A DNA stretch of 48,259 nt, taken from positions 1 to 48,259 of IMG/VR virus record IMGVR_UViG_3300023220_000133; one strand, given 5' to 3'. The notes below the pieces were generated by a model. The model did no database searches, was not told the DNA's origin, and was given only the letters and a program-made list of their open reading frames with translations. Origin of the DNA: a virus. The translations under genes and the position numbers were made by a program. Shown piece after piece: positions 1 through 48,259 of this stretch. Positions within the stretch are counted from its first letter, which is position 1. The number at the start of each line of letters is the position of its first letter.

Positions 1-99
1 ATGTACTTACATGTCAAACAGTGGCGCAAAGCACCTTTATCTAGGCATGAAAAAAGAGAATGGGAGAAACGAGGATCGTTGGCAAAAGATGGAAGCCGC
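1..99. repeat. Inverted duplicate of 46161-46259, probable end artefact
   Basis: Base n of this stretch equals the complement of base 46260-n without a mismatch through base 99. It therefore encodes, on the plus strand, the MSNSGAKHLYLGMKK part of the methyltransferase-like gene found complete at 45749-46456. At 97-99 the sequence switches, over a shared CGC, to genuine left-end sequence. Open frames that start here (from 1 or 11) are chimeras of two genes. Most likely this is a foldback artefact of assembly or amplification. A real terminal inverted repeat is the alternative, but it would break the gene crossing the junction. Confidence 0.85.
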
Positions 100-389
100 G
101 CTATATTTTTGGCAGTCCACAATGCCGAATTTTGTGGTGGATTTGACATCAGGCACCCTGTGTCAAATAAATCCATATCAAGAATGTCTTTGAGGGCTTT
201 CTCGAGTCGAGCTATTTTAACCCCCTTCGCATAGTTGGCATCAATGGATTTTTTCAATTGTTCTGGTCCAGTGCCATAAAGTTTTTGAGACCTCAAAAGA
301 GCGTCATAATCAGCTTGAATCGCCTCAGTTTCTTCGCGGTGCTTCAATGCTTTGGCCGCCCAGTGTTCTTTTTCGTCAAACTCGCTCAT
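97..389 (-). CDS. Hypothetical protein, N-terminal 97 codons (continues at 48259-48210)
   Basis: Start ATG at 389 overlaps the TGA of the upstream gene (ATGA), so the two are probably translationally coupled. The frame reads MSEFDEKEHWAAKALKHREE and stays open to the contig end. Joined through the 13-base overlap to 48248-48210 it ends in ARKAMEISNDLNK and a TAA stop, giving 109 residues. The protein is charged and helix-rich (EQLKKSIDANYAKGVKIARLE), suggesting a short coiled coil. I do not recognise the family. In the window as given, the frame past base 99 reads into the inverted duplicate and is not real. Confidence 0.8.
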
Positions 390-604
390 TTGTTTTGCTC
401 CTTAATTATGGCAATTTCATTATCAATCACACCTTGAATTTTAAGGGTTAGTTCGTCGCGCAAAGCTATAGCCTCTCTTTTTGATATGTGCTTGCCTACG
501 CCACCTATATCCAAAAATATAACGACGCCTTCAACGCTAACGGTGATATAACTCTTGGTCTCGCACCAATCATCTTCGCCGTTGTGGCTGAATACATCAC
601 TCAT
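386..604 (-). CDS. Hypothetical small protein
   Basis: 72 residues, starting MSDVFSHNGEDDWCETKSYI. The middle (YITVSVEGVVIFLDIGGVG) alternates like beta strands, and the C-terminal half is a charged helix. No recognised domain. It overlaps the upstream gene by 4 bases and the downstream gene by 4 bases, so it sits inside a tightly coupled minus-strand operon that begins at 1328. Confidence 0.75.
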   Translation of the reverse strand: MSDVFSHNGEDDWCETKSYITVSVEGVVIFLDIGGVGKHISKREAIALRDELTLKIQGVIDNEIAIIKEQNK

Positions 605-783
605 TTGTCTGTTTCCTTATCAATATACTTTTCAGAACTTTTTTCGTCTAGATAGCATGTGAATATAAGGCATACAAACCCCCACAACGGAGAGTATTCC
701 GTAAAAGACAGGGCGAATATACACGCCGCGCTTCCAAATATGGCTATAGCATTGCGAATGCAGATATAAGTAAGCGTGTTCAT
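601..783 (-). CDS. Small membrane protein, two predicted TM helices
   Basis: 60 residues. Residues about 8-27 (IRNAIAIFGSAACIFALSF) and 31-45 (PLWGFVCLIFTCYL) are hydrophobic, and the tail is charged (DEKSSEKYIDKETDK). This suggests a two-helix inner-membrane protein. ATGA overlaps with both neighbours show operon membership. Function unknown; it could be a host-modifying or superinfection-exclusion protein, but nothing in the sequence shows this. Confidence 0.7.
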   Translation of the reverse strand: MNTLTYICIRNAIAIFGSAACIFALSFTEYSPLWGFVCLIFTCYLDEKSSEKYIDKETDK

Positions 784-1328
784 TGGCTCACCCTTCCTTT
801 TGTAAAATACTTGCCGTTCATGATATCTGACACAGCCCTTGTGCTGGTCTTGTATTCTGTCGCGGCGTTTGTCTGACTATTGCCCTGCACTTTAACGAAG
901 TGGATAATCTTCTCCGCTACCGCCTCTGTGATTAGCTTCCTGCGCCCGCTAACAGCCCCTAGTGAAGCATTGCGCATATTAATGTCCTCGACTGCCATTG
1001 TGTAAGGCAAACTATCTACAGCATTAACTCTGTTGATTTTCTTGCCTCTCAATATAACAAGGTCGCACTTGGTTCTTGCAAGGCGCTTAACAACTGACTT
1101 CAAATCAGCCTGTACGCCCAAGGCGCGCGCCGAGTAAACAACCAGCTCATCGCCTTCACCACAAGACCGCAGCGCCGCCTCTATGCCGTGTGATGGGTTA
1201 TATATATGGTCTTTCTCAACACCATACTCTATTAGTTTAGTGTGCTGGTCCTCGAAGGCCATGAAGTTCGGCTTGTCGGCTATCCAGCCTATAGGATGTT
1301 TTTTCGTCACTTTTTTAACCCTTTTCAT
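780..1328 (-). CDS. Serine-recombinase-like DNA-binding protein lacking the catalytic serine
   Basis: 182 residues. Residues about 12-95 follow the resolvase/invertase N-terminal domain: IGWIADK for the usual GYARVS strand, then Q..LIEYGV, the GDELVVYSARALG segment matching GD.LVV..LDRLGR, then DLVIL. The strand that should carry the nucleophile (ARVST) reads IADKPNF, so the catalytic Ser is missing. The arginines of the active site are mostly lost (ARALGV in place of DRLGR). The C-terminal 55 residues (AEKIIHFVKVQGNSQTNAAT, then TSTRAVSDIMNGK) resemble the Hin-type helix-turn-helix. It is the first gene of the leftward operon, right beside a divergent promoter, so a repressor or activator role is likelier than recombination (inference). 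Confidence 0.7.
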   Translation of the reverse strand: MKRVKKVTKKHPIGWIADKPNFMAFEDQHTKLIEYGVEKDHIYNPSHGIEAALRSCGEGDELVVYSARALGVQADLKSVVKRLARTKCDLVILRGKKINRVNAVDSLPYTMAVEDINMRNASLGAVSGRRKLITEAVAEKIIHFVKVQGNSQTNAATEYKTSTRAVSDIMNGKYFTKGRVSQ

Positions 1329-1337
1329 AATTAGCTA

Positions 1338-1365
1338 TTGTAATTGAAACTATCTTATGTAATAT
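1338..1365 (+). promoter_or_regulatory. Possible rightward promoter overlapping the leftward one
   Basis: TTGTAA at 1338-1343, 16 bases, TAATAT at 1360-1365. It would serve the small plus-strand genes from 1437. The -35 is poor, but the TAATAT -10 also recurs in promoters at 31701 and 31824. It overlaps the leftward promoter face to face, so the two could exclude each other. Confidence 0.35.
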
Positions 1366-1380
1366 AGTAGGGGAAGTCAA
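1352..1380 (-). promoter_or_regulatory. Leftward sigma70-type promoter
   Basis: On the minus strand: TTGACT at 1380-1375, a 17-base spacer, TAAGAT at 1357-1352. Start of transcription is expected near 1345, 17 bases before the ATG at 1328. It should drive the recombinase-like gene and the operon that crosses the contig junction. Confidence 0.65.
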
Positions 1381-1403
1381 GAAATGATTTGAAATAAACA
1401 GAC

Positions 1404-1431
1404 GCCCGCATGATGTGGGATAACAGGAGAG
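1404..1431 (+). promoter_or_regulatory. Leader hairpin plus ribosome binding site (copy A)
   Basis: CCCGCA at 1405-1410 can pair with TGTGGG at 1414-1419 around a 3-base loop. It is followed by AGGAGAG and the ATG at 1437. First of six related leaders in this block; the common part is AACGCC(C)G, a G-rich return strand and GGGAGA. Confidence 0.5.
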
Positions 1432-1436
1432 AGAAC

Positions 1437-1685
1437 ATGAGACAAGAATACACAATGGAACAGGCAGACATGGACAATCTAATAGAGGCGTGTCAGCCCG
1501 TAAGGATGATTGCCCTACAGTGTGGTACACCACGCAGCCCCCAACAGAATGCTAACGATGCGTGGAACAGCTTGGGCGCTAAGATGGGCTTTGACGGCTC
1601 AACTGTGCAACCCTCTGGTTCAAACCAACTAAAATTCACCGCAGTTCCCTTAGTACCCACAGGTGGCGACAATGACAATAGATGA
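1437..1685 (+). CDS. Hypothetical small phage protein
   Basis: 82 residues, MRQEYTMEQADMDNLIEACQ. The start at 1437 is chosen over the in-frame ATG at 1410 because AGGAGAGAG lies just upstream of 1437, whereas 1410 falls inside the leader hairpin. The second half (NAWNSLG-type segment: NANDAWNSLGAKMGFDGSTV) has the look of a short phage protein seen in many genomes, often uncharacterised. First gene of the rightward block. Confidence 0.75.
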   Translation: MRQEYTMEQADMDNLIEACQPVRMIALQCGTPRSPQQNANDAWNSLGAKMGFDGSTVQPSGSNQLKFTAVPLVPTGGDNDNR

Positions 1686-1851
1686 AAAGACATTCAAGGC
1701 GGTAAGGGATAGCCAAAAAATACTAGCTGAATATATTGTGCCTGATAGCGGCATTTCAGACCATGACGTTATTAATAGCTTATTAGGAGTTCTTGATAAC
1801 CGTGACCTTGTTAAATACATGAAAGACCACAAGGATATAGGTGATGACTAA
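1672..1851 (+). CDS. Hypothetical small protein
   Basis: 59 residues, MTIDEKTFKAVRDSQKILAE. The ATG at 1672 has AGGTGG six bases upstream and overlaps the end of the preceding gene by 14 bases. Acidic, predicted all-helical. No recognised family. Confidence 0.7.
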   Translation: MTIDEKTFKAVRDSQKILAEYIVPDSGISDHDVINSLLGVLDNRDLVKYMKDHKDIGDD

Positions 1852-1999
1852 ACAAGTGATTGATCAAAAGATTGCTAGGAAAATACTAGCCGAAGTGCGG
1901 GAATGTAATGACAATAATGCTGTTGTGCTTATCCATCTCGCTTTGATGGAGGCGGAACTGAGTGGCTACAAAGAAGGGTTTAAAGACGCAACAGAATAA
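1844..1999 (+). CDS. Hypothetical small protein
   Basis: 51 residues, MTKQVIDQKIARKILAEVRE, ending GYKEGFKDATE before TAA at 1997. Overlaps the preceding gene by 8 bases. Helical. The segment KILAE followed by a short acidic stretch resembles part of the gene just upstream (QKILAEYIV versus RKILAEVRE), so the two could be distant duplicates. Function unknown. Confidence 0.65.
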   Translation: MTKQVIDQKIARKILAEVRECNDNNAVVLIHLALMEAELSGYKEGFKDATE

Positions 2000-2013
2000 T
2001 TAATCACACAAAC

Positions 2014-2030
2014 GCCCATAGGAAGGGATG
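2014..2030 (+). promoter_or_regulatory. Leader element (copy B, degenerate)
   Basis: Keeps the AACGCCC core at 2011-2017, followed by GGAAGGG, but only three pairs (CCC with GGG at 2025-2027) remain. The AAGGGATG serves as ribosome binding site for the ATG at 2036. Confidence 0.35.
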
Positions 2031-2035
2031 AGACC

Positions 2036-2218
2036 ATGACATATACATTATTCATAGCCGAGAATGGCTCGTTCTTATGGGAAGATTGCGAAGTCAAAGG
2101 GTGCCCCAATCAAATATGCAAAGCTAAGGGCGAGACGCGCTTTTGCTGGCCTCACTCTAAGGGCGACAAATCGCTTAAGGAAATACTTGAATTAGGCAAA
2201 GAGCTAGAAACCAATTAA
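2036..2218 (+). CDS. Hypothetical small protein, putative metal-binding cysteines
   Basis: 60 residues, MTYTLFIAENGSFLWEDCEV. Cysteines at C18, C23, C28 and C37 plus H40 (DCEVKGCPNQICK, then CWPH) could bind one zinc. No family recognised. The start follows leader copy B. Confidence 0.7.
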   Translation: MTYTLFIAENGSFLWEDCEVKGCPNQICKAKGETRFCWPHSKGDKSLKEILELGKELETN

Positions 2219-2242
2219 ACGCCCGCTTGACGGGCAGGGAGA
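2217..2242 (+). promoter_or_regulatory. Leader hairpin plus ribosome binding site (copy C)
   Basis: GCCCG at 2221-2225 pairs perfectly with CGGGC at 2231-2235 around CTTGA, followed by AGGGAGAG and the ATG at 2249. Strongest stem of the series. No U-run follows, so it is not a terminator. Confidence 0.55.
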
Positions 2243-2248
2243 GAAACA

Positions 2249-2725
2249 ATGTCAGATCAGTTAAATATACATGACTACCTATCAGATGATGAGCTAAAGG
2301 AGATGGCGATAGCTAAAGCTAACTTCCTTTTCGATGCCTACATAAATGAAAAACATTTTAACAGTGAACGCATTGAGATGTTAGCCTCAAATTCTGCATA
2401 CGCCTTGGTATTCAAGAAGGTTGAGGAAATTATGAACGAAGATATTTCAAACCTTATCGCTGAGCAGACGGTTAAGATAATCAAGAAAATGTCCTCCTTT
2501 AATGTGTTTGGTTCTGACTATAGCAGCGGTAATAAGACCAAGGGACAGCAATTGCTCGAACAGACTGTTGTTGATAGCAAGCCTTTGATCGAGGAAAAGG
2601 TCAGAGAAATGATCTCTGGTATCACCGAGAGAGACCTTGAGCAAAAGCTTCTTGAGACCGTCAGTGAGATCGTGAGCGATGGATTGTTTTCGACGCGCAA
2701 AACCAAAGAAGAATTAGCAGCTTAG
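2249..2725 (+). CDS. Hypothetical protein, largest of the small-gene cluster
   Basis: 158 residues, MSDQLNIHDYLSDDELKEMA. Predicted almost entirely helical, with two copies of a similar amphipathic pattern (VEEIMNEDISNLIAEQTVKI and VREMISGITERDLEQKLLET). It may form a helical bundle or multimer. It lacks cysteines, signal peptide and membrane segments. No family recognised. Preceded by the best of the hairpin leaders, so it may be strongly translated (inference). Confidence 0.75.
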   Translation: MSDQLNIHDYLSDDELKEMAIAKANFLFDAYINEKHFNSERIEMLASNSAYALVFKKVEEIMNEDISNLIAEQTVKIIKKMSSFNVFGSDYSSGNKTKGQQLLEQTVVDSKPLIEEKVREMISGITERDLEQKLLETVSEIVSDGLFSTRKTKEELAA

Positions 2726-2733
2726 GAAGTTGC

Positions 2734-2757
2734 ACTAACGCCCGATTGGGCAGGGAG
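2734..2757 (+). promoter_or_regulatory. Leader hairpin plus ribosome binding site (copy D)
   Basis: CACTAACGCCCG at 2733-2744, with GCCC at 2740-2743 pairing GGGC at 2748-2751 around GATT, then AGGGAGA and the ATG at 2765. Confidence 0.5.
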
Positions 2758-2764
2758 ATATACT

Positions 2765-2908
2765 ATGTTCGGCATGAAAACACATGAAAGTGTAAGGTGG
2801 CACTATAGATACGCGGCCCTGTCTCGCGAAAATGCGCTCAAGGCATTAATGATTATCGACTCTTGCAGCATCGAGGCTGCGGAACGAGTGATGAGGGACT
2901 ATTTTTAA
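2765..2908 (+). CDS. Hypothetical small protein
   Basis: 47 residues, MFGMKTHESVRWHYRYAALS, ending AAERVMRDYF and TAA. Helical, weakly basic. Preceded by leader copy D, which supports it as a real gene despite its size. Function unknown. Confidence 0.65.
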   Translation: MFGMKTHESVRWHYRYAALSRENALKALMIIDSCSIEAAERVMRDYF

Positions 2909-2913
2909 TTAAC

Positions 2914-2940
2914 CACTAACGCCCGATGGTGGGCAAGGAG
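2914..2940 (+). promoter_or_regulatory. Leader hairpin plus ribosome binding site (copy E)
   Basis: CACTAACGCCCG, with GCCC at 2921-2924 pairing GGGC at 2931-2934 around GATGGT, then AAGGAGAG and the ATG at 2948. The first 12 bases match copy D exactly. Confidence 0.5.
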
Positions 2941-2947
2941 AGATAAG

Positions 2948-3142
2948 ATGAGTGAGATTGTAGCATCCATATTAATGTTGGCCGTGATAGGTCCGTGCAT
3001 TTACTGGTATAACAACGAAAGTTGCAGCCAAAAAGCTGTGGGTTTTGAGCAGCACGATTATGGCTTTTTCAAAGGTTGCATGGTGAAGCATAAGGGTAAA
3101 TGGCTGCCCATCGAAAACATTCGCGGCTTCGACGACAAGTAG
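2948..3142 (+). CDS. Small membrane-anchored protein
   Basis: 64 residues. Residues 3-20 (EIVASILMLAVIGPCIYW) form a single hydrophobic helix, followed by a polar domain with YGFFKGCMVKHKGKWLPIEN. The Y.FF.GCMV...G.W.P pattern occurs in small phage proteins of unknown function. Probable topology is N-in with the domain outside the cytoplasm (inference). Confidence 0.75.
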   Translation: MSEIVASILMLAVIGPCIYWYNNESCSQKAVGFEQHDYGFFKGCMVKHKGKWLPIENIRGFDDK

Positions 3143-3144
3143 TC

Positions 3145-3162
3145 ACACTAACGCCAGGAGGC
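3145..3162 (+). promoter_or_regulatory. Leader element (copy F, shortened)
   Basis: CACTAACGCC at 3146-3155, with GCC at 3153-3155 pairing GGC at 3160-3162. Here the ribosome binding site AGGAGG lies within the loop and return strand, before the ATG at 3168. This makes copy F a candidate for translational gating. Confidence 0.45.
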
Positions 3163-3167
3163 ATATT

Positions 3168-3281
3168 ATGACCCCACAACAATATAACGCCATAACACGC
3201 CGCGAGCGCCTACAAATGGCAGCCTCATACGGGTTTTGGATAATCATATCATTATCGTTAATAGGAGGATACTGTGGATGA
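3168..3281 (+). CDS. Very small membrane protein
   Basis: 37 residues: a basic N-terminus (MTPQQYNAITRRERLQMAAS), then one hydrophobic helix (YGFWIIISLSLIGGYCG). ATG at 3168 with AGGAGG upstream. Its stop overlaps the GTG start of the next gene. Confidence 0.6.
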   Translation: MTPQQYNAITRRERLQMAASYGFWIIISLSLIGGYCG

Positions 3282-3612
3282 GAGCGGATTTAAGGCTGCT
3301 GGTAAAGCAATCGGATGGCTTGAGGGTGACACCATTAAAACAATCATACAAGCCTACCTCGACACCTGTGATCCATGGTGCTATGATATGGATGAAGCGC
3401 CGAGGGATGGGCGTGATGTGTTTTTGACGGATGGTCATGGAGCGTATGCGGCGGCGGTGTGGTCTGACGAACCTTTAGTGTCCCTTGGTGCTTGGCTTGT
3501 TGACGATATTATTGATGAGGATGGAGAATTATTGTTTGCAGAACTCTCATTTAAGCCGAGGGCATTTATGAAACCAACACCACCCAAACAACAGTTAAAC
3601 CGGGAGGGATGA
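3274..3612 (+). CDS. Hypothetical protein
   Basis: 112 residues, starting with GTG at 3274, seven bases before the preceding stop; AGGAGG lies just upstream. Residues 33-80 (PWCYDMDEAPRDGRDVFLTD, then AAAVWSDE) follow the pattern W..M..APRDG..VLL......... common to a small domain in phage and prophage proteins of unknown function. A 32-residue helical N-terminus precedes it. Soluble, acidic. Confidence 0.75.
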   Translation: MDESGFKAAGKAIGWLEGDTIKTIIQAYLDTCDPWCYDMDEAPRDGRDVFLTDGHGAYAAAVWSDEPLVSLGAWLVDDIIDEDGELLFAELSFKPRAFMKPTPPKQQLNREG

Positions 3613-3613
3613 G

Positions 3614-3859
3614 ATGAACTGCGTAGATTGCAAAACAACCAGCCCCTTGGGTTTGATGATAATGCTTCATTACTATTGCATTTGCGAGGATTATTCTGGA
3701 GGAGGGAGTGCGGCAGTTGAGTTGTATGATGTATTTATATGTCACGGCTATTTGACGGATGAGGATTGTCTGTACGGAATGAAAAGAAACATAACCGACG
3801 ATGGCCGTGAATGGGTTGATCAATTGTTGAGGGTTGTTCCGGGGAATAAGTCCTCATAA
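3614..3859 (+). CDS. Hypothetical cysteine-containing protein
   Basis: 81 residues, MNCVDCKTTSPLGLMIMLHY. It contains a CVDC pair at the N-terminus and CIC at 22-24. No known fold recognised. The gap to the next gene carries a strong promoter, so this is the last gene of the small-gene block. Confidence 0.65.
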   Translation: MNCVDCKTTSPLGLMIMLHYYCICEDYSGGGSAAVELYDVFICHGYLTDEDCLYGMKRNITDDGREWVDQLLRVVPGNKSS

Positions 3860-3868
3860 CCCCACCAA

Positions 3869-3897
3869 TTGACACACCCCACAGCATAAGCTATAAT
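3869..3897 (+). promoter_or_regulatory. Perfect-consensus sigma70 promoter before the packaging genes
   Basis: TTGACA at 3869-3874, 17 bases, TATAAT at 3892-3897. Transcription should begin near 3904, just upstream of the ATG at 3917. Both hexamers match the consensus fully, so host RNA polymerase should recognise it unaided. It probably drives the structural operon. Confidence 0.8.
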
Positions 3898-3916
3898 TTA
3901 CAGGAAAGGGCAGAAG

Positions 3917-4093
3917 ATGGTTAGTGTCACAATATCCGGTAAAAAGCACGAAGTTCATGAAAATGGCAGGACTGTAGGTAGTTATGACACAAGTCGCGAG
4001 GCATGGCGTTATGCAGATAAGCTAACAGGTGAGGCAATGAACAAGAAGCAAGACACTAGCGAGTGGTCGTTCACTCAATGGATAAAGCAATAG
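3917..4093 (+). CDS. Hypothetical small protein
   Basis: 58 residues, MVSVTISGKKHEVHENGRTV, then SREAWRYADKLTGE. A beta-rich first half (VTISGKKHEV) is followed by a helix. The ATG at 3917 lies 13 bases after the expected transcription start with AGGAAAGGG upstream. Immediately precedes the terminase small subunit. Function unknown. Confidence 0.65.
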   Translation: MVSVTISGKKHEVHENGRTVGSYDTSREAWRYADKLTGEAMNKKQDTSEWSFTQWIKQ

Positions 4094-4106
4094 GTAAGTG
4101 ATTGAT

Positions 4107-4499
4107 ATGGCAGATAAAAAACTAACCCCCAAACAAGATTTATTTGTGCAAGAGTATTTGATTGATCTCAACGCAACACAAGCAGCTATAAGGGCCGGGT
4201 ACTCTAAACACACCGCACAAGAGCAATCATCAAGACTGTTATCCAATGTTATTATATCACAAGCCGTCAAAGAAGCTAACGCTCAACGCCTAGAGAACAC
4301 TGGGATTAATGCGCAATGGGTTTTAGATCAATCCGTCGATTTATACAAGGAATGCAGGGAAAAAGGGGAGCTAACCGCCGCCAAAGCCTGCATGGACCTT
4401 GTGGGCAAACACGTGGATATCGCCGCATTTGCTGAACGAAAGATACTTGGCGTTGACGATCCCCTGGCTGAATGGCTTGGCAAACTCCCCACTAAGTAG
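4107..4499 (+). CDS. terS: Terminase small subunit
   Basis: 130 residues. The N-terminal helix-turn-helix MADKKLTPKQDLFVQEYLID, then NATQAAIRAGYS, then A....SRLL, is the signature of the Terminase_2 family, whose ring recognises phage DNA and hands it to the large subunit. The C-terminal part (ERKILGVDDPLAEWLGKLP) is typical of a linker to the motor. The start at 4107 is preferred over GTG at 4098 because GGTAAG lies eight bases upstream of it. Several small genes separate it from the large subunit at 6009, which is unusual but seen in podoviruses. Confidence 0.85.
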   Translation: MADKKLTPKQDLFVQEYLIDLNATQAAIRAGYSKHTAQEQSSRLLSNVIISQAVKEANAQRLENTGINAQWVLDQSVDLYKECREKGELTAAKACMDLVGKHVDIAAFAERKILGVDDPLAEWLGKLPTK

Positions 4500-4574
4500 T
4501 ATTCACGCGCAACAATATTACAAAAGTGCTGATATATATGATAGTTTATAACAATAAACGAAAGGGAGAATGAA

Positions 4575-4712
4575 ATGACATTATCACAGTTTAGTAAAAT
4601 GATGCGGCCACAGATTCCAGAGTGGCAGCTTAGGATCATGGATAAATATTACGCCAGCGACAAATGCAAGGCAGGCATTGCCAGAGAGAAAGGGCAAACC
4701 AATGTACGATAA
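4575..4712 (+). CDS. Hypothetical small protein
   Basis: 45 residues, MTLSQFSKMMRPQIPEWQLR, ending AGIAREKGQTNVR. Basic. AAGGGAGAATGAA provides a ribosome binding site. It lies between small and large terminase genes, so a packaging role is possible but unsupported. Confidence 0.55.
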   Translation: MTLSQFSKMMRPQIPEWQLRIMDKYYASDKCKAGIAREKGQTNVR

Positions 4713-4848
4713 CCCAGGACACAAGCCCAAGAAGGTGAAAACCAGCAAGAGCAAGACATCGACCAACTCTAAGAGCATGTCGAAAGGCATCAACCTCAAG
4801 GCTGTTGGCCAGCGCAAGGCATACAGGATTACGGGGAAACTGCCGTGA
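4702..4848 (+). CDS. Very basic small protein
   Basis: 48 residues, MYDNPGHKPKKVKTSKSKTS, with many Lys and Ser and no hydrophobic core. It overlaps the preceding gene by 11 bases and the next by four. It may bind DNA or RNA nonspecifically (inference). Confidence 0.55.
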   Translation: MYDNPGHKPKKVKTSKSKTSTNSKSMSKGINLKAVGQRKAYRITGKLP

Positions 4849-5234
4849 TATTCTATTATTTATTGGCGGCCTTAGTCACTTGGAAATTAGGCAAGGAGTT
4901 GTGGCTTCTCCTATTCCCGCCTAAGGCAACACTGCCAAAGATGATATGGCCCGGATTAGCTTCGGTGTGGGCTGAATTTCCCGAGACCAAAAAGAGGCCA
5001 ATTATGCCTACCGGCCCTATAGAAGAGGCAGGTTTATTCCATAGGATGCTTGAGAATGCAAAGATAGAGAATGATTTAGATGATATGCGCGAGAGGGGCG
5101 ATACTGTGGGTTATGATCTTCTGATGGCATCTCTCGGCTCTCCTGCACCCACAACAGACCGTCAAGCAAGAAGCAGCGCCCGCCACGATGCAAGGGTAAA
5201 GACCAAGGCCGATGCTAAACGAGCAAGGAAATAA
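4845..5234 (+). CDS. Membrane-anchored hypothetical protein
   Basis: 129 residues from a GTG at 4845. Residues 2-25 are strongly hydrophobic (IFYYLLAALVTWKLGKELWL, then LLF), followed by a soluble helical region and a basic Ala/Lys/Arg tail (KTKADAKRARK). Function unknown. The GTG overlaps the preceding TGA. Confidence 0.65.
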   Translation: MIFYYLLAALVTWKLGKELWLLLFPPKATLPKMIWPGLASVWAEFPETKKRPIMPTGPIEEAGLFHRMLENAKIENDLDDMRERGDTVGYDLLMASLGSPAPTTDRQARSSARHDARVKTKADAKRARK

Positions 5235-5235
5235 C

Positions 5236-5439
5236 ATGACACCTGAATGCGTAATGCGCGTAATAGACTTTGAGCAGGATGAACTGGCGAGAGACATTGA
5301 GGCTCCTTTCGATAGTTTTAGCGTTGAACAATTACTGCTATGTGCCATCAAGGGGGCAGGTCTCGATGATGTTAAGTTTGTCCTTGAGAATACTGACTGG
5401 GATAAATGGCTTAAGCTGGCAAAGGAGATGGAAGTATGA
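5236..5439 (+). CDS. Hypothetical small acidic protein
   Basis: 67 residues, MTPECVMRVIDFEQDELARD. Start at 5236 has AAGGAA at good spacing and follows the preceding stop directly; the in-frame ATG at 5212 lacks one. Helical, acidic, with a DW.KWLKLAKEMEV end. No family recognised. Confidence 0.65.
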   Translation: MTPECVMRVIDFEQDELARDIEAPFDSFSVEQLLLCAIKGAGLDDVKFVLENTDWDKWLKLAKEMEV

Positions 5440-5612
5440 CACACAGTTCTGGTGAAATGGGAATGCGCAAGCATGGCAGATGCGGCTCACGCAACGGGAA
5501 TGGTAAATCTCCCAAGCTACGCATGCATATGAAGCGCGAGGCGGCAAAGAATGACAGGGTATCCAAGCCATCAACATGCACGTCGACAACTGTTAAGGAT
5601 TTGTTTAAATGA
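5436..5612 (+). CDS. Basic small protein
   Basis: 58 residues, MTHSSGEMGMRKHGRCGSRN. Rich in Lys, Arg, Ser and Gly with no hydrophobic stretch. ATGA overlap with the preceding gene and with the next. Function unknown; nucleic-acid binding is possible from charge alone. Confidence 0.55.
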   Translation: MTHSSGEMGMRKHGRCGSRNGNGKSPKLRMHMKREAAKNDRVSKPSTCTSTTVKDLFK

Positions 5613-5776
5613 ATGGTAAAGTAACGGCGGAAATGTGGGAAGAGCTTGCCCGCGAGCGCATTGACGCATCTAAGGAAACGATGCGTATAGCTAAGAGTTC
5701 GCTTATTATTTCTCGTATGTCATTGTGTATCGCTGTCGGCGCTTTCATATTTGCAGTTGTTTGGATGGTTCAATGA
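5609..5776 (+). CDS. Small tail-anchored membrane protein
   Basis: 55 residues. An amphipathic N-terminus (VTAEMWEELARERIDASKET) precedes a single C-terminal membrane helix (MSLCIAVGAFIFAVVWMV). Stop and start overlap both neighbours. Function unknown. Confidence 0.65.
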   Translation: MNGKVTAEMWEELARERIDASKETMRIAKSSLIISRMSLCIAVGAFIFAVVWMVQ

Positions 5777-5991
5777 GTGATAATGTAGTAGAGCTATGCG
5801 CCCATGAGACCATGACTGTAGACCAATGCCTCGCAACGGTTAAGCGGGATGGATTCAGCGATATATTGTTCATAGGATATGTGGGCAATGACTTAGCGTG
5901 GGGATCGTCAGAAATGGATAACGCCCGCGCCTTATGGCTTATTGAGATGTTGAAAAAAAGAATACTTGATGGAGAATTGGGATCGACGTAA
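5773..5991 (+). CDS. Hypothetical protein
   Basis: 72 residues, MSDNVVELCAHETMTVDQCL. Start at 5773 overlaps the preceding TGA. The GTG 48 bases earlier would extend into the neighbouring gene and lacks support. The pattern ILFIGYVGNDLAWGSSEMDN, then ALWLIEMLKK, resembles a small phage domain found next to terminases. Function unknown. Confidence 0.7.
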   Translation: MSDNVVELCAHETMTVDQCLATVKRDGFSDILFIGYVGNDLAWGSSEMDNARALWLIEMLKKRILDGELGST

Positions 5992-6008
5992 ATTACGCAC
6001 CAGAGACC

Positions 6009-7511
6009 GTGGAAGACCTAAAGCGCTGTTGTCGATCAAAGGCTTGGCGCTTAAGCAATTTGTACTGGATCAAGGACAAGCACGGCAAGAAGGTGAAGTT
6101 CAAGCCCAACAAACACCAGCGCAAGTTTCAGGCAGAGCGGCACGGCAGGGATTTGATCCTTAAGGCTCGGCAATTGGGATTTTCTACGTTCGTTCAGATT
6201 GACATGCTCGACGACTGCTTGTTTAACCCAAACACCAACGCGGGCGTGATTGCAGACACCACTGATAATGTGAAGACCATCTTTAAGGATAAGATCAAGT
6301 TTGCCTATGATGCCCTCAATACTATAATTAAAAGCAAGATAGCCGCCAAGAATGACGCGGCCAATGAATTACGTTTTGACAATGGCTCTGTGATCATTGT
6401 AGGCACCTCCTTGCGGTCTGGCACGTATTTGTATGTTCATATATCAGAGCATGGCAAGATATGTGCCAACTACCCCAAGAAGGCTAAGGAGATCAGAACG
6501 GGGACAATCCCCACCATCCCCCTCAACGGAAAGCTAGTCAACGAAAGCACGGCCATGGGAAGGCTTGGGGATTTCTATGAGGATTGCGAGAACTCCAGGA
6601 AGCGCCGCGAGTCCGGTATGGAGCCGACAAAGATACAATATAAGTTTCACTTCTATCCATGGTTTACTGATGACGAGAACCGGCTCGACCAGTATGTTTT
6701 TATCTCGGATGAGATGAATGAGTATTTCGATAGGATTGAAAAGGAAACTCACACCAAGCTTGATGTAGAACAACGGGCTTGGTATGTAGGTACTAAGGAA
6801 ATCCTCAAGGATGACATGAAGCAAGAACATCCCTCGACACCGAGAGAGGCCTTTGATGCATCGATAGAGGGCGCTTACTTCTCCCGGCAAATGGCGCAGA
6901 TACGAGCCAAGAACCAAATAGGTAGAATGCCTATTGCAACAGGAATACCTATTGAGACATTCTGGGATTTAGGCAAGGACACCACCTCAATCTGGTTTTT
7001 CCAGAAAGTGGGCTTTGAGTGGAATTTCATTGATTATTATGAGAATGACGGTGAATGGATGCAGTTCTATGTTGATATCCTGAAAGACAAGAAGGATGGC
7101 CTTGAGAAATATATGTACGGCGATTGCTACCTTCCCCATGACGGGACAAGGGCAAGCATGGGGAGTCCCAACAGTCCCGCCGACATATTACACAAAGCGG
7201 GGTTTAATGTTCGTATTGTTCCGAGGACGCCAGATAAGGCGATATCCATTGAACGGGCGCGGTATGCGATACCTAGGTGTAATTTTCATGTGGACAGATG
7301 CTCGCCAGGTATTATACACTTAGACAACTACCGCAAGGCCAAGGATGAGAAGAATGAGACATGGCTTAAATTGCCGGTACACGACAAGGCCAGCCACGGT
7401 GCCGACGCCTTCATGACTTTTGCCGATGGGTACTATCACGAGGAAGAGGTTGAGAACCAAGACGAAAGAGACTATGGTATGTCTGGTAAGAATGTAACAA
7501 CAGGATATTAG
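6009..7511 (+). CDS. terL: Terminase large subunit (packaging ATPase and nuclease)
   Basis: About 500 residues. The ATPase domain has the terminase-type Walker A LKARQLGFST near residue 52 and a Walker B-like strand YLYVHISEHG near residue 140. The C-terminal RNase H-fold nuclease begins at FWDLGKDTTSIWFF near residue 318, continues with GDCYLPHDG, and ends with the HGADAFMTFADGYY segment conserved in this class. It cuts concatemers and pumps DNA through the portal encoded just downstream. The start is uncertain. GTG at 6009 lacks a good ribosome binding site, while the frame is open back to 5970 and an ATT or TTG start after GGAGA is possible. Confidence 0.93.
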   Translation: MEDLKRCCRSKAWRLSNLYWIKDKHGKKVKFKPNKHQRKFQAERHGRDLILKARQLGFSTFVQIDMLDDCLFNPNTNAGVIADTTDNVKTIFKDKIKFAYDALNTIIKSKIAAKNDAANELRFDNGSVIIVGTSLRSGTYLYVHISEHGKICANYPKKAKEIRTGTIPTIPLNGKLVNESTAMGRLGDFYEDCENSRKRRESGMEPTKIQYKFHFYPWFTDDENRLDQYVFISDEMNEYFDRIEKETHTKLDVEQRAWYVGTKEILKDDMKQEHPSTPREAFDASIEGAYFSRQMAQIRAKNQIGRMPIATGIPIETFWDLGKDTTSIWFFQKVGFEWNFIDYYENDGEWMQFYVDILKDKKDGLEKYMYGDCYLPHDGTRASMGSPNSPADILHKAGFNVRIVPRTPDKAISIERARYAIPRCNFHVDRCSPGIIHLDNYRKAKDEKNETWLKLPVHDKASHGADAFMTFADGYYHEEEVENQDERDYGMSGKNVTTGY

Positions 7512-7513
7512 AG

Positions 7514-7726
7514 ATGACAAAGCCGGTTAATATGACTCTCCCTGAGAGGGCTGTTTCTCAAGCTAATGATTTGGTTTTCTCTATGAATGTTAAATCTAGG
7601 ACCGCTGCGGTAGAGAATGCGCTAAACTTGACCACGATAATTGTGAGCTATATCAAGTCGGGCAAAGAAGTACATATTGTAGACGATGATGGGAAAGAGC
7701 ATATCTTGCTTATTTCTGGAATATAA
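7514..7726 (+). CDS. Ribbon-helix-helix-like small protein
   Basis: 70 residues: MTLPERAVSQANDLVFSM, then SRTAAVENALNL. This fits the beta-strand, helix, helix order of Arc/CopG-type DNA-binding proteins, with an extra beta C-terminus (KEVHIVDDDGKEHILLI). Placed between terminase and portal. It could regulate the late operon or be a packaging accessory; neither is shown. Confidence 0.55.
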   Translation: MTKPVNMTLPERAVSQANDLVFSMNVKSRTAAVENALNLTTIIVSYIKSGKEVHIVDDDGKEHILLISGI

Positions 7727-7744
7727 TCCAACAACGGGATATTG

Positions 7745-9703
7745 ATGATGGTCTATGAAGAAACGGCAGTCGAAGAAAACCAAGAACCACAAGAAGAGGC
7801 GGATGACGCTGACTTGCTGGCATTTTACACCGAACAGGTGAACCTGATCCCGTTTCTTGACGAAGAGCAGATGGCAAAGATCACATCAATGGTCATGCAG
7901 GGCTTGCAAGAGGATGAATCCAGCGAGGCGGAGTGGGTTTCTGAAAACGAGGAAATCCATAAACTGTTAGGCCGTGCCACTGAGAGCAAGACATATCCTT
8001 GGCCTGATGCGTCTAACGTCAAATATCCTATGATACTGAGCGCAGCCCTGCAATTCAATGCGCGGGCATACCCCACAATCGTCAACAACGGCAATATAGC
8101 CCTTGCCAAGATAATCGGCGCTGATCCTGATAGTGAGAAGGAAAAGCGGGCGCAACGGGTATCTAAATTCATGTCGTTCCAAGTTCTTGAGCAAATGGAC
8201 GAATGGGATGGCGAGATGGACAAAATGATGCTCGGCCTGCCTATCGATGGCTGTGCATTTAAAAAGGTTTATTACGATCCCGAATCCCGTAAAAGCGTAT
8301 CTGATTATGTTCTAGCGGTTGATCTTGTGATTAACTCCAGCGCTACCAGTCTGGCCACATGCATGAGATATACTCACTTGGTAAACTTCTATCCCAATGA
8401 AATCGACACGTTTGTCAACATGGAGATATGGGAACCAATTGATATACAACAGACAGAGGGTGAATATGCCCCTGAGCAGTTCTGTGAGCAGCACACCTAC
8501 CTAGATTTGGATGAAGACGACACTTTTGAGCCATATTTGATCATATTCCACAAGGAAAGCGGTAAGGTCGTAAGAATTGTGGCAAATTATACCCTTGACG
8601 GCATTGAAATGAAGGGCGACGAGGTCATTCGTGTACAAAAGCGTGATTATTTCGTGAAATATGAGTGTTTTCCCGATCCTAGTGGCGGTTTCAAGGGTAA
8701 GGGCTTTGGCCAATTACTCAAGCCGTTGAATGATTCGTTTAATTCCATCTTGAACCAGCTTATCGATGCCGGTCACCTGTCCAATACAGGCGGCGGGTTT
8801 TTTGCTAAATCATTCAGGGGCGTTGCTGGCACATTGAGATTCAGCCCCGGTGAATGGAAAAAGGTTGATACTGGTGGCATGCCAATCAAAGATGCTATTG
8901 TACCTTTACCGATTAGAGAGCCGTCAAACGTCCTCTTCTCGCTCTTGGGCATGTTGGATGAGGCAGGCAAGAGTATATCATCTGTACAGGACGTAATGAC
9001 GGGCGGAGGCGCAGCTAGTGCAGCAGTAGGCACCACCTTAGCCTTGATCGAACAGGGCATGAAGGTTTACACCTCTATTTTCAAGCGCATTTATCGTTCG
9101 TTCAAGAAAGAGCTTCGGTTGCTCTATATCCTGAATGGCGATCATTTGACAGAAGAAGCATATCTTGCCGTACTTGATGACGAGCAGGCTTCTCTTGATG
9201 ATTTCGCAATGGACGGCATGGATATATTGCCCGCTGCCGATCCTAACATGGCGACCGATATCCAGAGAAACACACAGGCGCAGGCTCTTATGTCCCTTGT
9301 TGATGATCCTCGATTGAATGGCAGGAAGATACTTGAGAACGCCTTACGCTCCTTAGGAATTACTGATCCAGATGAATACATAGTACCGCCACCGGAGCCG
9401 GGGTCTTCACCGGCTGAAATGCTGGAGTTGGCGGAAGCTAACAGAAAACAACAGGAGGCAGACGCCAAGACAATCACCGCGAAGAGCAATCAATTCAAGG
9501 CATTATCTGATGCCGTGTTAAACCTCCAGAAAACGGAGGCCGAGGGCGGAGACGCTATAGTAAACGTTCAAGAAATGGGCGTAGTATTCGAATTAGCAAA
9601 ACAATTAGGAGTCATAGATGACACAAGTAACGGAGAGCCAGTTCCAAGACTGGATGCCCCAATGGATGAGGGAGTACCTAATCCGCAGCCTCAAGGAACT
9701 TGA
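7745..9703 (+). CDS. Portal protein, P22 type
   Basis: About 652 residues, close to the length of P22-family portals. The N-terminal region has the wing/stem pattern (SENEEIHKLLGRATESKTYP, then WPDASNVKYP). Residues about 320-440 carry GKGFGQLLKPLNDSFNSILN, the GGGFFAKSF loop, and SSVQDVMTGGGAASAAVG, where the stem and tunnel loop lie in this family. The C-terminus is a helical, acidic extension rich in Pro at the end. Twelve copies form the DNA channel at one capsid vertex and the docking site for terminase and the gp4-like adaptor. TTG at 7742 and ATGs at 7745 and 7748 are all possible starts. Confidence 0.93.
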   Translation: MMVYEETAVEENQEPQEEADDADLLAFYTEQVNLIPFLDEEQMAKITSMVMQGLQEDESSEAEWVSENEEIHKLLGRATESKTYPWPDASNVKYPMILSAALQFNARAYPTIVNNGNIALAKIIGADPDSEKEKRAQRVSKFMSFQVLEQMDEWDGEMDKMMLGLPIDGCAFKKVYYDPESRKSVSDYVLAVDLVINSSATSLATCMRYTHLVNFYPNEIDTFVNMEIWEPIDIQQTEGEYAPEQFCEQHTYLDLDEDDTFEPYLIIFHKESGKVVRIVANYTLDGIEMKGDEVIRVQKRDYFVKYECFPDPSGGFKGKGFGQLLKPLNDSFNSILNQLIDAGHLSNTGGGFFAKSFRGVAGTLRFSPGEWKKVDTGGMPIKDAIVPLPIREPSNVLFSLLGMLDEAGKSISSVQDVMTGGGAASAAVGTTLALIEQGMKVYTSIFKRIYRSFKKELRLLYILNGDHLTEEAYLAVLDDEQASLDDFAMDGMDILPAADPNMATDIQRNTQAQALMSLVDDPRLNGRKILENALRSLGITDPDEYIVPPPEPGSSPAEMLELAEANRKQQEADAKTITAKSNQFKALSDAVLNLQKTEAEGGDAIVNVQEMGVVFELAKQLGVIDDTSNGEPVPRLDAPMDEGVPNPQPQGT

Positions 9704-9872
9704 TGACCAGATAAAGGACGCTGCCAGCAGAGTTCTCGTATGTGATGAGGCACAGATAGATAGGGCAAGGCTAAACGTGGCAGGGCTGGCCGGACTCGTG
9801 GGAGCCTACGAGACAATACTAAACTTAGACATAAACACAGTAAATGAGGCACTTAGTAATGATGAAGAATGA
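9618..9872 (+). CDS. Hypothetical protein overlapping the portal gene end
   Basis: 84 residues, MTQVTESQFQDWMPQWMREY. The ATG at 9618 has a strong TTAGGAGT upstream and lies 86 bases inside the portal gene in another frame. Predicted helical (LKELDDQIKDAASRVLVCDE). Small proteins of this kind often sit between portal and scaffold genes. Function unknown. Confidence 0.75.
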   Translation: MTQVTESQFQDWMPQWMREYLIRSLKELDDQIKDAASRVLVCDEAQIDRARLNVAGLAGLVGAYETILNLDINTVNEALSNDEE

Positions 9873-10176
9873 AAGCGGGATTATCCCCATTGGAGACAGG
9901 GCTGTTGTATACGTCCCTGAGCTTGAAGAGAAGACAGATGGCGGCATAATCTTGCCGGACCAACTCAAAACCAGACAAGACGCGGCACAGGAGGCGGGCA
10001 CATTGATTGCTCGCGGTTCTACTTGTGATGCACAGCTTGAAGAATTCCCTGACATCGGTGCTAAGGTTTTGATTACCAAATATGCGGGAAATTCACACAA
10101 AGGCGTTGACGGCAAGATGTATAAAGTTGTCAGAGGTGACGACATCATAGCAAAAATGGAGAAGAGTAATGGATGA
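9859..10176 (+). CDS. GroES-like co-chaperonin (Cpn10 family)
   Basis: About 105 residues from ATG at 9859 (9862 is equally possible; GAGG lies upstream). It follows the Cpn10 pattern: IIPIGDRAVVYVPELEEKTD, then GGIILPD (mobile loop), AQEAGTLIARG, GAKVLITKYAGN, VVRGDDIIAKME. GroES proteins cap GroEL and form its folding chamber. Phage versions such as T4 gp31 adapt GroEL for the capsid protein. It lies directly before the scaffold and capsid genes, which suggests the same role here. The host GroES contact loop (usually GGIVL) reads GGIIL. Confidence 0.88.
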   Translation: MMKNESGIIPIGDRAVVYVPELEEKTDGGIILPDQLKTRQDAAQEAGTLIARGSTCDAQLEEFPDIGAKVLITKYAGNSHKGVDGKMYKVVRGDDIIAKMEKSNG

Positions 10177-11083
10177 TATTGTAGCATTGGCGAACGAGGC
10201 AGCGGAAGCCGCGCCACCAGATAACACGGTTGATGAACAGCGCGAAACCTTTGGAGCCGCAAGAATTGACGGCTGGGATGATCTTGACTCAGACACAAAA
10301 CTTCAAGAAATTACACGATCCGCCAAAGCTGTTGGCTGGAAGGATAAGGGAGAATTCAAGGGTGACCCGGATAAAGCCAGAGAAGATATAGCTTTTCTGA
10401 TGTACTCATTTGAAAATCACCAAATGACCCGCGCTGACTTTAAGGCGCTAAACGCAACCAACAAAGACAAAGACGCTCGGATCGAAAAGCTTGAAAAAGC
10501 CATGACCATTCAAACGAAGGCATTTGAAGCCAACCAAGCCGTTGCCATTGCGAATGTGCGGAAAGAGTACGCGACCAAGATAGACGATGCGATTGATGAT
10601 GGTGATAAATCTGAGGTTCATAAGCTCACTAAAGAACGTGACGAGGCTGTTGCAGAAACCAGACCAAAAGAAGAGGCGCAGAGCAATCCTGCTGATGACG
10701 CTGCCGTTGCAAAATTTGCAGAAGACAACATATGGTACGGCTACGACAAGGATATGACTGAGTTCACGAAGGCCCAGAGCGGTAAGGTTTACGCCGCTAA
10801 TCCCGGTCTTACGGTTGAGCAAAACCTCGATCAGGTTCTTATCAACGTTAAGGCTAAATTCCCCGAGAGATTTGCCACCGAATCGAAACCAGCCCCTCCG
10901 CCCTCTATTGTTGCCAAAGGTAAGAGAATTCCTGGTGGTGTTCGAAAGAAGGCAGAAACATTTGATAGTCTACCGCCAGACCTTAAAAATGCTGCCAAGG
11001 CGGCTGTATCCTTCGGATGGAATAAAGATGTTGAAGAGTTTGCAAAAGCTCACTACACACTAGAAAAACAGAAAGGCCAGTAA
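10169..11083 (+). CDS. Putative scaffolding protein
   Basis: 304 residues, highly charged, with long helices. Residues about 95-160 (KDKDARIEKLEKAMTIQTKA and TKERDEAVAETRPKEE) look like a coiled coil, the usual core of podovirus scaffolds. The region at 165-230 (AKFAEDNIWYGYDKDMTEFT) and the C-terminus (AAVSFGWNKDVEEFAKAHYT) repeat the motif W.KD..EF.KA, as does VGWKDKGEFKGDPDKA near residue 50. The position between portal and capsid genes supports the call; sequence similarity alone is weak. Confidence 0.65.
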   Translation: MDDIVALANEAAEAAPPDNTVDEQRETFGAARIDGWDDLDSDTKLQEITRSAKAVGWKDKGEFKGDPDKAREDIAFLMYSFENHQMTRADFKALNATNKDKDARIEKLEKAMTIQTKAFEANQAVAIANVRKEYATKIDDAIDDGDKSEVHKLTKERDEAVAETRPKEEAQSNPADDAAVAKFAEDNIWYGYDKDMTEFTKAQSGKVYAANPGLTVEQNLDQVLINVKAKFPERFATESKPAPPPSIVAKGKRIPGGVRKKAETFDSLPPDLKNAAKAAVSFGWNKDVEEFAKAHYTLEKQKGQ

Positions 11084-11084
11084 T

Positions 11085-11690
11085 ATGAATTGTCAAGGAA
11101 CAACAGCCGCAGGCACGCCCTGCAAGAGCCAAGCAACCGAAGGAGCCCATTGCAGGCACCACCAGCCCAAGAGTGAGGCATATACACCCCCTGAGACCGT
11201 CATTGAAGTCAGGGAGGTAACGCCCCCAGTCGCCTCCAGTGATGCATATGCCATCGCAGCCGCCGCTAGAGACAAGTCTGCAAAGAAGCGAAACCGTACC
11301 GGAGCCCTTACAGGACAGGTGCTTATTGCCGAGCAAATACCCGGCATGAGCCTGCGATGGGTTAACGGAAATGACATAAGGCTTGCACAGATGATTGAAA
11401 AAGGCTATACTTTTGTTGACGACAATAATAAAGTCATTTCGTCAAACGATGTAGGTGCTAGAAAGTCAATGCTAGTAGGCACAGGTAAGGATGATCAGCC
11501 GAGAAGGGATTATCTTATGCAAATACCTGTAGAATTCTACGAAGAAGATCAGCAATTAAAAGAGAATCGAATCCGTCAAACTGAGGCCGCTACTAAAGCA
11601 GCCATTCAGGGTGGCGATGCATTAGGCTCCGGCTCAAATTCAGTTGCATACGATCCTACGGGAGGTAACAGCCAATTTGATGTCGGGTAA
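11085..11690 (+). CDS. Virion-region protein with an N-terminal zinc-knuckle-like module
   Basis: 201 residues. Residues 3-26 (CQGTTAAGTPCKSQATEGAH, then CRHH) have the C..T..G..C.....G..C..H pattern of a small zinc-binding module. A low-complexity linker and a helical region follow (DIRLAQMIEKGYTFVDDNNK). The C-terminus is Gly/Ser-rich. It lies between the scaffold and the decoration-type gene, so it may be a capsid-assembly or minor head protein. The zinc module fused to a head-region protein is unusual. Confidence 0.6.
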   Translation: MNCQGTTAAGTPCKSQATEGAHCRHHQPKSEAYTPPETVIEVREVTPPVASSDAYAIAAAARDKSAKKRNRTGALTGQVLIAEQIPGMSLRWVNGNDIRLAQMIEKGYTFVDDNNKVISSNDVGARKSMLVGTGKDDQPRRDYLMQIPVEFYEEDQQLKENRIRQTEAATKAAIQGGDALGSGSNSVAYDPTGGNSQFDVG

Positions 11691-11708
11691 CTTACTCGGA
11701 GACTTCAA

Positions 11709-12278
11709 ATGGCTAATTCAGACAATGCGTATGGACTCCGCGCTATGCGGCACCTTAGCGGTAGCCCTTATAATGGCGCAGTCACCACATATCACGTTGC
11801 AGTCGGGGACGCTCAGGTAATCGCACCGGGCGACCCCGTTCTCATCACAGGCACAGCAGATACAGTCGGCATCCCTACCGTAGCACGCGCTACTAATGGC
11901 AGTCGTATCACTGGTATCATGGCTGCCGTCGCAAACGGTTTAAATAGCACGGTAGACTTTGATACCACGCTAAATACTGTCGCCTCAACCAATCAATATA
12001 TCCATGTAATCGATGATCCGACCGTTATCTTTAGCGCTCAGATCGACGATACACTTGTCGCGCTTAATATTGGCCTCAACGCCGATCTTATCGCCGCTGC
12101 ACCAGTTGCAGGCAAGTCCCAATGGGAAGTTGACCACTCCACGCTGGCCACTACAGCAACACTCCAAGTAAGGGTTCTTCGCCTCGTTCAGGATGAGGAA
12201 AACGCTCTTGGTGCTGATGCTAAGGTAGAAGTTCAGATTATGGCCCACACTCAAGCGCCAGGCACAGCCGGTATTTAG
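11709..12278 (+). CDS. Probable head decoration or minor capsid protein
   Basis: 189 residues. The N-terminus MANSDNAYGLRAMRHLSGSP, followed by YNG, is typical of a phage family encoded directly before the major capsid gene. The body is beta-rich, with conserved APGDPVLITG and GRI.GI-like strands. It probably binds the capsid surface (inference from family position). The ATG at 11709 follows GGAGACTTCAA. Confidence 0.7.
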   Translation: MANSDNAYGLRAMRHLSGSPYNGAVTTYHVAVGDAQVIAPGDPVLITGTADTVGIPTVARATNGSRITGIMAAVANGLNSTVDFDTTLNTVASTNQYIHVIDDPTVIFSAQIDDTLVALNIGLNADLIAAAPVAGKSQWEVDHSTLATTATLQVRVLRLVQDEENALGADAKVEVQIMAHTQAPGTAGI

Positions 12279-12288
12279 GAGATAAATT

Positions 12289-13197
12289 ATGTCAGGTATC
12301 ATCACCACGGGAAGTAACCCGAAACTATTATGGCCCGGACTTCACAGTCAATGGGGTCTTGTATACAACGAACACGGTTTTCAGTGTAAAGAACTGTTTA
12401 CGACCGAATCGTCCAGCCGCGCATATGAAGAAGATGTTGAGCTTATTGGCTTTGGTCTCGCTCCTGTTAAAGAGCAAGGCAAGTCAACCTCGTATGACAC
12501 TTCACGTCAAGGCTTCACCACTCGCTACACCAACAAGGCATATGCTCTTGGCTTCATCGTGACTTACGAAGAGCAAAAGGACAACCAATATGCTAAAGTG
12601 GCGGGACAGAGAACAAGGCGTCTTGCCTTTTCCATGCGCACCACCAAGGAGATTGTAGCGGCCAACGTTTATAACCGTGCATTCAACTCTTCATTCACTG
12701 GCGGCGATGGCGTATCCCTCTTGAATGCCTCTCACCCAACAGACAGCGGCAACCAGTCCAACGTTATTAGTGTGGCTGCTGATCTATCAGAAACTGCCAT
12801 TGAAGACTTGGCTATCCAGATTGGCGACATGAAGGACAGTCGAGGCCTCTTGATTGCTGCTCGCATTAAAAAGTTGATCATTCCTAACGAACTTCAATTC
12901 ACTGCCAAGCGTATTCTTGGTTCAGAATTGCAGAATGACTCGGCTGACAATGCGATCAACGCACTCAAGTCCAAAGGCACCATTCCCTCAGTTGTCATGA
13001 ATAACTATCTGACTGACGCTGATGCATGGTTTATTCAGACAGACGTTCCTGACGGTATGAGACATTACGAGCGTGAGGCAATTAGTTTCAGTGAAGACAA
13101 CGACTTCGACACCAAGAACCTCAAGTATAATTGCTATGAGCGTTATGTGTTTGGCTGGACCGATCCTCGCGGCCTTTACGGCTCTGCGGGTGCATAA
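12289..13197 (+). CDS. Major capsid protein
   Basis: 302 residues. It is placed where the coat gene belongs, after scaffold and decoration proteins. The pattern fits HK97-fold coat proteins of the Mu gpT or related group: AYALGFIVTYEEQKDNQYAK for the spine helix region, GVSLLNASHPTDSGNQSN for the loop, and ERYVFGWTDPRGLYG at the end. No protease gene is seen nearby and the N-terminus is short, so cleavage of a propeptide is not expected. A GGAGATAAATT leader gives a strong start. A weak hairpin follows the stop. Confidence 0.85.
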   Translation: MSGIITTGSNPKLLWPGLHSQWGLVYNEHGFQCKELFTTESSSRAYEEDVELIGFGLAPVKEQGKSTSYDTSRQGFTTRYTNKAYALGFIVTYEEQKDNQYAKVAGQRTRRLAFSMRTTKEIVAANVYNRAFNSSFTGGDGVSLLNASHPTDSGNQSNVISVAADLSETAIEDLAIQIGDMKDSRGLLIAARIKKLIIPNELQFTAKRILGSELQNDSADNAINALKSKGTIPSVVMNNYLTDADAWFIQTDVPDGMRHYEREAISFSEDNDFDTKNLKYNCYERYVFGWTDPRGLYGSAGA

Positions 13198-13199
13198 AC

Positions 13200-13219
13200 G
13201 AGTGGGGGTTTAGGCCCTC
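13200..13219 (+). terminator. Weak hairpin after the capsid gene
   Basis: GAGTGGG pairs with CCCTC (one bulged base) around a GGTTTAGG loop, followed by ATTTACTT instead of a U-run. It may attenuate transcription or protect the capsid mRNA 3' end. Weakly supported. Confidence 0.25.
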
Positions 13220-13277
13220 ATTTACTTACTATGATATTTCTTAACAGACCGTAATGCGGTTCATATGGAGTACTAAA

Positions 13278-14240
13278 ATGCCAAGTTCAAGTTTTCAATA
13301 TGGGTTTCCCCACGGCGTGACTATTCGCGGTGTACCCCTTCAACAAACACAGCCCGGCGAGGTTTTCTGGGTTAATTCAACAACCGTGCTTCCTAAAGGC
13401 GGCATAGGCGGATCAGATAAGAATAAAGGCACCTATCGACAGCCCCTTAAAACGCTTGACGGTGCTGTAGGTAAATGTACAGCCTCACGGGGTGATGTTA
13501 TTGTTTTGATGCCCGGATATACCGAGACGGTCTCAACCGCTACGGCTCTTGCCCTTGATGTGGCTGGCGTGGCTATTGTTGGCTTAGGCACTGGCACGCT
13601 TCGCCCTAACATCACTTTGGACACGGCAATCACCTCGACCATTGCGGTGACAGCGGATAATATCAGTATTAAGAACGTTATCTTCACGGCGGGTTTTGCT
13701 GATATCACCGAGTTATTCCATGGTGGGGCGTGCTGTTTCCATGTTGAAGACTGTAAATTCACAGCCTCCGCTGCTGATGTTAACTTCCTTGACATTGTAG
13801 GCACATCAACAACAGACAACGTAGCAGATGGTCTTTCTTTCTTGCACTGTGAGTGGATCGAGCCTGATACTGCTACTAAATCCTTAGTGAATGTCGATAG
13901 TGACCTTGACAGACTTTCGGTTGTTGACTGTATTGTCAATCTTGGTGTTAATGGTGTTCTTTCGTCCATTGGTGAAATTGCTGCCGGGAAAGACCTTACC
14001 AACGTTGTTATAAAGGGTAACTATGTCTCCAGACTGGTTGCAGCTTCTGCGGTTCAGTTGCTCACATTCGTTGATACGACCACAACAAATACTGGCTTGT
14101 GTCAGGATAATGTATGTCGGTCGCTCGATACGGCGGGTGAATTACTGATATCGGCAGGGACCAACATATCCCAGTACAACAATCTTTCCACATCGGTTAT
14201 CGATAAATCAGGCTACTTGCTCCCAGCCGCTGACAGTTGA
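13278..14240 (+). CDS. Structural protein with right-handed beta-helix character
   Basis: 320 residues from ATG 13278, preceded by TGGAG; an upstream in-frame ATG at 13254 lacks a ribosome binding site. The N-terminus (MPSSSFQYGFPHGVTIRGVP) and the GG.G.SKG..G...PL.TLD-like segment (DKNKGTYRQPLKTLDGAVGK) start a beta-helix domain with repeated strands (VAGVAIVGLG, ISIKNVIFTAG, SVVDCIVNLG). Such proteins lie just after the capsid gene in aquatic podo- and siphoviruses and may be head fibres (inference). Confidence 0.7.
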   Translation: MPSSSFQYGFPHGVTIRGVPLQQTQPGEVFWVNSTTVLPKGGIGGSDKNKGTYRQPLKTLDGAVGKCTASRGDVIVLMPGYTETVSTATALALDVAGVAIVGLGTGTLRPNITLDTAITSTIAVTADNISIKNVIFTAGFADITELFHGGACCFHVEDCKFTASAADVNFLDIVGTSTTDNVADGLSFLHCEWIEPDTATKSLVNVDSDLDRLSVVDCIVNLGVNGVLSSIGEIAAGKDLTNVVIKGNYVSRLVAASAVQLLTFVDTTTTNTGLCQDNVCRSLDTAGELLISAGTNISQYNNLSTSVIDKSGYLLPAADS

Positions 14241-14252
14241 TAGGAGGGCCTA

Positions 14253-14630
14253 ATGGCTGCTATTGTTCAAACCATCGTTAGCGGGGATCGCAACCTAGTT
14301 CTTCATGTGATTGGTGAGGGCGACACTGCCAGCACTACCATTGTGGACGTTTCCGCCCTCGCAGCTAACAGTCAAGGCGAGGCTGTGACAAAGGTTCGCC
14401 TTGATGAGATTTCATGGAAAACCGACGCTATCGTCATGCTTGACTGGGATGCCGACACAGACCTTACGTTCATGGTGTTGACTGCCGGTCAAGAGACCAC
14501 TGACTATAGGTCGGCAGGCGGTCTTAATAACAATGCAGGCACCGGAGTAACCGGAGATGTTAAGCTTGTCGCTGATGGCGGCGGATCAAGCTATTCTATG
14601 ACCCTCTATTTCACGAAGAAATATAGCTGA
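14253..14630 (+). CDS. Probable virion protein
   Basis: 125 residues, MAAIVQTIVSGDRNLVLHVI. Beta-rich throughout, ending SSYSMTLYFTKKYS. Directly follows the beta-helix protein with GGAGG upstream. Its exact role is not known to me; the pattern (strands KVRLDEISWKTDAIVMLDWD, TFMVLTAG) suits a compact beta-sandwich. Confidence 0.6.
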   Translation: MAAIVQTIVSGDRNLVLHVIGEGDTASTTIVDVSALAANSQGEAVTKVRLDEISWKTDAIVMLDWDADTDLTFMVLTAGQETTDYRSAGGLNNNAGTGVTGDVKLVADGGGSSYSMTLYFTKKYS

Positions 14631-14824
14631 TGCCCAGAACCGGAATAACGGATGAAAAAGGTAAAATTGAGTTTGTAACAAAGTCCAACCCTATGCCGGT
14701 GACTGGTTCGGATTTTATCATCTTGCTGTCATCTATTAACACAGAGCTAAAGTTACTGAACGAGCGTTTTGAAGAAGCATACGATACAGGCATTGAGAAA
14801 ACCGCCATTAAAGACGATTTATAA
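14630..14824 (+). CDS. Hypothetical small protein
   Basis: 64 residues, MPRTGITDEKGKIEFVTKSN, with a helical C-terminal half (LSSINTELKLLNERFEEAYD). Start codon overlaps the preceding stop. It may be a small virion linker or an assembly factor; no family recognised. Confidence 0.6.
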   Translation: MPRTGITDEKGKIEFVTKSNPMPVTGSDFIILLSSINTELKLLNERFEEAYDTGIEKTAIKDDL

Positions 14825-14836
14825 AGGATTAAGATA

Positions 14837-15412
14837 ATGAGCAAGATAGATTATTCAAGTGACAAAAGCGGTGGCCTTGAAGAGGCGCGCGGTAGCGATA
14901 GTCGGTTAAATGTTTCCTCCCGGTCTGACTCGCGTTCTTATTACAATTCCCGAGATGAAGCTCAAGCTTATTCTGTCCCCTTCGCTATGGCAGACGCAGC
15001 AGTGGGTGAGTTTGTTGTATATTGGAGGAACACATCATCCGATAGAAAGCTGGTGATTGATGCGATAGGATTCAATGCCATCGAAAATGCCCATGCTATT
15101 CTTCATTATGTTTCAGGAACCGCTGCGGGAGGTAATGAATTAACGCCCACAAATCTCAATAAATCATCTTCAAATGCAGCTCCATCCGATAGTACAGTAT
15201 CGGCCATGGAAGGCGGGGCCGCTGCCACAGGTATTACCGGACTGACATCAATATCAGTGATTGATCGCGCAAATGTTCAAGCAAACGGCCATGAAGAGTT
15301 CAGGTTGGCAGACAGGCTAAGGCTTGGCCAGAATGACGCGATTGCAATTGAATATGATGTGGGTACCACTGGTAACTTCTCGGGTGTTGTTTTTGGCTTC
15401 TATGAGACGTAG
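14837..15412 (+). CDS. Probable virion protein
   Basis: 191 residues, MSKIDYSSDKSGGLEEARGS. The first 40 residues are Ser/Arg/Asp-rich and probably disordered, followed by a beta-sandwich-like domain (FVVYWRNTSSDRKLVIDAIG, then AIAIEYDVG, then SGVVFGFYE). It sits within a block of beta-rich structural genes of unknown role, between head and neck genes. Confidence 0.6.
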   Translation: MSKIDYSSDKSGGLEEARGSDSRLNVSSRSDSRSYYNSRDEAQAYSVPFAMADAAVGEFVVYWRNTSSDRKLVIDAIGFNAIENAHAILHYVSGTAAGGNELTPTNLNKSSSNAAPSDSTVSAMEGGAAATGITGLTSISVIDRANVQANGHEEFRLADRLRLGQNDAIAIEYDVGTTGNFSGVVFGFYET

Positions 15413-15414
15413 GT

Positions 15415-16503
15415 ATGGCCAGATTAGAAGTAACCCCCACAGGGACAGACTCGGTAACTGGTAAGAAAGCTAACCAGAACATGCATACCCGCGGTAAGCT
15501 AGCGGGCGCGCTTGTTTATACGGACCCCTTCATTCAATTACGCCCTGAAACCCACCAATTCCTAAATGATACCTTTGGCTCAGCCATGAACCAGGACGTT
15601 TCTTTTGGCGGAACCCCTGAAATAATTCACAATGGCGGCTCCTCTACAGAATGGACTGCCTCTGCCGTTTCGGGTGCATGGAACTTTGCTGACTCTGGAA
15701 AGGTCAGTATAACCTCTGCCGATCAGGGTGATAAGGCTGAATTTGCAGAAGAAACCCCCGCTACCGTAAATATGGGTAATTATACGGCCCTTACTCTAAA
15801 GGTGGATTTAGACACGTATAGCTCATTGAACAACACTATAATCCTTGCCTTTGATCTTGCTGGCGTACCTGTTGGGAGCGCGGTAAATCTTAATGGACAT
15901 ATGGACGTTGGTAATTTTTCGGAACAATCCGTATCTATAAGCAAGGCAGATTTCGGGCTAACCACACAGTTAATTGATGGTTTTTCGATTACCATCACTC
16001 GCACAGGCGGCGCAAAGCCGACAATAAAGTTTGACGATATCCAGCTTGAAGAAACAGGATCACCGTTGGAATTTAAGGTGGCCGCTGCGAGAGGTACAAG
16101 ACTTCATGTGCATGAGGTCAGGATAGGACTAGCTGACAATATAGCCGGGGTTGTGACTGTTGCTGGCGCTACGGAAAATGCCACCATGACCGGGCTATCA
16201 TATAATAAGTTCATGAGTATAAGCGCCTTGGCAAACGGTTTTACTTTCTCTCATACGGATCATGAGGGCGTTGTATCGTCTATATCGGTTCGGCAATTGG
16301 GAGACCTTCTGACTGCCGGGGCTGATTTGGTGTCTTTTCCCATAAGCGATGGAACCAACACCTTTATTGCCTTGGTTATAAAACTTGAGCAACCAGTGAT
16401 ATTGTTCAACGGTGATAAGTTGGCATTCACCATCAATGATAATTTATCTAGCCTCCTGCAATTCACAGCATCGGCTATAGGGTCTCTTGAGGTGGTAACA
16501 TGA
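15415..16503 (+). CDS. Probable virion protein, beta-rich
   Basis: 362 residues, MARLEVTPTGTDSVTGKKAN. Residues about 60-225 (WTASAVSGAWNFADSGKVSI, then LTLKVDLDTYSS, KPTIKFDDIQLEE) match the strand order of a carbohydrate-binding-like jelly roll. The C-terminal 130 residues form another beta domain. It may be a head decoration or fibre protein contacting glycans (inference). Followed by a gene with 4-base overlap. Confidence 0.6.
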   Translation: MARLEVTPTGTDSVTGKKANQNMHTRGKLAGALVYTDPFIQLRPETHQFLNDTFGSAMNQDVSFGGTPEIIHNGGSSTEWTASAVSGAWNFADSGKVSITSADQGDKAEFAEETPATVNMGNYTALTLKVDLDTYSSLNNTIILAFDLAGVPVGSAVNLNGHMDVGNFSEQSVSISKADFGLTTQLIDGFSITITRTGGAKPTIKFDDIQLEETGSPLEFKVAAARGTRLHVHEVRIGLADNIAGVVTVAGATENATMTGLSYNKFMSISALANGFTFSHTDHEGVVSSISVRQLGDLLTAGADLVSFPISDGTNTFIALVIKLEQPVILFNGDKLAFTINDNLSSLLQFTASAIGSLEVVT

Positions 16504-16760
16504 GAAATAGAAGAGGCAACGCCAATTATCTGCTAAAGGGATCGAATAACGTTATTTGTGACAGGACCGGTTTTAAGGTAAAAGCTGAGCGCGTAAAGAA
16601 GGAATGGAACGGCCTATATGTTCGTAAAGAGAGTTGGGAGCGCAGACAGCCGCAGGACTTACTGCGAGGCTTCCCTGATCCGCAGCAAGTAGCGATAAAT
16701 CGTCCGGGCACTGGTGACAGATTCCTGGCCGTTGGAGAGGTGACCGCAGATGACCTTTAA
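16500..16760 (+). CDS. Small conserved phage protein
   Basis: 86 residues. The motif N.ICDRTGFKVKAERVKKEW, then NGLYVRKESWERR.PQDLLRG, is the pattern of a short structural-region protein found in many podoviruses and siphoviruses next to neck genes. The single Cys and HPQD-like segment (RRQPQDLLRG) are characteristic. Role unknown. Confidence 0.7.
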   Translation: MRNRRGNANYLLKGSNNVICDRTGFKVKAERVKKEWNGLYVRKESWERRQPQDLLRGFPDPQQVAINRPGTGDRFLAVGEVTADDL

Positions 16761-17667
16761 TCGCAATGAGATAATCGATGGTGCCCTTGAGTTAATCGGG
16801 GTTAAAGCTGCTGATGAGGGTGCTGACTCCTCTGATGTATCCAAAGCCATCACAGCGCTTAATATGATGATTGCGACATGGCAGTCAACCGGGGCGCACT
16901 TATGGTCACGTGAAAGCGCTACAGTGTTCTTACAGCCTACTCAGTTTAAATATATTCTCGGAGCTGGGTCAACGGACCACGCGGCGGAGGTTTACACGAC
17001 TTCGGCCCTATCTTCTGCCATCGTAGCGACCGCCACCACAATTCCCATGACCGTAACGACCGGGCTTCTTGTTGCTGACAAGATAGGTGTTAAACTTGAT
17101 GCGGGGTCCATTCATTGGTCAACCGTGGCGTCTCTCAGCCCTACGGTGATAAATGATGCGCTGCCGTCCGATGCTGCAAGCGGTAATCTCATATATTATT
17201 ACACCACAGACATTGCCAAGCCCTTACGAATTCCAGATGCGAGATACGAGCAGGGAACCGGTGATAATATCTCTGAGATTGAGATGGTTCGACTGGCAAG
17301 AATTGATTACCTCAACCTGCCAAACAAGACAACACCCGGAAATGCTAATCAGTTTTACTACAAGCCCGACGTTTTAAAGGGTGAGCTTTTTGTCTGGTCG
17401 GTTCCAACATCAACCAGTACGGTGATTAACATCACTTATTACCGCCCACTTCTCGCATTTACTAGCGCCTCAGACAACGGAGACTGGCCTGATGAGTGGA
17501 AAGAGTGCTTAATGTATAACTTAGCCGTCAGGATGGCCCCTAAGTACGGTAAACAGGTAATGCCCGACGTTAAAGAGCTTGCGATTGCTCTGTATAATAA
17601 TCTTCTTGATTGGGATGATGAACCAGCCTCTGTTTTCTTCCAATATTCGCAAGGTGTTGGTCAGTGA
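16750..17667 (+). CDS. Tail accessory / head-completion protein, P22 gp4-like
   Basis: 305 residues. The N-terminus IIDGALELIGVKAADEGADS, then A.TALNMMIATWQ, matches the gp4-like adaptor helices that bind the portal. Two internal beta segments and the closing helix (AVRMAPKYGKQVMPDVKELA) complete the family pattern. The protein is longer than P22 gp4 (166 residues), as in other podovirus members with an inserted beta domain. It connects the portal to the gp10-like plug encoded next; the genes overlap by 4 bases. Confidence 0.82.
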   Translation: MTFNRNEIIDGALELIGVKAADEGADSSDVSKAITALNMMIATWQSTGAHLWSRESATVFLQPTQFKYILGAGSTDHAAEVYTTSALSSAIVATATTIPMTVTTGLLVADKIGVKLDAGSIHWSTVASLSPTVINDALPSDAASGNLIYYYTTDIAKPLRIPDARYEQGTGDNISEIEMVRLARIDYLNLPNKTTPGNANQFYYKPDVLKGELFVWSVPTSTSTVINITYYRPLLAFTSASDNGDWPDEWKECLMYNLAVRMAPKYGKQVMPDVKELAIALYNNLLDWDDEPASVFFQYSQGVGQ

Positions 17668-19079
17668 CAAAAGAATATCCATTTGCCTTTCAAACATTGG
17701 AATCTCGTGTGGTGCCATGGTCTGCGCAAAGACTTCTTAATATGTACGCCGAAGCAGCCTCTCCCGGTGAAAAGACAGAGCTTGCCCTCATCGGCACACC
17801 GGGTCAACAGGATTTTACTACCGTAGGCGTTGGCCCTATACGCGGTCAGCATGTTGTCGGATCGACTTGGTTTGTTATTAGCGGACCTGACGTATTCACG
17901 GTAACAGCCGCCGGAGTAGCAACGAATATCGGCACCATTGGCGGTAGTGATATCCCTATCATGGATGATAACGGAACTCAATTAGCTATTGCATCAAATG
18001 GAAGTGGATATATTGCGACCGCATCAACCGTTGTGGCAATAACAAGCTCTGAATTTATAGGGCATGCCTCTTCTTTTGGCAGCGTGGACAGTGTGACTTA
18101 TCAAGATACATTTTTCATATGGAATTCAAGCGATGTTTTGCAGTCATCATCCCCCCTTGACGGGCTTACCTATGGTGGCCTTGATATCGCTACGGCGGAT
18201 TATGACCCAGATGGGGGCGTGAGAGTATTCAGGGATCACGACCAATTGATTGTTTTTGGCAAGGATACCGTGGAGTTCTGGTATAACGCCGGGCTTGCGA
18301 CCTTCCCCTTCGCTCCGGTGGATGGCACTGCCGCCGAAGTCGGATTGAAGGCAAAGGCTTCGGTTGCTAAAGTTGACAATAGTGTGTTCTGGCTGGGATC
18401 AGACGAGCGTGGGGGCCTTACAGTTTGGCGGGCAGTTCAATATAGCCCTGTGAGAATTTCCACACACGCCATTGAGAAGAAGCTTGAGGAGGCGATAGGC
18501 ATAGAGGACGCGAGGGCTTTCTCGTACAGGGAAGAAGGTCATGCGTTTTATGTCTTAACGCTGCCCGGACATTTCACGCTTGTTTTTGATGCGGCTACCA
18601 ATTTATGGCATGAGAGAGAGACTTTTGGCAAAAAAAGCTGGGACCCCCAGAACTTTGTCAGCTTCAACGGCATTAGGTATGTGGGTGATTCATCGAGCAA
18701 TAAAATACAGAGGCTTTCCCTTGACTATCTGACTGATGCTGGCGGGACAATTGAACGCATGGCCACCTCTATTCCTATACAGTCCGGTGATGAATATTCG
18801 ATACACTGGTTTGTAAGGATTGATTTTGAATCTGGGGTAGGGCTAACTACAGGTCAAGGCAGCGATCCGCAAGCTATGCTGTCCTATTCCAAGGACGGTG
18901 GCCGCACCTTCTCGGGGGAGCGCTTTAGGTCCATCGGCAGAATAGGTCAATACTTGCACAGGACTTACTGGAGAAACAACGGCAAAGCCCGCGTTATCAT
19001 ATACAGAGTAAGGATTACAGACCCTGTCAAGGTGGCTATTATGGGCGGGTTTTCAAACATTGAGGTGGGCGCATGGTAA
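17664..19079 (+). CDS. Packaged-DNA stabilisation protein, P22 gp10-like
   Basis: 471 residues, near the 472 of P22 gp10. Starts YPFAFQTLESRVVPWSAQRL, then LNMYAE, the family's N-terminal pattern. Beta-propeller-like repeats follow (VFRDHDQLIVFGKDTVEFWY, then PVDGTAAEVGLKAKASVAKV, with WLGSDERGGLTVWR). It closes the portal channel and carries the tail spikes or needle. The C-terminus (AIMGGFSNIEVGAW) ends against the next gene with a 7-base overlap. Confidence 0.85.
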   Translation: MTKEYPFAFQTLESRVVPWSAQRLLNMYAEAASPGEKTELALIGTPGQQDFTTVGVGPIRGQHVVGSTWFVISGPDVFTVTAAGVATNIGTIGGSDIPIMDDNGTQLAIASNGSGYIATASTVVAITSSEFIGHASSFGSVDSVTYQDTFFIWNSSDVLQSSSPLDGLTYGGLDIATADYDPDGGVRVFRDHDQLIVFGKDTVEFWYNAGLATFPFAPVDGTAAEVGLKAKASVAKVDNSVFWLGSDERGGLTVWRAVQYSPVRISTHAIEKKLEEAIGIEDARAFSYREEGHAFYVLTLPGHFTLVFDAATNLWHERETFGKKSWDPQNFVSFNGIRYVGDSSSNKIQRLSLDYLTDAGGTIERMATSIPIQSGDEYSIHWFVRIDFESGVGLTTGQGSDPQAMLSYSKDGGRTFSGERFRSIGRIGQYLHRTYWRNNGKARVIIYRVRITDPVKVAIMGGFSNIEVGAW

Positions 19080-19828
19080 ACGTTGACGTTCCGCCCCCAA
19101 GCATTCAGGCCGATGTTATTCAGAAAAATGGGAAAATGTCACAGGCTTGGTATACGTTTTTTCAGACATTGAGGAAGCGAACGGGTGGTTCAACGGATAT
19201 TATAAATCAAGGAACGCCTGCGGGTATATTGGCTGATTTCTCATCTTCTAGTGTTCCTGATGGCTGGCTGGCCTGCGATGGTTCGGCGGTGTTGAGGTCA
19301 CAATATGCAAACTTATTCGCAGTTATAACTACCACATACGGGGCTGGCGACGGCTCAACAACCTTTAATTTACCAGACGCCAGGGGAAGGTCCTTCCTTG
19401 GTTGCGGGCAAGGTGCAGGACTAACTAATCGATTAGTTACAAATACCGGAGGTGTTGAAGACCACCCGCTGGCGAGCGCAGAAAATGCATCACACAATCA
19501 TACGATTACTGACCCGGACCACAGTCACGCAGTCACGGACCCTGATCACAATCACGGTACAACAGAATCAGCCCACTCGCACAATTCTGCGTCTGGCAGC
19601 TTCGTAAATAACACCGGCGGTTCAGAATATGTCAACACAGCAGGAGACAAGGGTGGCGTAAGCGCCAGTACGGCCTCCGCATCAACAGGGCTAACTATCG
19701 ATAGCGCATCAACGGGATTGTCTGTAGATAGCGCATCAACGGGAATCAGCCTTGCTAGTTCAGGCAGCGGCGATGCTCACCAGACCATGCACCCATTCCT
19801 CGTAGTGTGCAAAATTATAAAGACTTGA
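19073..19828 (+). CDS. Tail collar-domain fibre with HxH repeats
   Basis: 251 residues. Residues about 55-120 (PAGILADFSSSSVPDGWLAC, then DGS, GSTTFNLPDARGRSFLG) form a phage tail-collar domain as in microcystin-dependent proteins and fibre knobs. Downstream is a His-rich stretch with HNH, HSH, HNH and HSH spaced 10-12 residues apart. This is the kind of HxH set that binds iron in trimeric T4-like fibre tips. Then come three copies of SASTG(I/L)-type repeats. It probably forms a trimeric tail needle or fibre tip (inference). Confidence 0.78.
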   Translation: MVNVDVPPPSIQADVIQKNGKMSQAWYTFFQTLRKRTGGSTDIINQGTPAGILADFSSSSVPDGWLACDGSAVLRSQYANLFAVITTTYGAGDGSTTFNLPDARGRSFLGCGQGAGLTNRLVTNTGGVEDHPLASAENASHNHTITDPDHSHAVTDPDHNHGTTESAHSHNSASGSFVNNTGGSEYVNTAGDKGGVSASTASASTGLTIDSASTGLSVDSASTGISLASSGSGDAHQTMHPFLVVCKIIKT

Positions 19829-19830
19829 TA

Positions 19831-20331
19831 ATGTGTAGGAATGAATGTAATATGGTCGACAGTCAATCTTTAAACCTCAATGAAAATAGGGCTATGATAA
19901 GAGAGGCTACATTATCCGATATTCCAAATCTAATTGAAAGAGGCCACGATTTTGCGGCATCTCTCCCGTACCCTATTGTGTCAGACAGTGAGTCGATTGG
20001 AGAAACCCTTGAGAAGCTGATAGCATCCCCTGATGCCGTTGTGTTTGTCAATGAAGAGGCCACGGCTGGTATAGCGGGCCTGACGTATCCCTTCTTTTTC
20101 GGAAAAGACACCAAGACCAGCCAAGAGTTATTTTGGTGGGTTGACGAGGATATTCGAGGCGGAGGTATTGGCATGGAGCTATTTAACGCGTTTGAGCAAT
20201 GGTCAAAAGATCAGGGTGTTGACGTGATAACCATGGTCTGCCTTGAAGACAAAAACAAGGACATGATAAGCGGTCTTTATTTACACAAGGGCTACATACC
20301 CACAGAATCATCATATGCGAGGGTTTTATAA
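19831..20331 (+). CDS. GNAT-family acetyltransferase-like protein
   Basis: Up to 166 residues; the recognisable domain begins at the ATG at 19894 (MIREATLSDIPNLIERGHDF). GNAT features are the acceptor strand AGIAGLTYPFFF, the acetyl-CoA loop-like DIRGGGIGMELFNAFEQWSK, and ENPSA-like VCLEDKNKDMISGLYLHKGY. The pyrophosphate loop Q/RxxGxG/A is present as RGGGIG. Such genes sit beside tail genes in many phages; their substrates are unknown. Start uncertain: 19831, 19852 and 19894 are all possible. Confidence 0.8.
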   Translation: MCRNECNMVDSQSLNLNENRAMIREATLSDIPNLIERGHDFAASLPYPIVSDSESIGETLEKLIASPDAVVFVNEEATAGIAGLTYPFFFGKDTKTSQELFWWVDEDIRGGGIGMELFNAFEQWSKDQGVDVITMVCLEDKNKDMISGLYLHKGYIPTESSYARVL

Positions 20332-21245
20332 TGGCAATAGCAACAGGTACGGCCATCTTAGCCGGTTCGGTATTGGCCGCTGGTGGTGCAGTAGCAAGCG
20401 GGGCCTTGTCATCTAAAGCGGCAAAGAAGGCGTCGGCGGCTCAAGTTGAATCTGCGCAATATGCCGCTGATTTAGGACAGAAGCAATACGAACAAACCAG
20501 AGAGGACTTGACCCCTTGGCGCACAACGGGTGCCGCTGCCCTCAGCCAACTTGCGACTTTGTACGGTCTTGATACGTCATCCCAATCTATTAATTTAACG
20601 CAAGGCGAAGACGGCACTTACGGCGCTATGGACCCTAACGATCCAGCCATGCTTGCAGACAAAGGTTATTTTAAAGGCTCTGGCGTTCGCGGAGAAGAGC
20701 GGTTTAACTTAAAACAAGAGGCTCGTGGCATCCGTTCCGAAAGAGAACGCGCCGCATCCGAGACATCACAAGAACAAGGTTCGCCCTTGGATTCATTTTA
20801 TAAGTCACCCGGCTATCAGTTCCGCCAAGATGAAGGCCGAAAGGCTATAGAAAAATCTGCGGCATCAAAAGGTTTGCTGAGATCAGGCGGGACACTAAAG
20901 GCTCTGGAGAGACATTCTCAAGGCGTCGCCAGTGAAGAGTATAACAATTATACAGCCAGACTTATGCAGCTTGCAACAGGTGGAGCATCAGCCACAGTGC
21001 AAACCGGGCAATTTGGTGCCGCACAAGCTGGCCAAGCTGGTAACGCTGCTATGGCTGCCGGTGATGCGCGAGCGAGTGGTTATTTGCGGTCGGCTAATGC
21101 TTGGGGAGGAGCTATGCAGGGTGTTGGTCAAGCAGTGGGTACTGGTCTGGGTTATTTGAGCTATCAACAGCAGCCACAAACTCCCGGCGCGACAGGTGGT
21201 GCATGGACTAATCCCAATATTGGCCCAATGAGAATAGGTGGTTAG
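20331..21245 (+). CDS. Putative DNA ejection / internal virion protein 1
   Basis: 304 residues. The N-terminus is a Gly/Ala-rich hydrophobic segment (AILAGSVLAAGGAVASGALS) able to enter membrane. It is followed by a helical region with QYEQTREDLTPWRTTG, and SPGYQFRQDEGRKAIEKSAA, then SKGLLRSGGTLKALERHSQG, a pattern widespread in podovirus ejection proteins. The tail is Ala/Gln/Gly-rich. First of three consecutive genes in the position of P22 genes 7, 20 and 16. ATG overlaps the preceding stop. Confidence 0.78.
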   Translation: MAIATGTAILAGSVLAAGGAVASGALSSKAAKKASAAQVESAQYAADLGQKQYEQTREDLTPWRTTGAAALSQLATLYGLDTSSQSINLTQGEDGTYGAMDPNDPAMLADKGYFKGSGVRGEERFNLKQEARGIRSERERAASETSQEQGSPLDSFYKSPGYQFRQDEGRKAIEKSAASKGLLRSGGTLKALERHSQGVASEEYNNYTARLMQLATGGASATVQTGQFGAAQAGQAGNAAMAAGDARASGYLRSANAWGGAMQGVGQAVGTGLGYLSYQQQPQTPGATGGAWTNPNIGPMRIGG

Positions 21246-21246
21246 A

Positions 21247-22527
21247 ATGGCAAATGTAGCAAGCGGAGTTTTAGGTGGATTCGCAGCCGGTCGCAATATA
21301 GCGATAAGCGAGGAAGAGCGCGGGTTGCGGGCGGAAGAACGTGTTAAGCGTAATGCTCGCGAGGAAGCGGTAGCCGCAAAAGCGCAGAGATTGCAGGGAT
21401 ATTTAGGTAAGTTCGCGCAAACCAACGAAGTCCCTCAAGGTATGATGGCAGAAGACCCTGGGATGGCTATGAAGCTAACCGAGTTCTCAGATAAAAAACA
21501 GGCGGATACGGCAGAACTTAATGCTGCTGATGCTGCCGTTGCATCCGAAGCTATCGGTGGTCCAGAGGAAGGGGCTGCTATGGTATGGCTTGCTGGTCAG
21601 CTTGAAAGTCGGGGTGCGCCACAGCAAGAGATAGCTCAGGCTATGAAGCAGTATGAATCCACTCAGAACCCAGAAGAACGGTCTGCATTGGCCAAGAGGT
21701 ATATTGACGGGTTTATGGCTCGCGGTATGGGGGCTAAAGATTGGCTATCTTCACAGGGCAGCAAGGTTGGTTCTGCAAGTGCCCTCAAGAATGTAATCAT
21801 GTCAGACGGGACAACTCAATCATTCGACACGGATAAGGCGGATCAACGCACAGCCTATCAAGCCGCCATCAAGCAAGGTGGTGCCGACGCACCGTCTAGG
21901 GTGGAAACAGGCGGTCCGGGGTCTATGACTAAAAAAGAAGGCGAGAACCTGAGAGAGGCAGAGATTGCGACAAGAAACGCCATTCACCGTGCAGATGAGC
22001 TTTTGGCCAAAATAAAAGCAGACCCGGACGTATTAAATAAATCCACGGCATTGGCTGGCTTTGCTTCCGGTCTTGCTGCCGAGGCGAAAAGCGCGGCTAA
22101 GGCATTTGGCCTAAAGATGGACCCTGGCATTCAGGATGCGACTAAATATGCGAGCACCTTTGACGAACTTGGTGTCAAGGGCAAGGTGGCTCGCGGTCTT
22201 GTTCTTGACCTCGCCCTATCGTATGCCGCTGCCTCCGGTCTTGGAACGGGCAGGGCTTTAACTAATCGTGATATTGACATGGCCATTAAACGCATTGGTG
22301 CTGGAGGATTCTCGACACCAGAAGCCCGTATGGCATCAATCGAAGAAGTCTCCCGCATCATGAAGAGTAACTTCAAAACCCGCTATGAAGTGATGAAGGG
22401 AAAGCCTTTTGAAGGCGAATTCAAGAAGACAAAATCCGCACCAACTCAGGACTTTAAGGACGGTGACAAGGTAAATCAGGGCGGCATTATTTATACATAC
22501 ACCAACGGAGAATGGGTTTCTGAATGA
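21247..22527 (+). CDS. Putative DNA ejection / internal virion protein 2
   Basis: 426 residues from ATG 21247, directly after the preceding stop. A Gly-rich start (MANVASGVLGGFAAGRNIAI) leads into long charged helices (EEERGLRAEERVKRNAREEA). The body is Ala-rich and helical, as for other ejection proteins. The C-terminus (KDGDKVNQGGIIYTYTNGEW) resembles short terminal modules found on minor virion proteins. Probably ejected with the genome; no enzymatic motif seen. Confidence 0.68.
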   Translation: MANVASGVLGGFAAGRNIAISEEERGLRAEERVKRNAREEAVAAKAQRLQGYLGKFAQTNEVPQGMMAEDPGMAMKLTEFSDKKQADTAELNAADAAVASEAIGGPEEGAAMVWLAGQLESRGAPQQEIAQAMKQYESTQNPEERSALAKRYIDGFMARGMGAKDWLSSQGSKVGSASALKNVIMSDGTTQSFDTDKADQRTAYQAAIKQGGADAPSRVETGGPGSMTKKEGENLREAEIATRNAIHRADELLAKIKADPDVLNKSTALAGFASGLAAEAKSAAKAFGLKMDPGIQDATKYASTFDELGVKGKVARGLVLDLALSYAAASGLGTGRALTNRDIDMAIKRIGAGGFSTPEARMASIEEVSRIMKSNFKTRYEVMKGKPFEGEFKKTKSAPTQDFKDGDKVNQGGIIYTYTNGEWVSE

Positions 22528-25154
22528 CACAGCAATTTGACCCTTCCCAGCCCTTTGAGGTTGTCAAGCCTACCTTCGATCCCAGCAAACCATTTGACAA
22601 GGTTATTGGGAGTGTGACTGCTGTTGCGCCAGAAAAGGCCCCCCTAGACAGGCTGGACGTACCACAATGGAATCCGCTAGGAACCGCTTATACAGCCAAG
22701 GAAAGCAATCAATCCTACAGGAAGAGACAATCTGAGCATTATGGCTTCACCAAAGCTCCAGAGAAATACCGCGATATTTACGAAACCCTTGAACAGGTTG
22801 CTTCGTATTTGCCTGATCGTGATCCTGAGCATTTAAAGAAAATTGTCGATAAAGCCTTTAAAGGTGAAGCTGAATTGATAATTCATGAAGGATTTGGTGA
22901 GCCGGTCATAAAGTTCAAGACGGGTGAAACTGTACCTTTTGAAGAAATTGGTGTGGGTGAGCAAACTCTGAGGGGATACATAAAACCAACCCTTGAGCTT
23001 GGGTCAGAGGTAGCCACAGGTTTTGTAGGGGCTGTAAGCGGCGGAGCTCCTGGGGCCGCGATTGGCGCAACAGGTCAGACATTTTTCAATAAATATCAAG
23101 GATTGCACGCCGTGAATAAGGCTATGGATTTAGGGATGACAGACGCCGATATATTAGGGCGGTCCGCCCTTGAAGCTGCGACCGCGTTAGGTCTTGAGGT
23201 CGCTACGCTGGGCGTGGGGAAGGTCGTTAGGAGATTTCTGCAATCCCCGGCCTCTGAGATTATAGCCAGAGACCTGAATAAAGAACAGATTGACGCAGCC
23301 GTTAACGCCGCTGAGGACTATTATGCTAAATCCGGCACCAAACTAACAACAGGGCAGTCATTACAAAAAGCCAAACAGGAAGGCCTTGAGGTATCGTCTC
23401 GTGATATCAGGCAGCTTCGCACCCTAGAAGAGGACTTAGCTGCCATGGGAGACGCAGAGGCAACGGAAATGATACTTAAACAACAAGATATAGCATCGGG
23501 TGAGGCGACCGAAGAAGCCGTTCAGAGACTTGGCGGCAAAGCTGATGTTGAGAAAATGGGTAAAGAGGTTATTGCAGCCGCAAAAGAGGACACGGTCGTT
23601 AAAAGAATTGGTCTCGAAAATGATATGGAGGCCATCAGGGGGGACCTTGATGATGAAATCCGTAATTTGGTTGACGCGCCCGAATACTTCGAAAGCACTG
23701 ATTCTGTCAGGCGATATTTAGATGACGCTTCACGTGAAACAATATCACAGCACAGAGCAAAGTATAAGGCTTTGTGGGCGGAAGTTCCAGAAGCATCCAA
23801 GGTTGACATGAAGGGCGTCAGGGAGGCTGCGAAGGGCCTTAAAAAACAAATGGATAAAGATATATTCCCTTACCTGACAGAAGAAAGCAAGCCCATCATC
23901 CGACAAGCTTTAGATGTTGAGGACGTTACTGACATGGCTTCCGTATCAAGGGCCATCTCTCAATTGAAGGCTGAGAAGCGAGCGATGGAAGCGGGTACGG
24001 TGCCAGACAGAGCCAAGTCTGCTGTGAGCAACATGATTGACTCTCTTTCTGACGCTCGCTCCAAAGCTTTGTCTGATGTTAGTCCTGATCTTAAAAAGAG
24101 GCTGGATATTCTTGACGAGCAATATAGCGTTATTAATAGCGAAATCAAAGGGACTATGGTCGGGAAATTAATAGAACGCAACGCTAAGGGCGGCTTTAAA
24201 GTTGCTGATGACACTTTTTTAGAGAGACTTTTGGGTTCACATCAGGAAGTCAAGCGTATTGCCAATTTTATTAAAGACCCTGAATTCGGCGGGTTCGGAC
24301 AAACTAAAGCGCTTAAAGATGGTGTCAAATCACTTTACGAGCGCATGGTAGTTTCTCGCGAGGGCATGACACATAAATCCTTCATGGATAAATACGGCGA
24401 GTCCATCAATGAGATATTCACACCGAAGGAAAAGCGTAAAATCTTTGGTAGTCTGAGCGATTTCCAGCGCAATAAGAAGTCGTTGGACGCGCAACAAAAG
24501 ATGGCGGTACAGAAACTCAATAAAAGCCTTGGTGCAAAACTCGAAAGCACTGATCCCGCCTTGGTTTTCGAAACTGTCATGAAGGGTTCGGCGTCAAAGA
24601 AGCTGGTTAATGCGCGTAAGCTCAAGAACATTCTCACCGACGACGAGTTCAAAGAGTTTAGTAGCGTATTCACACGCGACCTTGTGAACAAGATGAAAGT
24701 CAAGGACGATCTTGGTATTGATTCGTTTTCAAGCTCCAAACTTCGGGAAATTATCAAGGACGAGCGCGGGCTGATTAAGGAAGTTGCCGGAGAGCGGTTC
24801 TTAAAAGACCTTGAGTGGGTCGAGAAAATGTCTGACGTTACCAAGATGCCAAAAAGACTGCGCTCTGAAATGTCCGATATTCTCGCAGAGACAGGAAAAG
24901 CAGGGCCTCCCATGCTGTTCTGGAGAGCTGTTGTTGCTAGACCCCTATCGAGAATGGGTCTTTTGACCACAAGCGCCTTGAAACTTGGACGATCATCTTC
25001 TCGACGGTCTCTTGATGCAGCCCTTTCCGATCCTAAGGTATTGAGAAAAGTTCATGAAATGTATGTGCAGGACGCGCCTATGGCAAAGTGGCGCTCACTG
25101 TTTAGAACCATTGGCTACAATGAATTAGCCGACAAGATGTATGAGGAAGATTGA
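22524..25154 (+). CDS. Putative DNA ejection / internal virion protein 3
   Basis: 876 residues, the largest gene of the window. Starts with two copies of FDPS.PF..V (FDPSQPFEVV, FDPSKPFDKV), a motif frequent at the N-termini of such proteins. Residues about 140-245 are Gly/Ala-rich (GFVGAVSGGAPGAAIGATGQ) and could cross the membrane. The remaining 600 residues are long charged helices. I see no lytic transglycosylase or protease motif. Probably forms part of the conduit for genome entry. Confidence 0.72.
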   Translation: MTQQFDPSQPFEVVKPTFDPSKPFDKVIGSVTAVAPEKAPLDRLDVPQWNPLGTAYTAKESNQSYRKRQSEHYGFTKAPEKYRDIYETLEQVASYLPDRDPEHLKKIVDKAFKGEAELIIHEGFGEPVIKFKTGETVPFEEIGVGEQTLRGYIKPTLELGSEVATGFVGAVSGGAPGAAIGATGQTFFNKYQGLHAVNKAMDLGMTDADILGRSALEAATALGLEVATLGVGKVVRRFLQSPASEIIARDLNKEQIDAAVNAAEDYYAKSGTKLTTGQSLQKAKQEGLEVSSRDIRQLRTLEEDLAAMGDAEATEMILKQQDIASGEATEEAVQRLGGKADVEKMGKEVIAAAKEDTVVKRIGLENDMEAIRGDLDDEIRNLVDAPEYFESTDSVRRYLDDASRETISQHRAKYKALWAEVPEASKVDMKGVREAAKGLKKQMDKDIFPYLTEESKPIIRQALDVEDVTDMASVSRAISQLKAEKRAMEAGTVPDRAKSAVSNMIDSLSDARSKALSDVSPDLKKRLDILDEQYSVINSEIKGTMVGKLIERNAKGGFKVADDTFLERLLGSHQEVKRIANFIKDPEFGGFGQTKALKDGVKSLYERMVVSREGMTHKSFMDKYGESINEIFTPKEKRKIFGSLSDFQRNKKSLDAQQKMAVQKLNKSLGAKLESTDPALVFETVMKGSASKKLVNARKLKNILTDDEFKEFSSVFTRDLVNKMKVKDDLGIDSFSSSKLREIIKDERGLIKEVAGERFLKDLEWVEKMSDVTKMPKRLRSEMSDILAETGKAGPPMLFWRAVVARPLSRMGLLTTSALKLGRSSSRRSLDAALSDPKVLRKVHEMYVQDAPMAKWRSLFRTIGYNELADKMYEED

Positions 25155-27527
25155 ATGGCAAATAGATTCTTTGATCCGGTGCCTCAAGCATTAAATGGTG
25201 TAGGAACTTCTCTGGCTGATGCCGAGCTATTCTTTTTTACGTCAGGAACCAGCGCACCTCAAGACACATTTTCGGATAATAACCTAACCTCTGCAAATGC
25301 AAACCCCGTTGTCGCTGATGGTGACGGGCGATTTCCTAATATATTCCTTAAAGACGCCACTTATAAAGTTCAACTCAAAACGACTTCCGGCACCCAGATA
25401 TGGGAGAGGGACCCTGTTTCCGGGTTAACTGATGCTGTCAGGGTGGTGACAAACATCGCCGCAATGAAAGCTTTGAATTCATCATCATTGACAGAGCATC
25501 AGATATTCGATGTCACAGGATACACATCAATTGGAGACGGCGGCGGAGGCCAATTTTATTGGGATAGTACATCGACATCAACTGTTAATCTCGGCACTAT
25601 ATTTGTACCAGACGATAACGCTACAGGAAGATTTAAGCGTATCTTTATAGGGTCTAAACTATGGCTTGACTGGTTTGGTGCCGTTGGTGATGGAAATTTA
25701 TCGGCAGGAACGGGGACCGATGATAGTGCGGCTATCCAGAGCGTTTTAGATACATTAAACGGATTTGGCGGCGGGACCGCTCAATTGTCAGCGGATAAGA
25801 TATACAGAAAGGCTGACACATCGGCAACATTGATAACCTATAGCAACACAGTAATAGCGGGGGAGGGCAATAGCTCTGTCCTTTATCACGACGACAAATC
25901 GACAAACCCTAGAATGGATATGTTGAGTTTCGAGGACACCTCAAATGTCAGTATCGAAAACATGCGTATATCTGGAAATCTCCTGATTGATTTGACCGAG
26001 ACAAATCAGTCGCAAACCTTGATCGGCGGTAATATTACAGACTTTAATATGAGTAATGTTAAAATTGAGAACATGAGATTCATGGCGACCTCTCTTAACA
26101 ATGTCATTAACGGGACTGTTATTAATTGCACTCTTGACACGATAGCACGAGACGGATTTAGGTTTACAAACTCCAGCAATATCAAGATTACCGATAACTA
26201 TTTAAAGAATGTATCAGATGACAGCGTTGCATTACATACCCGCGATGCTGATACCCTTCCTGGCGGCGGCCATATTGTAAGCAATAATGTATTCGAGGCA
26301 TGTCAGGGCATCAAGGTTCTCGGGGCAAAGATGCTTATCATCACAGGAAACATTATGCGCCGCACGGTGAGGTCTCCCATCAGCATACAATTCCCCGACA
26401 CAGCCACCGAGGGTAACACCACAGTTTTCGATATAAAGGTTTGCGATAATATCATCACCGATTCCTTCGGGTCATTTGGTACGGATAATGTCATTCTGAT
26501 TAAATCGGCAGGGCGGTCAACGGGGGCGCTTTCTAATCAGCCCGGCGTCGACGCGCCCACCTTCCCATATAATTACACGAACAATCTGGATAGCGGCACC
26601 AATGTCAAGGTTGGTATGTGGTCTATCTGCGTGGAGAATAATCAGATTTCAAGAACACTTCCTGCGGTGACAAATTATTCTGACTACGGTTACGGTTTAT
26701 TATTTGACAAAGAGGAGTCGGGATTTTTCTACGATCCTGCAATCACAGAAACTGATTTCCAAGTTCACGGTATTAATGTGGAGGCTCCCGCTTATGGGGT
26801 CAGCGTTTGCTTTAATAGCATATCAGGCTGCGGTACGGGCTTCACAGCTATATTCTTTCAGGTCAACGGATCAGCTAATGTTCAAGACTTTTCCTCTGCC
26901 AAGGTTCAAGGGAATACTATTATTGACTGCCCCGGAACAGGGTTTTCGTGTTCTGATGTAGGCACAGGAAATGGCTCAAAGCAGATTGTTTTATCTGACA
27001 ATATATTTGATTTAGACCCCTTTTTCAGGGCGGCCACACACAACTCAGACAATACATGGTCGAGCATTGGTAGCGTGCCGGGCATTAAAGTAGGAAGCAA
27101 TATTGGCATTGTTGGCGGGGGTAATGTTTTCAAAAACCTTGCTGACACTGGTTTCCAAAATGCAGAGGTTAACGAAACAGGGTTGAATATTATTTATTGC
27201 GACTTTGTGGGTGCCGGAGACAATGCGAGCAATAAGGGTGTTCGGTCTATTCCTAAAGCCAGGGGAAACCTTATACTTCCTATTACCGGTGATCCCACAT
27301 CGTCAACGTATGGAAGTATTGAAAATGATGTCTTGACAGTCAGCAACACTATCCCGTCGGCGGGGAGATATGTCAGCGGTCACTTTGTGGCCCATGGAGA
27401 CCCTTCCGTTGTCGGAGGCGGTGGTGGTAACGATTACATCATTGCAGGCTGGCAGAGGCTGACAACAGGCAACGGTCACGTCCTTAATACTGACTGGGTA
27501 GAAACCCGAACCTTGACAGGAACCTAA
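25155..27527 (+). CDS. Tailspike 1 (head-binding domain plus beta-helix)
   Basis: 790 residues. Residues 1-95 (MANRFFDPVPQALNGVGTSL, then ANANPVVADGDGRFPNI, YKVQLKTTSGTQIWERDPVS) form the virion-binding domain used by many podovirus spikes. A short linker domain (IFDVTGYTSIGDGGGGQFYW) follows. Residues about 175-600 are a right-handed beta-helix (FGAVGDG start motif; repeats such as NVSIENMRISGN, NVKIENMRF, NIKITDNYLKN). The C-terminal 150 residues probably form the trimer end. It recognises or cleaves surface polysaccharide; catalytic residues cannot be assigned by eye. Confidence 0.87.
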   Translation: MANRFFDPVPQALNGVGTSLADAELFFFTSGTSAPQDTFSDNNLTSANANPVVADGDGRFPNIFLKDATYKVQLKTTSGTQIWERDPVSGLTDAVRVVTNIAAMKALNSSSLTEHQIFDVTGYTSIGDGGGGQFYWDSTSTSTVNLGTIFVPDDNATGRFKRIFIGSKLWLDWFGAVGDGNLSAGTGTDDSAAIQSVLDTLNGFGGGTAQLSADKIYRKADTSATLITYSNTVIAGEGNSSVLYHDDKSTNPRMDMLSFEDTSNVSIENMRISGNLLIDLTETNQSQTLIGGNITDFNMSNVKIENMRFMATSLNNVINGTVINCTLDTIARDGFRFTNSSNIKITDNYLKNVSDDSVALHTRDADTLPGGGHIVSNNVFEACQGIKVLGAKMLIITGNIMRRTVRSPISIQFPDTATEGNTTVFDIKVCDNIITDSFGSFGTDNVILIKSAGRSTGALSNQPGVDAPTFPYNYTNNLDSGTNVKVGMWSICVENNQISRTLPAVTNYSDYGYGLLFDKEESGFFYDPAITETDFQVHGINVEAPAYGVSVCFNSISGCGTGFTAIFFQVNGSANVQDFSSAKVQGNTIIDCPGTGFSCSDVGTGNGSKQIVLSDNIFDLDPFFRAATHNSDNTWSSIGSVPGIKVGSNIGIVGGGNVFKNLADTGFQNAEVNETGLNIIYCDFVGAGDNASNKGVRSIPKARGNLILPITGDPTSSTYGSIENDVLTVSNTIPSAGRYVSGHFVAHGDPSVVGGGGGNDYIIAGWQRLTTGNGHVLNTDWVETRTLTGT

Positions 27528-27528
27528 T

Positions 27529-29397
27529 ATGGCAAATAGATTTTTCGATCCAGTACCACAGGCCTTGAACGGTGTGGGCACGTCTCTTGCAGATGCTAAA
27601 CTGTTTTTCTTCAAGGCCGGGACCAGTACGCCAGAGGACACCTTCTCAGATAACGCTTTGACCTCTGCAAATGCAAACCCCGTTGTCGCTGATGGTGACG
27701 GGCGATTTAGCGACATATTTCTCAAAGCCGCAAATTATAAAGTTCAACTTAAAACTACGGCTGGTGTGCAAATATGGGAGCGCGATCCGGTTAACGGATC
27801 AACACCCTCTGATTTCATCGAAACCATTGCTTTACTTAAGGCTGTGCAATCCGCTGACTTGGTGAATAATCAGGTGGCTTACGTGACAGGATATTATGCC
27901 GCTGGTGATATTGGCGATGTGACCAGTATTTATAAATGGGTTTCCTCAAGCTCAGCTACTGATGACCTTGGGGTGACAATTATCCCAGACGATTCATCCG
28001 GTAATGGTCGCTGGATATTACAGAACCTTCAAAACGACCGCCAGTATGGCACTAAGGGCGACGACGGTACAGCGGAAAAAACCCGCATCCAAAACTTCTT
28101 TAATAACGGCGGGGAGCTTTTGCTGAAAACCGGCATTAACCGAATAGTTGCTCCTGTAGCGCTACCTTCTAACACAACGCTAACCTTTGAGGCGGGATCG
28201 GTCATTAAAGCCACATCAGGCGCATCGCACGTTTTAGGTCTTGGTTCTGATGGTGTGGAGAATGTCACGATCATAAATGCAGAGGTAGACGGAAACAGCG
28301 TTCTGGGATTAAATGGTATTGGTCTTAGCTCAACCACAGCAACCCATGCCAAAAATATTAACCTGATTGCACCCGTAATTCGTAACTGCCTGCGCTCTCC
28401 AACAACAAGTGGAGGCCGGGGCCTTACCTTTCAGAATGGCGTTGAAAGCGGCACGGTAACTAATCCTAAGGTTTACGACTGCACGACTGGATATGATATG
28501 AATGGAGACACCATAGCAAGCGGGTCTGGGGGTCAAAATCCTGTACTGGGTATTCTGATAACCAATGCCTATGTAGAGGGCTGTCAGGAAGCAATCTCCA
28601 TGTTCTCGGATGGCACAACCACGAACGGCTCAAATCCGCCAACGCAACCAGATTCAGTACAATACACAATCAATAATATCTTTGTACGCAATTGCGGTAG
28701 AACCACAGACACAACACTATACTCTGGAGGGGGGACCGCCGACGATCAAGATGGCGGCGTAGTCGTCTCAAGGCGCGGGCGTAACGTCCAGATTAATAAC
28801 ATGACCGTCTTTAATGATAACACCTACACAATTGGCGGCCTATTTAGGGGAACCGGTAATAATATCAGCATTAACGGCTTCAATATGTGGGGCAAGGTCG
28901 AGGCCGTTGTTGTTGTTGGATCGGCGCAAAACCTTCTACCTTCGTCTGATGCTAACGATCCATCTTATGGGCTAAACATCAGCGGTCGCTTCCACAGCAC
29001 AGCAACCAACATTGTTGACGTAAGGATTGCCACCGCAACAAACTACATCACAAGCTGCATCTTTGATATTGAGGTTGATCAGTTTAATTCGGCAAATGCT
29101 ATCTTGCTGACCGCCTCTAATTTCCGCGATGACAGCTTCATTATCCTGACCGACCTTGTGACTATGAAAAAGATTTCAGGGAACTTGTTGCGTGTTCAAT
29201 CTGATAATAATACACTGGCGACGGCTAGTGATAAGATAACACATTGTGTCGCAATGGAATTCACGAGAAACATTGTAACAGGTGCCAACTGCCGAGTTGA
29301 TTACAGCACGACATCGGGCGGAGCAGGTTCGTCTGCTGGGTTCTTTCAGGTTGCGGTCGGCGGCGTCAATAAAAAGGTCGAATATTTCGATATATAA
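27529..29397 (+). CDS. Tailspike 2 (paralogous head-binding domain, different receptor domain)
   Basis: 622 residues. The first 90 residues are nearly those of tailspike 1, and one DNA run (25287-25333 versus 27657-27703 approximately) is almost identical. The linker is related (VAYVTGYYAAGDIGDVTSIY), but the beta-helix body is unrelated (IIPDDSSGNGRWILQ, then YGTKGDDGTAEKTRIQNFFN, GVENVTIINAEVDGN). It shares one base of spacing from tailspike 1, so both are probably made together and may give two receptor specificities or a branched spike. Confidence 0.85.
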   Translation: MANRFFDPVPQALNGVGTSLADAKLFFFKAGTSTPEDTFSDNALTSANANPVVADGDGRFSDIFLKAANYKVQLKTTAGVQIWERDPVNGSTPSDFIETIALLKAVQSADLVNNQVAYVTGYYAAGDIGDVTSIYKWVSSSSATDDLGVTIIPDDSSGNGRWILQNLQNDRQYGTKGDDGTAEKTRIQNFFNNGGELLLKTGINRIVAPVALPSNTTLTFEAGSVIKATSGASHVLGLGSDGVENVTIINAEVDGNSVLGLNGIGLSSTTATHAKNINLIAPVIRNCLRSPTTSGGRGLTFQNGVESGTVTNPKVYDCTTGYDMNGDTIASGSGGQNPVLGILITNAYVEGCQEAISMFSDGTTTNGSNPPTQPDSVQYTINNIFVRNCGRTTDTTLYSGGGTADDQDGGVVVSRRGRNVQINNMTVFNDNTYTIGGLFRGTGNNISINGFNMWGKVEAVVVVGSAQNLLPSSDANDPSYGLNISGRFHSTATNIVDVRIATATNYITSCIFDIEVDQFNSANAILLTASNFRDDSFIILTDLVTMKKISGNLLRVQSDNNTLATASDKITHCVAMEFTRNIVTGANCRVDYSTTSGGAGSSAGFFQVAVGGVNKKVEYFDI

Positions 29398-29408
29398 AGG
29401 AATCTAAA

Positions 29409-29663
29409 ATGGACAACATCGAATACGACGATAAAACCAGAAACACCAACCATAGAAGCACTCTAGCCCTATGTCCCTGCGATAATTGCGATAAAGACAC
29501 AGACGTCAAGTGCAATGAAAACACCGATGTTGAAAGCCTTATGGAGAAAGAGGACTTCGGTCAAAAACTGAATTGCTCCCATTGTGGTCAAGAGTTTATT
29601 TGGTGGTGGGATCGCAAGGGTGCCATCGTGAGCGTGCATAGTGCGATAGAGATAGAAGAATGA
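29409..29663 (+). CDS. Small putative zinc-binding protein
   Basis: 84 residues, MDNIEYDDKTRNTNHRSTLA. It has CPCDNC, KCN and then LNCSHCGQEFIWWWD, giving enough cysteines for one or two zinc ribbons. Acidic overall. It stands between the spike and lysis genes. Not recognised; could be a regulator or a small virion protein. Confidence 0.6.
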   Translation: MDNIEYDDKTRNTNHRSTLALCPCDNCDKDTDVKCNENTDVESLMEKEDFGQKLNCSHCGQEFIWWWDRKGAIVSVHSAIEIEE

Positions 29664-30109
29664 ACGCCTCCCAAGTCAGAGACCTAATAGTCATCCCCGC
29701 ACTCAAAGAACTTGGCATGCATTCCCTGCCCGCCGAGAAGCTTGTAATGGCCACATGGGCGCATGAGAGCATGGGTGGCACCTACATCAAGCAATTCCCT
29801 ACAGGACCGGCTCGCGGTATGTTCCAGATGGAGCCTGCCACACTTAGGGACCTGTACAACAATTTTCTGTGCTCTCACCCTCTATGGCGGGAAATTCTCG
29901 GCGCTTTGAACGTTGACAGATTGGTCTATGACATGCGTTACGCTGCCATGGCTTGCAGACTTCAATACTACCGACAGCCGGGCGCTATTCCTGATGATTG
30001 GAATGGCATTGCGGATTACTGGAAAACAAGGTACAATTCCCACTTAGGCAGAGGGACAGTTTCTAAGTTCCTGTTTGACAAAGACAAATATCTGAAAGGA
30101 CTTTACTGA
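29660..30109 (+). CDS. Lysozyme-like endolysin
   Basis: 149 residues. The frame shows TWAHESMGGTYIKQFPTGPA, then RGMFQMEPATL, where the Glu of AHES and the G.FQMEP segment occupy the positions of the catalytic Glu and GLFQ loop in lytic transglycosylase (goose-type/SLT) folds. The C-terminus WNGIADYWKTRYNSHLGRGT, then FL.KYLKGL, also fits that group. No signal peptide or TM segment, so it should need the holin encoded directly downstream (ATG overlap). Expected role: cleavage of peptidoglycan at lysis. Confidence 0.75.
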   Translation: MNASQVRDLIVIPALKELGMHSLPAEKLVMATWAHESMGGTYIKQFPTGPARGMFQMEPATLRDLYNNFLCSHPLWREILGALNVDRLVYDMRYAAMACRLQYYRQPGAIPDDWNGIADYWKTRYNSHLGRGTVSKFLFDKDKYLKGLY

Positions 30110-30615
30110 TGGGGCTTAAGAAATTAGCGCGAGGCTTACTTGGCACCTTAGCTCCCACGATTGGCGCTGCCCTTGGTGGCCCTTTTGGCGGCATGGCTGG
30201 CAACTTCCTCGCTGAAAAGCTTGGGGTGAAACAATCAGACTTGCCGGGCGTAATGGCCGCACCATCAGTGGATCAAATGGCCGCGATTAAACTTGCAGAG
30301 ATTGATTTCCAAAAACACCTTGCTGACAATGAGATAGACCTCGAAGAGATTATGGCGGCAGACAGAGACAGCGCAAGGGAGAGGGAGATAGCGCTTAAGG
30401 ATAAAACCCCTGCCATATTGGGTATTCTGGTCGTGGCGGGCTTCTTTGGCACGTTGGGGGCCATGTTATTCGGCGTGATGCCCGAGACCGGCAAGGAACC
30501 GCTGCTGATTATGCTGGGGAGTCTTGGCGCAATGTCTGTGCAGGTAATGAATTACTATTTCGGCTCTAGCGCTGGAAGCAAAAAGAAAACTGAACAATTA
30601 ACATTAAAAGGATAA
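30109..30615 (+). CDS. Holin, 3TM (gene-transfer-agent type) family
   Basis: 168 residues. The Gly/Ala-rich N-terminal part (LLGTLAPTIGAALGGPFGGM, then AGNFLAEKLGV) and the helical, charged middle (AAIKLAEIDFQKHLADNEID, then ADRDSAREREIALKDKTPAI) precede two clear membrane helices: LGILVVAGFFGTLGAMLFGV and LLIMLGSLGAMSVQVMNYYF. The ...DR.SAR......KD..P...- core is diagnostic of the 3TM holin family. It forms the membrane lesions that release the endolysin. The tail is basic (SKKKTEQLTLKG). Confidence 0.85.
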   Translation: MGLKKLARGLLGTLAPTIGAALGGPFGGMAGNFLAEKLGVKQSDLPGVMAAPSVDQMAAIKLAEIDFQKHLADNEIDLEEIMAADRDSAREREIALKDKTPAILGILVVAGFFGTLGAMLFGVMPETGKEPLLIMLGSLGAMSVQVMNYYFGSSAGSKKKTEQLTLKG

Positions 30616-30620
30616 ATACA

Positions 30621-30734
30621 ATGGCACCATCAGGCGGCGGCGGTCAGCCCCCAAAGAAAACCAAGAAGACAAAGAAGGCTACTACAAAATCAGGCGGAGG
30701 CGGTCAACCTCCCAAGAAGGGCGGAAAGGACTAA
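30621..30734 (+). CDS. Tiny Gly/Lys-rich protein with a duplicated SGGGGQPPKK motif
   Basis: 37 residues: SGGGGQPPKK occurs near residues 4-13 and again near residues 24-33, separated by a Lys/Thr stretch (TKKTKKATTK). Start ATG 30621 lies 5 bases after the holin stop. It ends just before the membrane protein gene, and its last codons (GGAAAGGAC) double as that gene's ribosome binding site. Function unknown; intrinsically disordered and strongly basic. Confidence 0.55.
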   Translation: MAPSGGGGQPPKKTKKTKKATTKSGGGGQPPKKGGKD

Positions 30735-30736
30735 TC

Positions 30737-31270
30737 TTGCCCTTTGAAGTAACTATACAGCTTGTATATTTCGCGGTATTCCTGATGCTTGCTTTATTCG
30801 AGCACATCAGGAAGCCGTCTTTATGGCTGTCTTTTTCGGGCGCTATTTATGCGTCCATCTTTGCATTTGTAGATTACAACTCATTTGGAATATATGTTTA
30901 CGTCTTCAAGTTTGCGTTTGATATTTTCATAATTTCCATGCTCCTAGGATATGACGAATACATATATTGCAAGATCAAAGGTATAAGGCCAGCCACCGCC
31001 ACCCCACTTACCTCATTCATTATAGCAATGACAACCATCATAGGTGCTGCCGCGTTTCTCAATGGCGTATCAATAGTTGAATATAGTACACCTTCTGTGA
31101 TAGTATACGATATATACACACCCATTGCCAATGCGGTGCTGACAATTGAGCTACTGATAGGAGGTATATTCTGTTGTGGAAACTTTATCAATTTACGCGC
31201 TCCTGATTTTGGTAGCCATTATATGTCTTCGTTATTGGGGCCTCTTCATAAAGAAACGGATGGAAAATGA
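30737..31270 (+). CDS. Multi-pass membrane protein in the lysis cluster
   Basis: 177 residues from a TTG at 30737 with GGAAAGGA upstream. About five hydrophobic helices (IQLVYFAVFLMLALF, LWLSFSGAIYASIFAFVDY, YVFKFAFDIFIISMLLGY, LTSFIIAMTTIIGAAAFL, TPIANAVLTIELLIGGIFCC). No homology recognised. It may be an additional holin, a superinfection factor, or a membrane stress protein. Its gene end overlaps the next gene and an alternative small frame at 31176. Confidence 0.6.
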   Translation: MPFEVTIQLVYFAVFLMLALFEHIRKPSLWLSFSGAIYASIFAFVDYNSFGIYVYVFKFAFDIFIISMLLGYDEYIYCKIKGIRPATATPLTSFIIAMTTIIGAAAFLNGVSIVEYSTPSVIVYDIYTPIANAVLTIELLIGGIFCCGNFINLRAPDFGSHYMSSLLGPLHKETDGK

Positions 31271-31346
31271 CCGAGAAGACGCCCACAGTAGACGCGCAGT
31301 TAGCCACCATAGTCGCCACGCTCGACGGCATGGTCACGGAGACTGA
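31176..31346 (+). CDS. Possible overprinted small membrane protein
   Basis: A second frame inside 30737-31270: GTG at 31176, with an excellent AGGAGG at 31159-31164, gives 56 residues: a membrane helix (IYALLILVAIICLRYWGLFI), then a very basic, His-rich tail (HHSRHARRHGHGD) running into 31267-31536. The strong ribosome binding site placed mid-gene has no other use. It could be a small holin-, spanin- or antiholin-like protein. Not confirmed. Confidence 0.3.
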   Translation: METLSIYALLILVAIICLRYWGLFIKKRMENDREDAHSRRAVSHHSRHARRHGHGD

Positions 31347-31536
31347 TACATACCGCAAGGGGCACGATGAGCGCCACAAGGGCATGGAGAATGAAATAGC
31401 GAGCGTTAAGGAAAAACAAGAGAAAAATACAGACGCTATAAGTCAGCAAAAGGGCATACATAAGATGCTTGTGGTCATTGGCGGGTTTATAACATTCGCA
31501 ACGGCAACGGCGGTCGCCATATTCAATACGAAATAG
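31267..31536 (+). CDS. XhlA-like membrane-anchored lysis accessory protein
   Basis: 89 residues. A coiled-coil-prone N-terminal part (IVATLDGMVTETDTYRKGHD, then ENEIASVKEKQEKNTDAISQ) is followed by one C-terminal membrane helix (MLVVIGGFITFATATAVAIF). This is the layout of XhlA-type proteins that cooperate with holins. Last gene of the late operon. It overlaps the preceding gene by 4 bases. Confidence 0.6.
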   Translation: MTEKTPTVDAQLATIVATLDGMVTETDTYRKGHDERHKGMENEIASVKEKQEKNTDAISQQKGIHKMLVVIGGFITFATATAVAIFNTK

Positions 31537-31576
31537 CCGAAGAACTACCACACCAGCGGCTATAACACTCGGAGGC

Positions 31577-31605
31577 TTGACGGTCTCCATTTTTTTGTGT
31601 ATATT
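31577..31605 (+). promoter_or_regulatory. Promoter of RNA module 1
   Basis: TTGACG at 31577-31582, 17-base spacer, TATATT at 31600-31605. Expected start near 31612. Same spacing as the two promoters that follow. Confidence 0.55.
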
Positions 31606-31611
31606 GAATTT

Positions 31612-31698
31612 GCGAGAATAAGTTTCTTATGGACTATAACACCCTCACCTTTCATGAGGTTAAGCGCCGCCTGATTTTCAGAGTCCGGGCGGCGTTTT
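31612..31698 (+). ncRNA. Putative small RNA 1 (about 87 nt)
   Basis: Bounded by a promoter at 31577-31605 and a hairpin terminator at 31664-31698. Internal hairpins: ATAAG with CTTAT, and CCTCA with TGAGG around CCTTTCA. GGACT near 31631 can pair with AGTCC (31682-31686) in the terminator loop, which would form a pseudoknot or compete with termination. No ORF with a ribosome binding site. Either a free small RNA or a leader whose terminator can be regulated. Confidence 0.45.
31664..31698 (+). terminator. Intrinsic terminator T1
   Basis: CGCCGCC at 31665-31671 pairs with GGCGGCG at 31688-31694, followed by TTTT. Terminates module 1, and would also terminate readthrough from the late operon. 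Confidence 0.7.
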
Positions 31699-31700
31699 CA

Positions 31701-31729
31701 TTGACACCCCTTCATTTAATATGTAATAT
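31701..31729 (+). promoter_or_regulatory. Promoter of RNA module 2
   Basis: TTGACA at 31701-31706, 17 bases, TAATAT at 31724-31729. It begins three bases after terminator T1. Expected start near 31736. Confidence 0.65.
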
Positions 31730-31735
31730 ATGACT

Positions 31736-31821
31736 GTCTAGACCATTTGAGATTCATGTTTACGGATCATCGAATAATAATCAGCCCCGCCTCTTAACAA
31801 TGCGTACACGGGCTGATTTTT
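31736..31821 (+). ncRNA. Putative small RNA 2 (about 86 nt)
   Basis: Bounded by promoter 31701-31729 and terminator 31779-31821. Almost the same length as RNA 1, but no clear sequence similarity to it. It starts with the palindrome GTCTAGAC and has an unstructured AU-rich centre. No start codon with a ribosome binding site. Confidence 0.45.
31779..31821 (+). terminator. Intrinsic terminator T2
   Basis: AATCAGCCCCG (31779-31789) pairs with CGGGCTGATT (31809 on, one bulged C) before five T residues. The minus strand version is followed by ATTATTATT, so it may also stop leftward transcription. Confidence 0.7.
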
Positions 31822-31823
31822 CG

Positions 31824-31852
31824 TTGACCTTTCTCCGTATCATTGATAATAT
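31824..31852 (+). promoter_or_regulatory. Promoter of RNA module 3
   Basis: TTGACC at 31824-31829, 17 bases, TAATAT at 31847-31852. Starts just after terminator T2. Expected start near 31859. Confidence 0.6.
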
Positions 31853-32042
31853 ACGCATATGAACTTTGACCCGTACGGTCTTTGCTAACAACAGAGCCTC
31901 CCACACCTCTCGAATGAATCTGCGCACCCTGGCGAGGTCAGTAATAACTACGCGAAGTACCTCAGTCTCAGAGAGTGGCGCAAGCTAAGTCCTCGGTATC
32001 AATTCCGGGTTTCGTGTGGTTTTAAATTTAAAGGAGAATATC

Positions 32043-32099
32043 ATGACAGAGCAAGAACGGTTAATCGAGGGGCGCCTTGATATTGAAGAGCGCGTCTGA
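32043..32099 (+). CDS. Possible leader peptide inside the structured RNA
   Basis: 18 residues (MTEQERLIEGRLDIEERV) behind a good ribosome binding site (AAAGGAGAATATC). It ends before a repeated GAGCGCG (32087 on and 32109 on) and the densely paired 3' half. It may be a leader peptide, or the remnant of a truncated helical protein. Confidence 0.3.
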   Translation: MTEQERLIEGRLDIEERV

Positions 32100-32324
32100 A
32101 TTCACTAGAGCGCGGGGCTGCATAGCATCCGCATATTAAGACCCTACCAAAGGGCAAACTAGCGCTGTACCCTCTGCATGCACGGTGCCGCCATAAAGGG
32201 GTGATCCTTCGGGATTGGGTGTTTACAGCTGGACTAAGACCCTGATGACGCGCTGATGCTAGATATCGGGACCGCCAGACACCCCTCGTTTCCTCGTAAG
32301 AGGGCTTAAATCCTAGCAATAGGT

Positions 32325-32362
32325 AGCCCCTGCATTATCTTAGGATTTTGTGGGGGCTTTTT
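32325..32362 (+). terminator. Intrinsic terminator T3, pseudoknotted with an upstream stem
   Basis: AGCCCC at 32325-32330 pairs with GGGGCT at 32353-32358, followed by TTTTT. Its 5' strand lies in the loop of the 8-bp AAATCCTA/TAGGATTT stem, so the two stems are interleaved. They would form a 3' pseudoknot or alternate with each other. Confidence 0.65.
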
Positions 32363-32587
32363 AATACAGTTGCGCCGCTCAAAGGCAGGGAACCAATGGC
32401 GGCGCGGGAGAGTGAAGCGAGGTGGGGAAACGCCCCGAAATCAGAACATGATTATCTTATATGGAACATACAGTATATGCAAGGGTAAAGTTAACTAGTG
32501 ACCCACCTGAGCCACATCTTAGGACTTGCAGTTACGTATGACGGAACATGCCAACGCCGCCATGCTACACGAAGCAACCATTTATTT
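32363..32587. other. Gene-free stretch between convergent transcripts
   Basis: No convincing gene. It has a perfect GCGCCGC (32372-32378) / GCGGCGC (32399-32405) stem, a GGGG-AAAC-GCCCC hairpin near 32424-32436, and the palindrome-like CATACAGTATATG near 32468. On the minus strand TTGCAT-17-TAAGAT, ending near 32455, could be a promoter antisense to the structured RNA. Plausible for a replication, packaging or regulatory site, but nothing decides which. Confidence 0.4.
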
Positions 32588-32911
32588 TTAATCGTGATGA
32601 CCTTCATTGTATTGCTCCCAATTATCTATAGCCATTTGACGGATATCTATCCCCCAATGCTCGTTAAATGCCTCTAAGCTCATTTTGTGCCTCGCGTAGG
32701 GGCCATGTTGATGTATATCAGGGTCAAGGCCCACAACGTACCTATGATCCTTCCTGCTGCCATAAGGCTCGTGATGTGGAGAGCATGGCTTTCCTGTGAT
32801 TTCACACCCTCTATCACGTACCCAGTTATGGTATCTCTGAAGCTCAGCGGTCATCTTATTGCGCTTGATTTTTGTCTTGCCGTGTTTTGGTGCCTTGGGC
32901 CTGTTAATCAT
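32588..32911 (-). CDS. DUF968-like HNH-fold nuclease
   Basis: 107 residues. Basic N-terminus (INRPKAPKHGKTKIKRNK), then CEITGKPCSPHHEPYGSRKD, VVGLDPDIHQHGPYARHKMS, FNEHWGIDI. The C.iTG..p..pHH......R..D...vpl....H..gp...h pattern is that of the small phage recombination nucleases (DUF968/Ref-like) often found with NinB. Last gene of the leftward operon; likely processes branched DNA. Overlaps the HNH gene before it by 8 bases. Confidence 0.7.
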   Translation of the reverse strand: MINRPKAPKHGKTKIKRNKMTAELQRYHNWVRDRGCEITGKPCSPHHEPYGSRKDHRYVVGLDPDIHQHGPYARHKMSLEAFNEHWGIDIRQMAIDNWEQYNEGHHD

Positions 32912-33221
32912 TGATCACACCATTCAATCGCAGCCGATCAAACATATGATCCAGATATTGCTTCGTCTCATCAAAGGTATATAGAAACTTTGTAATCTCT
33001 TCTTTCGTTGGCAACCTGTGAGCCTTCTTTACGTTGCAAGCCTCACACGCTAAAACAATATTAATCCAGTTCGCCGTACCACCGAGAGCACGGGCGATGA
33101 AGTGGTCCTTAGTCCACCCAGTAGACGTGCGGGTCTGTTGCTTTGATTTCATTGTTTTGTCACAATAAAAACATTTGCCACCCTGCCTCTTATATTTACT
33201 AATTGCGGACCTCGATGCCAT
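32904..33221 (-). CDS. HNH endonuclease
   Basis: 105 residues. CFYC, then WTKDHFIARALGGTANWINI, VLACEACNVKKAH: the paired CxxC zinc ligands and the DH...N...H catalytic core of an HNH (McrA-type) nuclease are all present. It sits in the recombination operon. Phage HNH proteins of this size act in packaging, recombination or host DNA degradation; its location far from the terminase argues against packaging. Confidence 0.85.
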   Translation of the reverse strand: MASRSAISKYKRQGGKCFYCDKTMKSKQQTRTSTGWTKDHFIARALGGTANWINIVLACEACNVKKAHRLPTKEEITKFLYTFDETKQYLDHMFDRLRLNGVIND

Positions 33222-33233
33222 CTCACCCTCCTG

Positions 33234-33407
33234 TTATTTGATCGAATCAACCCTATACCCATCCCTCACGAAGTCGCTCGCCGTGTAATTATCCCAGCCC
33301 ATAGCCTTCATGGCTTCAACATAATCATTGAGGACCGTTAGAGAGTCGCCCCCCGTAAATAATGGGTTTGTGTCTCCGTTAGATCGCTTTACTGTGTATT
33401 GCTTCAT
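33234..33407 (-). CDS. Hypothetical small protein
   Basis: 57 residues, MKQYTVKRSNGDTNPLFTGG, then GWDNYTASDFVRDGYRVDSI. Strong GAAGGAGGG upstream of the ATG at 33407. No family recognised. Probably a small soluble protein. Confidence 0.6.
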   Translation of the reverse strand: MKQYTVKRSNGDTNPLFTGGDSLTVLNDYVEAMKAMGWDNYTASDFVRDGYRVDSIK

Positions 33408-33444
33408 GTCGCCCTCCTTCTCTGTGTTGTGCCCTATTGGGCGG

Positions 33445-33612
33445 TTAATCTTTCATTTGAAAATATACCGATCTGGCCATCCATAGAAATATCCCCACAA
33501 GTGCGCCAGCGAATGCACCGGCGAACGATTCCAGTGAATAGTATCCATGAAGATTGCCACTTATGACAAATCCCAGAGACGCAAATCCGCCCGTCAATAT
33601 TATAGCCATCAT
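33445..33612 (-). CDS. Small two-helix membrane protein
   Basis: 55 residues. MAIILTGGFASLGFVISGN and FAGAFAGALVGIFLWMARSV are membrane helices. The start ATG (33612, or 33609) directly follows the NinB stop, with GGGAGATAA as ribosome binding site. Function unknown. Confidence 0.65.
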   Translation of the reverse strand: MMAIILTGGFASLGFVISGNLHGYYSLESFAGAFAGALVGIFLWMARSVYFQMKD

Positions 33613-34056
33613 TTATCTCCCTTGATCATCAGGGTGTCTTAGCTGAAATCCCCGAGTGAGGTAATACCTGTATATGCTTTCCATATATTCGGTCATTTGT
33701 TTTTTGTCCATGGCTCGCGTGACAGGCCAGTCCGCTATTAAATCCATGCGGTCTTCAAAGTTTAGATGTCCAAAAAACTTGTTAAATCGCCGGTTATATG
33801 CTTCACTGTCCCTGCACAGTATAGGCACACCAATGCTAAGCTTGCACTGCGCTCGATACTCCAGAGAGGTATAGCTATCGTTCTGACTGTTGAGGTCGCC
33901 CATGACCATGCCCTGCCAGCGGTTCTGAAGCATGGACCGCGTAGGCAGCTTATCAGATATATCAACCTGAAACGGCAAATCCTTCCGCTCAACAAAAGCA
34001 AGGACGCTTGCGCGGTCTCGCTCATCCCTGATTGTCCTATGCTGCTGTTTGGCCAT
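33613..34056 (-). CDS. ninB: NinB-like recombination mediator
   Basis: 147 residues, close to lambda NinB (Orf). The core RSMLQNRWQGMVMGDLNSQN, then SLEYRAQCKL matches RS..QN...W..L.D........ of the NinB family, which loads annealase onto SSB-coated DNA. It is encoded near SSB and a Rad52-like protein, in keeping with a phage recombination pathway. The divergence in the first 40 residues leaves some doubt. Confidence 0.75.
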   Translation of the reverse strand: MAKQQHRTIRDERDRASVLAFVERKDLPFQVDISDKLPTRSMLQNRWQGMVMGDLNSQNDSYTSLEYRAQCKLSIGVPILCRDSEAYNRRFNKFFGHLNFEDRMDLIADWPVTRAMDKKQMTEYMESIYRYYLTRGFQLRHPDDQGR

Positions 34057-34094
34057 AACACCCTCCTTGTTTACTGTAATACATGGTTAATCAT

Positions 34095-34325
34095 TCACGA
34101 AAAACTGATCATAAGCTTAAGTCTGGCGATACGCACACCGTAGCATGTATCGCGAGAAATGGTCCTTTTGAACAGTTTTAGAAATCTCCAGCCAATATAT
34201 TGCTCTTTGAATTTCAGACCCGTCATTTCTCCATTTACGGTATTAACCATCCCGCGGGCGAGCGTCGCGACCACCAGTGCCAACCCAAAACTCATAAAAA
34301 ATACGGCGATTGTATCTCTATCCAT
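34095..34325 (-). CDS. Small membrane protein
   Basis: 76 residues. One N-terminal membrane helix (TIAVFFMSFGLALVVATLAR), then a basic soluble part (WRFLKLFKRTISRDTCYGVR). AAAGGAGAG precedes the ATG at 34325. Not recognised. Confidence 0.6.
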   Translation of the reverse strand: MDRDTIAVFFMSFGLALVVATLARGMVNTVNGEMTGLKFKEQYIGWRFLKLFKRTISRDTCYGVRIARLKLMISFS

Positions 34326-34377
34326 AACACTCTCCTTTGTTCATTATAACATAATTCCCTTTAGTTACAAGGGGTTA

Positions 34378-34830
34378 TTAGAATATTGGGTCGTTGTCAT
34401 CCAGACCACCGCCGAAGCCGCCGCCCTGATTTGTACCGATGCTCTGGTCATAGCTATTGCCAGCACCTCCCTGATTATCCGCGCGACCGCCTAACATGGT
34501 TAGTTCACCCCTATAACGTTGGAGGACTATTTCAGAAACCTTGACCGTCTGGCCGTCTTTCTCGTAAGTCCGATGCTGTATGGAACCTTCCACATATACC
34601 AGAGAGCCCTTCTTGAGGTAATTCTGTGCAGTCTTGCCAAGGTGTTCATTGAAGACAATTATGTCATGCCACGTTGTCTTGGTCACACGCTCGCCGGTTT
34701 CTTTTGATTTCCATGACTCGTCTGTAGCAAGCGAGAAGCTAACCACCTGACTACCGTTGCCCATTGTGCGGCAAACCGGGTCTTTTCCCAATCGCCCAGC
34801 GAGGATTACGCGGTTTACTGATCCAGCCAT
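34378..34830 (-). CDS. ssb: Single-stranded DNA-binding protein
   Basis: 150 residues. OB-fold pattern: SVNRVILAGRLGKDPVCRTM, GSQVVSFSLATDESWK, TTWHDIIVFNEHLGKTAQNY, LKKGSLVYVEGSIQHRTYEK. A Gly-rich linker leads to the acidic tip DDNDPIF, the protein-interaction tail of bacterial SSBs (usually DDDIPF). It coats ssDNA for replication and annealing. The stop/start overlap with the next gene suggests coupling. Confidence 0.95.
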   Translation of the reverse strand: MAGSVNRVILAGRLGKDPVCRTMGNGSQVVSFSLATDESWKSKETGERVTKTTWHDIIVFNEHLGKTAQNYLKKGSLVYVEGSIQHRTYEKDGQTVKVSEIVLQRYRGELTMLGGRADNQGGAGNSYDQSIGTNQGGGFGGGLDDNDPIF

Positions 34831-35540
34831 TACACTACATCCTTTCTCTCTTTAAAATTAATACCTGTGATTTTAGTTGAATGGTTTTCTTTCTTTGCCA
34901 TTCCCAAAATCATCGCGTCAAACTCTTGCGGCCTGTTGATGTAAAACCATCCGGCTGCTGTTTTCCTGTCTACAATCTCAGGGTCGTAATATGTACGGAT
35001 TGATGCAGCGCGGCCCATTGCAGAAACTTTTGTGGTAGTTTGTTTTTCCGCTCTCTTGGTGGCCTTCTTAGCCTCTTCCGCGATCCTATCCGCTTCCTTG
35101 CGGGCTTTTAAATCCGTTCCCTCTCTAGCCTTTCTCACAGCCTCGTCTGCTATGCGCTGCTTTTCTGCGGCCTCCTCTTGCTCTCTTTTCTTTATCTCCG
35201 CACTAAGCCGCGCCTGTTCCGTTAGGTAGGGCCTTAAAGCCTGCTTACATGTGGCTATGACATCCTCTAATTTCTTTTTAAGAGGGTTATATCTGGCCTG
35301 TACTTCTTTCTTGCCATCATCAAAAACGGCAGCTTCGGCCTTCCTGTTTGTTTCCCGCGTCTTCTCTGCGGCCTGTGATAGGCGCATTAGGGTTTGAACA
35401 GATTCCGCCTGCTCTCCGCTTTCAATTGGATCACCATCAAGAAAATGTCCGGCCTGCTCTTCAAGGTCAAGAATTTCCTCTTGAGATATTTCAAACGGTG
35501 TTTTCTCTGGTGGGTTATTATCCCCTACTTGTGCAGTCAT
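34830..35540 (-). CDS. Coiled-coil recombination-operon protein
   Basis: 236 residues. A central long coiled coil (AEIKKREQEEAAEKQRIADE, then AVRKAREGTDLKARKEADRI) lies between a helical N-terminal part and a compact C-terminus (VSAMGRAASIRTYYDPEIVD, RKTAAGWFYINRP). Proteins of this design are common between annealase and SSB genes in phages; their function is unclear. May be an accessory to the annealase. Confidence 0.65.
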   Translation of the reverse strand: MTAQVGDNNPPEKTPFEISQEEILDLEEQAGHFLDGDPIESGEQAESVQTLMRLSQAAEKTRETNRKAEAAVFDDGKKEVQARYNPLKKKLEDVIATCKQALRPYLTEQARLSAEIKKREQEEAAEKQRIADEAVRKAREGTDLKARKEADRIAEEAKKATKRAEKQTTTKVSAMGRAASIRTYYDPEIVDRKTAAGWFYINRPQEFDAMILGMAKKENHSTKITGINFKERKDVV

Positions 35541-36238
35541 GATCTGTCTCCATAATTATCGTGTTTATCCTCGAAAGGGCTTGCATCGGTGTCTTGAAGT
35601 TGAGATTTTCGCTTTTCTTTGTGGGCGTCCATACTGTTCTTCTCTTTGTGCCATTCAGGGAATCGCTTCGCAACATCGTTGTACCAAAACCTGAACCCTT
35701 CGCTCTGCCATAATGATTGTAATTGAGCAACGTCTTCAACGGCGTCAATGTCGCGATGAAAACCTAGTGCCTGTTGTTCAAGTTTTGTCTTCGGAACCTC
35801 GTTCTTTTTGGCTTCATGCTTTTGCGTCTGCTCTTGGACATATTTATTGTCATCAAACTTGCCTTCGAACACATCAGAGTTAAACCCTAGCAAGGCAAGC
35901 CCCTTTGTAACGCCATCCGTTGTGGCCTTTTTGAGTGCGTCGGCGTCGGCCTTCTTTGCCTGTCCTTTAAGGAATAAATCACAACCACCAAACTGAGGGC
36001 CGCAGACATTATCCCTCGACCCATGCCAGAGGGTGACCTTCATTGCTACCGTGCCGTTCCCTGGGTAGCTAGGTTCTGCCGTCCAGCCCCACCCTATACC
36101 GACAGGGCCGAATAGCGCTGTAGCGGCTTTAATCTGCTTCTGAGCGTCGATTGCTGTGAACTTGCGCCCGAATGAAACTTCTTTTGTGTCGTCTGGGTTG
36201 GTTTTGCACACCTTATCCCATATATCCATGTTACTCAT
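35537..36238 (-). CDS. Rad52-like single-strand annealing protein
   Basis: 233 residues. Conserved elements: EVSFGRKFTAIDAQKQIKAA, FGPVGIGWGW, VTLWHG, then the Rad52/Sak-type DADALKKATTDGVTKGLALL, GFNSDVFEGKFDDNKYV. In Rad52-superfamily phage annealases the conserved KATTDA..KAL..LG...D.Y.GKFDD end follows a beta sheet with W..E, as here. It anneals complementary ssDNA during phage recombination. The C-terminal 80 residues are charged and probably flexible. Exact subgroup not assigned. Confidence 0.8.
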   Translation of the reverse strand: MSNMDIWDKVCKTNPDDTKEVSFGRKFTAIDAQKQIKAATALFGPVGIGWGWTAEPSYPGNGTVAMKVTLWHGSRDNVCGPQFGGCDLFLKGQAKKADADALKKATTDGVTKGLALLGFNSDVFEGKFDDNKYVQEQTQKHEAKKNEVPKTKLEQQALGFHRDIDAVEDVAQLQSLWQSEGFRFWYNDVAKRFPEWHKEKNSMDAHKEKRKSQLQDTDASPFEDKHDNYGDRS

Positions 36239-36423
36239 TATATTTCCCTTATCTGCGTGAGTTTATCTATGAACCAGTCAAGCCTGTCCTTGGGTATCTC
36301 AATGCTATCTACGTGCTCCAGCATGACGAGTCCAGACGAGAAGTCTGCGCGAACGGCATATTCAACGCCGCTGCCATCCGCGTATTTATCTTCAAATTCT
36401 ATCTTTGTTGGTTTATCGGTCAT
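36238..36423 (-). CDS. Hypothetical small protein, paired with 36420-36623
   Basis: 61 residues, MTDKPTKIEFEDKYADGSGV. Ends with IEIPKDRLDWFIDKLTQIRE. Its C-terminal half has the same strand-P-K-helix pattern as the gene upstream (SFPKETIPAIIEALTAVG). The pair may be a diverged duplication. Confidence 0.6.
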   Translation of the reverse strand: MTDKPTKIEFEDKYADGSGVEYAVRADFSSGLVMLEHVDSIEIPKDRLDWFIDKLTQIREI

Positions 36424-36623
36424 TTCTCATTCCCTACTGCTGTTAGTGCTTCAATGATTGCCGGTATTGTCTCTTTTGGAAAAGATAGCTGAGCATCCTT
36501 TTGCCCCATTCTGATATCACCCTCAAAAGTGCCGAGAACACCATTGTATTTATATATTCTTATAGTTTTGGTGCCGCTCGTCTCAATCGTATAGACAAGT
36601 TCTGTTTTCACTGTCTCACTCAT
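36420..36623 (-). CDS. Hypothetical small protein, paired with 36238-36423
   Basis: 67 residues, MSETVKTELVYTIETSGTKT. Beta-rich, then AQLSFPKETIPAIIEALTAV. Four-base overlap with the downstream partner. The fold resembles its neighbour; function unknown. Confidence 0.6.
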   Translation of the reverse strand: MSETVKTELVYTIETSGTKTIRIYKYNGVLGTFEGDIRMGQKDAQLSFPKETIPAIIEALTAVGNEK

Positions 36624-36641
36624 TGTCTCTCTCCATTCTAT

Positions 36642-36797
36642 TTACTTGGTATGCAGCGGGACAATAAACGATCCCACAAACCAGAGCGTCGCGTTAATTG
36701 TGGCAAATTCTCCGCCGTGCCACATTATGACAAAACCAAGAATCATCATGCCTACTCTCTTCGTATAATATGCGCTACGTGTCCTCTCATCATTCAT
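36642..36797 (-). CDS. Small membrane protein
   Basis: 51 residues, MNDERTRSAYYTKRVGMMIL, then GFVIMWHGGEFATINATLWF, VGSFIVPLHTK. Two short hydrophobic helices. GAGGAAAGAG precedes the ATG at 36797. Unknown function. Confidence 0.55.
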   Translation of the reverse strand: MNDERTRSAYYTKRVGMMILGFVIMWHGGEFATINATLWFVGSFIVPLHTK

Positions 36798-36823
36798 CGC
36801 TCTTTCCTCTCATGTTGTAGTGA

Positions 36824-37111
36824 TTACTTGGTGGGTTTCTTAAACCCTTTAGCGTTTCCAAACCTGCCCTTAGCTAGTTCCAGCCTCCTCCGCGCATTGT
36901 TGACCTCTCTTTCGCAGTAGGCCATTGAACAAGCCTTTGCGTCATCAAAATCATCGAACCACTGATGAGCCTCAGACCATTTAGCCTCCCTTCTTTCCTT
37001 AAGAACGCTATCTACCTCAAGAAAAACACTTTTATCGGTTTCGCGAATAACCCCTAGGGCCTCTATGGGTTCGCCCCACGCTGCCTTTTTAACGCGATAC
37101 ATTATCTTCAT
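36824..37111 (-). CDS. Hypothetical protein
   Basis: 95 residues from ATG 37111 (GGAGA upstream; the in-frame ATG at 37123 is part of that ribosome binding site). MKIMYRVKKAAWGEPIEALG, then charged helices (CEREVNNARRRLELAKGRFG). The N-terminal half has a beta-barrel-like pattern (VIRETDKSVFLEV). Not recognised. Confidence 0.65.
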   Translation of the reverse strand: MKIMYRVKKAAWGEPIEALGVIRETDKSVFLEVDSVLKERREAKWSEAHQWFDDFDDAKACSMAYCEREVNNARRRLELAKGRFGNAKGFKKPTK

Positions 37112-37168
37112 CTCAATCTCCATTAGTTACAGTTATTACTTTTCACACAGCCTCGCCCATCAATACTC

Positions 37169-37744
37169 TTAACGAAGGCTCGCGCCAGTCTGTTTCGGCC
37201 CCGTCTTGCCTCTTGGCATTTCAACGGCTTTCTCAATACTCATTCTCTTCATTCTCAGCACCAATGATGGGCGAGATATCCCGGCAACTTTGGCCAATTC
37301 GTTCATTGTGTAAACTTTGCCTTTGTATGTAACGCCGCATTTATTTCGCCATGTATCTTTGCACTTCTCGAAACCCCGCGCCGTATTACAGGCATGACAC
37401 GACGCAACTAAATTCGACAGATTGTTGTTAGACTTATCATCGTCAACGTGATCAATGTCCAAAACGTCCCAGCCAACCACCTCGTCGCACCAGTGACAGG
37501 AAAACGGACCCGCGCCCTGAGCGTCGTAATAAACTTTCCTGTGCTCATATACATAGCCATTTTTTGTCGCCAAAGGATGGTCTTCATCATAAATGACAAC
37601 ATAGCCCGCGCTATGATTTATCTTTAGCGCTCTTGTCATGATCTTATCTGTAGTGCCATTGCGCCATTTACGCATGTAGTGCATCAAGCATAATCCAGTT
37701 GTGGGTGTAGAGTCCCTATGACAATCATCGACTGAGCATTGCAT
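37169..37744 (-). CDS. Free-standing HNH homing-type endonuclease
   Basis: 191 residues. N-terminal CSVDDC, CLMHY module (possible zinc finger). The HNH core contains NGYVYEHRKVYYDAQGAGPF, SCHWCDEVV, LDIDHVDDDKSNNNLSNLVA, SCHACNTARG, with zinc CxxC pairs and catalytic DH..N..N. A C-terminal NUMOD-like helix-turn-helix follows (YTMNELAKVAGISRPSLVLR). The gene sits in a non-coding pocket with strong leader hairpins upstream, as mobile endonucleases often do. Probably a late insertion into the operon. Confidence 0.85.
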   Translation of the reverse strand: MQCSVDDCHRDSTPTTGLCLMHYMRKWRNGTTDKIMTRALKINHSAGYVVIYDEDHPLATKNGYVYEHRKVYYDAQGAGPFSCHWCDEVVGWDVLDIDHVDDDKSNNNLSNLVASCHACNTARGFEKCKDTWRNKCGVTYKGKVYTMNELAKVAGISRPSLVLRMKRMSIEKAVEMPRGKTGPKQTGASLR

Positions 37745-37761
37745 TGTATAATCTCTTTTAT

Positions 37762-37821
37762 GGAAAGCTTGCGTTGTGAATAAGGAGCATGTATTGTCCT
37801 CTTAGATAAGGGAAGCTTTCC
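37762..37821 (-). promoter_or_regulatory. Leader stem upstream of the HNH gene
   Basis: On the minus strand GGAAAGCTT (37821-37813) pairs perfectly with AAGCTTTCC (37770-37762), 18 bases upstream of the ATG at 37744. It encloses 42 bases containing an AGGAGC-like sequence. Could hold back translation of early readthrough mRNA. Confidence 0.45.
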
Positions 37822-37838
37822 GGTAACCCTTCTCTCAT

Positions 37839-37868
37839 GGCCTCGGATGTTTCTAGCATCGCGAGGCC
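37839..37868 (-). promoter_or_regulatory. Strong hairpin between regulator and HNH gene
   Basis: On the minus strand GGCCTCG, one bulged base, GATG, loop CTAGAAA, CATC, CGAGGCC: 11 pairs. No U-run follows, so it is not a standard terminator. It may stabilise the upstream mRNA end or mark the boundary of the inserted HNH cassette. Confidence 0.5.
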
Positions 37869-37889
37869 CAACCTTTATTGCACACCCTG

Positions 37890-38108
37890 TTAGTTATTGC
37901 AACATCTTTTCATGGCAACATCCAAATTAAAATCAAGAACCTCTGATAGCCTGCAAGCCAGATCGTAGCTTATGCCTTTGCGCCCGTTCTCAATCTCCCA
38001 TACGTAGCTTTTTGAGGTATTGGCTTTTTCAGCAACGGATTCCAGGGAATACCCAAAAACCTTGCGACGGGATTTAATGAACTTTCCCAATTTAATTTTG
38101 TCGATCAT
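37890..38108 (-). CDS. Xre/Cro-type helix-turn-helix regulator
   Basis: 72 residues: MIDKIKLGKFIKSRRKVFGY, SLESVAEKANTSKSYVWEIE, NGRKGISYDLACRLSEVLDF. The HTH_3 fold is complete (helix 2 SLESVAEKAN, recognition helix SKSYVWEIENG). Start at 38108 has GGGAG upstream and overlaps the preceding stop by 4 bases. No dimerisation or cleavage domain is attached, so it is a Cro-like rather than a CI-like protein. Possible target: the divergent promoters at 39976-40066. Confidence 0.88.
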   Translation of the reverse strand: MIDKIKLGKFIKSRRKVFGYSLESVAEKANTSKSYVWEIENGRKGISYDLACRLSEVLDFNLDVAMKRCCNN

Positions 38109-38284
38109 TTCTTCTTCTCCCTTAACCATGTTGCTGTATTGTCGCAGCCTATTGCTATTGCTTCCAGTAGCTGTACGTCTGTAACATCACCGGGTAGCGC
38201 GTCTATTGAAGCCAGGACAAACTCTCCCCATTTATCTTGAATTGTCTCCAGTGCGCTCTCAATCTTCTCCTGTTTGTTCATCAT
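38105..38284 (-). CDS. Hypothetical small protein
   Basis: 59 residues, MMNKQEKIESALETIQDKWG, then ASIDALPGDVTDVQLLEAIA. Helical. AGGAGAGAATG gives the start; the second ATG at 38281 is equally possible. Coupled to the regulator downstream. Unknown function. Confidence 0.6.
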   Translation of the reverse strand: MMNKQEKIESALETIQDKWGEFVLASIDALPGDVTDVQLLEAIAIGCDNTATWLREKKK

Positions 38285-38486
38285 TCTCTCCTATGGTATG
38301 CTCTTGTAGCTCTTGCCTTTCGAGCGAATTTAGTTTATCTTTAGCGTTGCGAAAGGTAGGCAAATCAATCACGCCATTCCCGTATAAAAACAGAATTGAC
38401 CTATTACACCTCTCGTACTCTGAATGCCCGGTCCAATCCGCGCAATAATTTGAAGGCCCCCATTTTCTGCTATAGTCATCAATCAT
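38259..38486 (-). CDS. Hypothetical protein
   Basis: 75 residues from ATG 38486 (AGGGG upstream): MIDDYSRKWGPSNYCADWTG, then RCNRSILFLYGNGVIDLPTF. The upstream extension present in the open frame lies within another gene and is not used. Two Cys. Not recognised. Confidence 0.6.
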   Translation of the reverse strand: MIDDYSRKWGPSNYCADWTGHSEYERCNRSILFLYGNGVIDLPTFRNAKDKLNSLERQELQEHTIGENDEQTGED

Positions 38487-38685
38487 CTGTAGACCCCTTT
38501 CTATTTTGATATTCACATATGATATTACCCGAACGGGTGCGGTGACATTGTGCGCGAGGGCCGTCACATGTATACAAGGCAAACCACTCATCATCTTTCA
38601 TCGATTCATGCACCCCCGCAACCCCTGCGGCCCAACTGAGCATATTGGCAGGAAATCCTCGCAATGTTACTGTAGGAGGTGTCAT
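38479..38685 (-). CDS. Hypothetical protein
   Basis: 68 residues from ATG 38685 with a strong GGGAGG upstream: MTPPTVTLRGFPANMLSWAA, then ESMKDDEWFALYTCDGPRAQ, CHRTRSGNIICEY. Three Cys and one His in the C-terminal half may bind metal. Start overlaps the preceding stop. Confidence 0.6.
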   Translation of the reverse strand: MTPPTVTLRGFPANMLSWAAGVAGVHESMKDDEWFALYTCDGPRAQCHRTRSGNIICEYQNRKGSTDD

Positions 38686-38798
38686 AGCAGCCTCCCAAAA
38701 AGTACCCACATGAAGAGCGCTAATATCACAAAGCCCTCCCAGTAATCCCAGCCGTCAAGCTTCTTGGCTTGGTTGATTATTAATTGAATATGGTTCAT
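38682..38798 (-). CDS. Very small membrane protein
   Basis: 38 residues, MNHIQLIINQAKKLDGWDYW, then one membrane helix (EGFVILALFMWVLFGRLL). ATGA overlaps with both neighbours support it despite its size. Confidence 0.55.
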   Translation of the reverse strand: MNHIQLIINQAKKLDGWDYWEGFVILALFMWVLFGRLL

Positions 38799-38989
38799 GA
38801 TTTAGGTGACCTTCCCGGACCCCATGTCGCCCATATAAGGGTCACTATACAAACCCCACCCACCGCCGCCAGCGTTGCCAGCTGGTTGCTCTCAGCAATG
38901 CGAAGTGAAGACGATGCCAGATAAAGAACCCCTAAACCCCACAAGGCACTTTCAATTAAATGTGATATTCTGCTATATACTAAAGTCAT
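38795..38989 (-). CDS. Small membrane protein
   Basis: 64 residues from ATG 38989 (AGGAGA upstream). Two hydrophobic stretches: LIESALWGLGVLYLASSSL and LATLAAVGGVCIVTLIWATW. Overlaps the gene that follows by 4 bases. Unknown function. Confidence 0.6.
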   Translation of the reverse strand: MTLVYSRISHLIESALWGLGVLYLASSSLRIAESNQLATLAAVGGVCIVTLIWATWGPGRSPKS

Positions 38990-38999
38990 AGAATTTCTC

Positions 39000-39395
39000 C
39001 TATCTAATGGTTTTGTGACGCGGTGGGATGCCATTCATCATGTCGGCGTAGCTCTCTTGCATCATGGTCAGCGTGGCTATGTGTGAGGCGTTGCCGGGGC
39101 TTTCCTCAACCAGATCATTCATGATGTTTATACCCTTTTCCATCGATACACGCGAGGCCCTTTTCCTTTGATCGAAGGTCATGTTCTCAATGCCCATGTT
39201 AAGGACAGTTTCATCATCGGCGGTGTGTTGAAATCTTGGCGACTTCAACAGGCTTTTGACGATTGCCTTGCGCTTCTCGGTGTGTGGCTTTGTTTTGTCC
39301 GGGATTGTACGCCTGTTGTAAATATATAAAGAGATACCCAATCCAACAACGGTGCCCATAGAGCCGCCGATAATTATTCCATCAATCAATGTCAT
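39000..39395 (-). CDS. Membrane-anchored hypothetical protein
   Basis: 131 residues. MTLIDGIIIGGSMGTVVGLG, then ISLYIY is a membrane anchor, followed by a basic helical cytoplasmic part (RRTIPDKTKPHTEKRKAIVK). The end is His/Pro-rich (NGIPPRHKTIR). Overlaps the upstream gene by 4 bases. Confidence 0.65.
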   Translation of the reverse strand: MTLIDGIIIGGSMGTVVGLGISLYIYNRRTIPDKTKPHTEKRKAIVKSLLKSPRFQHTADDETVLNMGIENMTFDQRKRASRVSMEKGINIMNDLVEESPGNASHIATLTMMQESYADMMNGIPPRHKTIR

Positions 39396-39676
39396 TCTTC
39401 CTCTCCATATTCCTCGTCAAGCGCCACCGTAATTCTATATTTGGCAGATAAGACGGTTTCATATATTTCCGTGACGCCATCCTCCATGTCTGAGGGGTCG
39501 ATGTCACACTCGTGGTCTATTCTTTCAAAGGCCAATGCATACCGTTGACCAAGGGCTGACACTTCTTTCTGCATGTCACGGTATAATGTTTCCAGCGCCT
39601 CAAAGTCATCGTTGCGCCCGTCATGGTGACGTAGATGCTCGCGGCCTGTCCTTGTGTTTTCCGATAAATCCATCAT
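39392..39676 (-). CDS. Hypothetical acidic helical protein
   Basis: 94 residues, MMDLSENTRTGREHLRHHDG, then ETLYRDMQKEVSALGQRYAL, predicted coiled coil, with an acidic tail (EEYGEEE). Start preceded by GGAGAGAC. No family recognised. Confidence 0.65.
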   Translation of the reverse strand: MMDLSENTRTGREHLRHHDGRNDDFEALETLYRDMQKEVSALGQRYALAFERIDHECDIDPSDMEDGVTEIYETVLSAKYRITVALDEEYGEEE

Positions 39677-39695
39677 GTCTCTCCTTTACCTGTGG

Positions 39696-39953
39696 TTAGC
39701 CTTCAAACCCATACGACTCGCCGTCTGAATAATACCATTGGCCGACATCTTTCCCATTGACCACCTTGACTACATAGATAGATTCGTAGTTTCTTGAATT
39801 TCGGCGGGCATATGCGAGGGCCGATGATTTGTTTTCGTATTCCCTGTAGAAAATCCAATCATCCCTCTCGGGGTCAGCCCAATCAACACGGAACCCATTA
39901 ACAATGTGGCCGTTATTCCATGATGCGTGTCCGCTCTGTGTTTCAACATTCAT
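39696..39953 (-). CDS. First gene of the leftward operon, hypothetical
   Basis: 85 residues, MNVETQSGHASWNNGHIVNG, then WIFYREYENKSSALAYARRN, SIYVVKVVNGKDVGQWYYSD. Beta-alpha-beta pattern with many aromatic residues. GGAGAGAAG precedes the ATG. Being first behind a strong promoter, it is probably made early and could be a host-takeover or regulatory protein (inference from position). Confidence 0.65.
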   Translation of the reverse strand: MNVETQSGHASWNNGHIVNGFRVDWADPERDDWIFYREYENKSSALAYARRNSRNYESIYVVKVVNGKDVGQWYYSDGESYGFEG

Positions 39954-39975
39954 CTTCTCTCTCCTTATTTACCTC

Positions 39976-40003
39976 ACAATACCACACCCTATCATAGTGT
40001 CAA
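39976..40003 (-). promoter_or_regulatory. Leftward early promoter
   Basis: On the minus strand TTGACA at 40003-39998, 16 bases, TATTGT at 39981-39976; start expected near 39969. It shares both hexamers and the spacer length with the rightward promoter at 40039, and the 3' end of both spacers is GGTG-rich. Drives the recombination operon. Confidence 0.75.
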
Positions 40004-40038
40004 GCATTATTATTTTAAGGCTTAACCACATTATGTTA

Positions 40039-40066
40039 TTGACACGGTGTTTATATGGTGTATTGT
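40039..40066 (+). promoter_or_regulatory. Rightward early promoter
   Basis: TTGACA at 40039-40044, 16 bases, TATTGT at 40061-40066; start expected near 40073, a few bases before the tRNA-like element. Thirty-five bases of AT-rich DNA separate it from the leftward promoter, leaving room for operators. Confidence 0.75.
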
Positions 40067-40077
40067 AATGGTGTTGG

Positions 40078-40210
40078 TCGAGAGGTGTAGCTCAGTATGG
40101 TTAGAGCGCATCAGGAGATGGTCGGTGGCCTAGTACAGGATTGATAAGGTGGTGAATTCCAGCCTTTGAGATTACGGCCCGTCGTTGGTTCAAGTCCAAC
40201 CGCCTCTCGG
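40078..40210 (+). tRNA. tRNA-like RNA with an enlarged central region (possible tRNA pseudogene)
   Basis: Canonical parts: acceptor strand AGAGGTG (40081-40087) with CGCCTCT (40201-40207), extendable by three more pairs outward; T8 and A9; D arm GCTC/GAGC with the GG-containing loop AGTATGGTTA; T arm GTTGG-TTCAAGT-CCAAC at 40184-40200. Between D and T arms lie 76 bases (40108-40183) instead of about 23, and I cannot find a 5-bp stem with a 7-base loop and U33. No CCA is encoded. The base next to the acceptor is C73 paired with G-1, as in tRNA-His. First product of the rightward operon; a decayed tRNA, a tRNA-derived regulator or a decoy. Confidence 0.6.
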
Positions 40211-40233
40211 CTGATAATATAAAAGGAAAAGAC

Positions 40234-40503
40234 ATGACTAGAAGAGAACAGATAGCAAAAAAGATCAGTGCCAAGCGACGCGGTATTGTGGTGAAACTTT
40301 CGGACCACATCAAGCAATCCAAAAGCACGAAGGGCAAGAAGGTCACATATCAAATGATTGCCGACGTTGTAGGCTGCGGAAAGAACCACGTTGCCCACGG
40401 TTTCAGGGTTGATAAGACCATGACTGACAAGATGCTTGTAGAGACATTATACGCCGTTGAATACATAACCGGTGAAAACATAGACCATATACTGGAGGGA
40501 TAA
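40234..40503 (+). CDS. Basic putative DNA-binding protein
   Basis: 89 residues, MTRREQIAKKISAKRRGIVV, then KVTYQMIADVVGCGKNHVAH, ending MLVETLYAVEYITGENIDHI. The middle has the spacing of a helix-turn-helix (YQMIADVVG and CGKNHVAHGFR). First protein gene behind the rightward early promoter, with AAAAGGAAAAG upstream. A Cro-like role at the divergent promoters is possible. Confidence 0.6.
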   Translation: MTRREQIAKKISAKRRGIVVKLSDHIKQSKSTKGKKVTYQMIADVVGCGKNHVAHGFRVDKTMTDKMLVETLYAVEYITGENIDHILEG

Positions 40504-40505
40504 AC

Positions 40506-40793
40506 ATGACACGTAAAATTACCAGAGAGGATTTAGTTACAGCCTTTGCGCGGACAGAGTTACACCGCGATCAAATACAGGGGTTTACCTATGCTAATAA
40601 AGAGGAGGGGTACGACCAACATGTAGCCCGAGATTTACTCTGTGAACATAGCAGTCAAGCCTTCTGGATCGCCCGCGATGATGGGACCGTCTCCAATTAT
40701 GATAAGCTTCACGGCGAGATGTTGATTGCCATTGAAGAACGGCAAATGCAGCTTGTAGCCAATGAGTTAAACTCTTTATTACAGGAGCAATAA
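40506..40793 (+). CDS. Hypothetical protein
   Basis: 95 residues, MTRKITREDLVTAFARTELH, then LLCEHSSQAFWIARDDGTVS, EEL-like helical C-terminus. It lies 3 bases after the preceding gene. No family recognised. Confidence 0.65.
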   Translation: MTRKITREDLVTAFARTELHRDQIQGFTYANKEEGYDQHVARDLLCEHSSQAFWIARDDGTVSNYDKLHGEMLIAIEERQMQLVANELNSLLQEQ

Positions 40794-40794
40794 A

Positions 40795-41004
40795 ATGGAC
40801 ATACTCACACTAAAGGAAATACAGGCCATTAACCCGCCCCTGTACCTCACAAACGTTAGACGCATGGCACAGGTAACTTACACTGCCAGACAAGCGGAAT
40901 CCGACGCCATCAAAAACAAGGCTCGCATTGCAAAGTGGGGACCATTGAAGGCATCACTGCGGACACTCAGGCAGGCAACCACTAACGTGTTGAGGTGGGC
41001 ATGA
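40795..41004 (+). CDS. Hypothetical basic protein
   Basis: 69 residues, MDILTLKEIQAINPPLYLTN, then VRRMAQVTYTARQAESDAIK, basic helical end (RTLRQATTNVLRW). Start follows the previous stop by one base. The TGA overlaps the ATG of the nuclease gene. Confidence 0.6.
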   Translation: MDILTLKEIQAINPPLYLTNVRRMAQVTYTARQAESDAIKNKARIAKWGPLKASLRTLRQATTNVLRWA

Positions 41005-41363
41005 AAAATAAATCAGCATCACAAAACGGACGCCGCAACCGCCAGAAGGGCCAGGAGTTCGAGCGCGAGGTGGTAGCCATGTTAGAAGAGAGTGCCGTTG
41101 CCGCAGAGCGCATCAAGGGCAGCGGATATCAGGCTAAGGACCACAATGATATACGGATAACAGAGAAGTCTCTCACGGGGCTTGAAATCGAATGCAAGCG
41201 CAAATCAAAAGGTTGGGCAGGATTATATAAACTCATGGAGCAAAAGGACGTTTCTATCGTTGCTCTCCGGGCCGACAATAAGCCCGCGCTGGCTGTCATA
41301 GAATTCAAATTTCTTTGCAGTCTTTTATACGCATTTAAAGATGAAATGAACGGTCTGGAATAG
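41001..41363 (+). CDS. PD-(D/E)XK Holliday-junction-resolvase-like nuclease
   Basis: 120 residues from ATG 41001. RRNRQKGQEFEREVVAMLEE, then AAERIKGSGYQAKDHNDIRI, GLEIECKRKSKGWAGLYKLM. The conserved E of the first helix, the ND of the D strand and the ExK-type EIECKRK are the active-site residues of archaeal Hjc-like and phage resolvases. Expected to cut branched DNA during replication or packaging. Start overlaps the preceding TGA. Confidence 0.78.
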   Translation: MKNKSASQNGRRNRQKGQEFEREVVAMLEESAVAAERIKGSGYQAKDHNDIRITEKSLTGLEIECKRKSKGWAGLYKLMEQKDVSIVALRADNKPALAVIEFKFLCSLLYAFKDEMNGLE

Positions 41364-41387
41364 ACATAATAGAAACATAAGGAGCGG

Positions 41388-41507
41388 ATGATGAACGAAG
41401 AATTGGAAGCGTGGGCAAAAACAAACGGCATTGACAATCTGGAAAAAGAGGAATACGGCGGCAACCACTTAGATTTATTCCCTGACACAATCGAGGGTGA
41501 ATTATGA
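41388..41507 (+). CDS. Very small acidic protein
   Basis: 39 residues, MMNEELEAWAKTNGIDNLEK, ending DLFPDTIEGEL. AAGGAGCGG precedes the ATG at 41388, and its TGA overlaps the next ATG. Function unknown. Confidence 0.55.
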   Translation: MMNEELEAWAKTNGIDNLEKEEYGGNHLDLFPDTIEGEL

Positions 41508-41764
41508 CCAGACCATTAACACAAACAACCAAGTGTAAGCACGACTTTACCCCATGGGAGAGAATAAGTCCCGAAGTTAGGGGAGAGCCTGCCACATGGA
41601 GCGCCACAAGAAAATGTAAAGACTGTGATGTCGAGGAAGTTTCATGCAGGGAGATTAACTGGGTAAACATTGATTATTCGCTCAATCACATGCGCCATAA
41701 CCATGTAGACACAGTACCGATGATCATAGCACACCCAATATTATGGAAGGCAACAGCACAATGA
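41504..41764 (+). CDS. Small putative zinc-binding protein
   Basis: 86 residues, MTRPLTQTTKCKHDFTPWER, then RKCKDCDVEEVSCREINWVN. C11, H13 with C39 and C42 could hold one zinc, as in small phage proteins beginning C.H.F..W. The rest is soluble. Coupled by overlaps on both sides. Confidence 0.6.
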   Translation: MTRPLTQTTKCKHDFTPWERISPEVRGEPATWSATRKCKDCDVEEVSCREINWVNIDYSLNHMRHNHVDTVPMIIAHPILWKATAQ

Positions 41765-42183
41765 AAACATCAGATGAAATACTGAGGGAGTTTTTCCGAG
41801 AATTGAGCCGATCCGTCGGCAATTGTGAGGGTTTGCACGTTGCTGAATGCGTTCCAGCGCTGAATGATGAGTTGCTGACCGCAGGCTACCACATCACACC
41901 CATAGAGCCAACAGAGAGATTCCAAGAGGGTTTCAAAGCCGGTGAATGCCATGCCACATCATTCTTCATCAACAGGGAGCCAACAGAGGCACAGATAGAG
42001 GCGGCATCAGCTAAATTAGTTAATTTCTTGTGTGGAACATCGTACAGAAAAAAGCTGCCCATGTTTTCGACGTGGGGGATAAAGCCCTCTCATAAAAGTA
42101 TTAACGATGTTACCGCCGAAAAGGTTGCTAAAAAAATACTCACAGCCGCCCTCACAGGTAATACTAGACAAGCTGATAGATAG
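41761..42183 (+). CDS. Hypothetical protein
   Basis: 140 residues from ATG 41761, which overlaps the preceding TGA; the open frame begins 18 bases earlier without a better site. MKTSDEILREFFRELSRSVG, then GFKAGECHATSFFINREPTE, AQIEAASAKLVNFL. The last part has a P.E..I.AA..... helix common to many phage proteins of unknown function. A promoter overlaps its last codons. Confidence 0.65.
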   Translation: MKTSDEILREFFRELSRSVGNCEGLHVAECVPALNDELLTAGYHITPIEPTERFQEGFKAGECHATSFFINREPTEAQIEAASAKLVNFLCGTSYRKKLPMFSTWGIKPSHKSINDVTAEKVAKKILTAALTGNTRQADR

Positions 42184-42193
42184 GGTATATATT
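42165..42193 (+). promoter_or_regulatory. Promoter for the 90-nt RNA
   Basis: TAGACA at 42165-42170, 17 bases, TATATT at 42188-42193. Seven bases later is the G at 42200 that opens the paired GGGGCG, so transcript start and structure start would coincide. Confidence 0.55.
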
Positions 42194-42199
42194 AAATAT

Positions 42200-42290
42200 G
42201 GGGCGCTACTCTTGTAGGGCCTTGCCGGTGAATACCTTTTTAGGATGCAACGCTGGCAGATTGCAGGACGCTCCTTGGCCTGCCGCCCCA
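42200..42290 (+). ncRNA. Putative 90-nt structured RNA or leader
   Basis: GGGGCG (42200-42205) closes with CGCCCC (42284-42289). Inside: CTAC-TCTT-GTAG (42206-42217), TGCAA (42246-42250) with TTGCA (42261-42265), and alternatively GCAGG (42263-42267) with CCTGC (42279-42283). The last two cannot form together, a switch-like feature. No open frame with a ribosome binding site lies within it. No terminator follows, so the RNA is either processed or acts as the 5' leader of the helicase genes. I do not match it to a known riboswitch or tRNA. Confidence 0.45.
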
Positions 42291-42350
42291 CATCCTTTCA
42301 TAGGGTAAAATCAAGGAGGGATGTTAAACACTGAAACAAGGATATTTCAC

Positions 42351-42560
42351 ATGACAGACGCTACCACCAGACCTATTAAATACAAATATTATTGCAGCTT
42401 TTCTTGCAAGGGAGGTTTTGGTTTTGTTGTCGTAGACCTAGATGGCATTATCAGTACAAGCGAAGACATCCAAGTAGTTCGCGAGGGGATCAAGGAAAAC
42501 CAAAATCTTGATGTTCTCCCCATAATCATATCCTTTCAGCTATTGGATAGTAAGACATGA
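42351..42560 (+). CDS. Hypothetical small protein
   Basis: 69 residues from ATG 42351 (AAGGATATTTCAC upstream). The in-frame ATG at 42321 has AGGAGGG directly against it, too close to work well. MTDATTRPIKYKYYCSFSCK, then GGFGFVVVDLDGIISTSEDI, IQVVREGIKENQNL. Beta-alpha pattern. First protein after the 90-nt RNA. Not recognised. Confidence 0.6.
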   Translation: MTDATTRPIKYKYYCSFSCKGGFGFVVVDLDGIISTSEDIQVVREGIKENQNLDVLPIIISFQLLDSKT

Positions 42561-42742
42561 GTATGAGGTGGGGCATCGAGGATCAGGTTGAAGCCGCCGA
42601 AAGGGTAGCTCTTCTTGAGGATTTAGTGGTTCATTTATGGAGAAACACATCATATCCATTAGCCACAATGACGGCAGACGAGAGAGAACTGTTTGATAGC
42701 ATCCTGCGTGCTGCCGATCCTAAGGCGGAGAATGACTCATGA
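42557..42742 (+). CDS. Hypothetical small helical protein
   Basis: 61 residues, MSMRWGIEDQVEAAERVALL, then TADERELFDSILRAADPKAE. Predicted helical. Starts with ATGA overlap and ends overlapping the helicase start, so it is tightly coupled to it. Could be a helicase accessory protein (position only). Confidence 0.6.
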   Translation: MSMRWGIEDQVEAAERVALLEDLVVHLWRNTSYPLATMTADERELFDSILRAADPKAENDS

Positions 42743-44103
42743 GTGATCTATTCAATCTTGAGGCAGAGCAGGCATTGCTTGGCGCTGTCTTCAATAATAC
42801 CGAGTGCCTTGATCATATTGGGTATCTAAAGCCCGAGCATTTCATGGAACCCGTGCATGGTGATATATATCAAGATTGCGTAGGACTTCACAGAGAAGGT
42901 AAGTCGGCAAATCCTGTATTCATCTACAACAAGTATAAACATGATCCGCGCTTAAGTGAAGAGGAAGTTGCTGGCGGAGCGAAGGATTATATTGTCAGAC
43001 TTCATGCTAGTGCAGCTACACTTATCAATTCCCCTGAATTCGCAGCCACTATCTATGATTTATATCTCAGAAGGTGCATTGCTAATGATTGCGAAACTTT
43101 GGCCGGTATGGTTTATGATCTTGATGTTGATCCAGTCGACGAACTCACTCAAATGTACAATGCCATTGTAGACGGGGCAGAGATTAAATCAACCAACATT
43201 CGCACCCTATCCCAAATCATGGACACAACACTTGCGGGCCTTGAGGATATCAGGCACAACGGCGGCATGTTGGGGTTAAAGACAGGACTTGCAGACCTCG
43301 ATAGGATGATAGGGGGCTTACGATCTAAGCTCTACCTGATAGGCGGTCGCCCTGGTATGGGTAAAAGCGCCTTAATGCTCTTCCTTGCTCACAGCACAGC
43401 CTTACAGGTTCCTACTCTGGTATTCTCTCTTGAGATGCCCGGCGAGGAAAACGCAACACGCGCCATTGCTATGCAGTCAGCTATTGGAAACATCGGCACT
43501 ACGTCTGTTTTGAACTATCAGGATATTGATAACAACAATCTGTGCAAAACCCAGTATGAGCACATGGTAGAACATGCAGGTAATATTAAAAACATACAGC
43601 TAAGAATATGCGACGACGCCAACATGACGGTGCAGAAAATCAGGCGAATATGCAAAAGCATCAAATCAAAGTATGGTCTTGGCGCGGTGTATATAGATTA
43701 TCTCCAGCTATTGGCCCATGAAGACCGGCACAAAGGCATGTATGCACAGGTCACAGAGAACTCAGGAGCCTTGAAGCGCTTACAGAGAGAGTTAGACGTG
43801 CCTATGGTGGTCCTGTCGCAGCTTTCTAGGGGGGTAGAGCAGCGAGACGACAAGCGCCCGTTCATGTCTGACCTAAAAGAGAGTGGTGCCATTGAGCAGG
43901 ACGCAGACGTTATCCTGTTCCCATTCAGGGAAGAGTATTATCTTGAACGAGAAGAAAGCCCGGAAAATAAACAGAGACTTATAGACATTGCCAACAGCAT
44001 TGAGATCATCGTAGCCAAGCAAAGGGCAGGGCCTACAGGTTCATTCGTTGCTGGCTGCAATATTGGTGCTAATTCTTTCTGGACAAAGGAGAGGCATCAA
44101 TGA
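42739..44103 (+). CDS. DnaB-type replicative helicase
   Basis: 454 residues, near the usual DnaB length. N-terminal domain: EAEQALLGAVFNNTECLDHI, KPEHFMEPVHGDIYQ. RecA-like domain from about residue 180: TGLADLDRMIGGLRSKLYLI, Walker A GGRPGMGKSALM, then SLEMPGEENATRAIAMQSAI, Walker B AVYIDYLQLL, motif 4 SQLSRGVEQRDDKRPFMSDL, KESGAIEQDADVILF, and the closing R..GPTG. It unwinds DNA at the phage fork as a hexamer. The O-like initiator follows with a 4-base overlap. Confidence 0.95.
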   Translation: MSDLFNLEAEQALLGAVFNNTECLDHIGYLKPEHFMEPVHGDIYQDCVGLHREGKSANPVFIYNKYKHDPRLSEEEVAGGAKDYIVRLHASAATLINSPEFAATIYDLYLRRCIANDCETLAGMVYDLDVDPVDELTQMYNAIVDGAEIKSTNIRTLSQIMDTTLAGLEDIRHNGGMLGLKTGLADLDRMIGGLRSKLYLIGGRPGMGKSALMLFLAHSTALQVPTLVFSLEMPGEENATRAIAMQSAIGNIGTTSVLNYQDIDNNNLCKTQYEHMVEHAGNIKNIQLRICDDANMTVQKIRRICKSIKSKYGLGAVYIDYLQLLAHEDRHKGMYAQVTENSGALKRLQRELDVPMVVLSQLSRGVEQRDDKRPFMSDLKESGAIEQDADVILFPFREEYYLEREESPENKQRLIDIANSIEIIVAKQRAGPTGSFVAGCNIGANSFWTKERHQ

Positions 44104-44891
44104 CAGGATGGATAAAACTTCATAGAGCCGCTATAGATCACTGGTGCGCGTCGGAGCCTGAGTTTCTGGCAGTGTGGATTAGGTTACTCTGTGAGGCTAA
44201 CCACAAGGCCGTTAAAACCATAATGAACGGTGCGCCAGTTAATATAGATAGGGGCCAATTAGTCTATGGCAGAAAGGTATTTTCCGAGCGGTCTGGTGTC
44301 AGTATCTCTAAATTAAGGCGTATCATTCGTGTGTTAACCGATGAGGGCATGATTGACCAACTAAAAACCAACAAATACTCAGTTATTACAATACTTAACT
44401 ATGATTTGTATCAGGGTGTTGACCAGCCAAAAACCAGCAGATCGCCAGCAGATCGCCAGCAGATGACCACATCTAAAGAATGTAAAGAAGTTAAAGAAAA
44501 GAAAGAGCCTAAAGATAGCCTTGAAGGTTTCGATGAATTTTACGATGCTTACGCCTACAAGAAAAACAGAGGACAGGCAAAAAAGGCTTGGGCAAAGATA
44601 CCTCTTGCAGACCATTCTTTAGTTATTGAAGGGGCAAATACGGCGGCAAGAATAGGTGGAGAGTTTAGGCCATATCCTGCAACATGGTTAAATGCGGAGG
44701 GCTGGCTCGACGAGCATGAAGGCCAATTAGTAAATGGTGAACTCCGAACGCTTTGGGTTCATGCAATAGAAATTCACAGGGAGAAAAAAAGATGGCCAAT
44801 AAATCCAAATTATTACTTCATGGGGAAACTATCAGAATGCCCCGACGATTTGAGAAGCGCCAATGCAGACCTATTTCCATCGGTGAATTAG
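44100..44891 (+). CDS. Replication initiator, O-like (winged helix)
   Basis: 263 residues. N-terminal winged-helix region: WIKLHRAAIDHWCASEPEFL, RGQLVYGRKVFSERSGVSIS, KLRRIIRVLTDEGMIDQLKT. This is the pattern of phage replisome-organiser and lambda O-type proteins. The middle (residues about 112-140) is encoded by iteron-like repeats and a purine-rich tract. The C-terminus (YDAYAYKKNRGQAKKAWAKI, YPATWLNAEGWLDEH) resembles the DnaB-contacting end of O/DnaD-like proteins. It probably binds the origin within its own gene and recruits the helicase. Confidence 0.8.
   Translation: MTGWIKLHRAAIDHWCASEPEFLAVWIRLLCEANHKAVKTIMNGAPVNIDRGQLVYGRKVFSERSGVSISKLRRIIRVLTDEGMIDQLKTNKYSVITILNYDLYQGVDQPKTSRSPADRQQMTTSKECKEVKEKKEPKDSLEGFDEFYDAYAYKKNRGQAKKAWAKIPLADHSLVIEGANTAARIGGEFRPYPATWLNAEGWLDEHEGQLVNGELRTLWVHAIEIHREKKRWPINPNYYFMGKLSECPDDLRSANADLFPSVN
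44434..44520 (+). other. Candidate replication origin: 11-bp iterons plus A-rich tract
   Basis: CCAGCAGATCG at 44434-44444 and 44445-44455, with a third copy CCAGCAGATGA at 44456-44466, followed by a purine-rich, A-rich tract at 44471-44520. It lies inside the O-like gene, as the lambda origin does in gene O. Three tandem units encode the low-complexity SRSPADRQQ region of the protein. Confidence 0.6.
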
Positions 44892-44959
44892 TAAAACCAT
44901 TAATGAAAGAGATAAGGGAGAATATGAATGACCATGAAGGAAATTCCAAAGAAAATTGA
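44792..44959 (+). CDS. Hypothetical basic protein overlapping the initiator gene
   Basis: 55 residues from ATG 44792 (GGGAGAAAAAA upstream), 100 bases inside the preceding gene in a second frame. MANKSKLLLHGETIRMPRRF, then RPISIGELVKPLMKEIRENM. The length and ribosome binding site support it; function unknown. Confidence 0.5.
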   Translation: MANKSKLLLHGETIRMPRRFEKRQCRPISIGELVKPLMKEIRENMNDHEGNSKEN

Positions 44960-45164
44960 ACATACTTGCGATTGTTGTGGAAAGGTTGAAATAACAAAAT
45001 ACACCGATAGTCCAAGATATTGGGATACGGTTGCTGTATACACTACAGGGTATGATGACGGAATGGCGGTTGGTGGATTTGAGGACAAAAAAGAGTTTTG
45101 TGGTAAATGCCACGGAAATTTCAAGGTCATGTTTAAAAAATTCATGAGCGAAGGGCGAGATTAA
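44928..45164 (+). CDS. Small zinc-ribbon-like protein
   Basis: 78 residues, MTMKEIPKKIEHTCDCCGKV, then KKEFCGKCHGNFKVMFKKFM. Two pairs, CDCC and CGKC, can bind one zinc. AAGGGAGAATATGA precedes the start, and ATG 44934 is an alternative. Overlaps the previous gene by 32 bases. Not assigned to a family. Confidence 0.65.
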   Translation: MTMKEIPKKIEHTCDCCGKVEITKYTDSPRYWDTVAVYTTGYDDGMAVGGFEDKKEFCGKCHGNFKVMFKKFMSEGRD

Positions 45165-45192
45165 CCAATGAAAGAGATAGAGGAGAGAATGA

Positions 45193-45360
45193 ATGAGCAA
45201 GGAGCAATGGATTCAAAAACACGCAGCGGACATGCAAGATCACATAGATGACAAAATAAATGATCTGGAATATATCGAGAGGAGAATTAACGCGGGTATG
45301 ACAGTTGATTATATAATGAATGATTTTAAGGAATTGGACGCAGAAAGAGAGGCCAAATGA
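45193..45360 (+). CDS. Hypothetical small helical protein
   Basis: 55 residues, MSKEQWIQKHAADMQDHIDD, then DLEYIERRINAGMTVDYIMN. Acidic and helical. GGAGAGAATGA precedes ATG 45193. Last plus-strand gene before the convergent operon, whose last gene starts ending at 45389. Confidence 0.6.
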   Translation: MSKEQWIQKHAADMQDHIDDKINDLEYIERRINAGMTVDYIMNDFKELDAEREAK

Positions 45361-45388
45361 CCAACCATGAAAACATAGCAAGGGGCGC

Positions 45389-45553
45389 TCATCTGCTTAG
45401 CCCTCTCTTAATGGTGTCTATCGCATGTTGTGCGGTCCTGGCTGATGTCTCCATATTAACTTTATAGAAGCTGCTGACACATATTTCTAAATGCTCCAGC
45501 GCGTATTCAACGGCCTGTTCAAGGGTGTCTTCTTTGCTGGGTAGATCTCTCAT
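45389..45553 (-). CDS. Last gene of the junction-crossing operon, hypothetical
   Basis: 54 residues, MRDLPSKEDTLEQAVEYALE, then HLEICVSSFYKVNMETSART, AQHAIDTIKRGLSR. Helical. ATG 45553 overlaps the stop of the upstream gene (TAATG), with AGGA upstream. Only 28 bases separate its stop from the end of the convergent plus-strand operon. Confidence 0.6.
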   Translation of the reverse strand: MRDLPSKEDTLEQAVEYALEHLEICVSSFYKVNMETSARTAQHAIDTIKRGLSR

Positions 45554-45759
45554 TAGTTTATCCTCTGAATCATGAGATTTAAAATATAGAACAAAGCATG
45601 AGCGAAAGGTGATATACCAAGACCCACTAAAAACCAGTTCACTTTATGGCGTTTAGGTTGGGGGCGATTTTTATATTTAATTTCAACAACCCATCCACAT
45701 CTAGGGCATGTCTTCACGTCCAAAGGGTCATCGCTCGTCTGTTTTGTTTCAATTGTCAT
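45553..45759 (-). CDS. Zinc-ribbon membrane protein
   Basis: 68 residues: MTIETKQTSDDPLDVKTCPR, CGWVVEIKYKNRPQPKRHKV, then membrane helix FLVGLGISPFAHALFYILNL. One CPRCG pair. Its first ten residues belong to a MTxxKQTS family of N-termini seen in four genes of this operon. Confidence 0.65.
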   Translation of the reverse strand: MTIETKQTSDDPLDVKTCPRCGWVVEIKYKNRPQPKRHKVNWFLVGLGISPFAHALFYILNLMIQRIN

Positions 45760-46456
45760 TGGCTTGTCTTTCTAAATGATATTGTTCTGTGCAACCTTTT
45801 AGAGCCTGACTCCAGGCAACACGACTATGCATCTCTACAGCCTTATCGGAGAACCATTGATCAGCCATAGCGTCAGCAATCCCTTGATATGTTTTTGATC
45901 TGTCTCGCCGCCTGTTAGGGCCTGGTGCCATCTTCCATACTTTTTGCTCTCGCCCATCAACAATATTAGTAGGTTCTAATTCCATAAAACCCCTGAGCCA
46001 TAAGCAAGTAGCTTTCTGCTCCCCGTGCCCGTGCTGCCAAGGATGTATAATTTGACTTTGGGGGCGCCCTATTATTTTTTTAGCATGGCCTATCATGATG
46101 GGGTTTTCTATAGCAATCCTTGGAATGTCGGCGTGTAAAAGGCGGCTGAAAAATATAGCGGCGGCTTCCATCTTTTGCCAACGATCCTCGTTTCTCCCAT
46201 TCTCTTTTTTCATGCCTAGATAAAGGTGCTTTGCGCCACTGTTTGACATGTAAGTACATTCAGGGAAGGCAATCATTGCAGACCATTCGCGAGACGATAT
46301 CGCCTCGAATATGTCACCCTGAATATGCTTATCGGTATGAATACCCCTTGAGGGCCTTAAGTCGCATGACCAGGCGTCATGGCCGCGCCGTATCAAGGCG
46401 TCGCGCACAGTGCCGCTCTCTTCGCAGCCGACAAGAATGCTCGTATGTTTTTTCAT
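45749..46456 (-). CDS. Cytosine-methyltransferase-like protein
   Basis: 235 residues. VGCEESGTVRDALIRRGHDA, then WSCDLRPSRGIHTDKHIQGD corresponds to the AdoMet-binding motifs (F.G.G..s..l...G......E/D). IAFPECTYMSNSGAKHLY sits where C5-methyltransferases have PPCQ..S; here it is FPECTY. IAIENPIMIGH matches the ENV/ENP motif. This phage subfamily is shorter than true C5 enzymes and lacks a target-recognition domain, so base modification is possible but not assured. Bases 46161-46259 of this gene reappear inverted at 1-99. Confidence 0.8.
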   Translation of the reverse strand: MKKHTSILVGCEESGTVRDALIRRGHDAWSCDLRPSRGIHTDKHIQGDIFEAISSREWSAMIAFPECTYMSNSGAKHLYLGMKKENGRNEDRWQKMEAAAIFFSRLLHADIPRIAIENPIMIGHAKKIIGRPQSQIIHPWQHGHGEQKATCLWLRGFMELEPTNIVDGREQKVWKMAPGPNRRRDRSKTYQGIADAMADQWFSDKAVEMHSRVAWSQALKGCTEQYHLERQANDN

Positions 46457-46659
46457 AACTCCATCACCATCAATTCCTCATCCGTCATAATTTCAACCTG
46501 CATAGGTCTGGATACTAGCGCATCAGCGACAACTCCAAGCCTATGCTCCAACAGAGAGATGTGATTACAGGCTTCTGCAATTACCTTATTATCAACGCCT
46601 GTATTCATCATTTCTACAAGTTTTGTCTGTATATCGCTCGTCTGTTTAGGGTGTGTCAT
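46453..46659 (-). CDS. Hypothetical helical protein with the KQTS N-terminus
   Basis: 68 residues from ATG 46659: MTHPKQTSDIQTKLVEMMNT, then KVIAEACNHISLLEHRLGVV, acidic end. The long open frame upstream of this start runs inside another gene. TTTCAAATGAC is the same start context as at 48226. Confidence 0.65.
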   Translation of the reverse strand: MTHPKQTSDIQTKLVEMMNTGVDNKVIAEACNHISLLEHRLGVVADALVSRPMQVEIMTDEELMVMEL

Positions 46660-46915
46660 TTGAAATACCTTTAATTTTTTCGCACAACTCTTTAAGAATT
46701 TTATCTCCTTCTTTTCCCCAATTCTCTCCGTGTTTATCGAGTAGATTAGAAGCCCAATGAATGAAAACGGCTTGCTCATATTCCGCTTTTGGTGGCCCTT
46801 CTGCATATAGTCCCCCCGCAATAAGAACCTTAGCCATATTAGCACAAGCAAAATTTGGCCTTCCCAATACACTGACTTGATCTTTAGTTAGCTGTATGCT
46901 CGTTAGTTTTTTCAT
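46646..46915 (-). CDS. Hypothetical protein
   Basis: 89 residues, MKKLTSIQLTKDQVSVLGRP, then NFACANMAKVLIAGGLYAEG, ASNLLDKHGENWGKEGDKIL. Helical, resembling small phage proteins starting with L...Q...LGRPNF. Overlaps both neighbours. Function unknown. Confidence 0.65.
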   Translation of the reverse strand: MKKLTSIQLTKDQVSVLGRPNFACANMAKVLIAGGLYAEGPPKAEYEQAVFIHWASNLLDKHGENWGKEGDKILKELCEKIKGISNDTP

Positions 46916-47304
46916 AACCCAGCCTCCTTATTGAGAAATTCCTTTATCTCGTTTTGAAGATCACCGGCGAATAATCCACAGCCAGTAGGGTTTCCTTCTT
47001 TTTCAGAAATGTATTTGAGGAAGTGCTCAAGCGCTTTGATTCTATCGGCTGCGTCGTGGCACATGTTTGCATCCTCCGGTCCACCAGCTCGGCCTTGTTC
47101 AAATTCGTACCTGAAATTACTCTCAGCATCATAGAGGCGGGCAACTATTGTGTAGACATCGCCTGTCTGCTCTTGACTATGAGTGAAAACATTTCCACAG
47201 GAAACATCTGGACACCTAACCGAAGTAACGCCACTTTCATTAACTTCATATTTATTTATTTCTTCGCAGTTAGGGCATTTTAAAGTAACTTTTATTAAGG
47301 TCAT
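46912..47304 (-). CDS. Zinc-ribbon protein
   Basis: 130 residues from ATG 47304 (GGAAGG upstream). MTLIKVTLKCPNCEEINKYE, then CPDVSCGNVFTHS form a zinc ribbon; a helical C-terminal part follows (DAADRIKALEHFLKYISEKE). Start lies one base after the previous stop. May act in transcription or as an adaptor; not assigned. Confidence 0.65.
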   Translation of the reverse strand: MTLIKVTLKCPNCEEINKYEVNESGVTSVRCPDVSCGNVFTHSQEQTGDVYTIVARLYDAESNFRYEFEQGRAGGPEDANMCHDAADRIKALEHFLKYISEKEGNPTGCGLFAGDLQNEIKEFLNKEAGL

Positions 47305-47305
47305 A

Positions 47306-47542
47306 TCAATAAACACCTTCCATATCGCGCTGTTCTTGACGTGCATCAGCTAGGTATATTTCTGCATCGACACGGCTCTTTTCCTCTTTTAAATTTTCAG
47401 CTTCTCCCCAGCCAAATTCCCAATCTAGCCACTCTTGGCATTCTTCTGCGTATGGGTTTGGGCCATTCTTGAAGTCCCACTTGTTTTGTCGGCCTTCAAG
47501 ATATGCTTGAGTTTTTCTCGCACGGGTATCATCCTTGGTCAT
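47306..47542 (-). CDS. Protein with a ribosome-modulation-factor-like motif
   Basis: 78 residues. AYLEGRQNKWDFKNGPNPYA, then EECQEWLDWEFGWGEAENLK follows the RMF pattern A...G......NPY.......W..GW..A. Host RMF dimerises and inactivates ribosomes. The C-terminal 30 residues are an extra charged helix. Either an RMF-like ribosome-binding protein or a small domain that merely shares the motif. Confidence 0.6.
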   Translation of the reverse strand: MTKDDTRARKTQAYLEGRQNKWDFKNGPNPYAEECQEWLDWEFGWGEAENLKEEKSRVDAEIYLADARQEQRDMEGVY

Positions 47543-47553
47543 TATCTTTGCTC

Positions 47554-47760
47554 CTAAATTAAATCTAGTGGGTGTTCTAGCCCTGTAAGGTCTTGCCTAT
47601 AGAACTGGCCATCCGGCGCGTAACTTTGAATACTTTCTTCGCCGTTTCTTTCAGTAATAGCGGCAACAATAGATTTAAAAGTATTTATTCCTATGGCTAC
47701 AATTCTAGCTTTTCGCCCATCACGAGTTTTGGCGGTATCACCTACCTTAAAATCGCTCAT
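47554..47760 (-). CDS. Small beta-barrel-like protein
   Basis: 68 residues, MSDFKVGDTAKTRDGRKARI, then VAIGINTFKSIVAAI. The VGD.AKTRDGRKARIV start suits a KOW/SH3-type barrel found in phage proteins. Start overlaps the stop of the previous gene. Confidence 0.65.
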   Translation of the reverse strand: MSDFKVGDTAKTRDGRKARIVAIGINTFKSIVAAITERNGEESIQSYAPDGQFYRQDLTGLEHPLDLI

Positions 47761-47930
47761 TAGAAATCTCCATTATTTTTTGAAACAGGGTTCGAGAATG
47801 TGATTGTTTTCTTTGGAAACTCTCGGGTAGGAGAGTTGAAAAGCTGCGCCAATATCTTCCTATCTCTATCCCTTTTTTCGCGAGGTGTAAGGTCGGCCAT
47901 CTTCTTGCTCGTCTGTTTTGGGTCGGTCAT
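47760..47930 (-). CDS. Basic small protein with the KQTS N-terminus
   Basis: 56 residues, MTDPKQTSKKMADLTPREKR, then a very basic stretch (DRDRKILAQLFNSPTREFPK). ATG 47930, AGGCATTTCATT upstream. Its stop overlaps the next start (TAATG). Confidence 0.6.
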   Translation of the reverse strand: MTDPKQTSKKMADLTPREKRDRDRKILAQLFNSPTREFPKKTITFSNPVSKNNGDF

Positions 47931-48226
47931 AATGAAATGCCTTCTCTTATTATGGTTTCAAGTTTACCAACGACATCACGAAGATTTTTGATTTCTTTCG
48001 CTGCCTCGATGCAAACAGGAAATGAACTATGGACCGAGTGAAATATTTCATTGTTAAATGATCCACTACCCTGACCGTGTGGAGGGACAAAGAAAAACTG
48101 CTTCGTGCCGTCCGCTTTTCTTTCATCGCCCATAAGGAAGCCATGCCCTGTGAATAATTCATAAGGGGTAAATCTATCAAGTTTTATTAAAATATCCTCG
48201 GCGCTCGTCTTATTTGTTGAGGTCAT
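47927..48226 (-). CDS. Hypothetical protein
   Basis: 99 residues, MTSTNKTSAEDILIKLDRFT, then PYELFTGHGFLMGDERKADG, FFVPPHGQGSGSFNNE, helical end. Its ATG lies 14 bases inside the gene that crosses the contig junction. Not recognised. Confidence 0.65.
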   Translation of the reverse strand: MTSTNKTSAEDILIKLDRFTPYELFTGHGFLMGDERKADGTKQFFFVPPHGQGSGSFNNEIFHSVHSSFPVCIEAAKEIKNLRDVVGKLETIIREGISL

Positions 48227-48259
48227 TTGAAATCTCCATTGCTTTACGCGCTATATTTT
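48210..48259 (-). CDS. C-terminal end of the junction-crossing gene
   Basis: Reads NIARKAMEISNDLNK, then TAA at 48212-48210, in frame with the gene starting at 389 when 48247-48259 is overlaid on 97-109. The TAA lies within the next gene, continuing the pattern of overlapping stops and starts in this operon. Confidence 0.8.
   Translation of the reverse strand, partial: NIARKAMEISNDLNK
48247..48259. repeat. 13-base terminal overlap with 97-109
   Basis: CGCGCTATATTTT at the right end equals 97-109. Closing the circle here gives a unit of 48,150 bp and restores one intact gene. Such overlaps arise when an assembler cuts a circular or permuted genome. Confidence 0.8.

Follow-up and report, generated by a model that had tools for sequence, protein, structure and literature searches.

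Whether a tRNA-like gene that has lost its decoding arm and stands at the head of a phage early operon is a tRNA in decay or an RNA with another use is the question raised by the element described here. The window, which is the whole stretch of 48,259 bases that was analysed, is a bacterial-virus contig from IMG/VR and carries a P22-like set of head and tail genes, among them those coding for TerL (6009-7511), a portal protein (7742-9703), a capsid-like protein (12289-13197), the head-closure protein Hc3 (17664-19079) and a P22 gp7-like ejection protein (20331-21245). A GNAT acetyltransferase-like gene (19807-20331) was also found inside this structural operon, flanked by a tail-collar gene and the gp7-like gene. 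An HTH regulator gene lies at 37890-38129, and two promoter-like sites, both recognised by consensus match only, stand back to back in divergent orientation, with nearly identical hexamers and 16-nt spacers (TTGACAC...TATTGT). The site of the leftward operon (TTGACA-16-TATTGT; 39976..40003, minus strand) has 10/12 matches and a TG before its -10, and that of the rightward operon (TTGACA-16-TATTGT; 40039..40066, plus strand) also has 10/12 matches and implies a start at about 40073, around 7 nt upstream of the tRNA-like element. Judged from their sequence, these twin promoters suggest that the left and right early operons are controlled jointly. A search of 39600-40600 gave no terminator-like site. 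The element is alone in the genome, between this consensus promoter and the first early gene, an ORF of 89 aa with no family match (40234..40503, plus strand) that starts 25 nt downstream of it behind a Shine-Dalgarno-like AAGGA (40223..40227, plus strand) and is followed by a RusA-like gene, DnaB and a DnaD-like gene. The original prediction had the element as the first thing transcribed by the rightward early promoter; a promoter-like site does lie just upstream, but it is a promoter by consensus match only.

The tRNA body of the element is complete. It extends from the acceptor strand to a C that stands where discriminator 73 would be (40081..40208, plus strand; tail GGC, with no CCA encoded), and the full RF00005 model (1-71) matched exactly this interval with 37.2 bits against a gathering score of 29, which makes it a member of the family (E=2.6e-4 over the 48,259-base window and E=2.7e-6 over 501 bases). 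This was the sole Rfam match in the window. The acceptor strands AGAGGTG (40081..40087) and CGCCTCT (40201..40207) form 7/7 pairs, one of them G-U, and two more outer pairs are possible (40079:40209 and 40080:40208); the MFE fold makes a nine-pair stem. The D arm, GCTC-AGTATGGTTA-GAGC (40090..40107, plus strand, from sequence and Rfam), has 4/4 pairs with A14, G15, G18G19 and A21 present, and the T arm, GTTGG-TTCAAGT-CCAAC (40184..40200, plus strand, from Rfam and the stem count), has 5/5. The remaining core residues that were checked, T8, G26 and C48, are also as expected, as is the TTCAAGT loop. All 16 stem pairs are therefore intact, and the uncompensated body damage by which a tRNA pseudogene is recognised is absent, the loss of the anticodon arm being the sole damage. 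The acceptor, D and T arms had been described as canonical, and these data agree; the element is real and odd, and the earlier description of it is correct.

The decoding arm, on the other hand, could not be placed by any approach. Positions 26 to 48 span 76 nt, against about 22 in a class I tRNA. The region is overlong as had been claimed, but the 76 nt reported as an insert are the whole of this stretch and the excess is about 54 nt. ARAGORN with default settings reported no tRNA at the element and, when introns were allowed, forced a Ser(tga) whose anticodon arm pairs poorly and whose 'intron' has 51 nt. We also removed any single segment and scored the resulting arm (5 pairs, a 7-nt loop, U33, a purine at 37 and a 4-5-nt variable loop). 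No single excision restored an anticodon arm in the window element (score 6.0, p=0.57 of 200 shuffled inserts), whereas in the positive control 64 of the 74 body-intact archaeal elements among the matches listed passed at p<=0.02. In addition, a free search of the 76 nt gave no anticodon-like hairpin anywhere (p=0.996). The absence of a proper anticodon arm, noticed by eye in the original prediction, was thus confirmed in three ways: the 5-bp arm with a 7-nt loop and U33 that a decoding tRNA has is lacking. A model with a normal anticodon arm, which that prediction had named as its refutation, came out of none of the three. The element cannot read the genetic code, because its decoding arm has been replaced by other RNA.

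What stands in that place is a stub followed by an expanded variable region. The folds put a hairpin of 4 pairs with a 4-nt loop and no U33, CATC-AGGA-GATG, at 40109..40120 (plus strand), and a similar hairpin starting at position 27 was obtained in 103 of 5000 shuffles. The variable region has 63 nt (40121..40183, plus strand) and, in the MFE fold only, a possible stem between GGCC at 40127-40130 and GGCC at 40176-40179 with an inner hairpin at 40146-40166. None of this is more stable than shuffled sequence (z=+0.78 for the 26-48 region, z=-0.95 for the arm and z=-1.7 for the inner hairpin). The region starts with GTCGGTGG (40121..40128, plus strand), a 7/8 match to GTCGTTGG at 40181-40188, where the variable loop ends and the T stem starts, and this direct repeat is a possible trace of a duplication or insertion.

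The repeat leads to the most serious competitor of the reading we prefer, namely a recently broken tRNA gene in which the anticodon loop was deleted, around 60 nt were gained in the variable region and the body is too young to have decayed. We regard this as a close rival, at well under an even chance. The repeat encloses 60 nt of the insert, the pattern expected from a duplication, and the insert has neither structure nor conservation to speak for a use; the element has no sibling in the records searched and gives no excision product either. However, a repeat as good was found in 256 of 5000 shuffles, so it is weakly unexpected, and two separate events would be needed, one shortening the anticodon arm and one enlarging the variable region, because removing the 60 nt still leaves no anticodon. 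Furthermore, the decay would have to be very young, since every stem pair and all the checked core residues are intact.

With GGCC/GGCC pairing at its base, the extra RNA of the window element can be represented as a variable arm, which makes the element similar to class II tRNAs (Ser, Leu and bacterial Tyr). A class II variable arm has up to about 24 nt, whereas here the variable region has 63 nt, the D arm is class I-like (GTAGCTCAG) and a 12-nt stub takes the place of the anticodon arm; a class II tRNA was rejected on the absent anticodon arm and the length of the variable region. Other known RNAs were rejected as well. A group I or other catalytic intron has no counterpart in the Rfam results, in which RF00005 alone matched with E up to 5, and neither ARAGORN nor Rfam gave a match to tmRNA. 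A tmRNA-like minigene can be spelled in the insert (AGGAG-ATG-GTC-GGT-GGC-CTA-GTA-CAG-GAT-TGA-TAA), with a wrong start spacing and no support for its translation.

We then looked at how common such genes are. A pattern made of a tRNA D arm and, 55-85 nt away, a T arm, with an unconstrained acceptor, matched at least 120 stretches in IMG/VR and at least 118 in GTDB genomes, mostly archaeal, both being samples. Among the matches listed, 45 of the 130 viral rows (129 plus the window) overlapped an ordinary ARAGORN tRNA, which left 85; as many as 57 of these have a 7/7 acceptor, a feature that the pattern does not demand, and 21 were dropped for failing an acceptor of at least 6/7 and a T stem of 5/5. 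The 64 body-intact viral elements kept from those matches include near-duplicates (e.g. L023/L038 and L078/L086). Phage contigs, then, hold many body-intact tRNA-like genes with long inserts, and chromosomes rarely carry the pattern: 2 of 398 genomes in one phylum, one of these (L269) looking like a normal tRNA with a chance second T loop, and 4 of 198 in another. Among the matches listed, the CCA missing from the window element is encoded by 9 of the 64, and a pair at -1:73 is frequent in various forms across them, so the G:C pair that the window element has there, as in tRNA-His, was not used as evidence.

This set bears directly on the view that the window holds an intron-containing tRNA, of the Lak type (PMC6784885, in the part of that report available to us) or of the archaeal type, from which the insert is removed to give a decoding tRNA. 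Besides the archaeal elements of the control, 29 of the 64 body-intact viral elements and 14 of 20 bacterial ones behave in this way in the excision test, again among the matches listed, and the insert of the intron-like elements often lies after position 28 or 29. The window element belongs to the other 35 of the 64 among those matches, which fall below the excision threshold, a few of them borderline (p 0.03-0.08); its failure in the excision and hairpin searches, together with the absence of any Rfam intron family, makes an intron very unlikely. A splicing system carried by the phage is unlikely as well, and so is an attachment site, because neither an RNA ligase nor an integrase was found among the ORFs scanned, which did not include every small ORF.

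The intron-like elements recall those of the Lak megaphages, whose tRNA genes carry enigmatic introns (Devoto et al. 2019, PMC6784885); as far as the available part of that paper goes, the likeness holds for the 29 viral elements counted above among the matches listed. The Lak intron tRNAs are, like the window element, phage-borne, with an intact body and a long insert between the D and T arms that has no Rfam class. They differ in having an assignable anticodon plus an intron and in belonging to a large set of tRNAs, whereas the window element stands alone and no excision restores it (PMC6784885, same part). A nested tRNA is described there within one Lak phage tRNA intron (PMC6784885), with which L050, L115, L052, L074 and L023 may be compared: their long middle has a second T-arm-like hairpin (TTCGA/TTCAA loop, 4-5-bp stem), as if it were a nested tRNA piece.

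Two kinds of insert recurred in the intron-like matches. L045, L066, L024, L049, L078, L093, L097, L123 and L131 (viral) and L187, L249 and L250 (Lachnospiraceae) have an insert of around 40-55 nt after position 28 or 29, made of a hairpin and then ACAGCAA or a close variant, whose excision gives a perfect anticodon arm in most of them; these possibly are an unrecognised class of short tRNA introns. L028, L046, L063 and L081 (viral), L170, L232 and L254 (Flavobacterium), L246 (Fluviicola) and L161 and L242 (cyanobacteria) have theirs after position 28, with a long helix and the end TTACT(T) or TTAT, and its excision also yields a perfect anticodon arm.

An unusual integration target, one of the uses the original prediction had offered, found no support: no integrase is among the scanned ORFs, and the tRNA copy is whole, where an attP carries the 3' part of a tRNA. 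The related idea of a complementing tRNA, as in tRNA-dependent lysogeny, does no better. In that system functional isoacceptors are paired with an integrase (PMC10865867, in the part available), and the window shares with it a phage tRNA gene and a link to temperate life and lacks the isoacceptor function and any integrase found. What speaks for these proposals is that the phage has both a tRNA-like sequence and an HTH regulator gene, but complementation would require an anticodon, and we consider both hardly credible.

The search for relatives of the element returned no sibling in IMG/VR, phage or plasmid records. BLAST of phage and plasmid records gave short tRNA pieces only, or nothing, and IMG/VR pattern scans with the same acceptor and D arm found 0 cases with a normal middle and 0 with a long one. 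No close relative of the window contig was found either. The first early gene led to no relatives, DnaB led to 4 loci (30-33% identity) and Hc3 to 17 (32-42% identity). An RF00005 search of the 21 records behind these loci gave two matches. One (L273) is an ordinary 72-nt tRNA of 70.5 bits, and the other (L274:1501-1613) is a lone tRNA-like element of 31.1 bits directly after an HTH regulator gene, on a contig (L019; record G620) related to the window by Hc3 only (36%). The sequences of the two elements are unlike and the acceptor of L274 is poor; the arrangement of the window, a lone tRNA-like element, may recur in that contig. The window insert has no similarity to other inserts beyond chance (best p 0.03 in about 67 comparisons among the matches listed). 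In the open-access literature we found no description of phage tRNA-like genes that stand alone and have their anticodon arm replaced, which is weak evidence of absence.

Other phages do keep such genes, and this weighs against a recent break. Some of the 35 elements below the excision threshold form conserved families, one of which carries a module, GGGAGTCATGNCCTGA. This module was found in 34 stretches, and 16 of these, several of them near-identical, have tRNA-like surroundings by reading (L103, L278, L279, L280, L281, L282, L285, L286, L289, L290, L291, L293, L294, L297, L298 and L304; L279 is on the same contig as L274). They fall into the groups L103, L278/L290, L289, L281/L286/L291, L282/L297, L294, L280/L293, L274/L279, L285/L304 and L298. 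The tRNA-like bodies carry the module either in a variable region that is enlarged or on an anticodon stem that is extended. Six of the elements (L103, L278, L289, L281, L282 and L294) have two-sided pair changes at 5/7 acceptor and 3/5 T-stem positions, counted in these two stems only, because L278 and L289 were wrongly segmented in the D and extended anticodon stems. These changes show selection at the RNA level on the six elements, i.e. to body-intact tRNA-like genes without an anticodon arm that are kept with compensatory changes. In L280/L293 a short hairpin, TCACC-CGCAA-GGTGA, precedes the module in an enlarged variable region, the same topology as in the window. The module elements thus have in common with the window an intact body without a usable anticodon, and differ from it by the module and by insert similarity, both absent from the window element. 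We rejected its assignment as a GGGAGTCATG-module tRNA-like RNA because GGGAGTCATGNCCTGA is absent from the element even with up to 3 mismatches allowed; the one match elsewhere in the window (48136-48151) is at chance level.

Taken with the intact body, the comparable elements in phages make a tRNA-shaped RNA with another use slightly more likely than a freshly broken tRNA gene. Both readings are among those offered in the original prediction, whose interpretation is partly supported. The reading that we tentatively prefer, at somewhat less than an even chance, is a non-decoding, tRNA-scaffolded leader RNA that is probably cut out by tRNA-processing enzymes, the body being what RNase P and the 3' tRNA nucleases would read. 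In such a scheme the rightward early mRNA would be transcribed with the element as its 5' leader, host RNase P would recognise the tRNA body and cut near 40080/40081, and a tRNA 3' nuclease would cut near 40208. The early mRNA could thereby gain a defined 5' end around 25 nt before its first start codon, and the tRNA-shaped piece would be released as a stable small RNA. Our bet is that its primary role would be the processing and stability of the early leader, with the enlarged region free to evolve a binding function. The intact body, the lack of an anticodon, the placement and the comparable phage elements, some of them selected RNAs, speak for a leader RNA. Against it, the window insert has no structure beyond chance, no conservation, no shared module and no sibling, no CCA is encoded, and the position before an ORF is not enriched among lone elements (10 of 26 among the matches listed, versus 500 of 1130 random positions).

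Phage leaders processed by RNase P have precedents. The P4 CI RNA and the P1/P7 C4 RNA are such leaders; both serve in immunity as antisense RNAs, and neither is homologous to tRNA. The window element resembles them as a structured RNA heading an operon, with an RNase P cut that we propose here. They act as antisense, and the window insert is not unusually complementary to either the early or the leftward transcripts. An immunity RNA of the P4 CI or P1 C4 type was rejected for this reason, its duplex energies being no better than those of 60 shuffled inserts (34 and 60 of the 60 were as good, in a comparison that covered 40210-44200 and 36001-40060).

A tRNA body expressed early could also serve as a decoy, as the original prediction had suggested, or as an inhibitor, binding a tRNA-directed host factor such as an anticodon nuclease, an aminoacyl-tRNA synthetase, a modification enzyme or RNase P. 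Lacking an anticodon loop, such a decoy could itself be neither cut nor used. In its favour, the position behind the promoter-like site implies early expression, and the element joins an intact body to the loss of the loop at which anticodon nucleases cut. These nucleases, though, usually recognise in part the anticodon arm itself, and the insert has no conserved feature that we detected; we consider a decoy improbable.

The leader reading can be extended to the elements of other phages. The window element would then be one of a set of unrecognised and widespread phage RNAs that use the tRNA body as a scaffold for processing and stability, carry exchangeable domains in place of the anticodon arm, head early operons as leaders that the tRNA enzymes of the host cut out, and have targets in the host or the phage. 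This broader proposal is in our view doubtful. Because such genes are overlooked or wrongly labelled by standard tRNA finders, an entire kind of phage RNA may have gone unseen, and the interest of the window element lies mainly in the set to which it points. If the body is indeed a natural scaffold, a phage could in a simple way, relying on host enzymes only, make a small RNA that is stable and give its mRNA a defined end, and the element would allow a direct test of the use of non-decoding tRNA-like genes by phages.

Lastly, several lone elements have CI-type or HTH repressors nearby (L138, L069, L104, L142 and L274), a group picked by eye with no background count, in which L138 and L142 are outside the set of 64 and the acceptor of L274 is weak. 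L138 precedes a MuA-like transposase gene. L104 (8045-8153), L113 and L141, all from phages, agree in how the variable loop and T stem end, ACT(C/T)AGCGCCGG, and L104 and L113 additionally have GTTGGTG as acceptor and two motifs, AGTCAATT and CCTGTRAGTAGACT, in common, the hairpin around AGTCAATT being altered yet paired. L069 stands alone between regulator genes and RecE/RecT-like genes; it has a CCA after the residue at position 73, and a long, almost perfect hairpin (z=-7.6) takes the place of its anticodon loop.

Follow-up and report, generated by a model that had tools for sequence, protein, structure and literature searches.

Does the one long gap ahead of the helicase genes of this phage hold a functional RNA that is made from a promoter of its own? 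A sequence-only reading of the locus had proposed as much, namely an own promoter driving a 90-nt RNA closed by its first six bases. The source record is that of an uncultivated virus, an unclassified phage, and all of its 48,259 bases were analysed (hereafter the window). The last two genes of a rightward cluster, 40234-44891, encode a DnaB-like helicase and a DnaD-like loader (Table 1), and the only long non-coding gap of this cluster is the 167 nt of 42184-42350, flanked by ORF 41743-42183 and ORF 42351-42560. The other ORFs of the cluster overlap or lie no more than about 30 nt apart, a near-gapless arrangement that assumes the small frame 41391-41507 to be a gene. The element had been placed upstream of the helicase genes, and this is where it lies, since the gap precedes ORFs 42351 and 42557, the helicase and the loader. 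Replication iterons were sought in 42100-45000, and no convincing repeat family was found.

Two further properties of the record were noted. Its bases 1-110 are an inverted copy, at 99% identity, of 46149-46259 within gene 45749-46456, which points to an inverted end repeat or else to an artefact of assembly. In addition, 25155-25429 and 27529-27803 encode an N-terminal region common to two successive large proteins of 790 and 622 aa (75% DNA identity). These two are likely tail spike or fibre proteins that form a pair and have an attachment domain in common.

Table 1. Features at and downstream of the gap, with positions in the window.
Feature	Position	Strand	Measure or match
Promoter-like site TAGACA-17-TATATT, predicted start near 42200	42165..42193	+	10/12 consensus matches
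Predicted closed four-way-junction RNA domain	42200..42289	+	MFE -36.7 kcal/mol
Second hairpin over Shine-Dalgarno-like AAGGAGG 42313-42319	42290..42324	+	pair probability ~0.97
AAGGA + ATG 42351, likelier start of first downstream ORF	42338..42353	+	eight bases AAGGA to ATG
ORF, 69 aa, first gene behind the putative leader	42351..42560	+	no known family
ORF, 61 aa	42557..42742	+	no known family
DnaB-like replicative helicase	42739..44103	+	PHROG 19, E 5.3e-87
DnaD-like helicase loader	44100..44891	+	PHROG 2514, E 2.4e-34

The promoter motifs claimed for the gap are present, with TAGACA at 42165-42170 inside the end of ORF 41743-42183, a spacer of 17 nt, and TATATT at 42188-42193 just past the stop codon of the same ORF. 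As the site lies where the one long gap begins, it is a fair promoter candidate, and by our own estimate a promoter-like site would fall at such a position by chance in about 1% of cases. The claim of an own promoter thus stands as far as a site matching the consensus at 10 of 12 positions at the gap edge is concerned, whereas its activity and a start at 42200 are what we infer. GGGGCG (42200-42205) begins 7 nt beyond the -10 box and, as had been noticed, finds its exact complement in CGCCCC at 42284-42289, 84 bases on.

The coincidence of the predicted transcript start with the start of the stem had been taken as an argument for a functional RNA, and this argument did not survive a chance test in which 40 Markov shuffles of the window were searched for promoter-like sites (10 or more of the 12 consensus bases) with a perfect 6-nt closing complement 60-130 nt further downstream. 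The shuffles held about 5.7 such sites per strand, 0.375 of which had the complement (about 1 in 15), and in the window itself it was found at one of the 16 sites that the two strands hold together. Moreover, complementary bases are present already upstream of the proposed start, as the inverted repeat ATATGGGGCG (42196-42205) / CGCCCCACAT (42284-42293), complementary at 9 of 10 positions, reaches four bases further upstream with one mismatch. The coincidence is weak evidence and not a rare event.

In the minimum free energy structure of 42200-42289, a 6-bp closing stem (42200-42205/42284-42289) encloses a 4-bp arm (42206-42217), a 9-bp arm with an inner hairpin (42222-42259) and a 5-bp arm (42263-42283). 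Its energy compares with -31.4 kcal/mol in dinucleotide shuffles (z -1.58), and 16 of 200 shuffles (8%) were as good, so that the fold is predicted to be moderately better than shuffled sequence. When the flanks are included (42196-42293), z reaches -2.15 on the + strand and -2.12 on the - strand, hence the shuffle statistics do not choose a strand. Energies as low as that of 42200-42289 were seen in 0.04% of 90-nt windows and in none of 230 G+C-matched + strand windows. The frequency of equally stable shuffles, together with the rate at which the start and stem coincide by chance, is what would be expected if an ordinary internal promoter lay in a G+C-rich spacer and the fold were a by-product of composition without function. 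We consider this somewhat unlikely, as among 88 G+C-rich windows the one at 42196 departs furthest from its shuffles, the hairpin adjacent to the domain deviates further still (see below), and the non-coding G+C content is 61% vs about 46% for the phage.

Closure by the first six bases, the second part of the original claim, is predicted for a transcript starting at 42200, where the pairs of the closing stem have probabilities of 0.79-0.99, but not for one starting at 42050, where they drop to about 0.4; the closed form therefore depends on a start near 42200. The sequence-only reading had further described two inner stems that share bases and exclude each other. TGCAA (42246-42250) / TTGCA (42261-42265) and GCAGG (42263-42267) / CCTGC (42279-42283) indeed have bases 42263-42265 in common, but they are not comparable alternatives, as GCAGG/CCTGC forms with a probability of about 0.9 and TGCAA/TTGCA with a probability of about 0, a fold constrained to contain the latter being 9.2 kcal/mol less stable. 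A two-state RNA switch, in which the two folds would have similar energy, was rejected on these grounds.

A terminator-like site (a G+C-rich hairpin plus a U-run) was sought on the + strand near 42289-42360 and none was found. As no intrinsic terminator follows the domain, a discrete 90-nt RNA as originally proposed is unlikely, and the RNA would instead run into the downstream genes. A trans-acting small RNA of about 90 nt could nevertheless be imagined from the closed compact fold and from its loop CUCCUUG (42271-42277), which is complementary to CAAGGAG at 42312-42318 and might act against Shine-Dalgarno sequences. We regard this as very improbable, given that the 3' end would then need processing and that neither a family nor a homologue was found. 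Pairing of the loop with the Shine-Dalgarno sequence in cis has a probability of about 0 in the ensemble and was likewise rejected.

Directly after the four-way-junction domain follows the strongest local structure, the second hairpin (42289-42325: z -3.49, with 0.5% of shuffles as good). The AAGGAGG that it covers is poorly placed for initiation because it ends one base before the nearest ATG, 42321, and the frame of ORF 42351, which has its own AAGGA, carries a positive codon score. A cis-acting regulatory leader, being either a translational operator for a phage or host protein or a self-acting antiterminator like HK022 put, would suit both this hairpin over a Shine-Dalgarno sequence and the position of the element between a promoter, which it follows directly, and replication genes. 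The poor placement of the covered sequence and the lack of an Rfam match speak against such a leader, which we find unlikely. Least probable of all is a small gene of 36 codons running through the gap from ATG 42198 to TAA 42307. No stop codon interrupts this frame, and a gene there would leave the cluster without its long gap, but the codon score of the frame is like that of out-of-frame DNA, with 1.2% of real 36-codon gene pieces scoring as low, no well-placed Shine-Dalgarno sequence precedes it, and a transcript from 42200 would be without its start codon. The small gene was rejected on codon usage.

Relatives of the element were sought by several routes. The Rfam search that had been suggested as a check yielded no riboswitch or other family in Rfam 15 at gathering score, and a permissive search of the same release gave one chance match only (E 9.1). 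For 42100-42420, no tRNA was found by covariance model even at E 10, nor by ARAGORN. DNA similarity searches among near and distant phages and plasmids returned nothing above chance, and the exact pattern of the inner part of the element was absent from viral_contigs. No relatives were reached through the flanking ORFs 42351 and 41743, and those reached through the helicase (29-37% identity) had no such element. Relatives of the capsid protein had best segments of up to 59% identity, and a single-sequence covariance model run over the loci and whole records reached via capsid or helicase recovered the window itself only, all other matches having E 1.3 or worse. In named phages with a DnaD-like or DnaB-like neighbour, the gene order around the element was not shared. 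Hence, nothing closely related to the replication module was present in the sequences searched, and as no relative carrying the element was found there is no covariation; this lack of matches says nothing against function. The 8-bp direct repeats ATAGGGTA at 42180 and 42300 could suggest an insertion, a reading that was rejected because, by our own estimate, chance alone would give about 0.4 such pairs in 221 bp, and because a second copy of the element was not found.

A comparable arrangement lies 2.1 kb upstream of the element. There, a 15-bp stem begins at 40073, the predicted +1 of the rightward early promoter TTGACA-16-TATTGT (40039-40066, +), and closes around a 128-nt tRNA-like RNA; this leader (40073-40215) lies just upstream of ORF 40234. 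This RNA matches the Rfam tRNA model with 37.2 bits, over the cut-off, and has a canonical-looking D-arm and T-arm, separated by about 50 additional bases, but lacks a normal anticodon arm; ARAGORN finds no tRNA in it. Like the element, it has a promoter upstream, is predicted to be closed by the first transcribed bases and precedes an ORF with its own ribosome-binding site; in contrast to the tRNA-like RNA, the element at 42200-42289 does not match Rfam tRNA. Kinship of the two was rejected, as sequence similarity between the element and the tRNA-like element (40081) was not above that of shuffles. The mean long-range pairing probability of the first six bases is 0.97 and 0.94 at the two rightward sites, and 3.8% of random positions reach 0.9 or more. 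These predicted closed 5' ends are suggestive and not proof, because the RNA predicted from a promoter-like site at 3359, within coding sequence, is closed at its start to the same degree (0.96), which also fits the view that the fold at 42200 is incidental. We give little credence to a more far-reaching model, in which successive early promoters would start distinct self-closed leader RNAs, e.g., new antiterminators or decay shields, one domain being a tRNA-like cloverleaf that lacks a normal anticodon arm and the other a four-way junction.

Other promoter-like sites of the window were also noted. In 39974-40066, two divergent sites share an identical TTGACA-16-TATTGT, one on the - strand from 40003 and one on the + strand from 40039, and from their sequence and orientation they are probably paired early promoters of a control region. 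The region 31540-32590 (+), about 1 kb with little coding, contains three successive promoter-like sites (31577, 31701, and 31824), the latter two directly behind terminator-like hairpins, as well as a match to abiF RNA at 31781-31817 (34.8 bits, just under the Rfam cut-off of 37; E 2.7e-4) and a terminator-like hairpin at about 32325-32365.

Taken together, the best explanation, which we put forward tentatively, is that the gap encodes the structured 5' leader of an mRNA from an internal promoter serving the replication genes. The promoter would produce a transcript covering ORFs 42351 and 42557, the DnaB-like helicase and the DnaD-like loader, with its first six bases tied into the four-way junction. 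Such a paired 5' end would offer no single-stranded terminus to RppH and RNase E or to equivalent enzymes, and the replication mRNA is proposed to be longer-lived for this reason. The second hairpin, in turn, may hide the stronger, badly placed Shine-Dalgarno sequence and leave AAGGA to start ORF 42351, so that the structure as a whole could stabilise the mRNA or tune its translation. The fold statistics, which are only modest at 42200-42289 and with flanks about equal on the two strands, would count against this leader. At present it stands as a candidate leader in a phage whose replication module had no near relation in the sequences searched. If real, it would add an example of a phage that may protect its replication mRNA against 5'-end-dependent decay by folding the first bases transcribed and, taken with the tRNA-like leader 2.1 kb upstream, would point to a general strategy of this phage. 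It would then be a further structured phage mRNA leader, which is a known kind, and nothing categorically new was found.

Among known leaders, the 5'-terminal stem-loops of the E. coli mRNAs ompA and papA stabilise these transcripts (Belasco and colleagues, cited in PMC3997798), and pairing at the 5' end has this effect because a single-stranded 5' end is required by both RppH and RNase E (PMC3997798). The resemblance lies in an mRNA leader with a paired 5' end, the pairing here being predicted to include the first transcribed base. In ompA and papA, however, the structure is a single hairpin, whereas here it is a predicted 90-nt closed four-way junction. The put RNA of phage HK022, about 70 nt with two side-by-side stem-loops, binds RNA polymerase, and putL likewise lies just downstream of its own promoter (PMC9378689), which agrees with the regulatory leader considered above. 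Both put and our element, the latter by prediction, are structured RNAs that immediately follow a phage promoter within an early operon. On the other hand, put is without a closed junction, and in the Rfam search it showed no similarity to the element; instead of two adjacent stem-loops in about 70 nt, the fold predicted here is a closed four-way junction.
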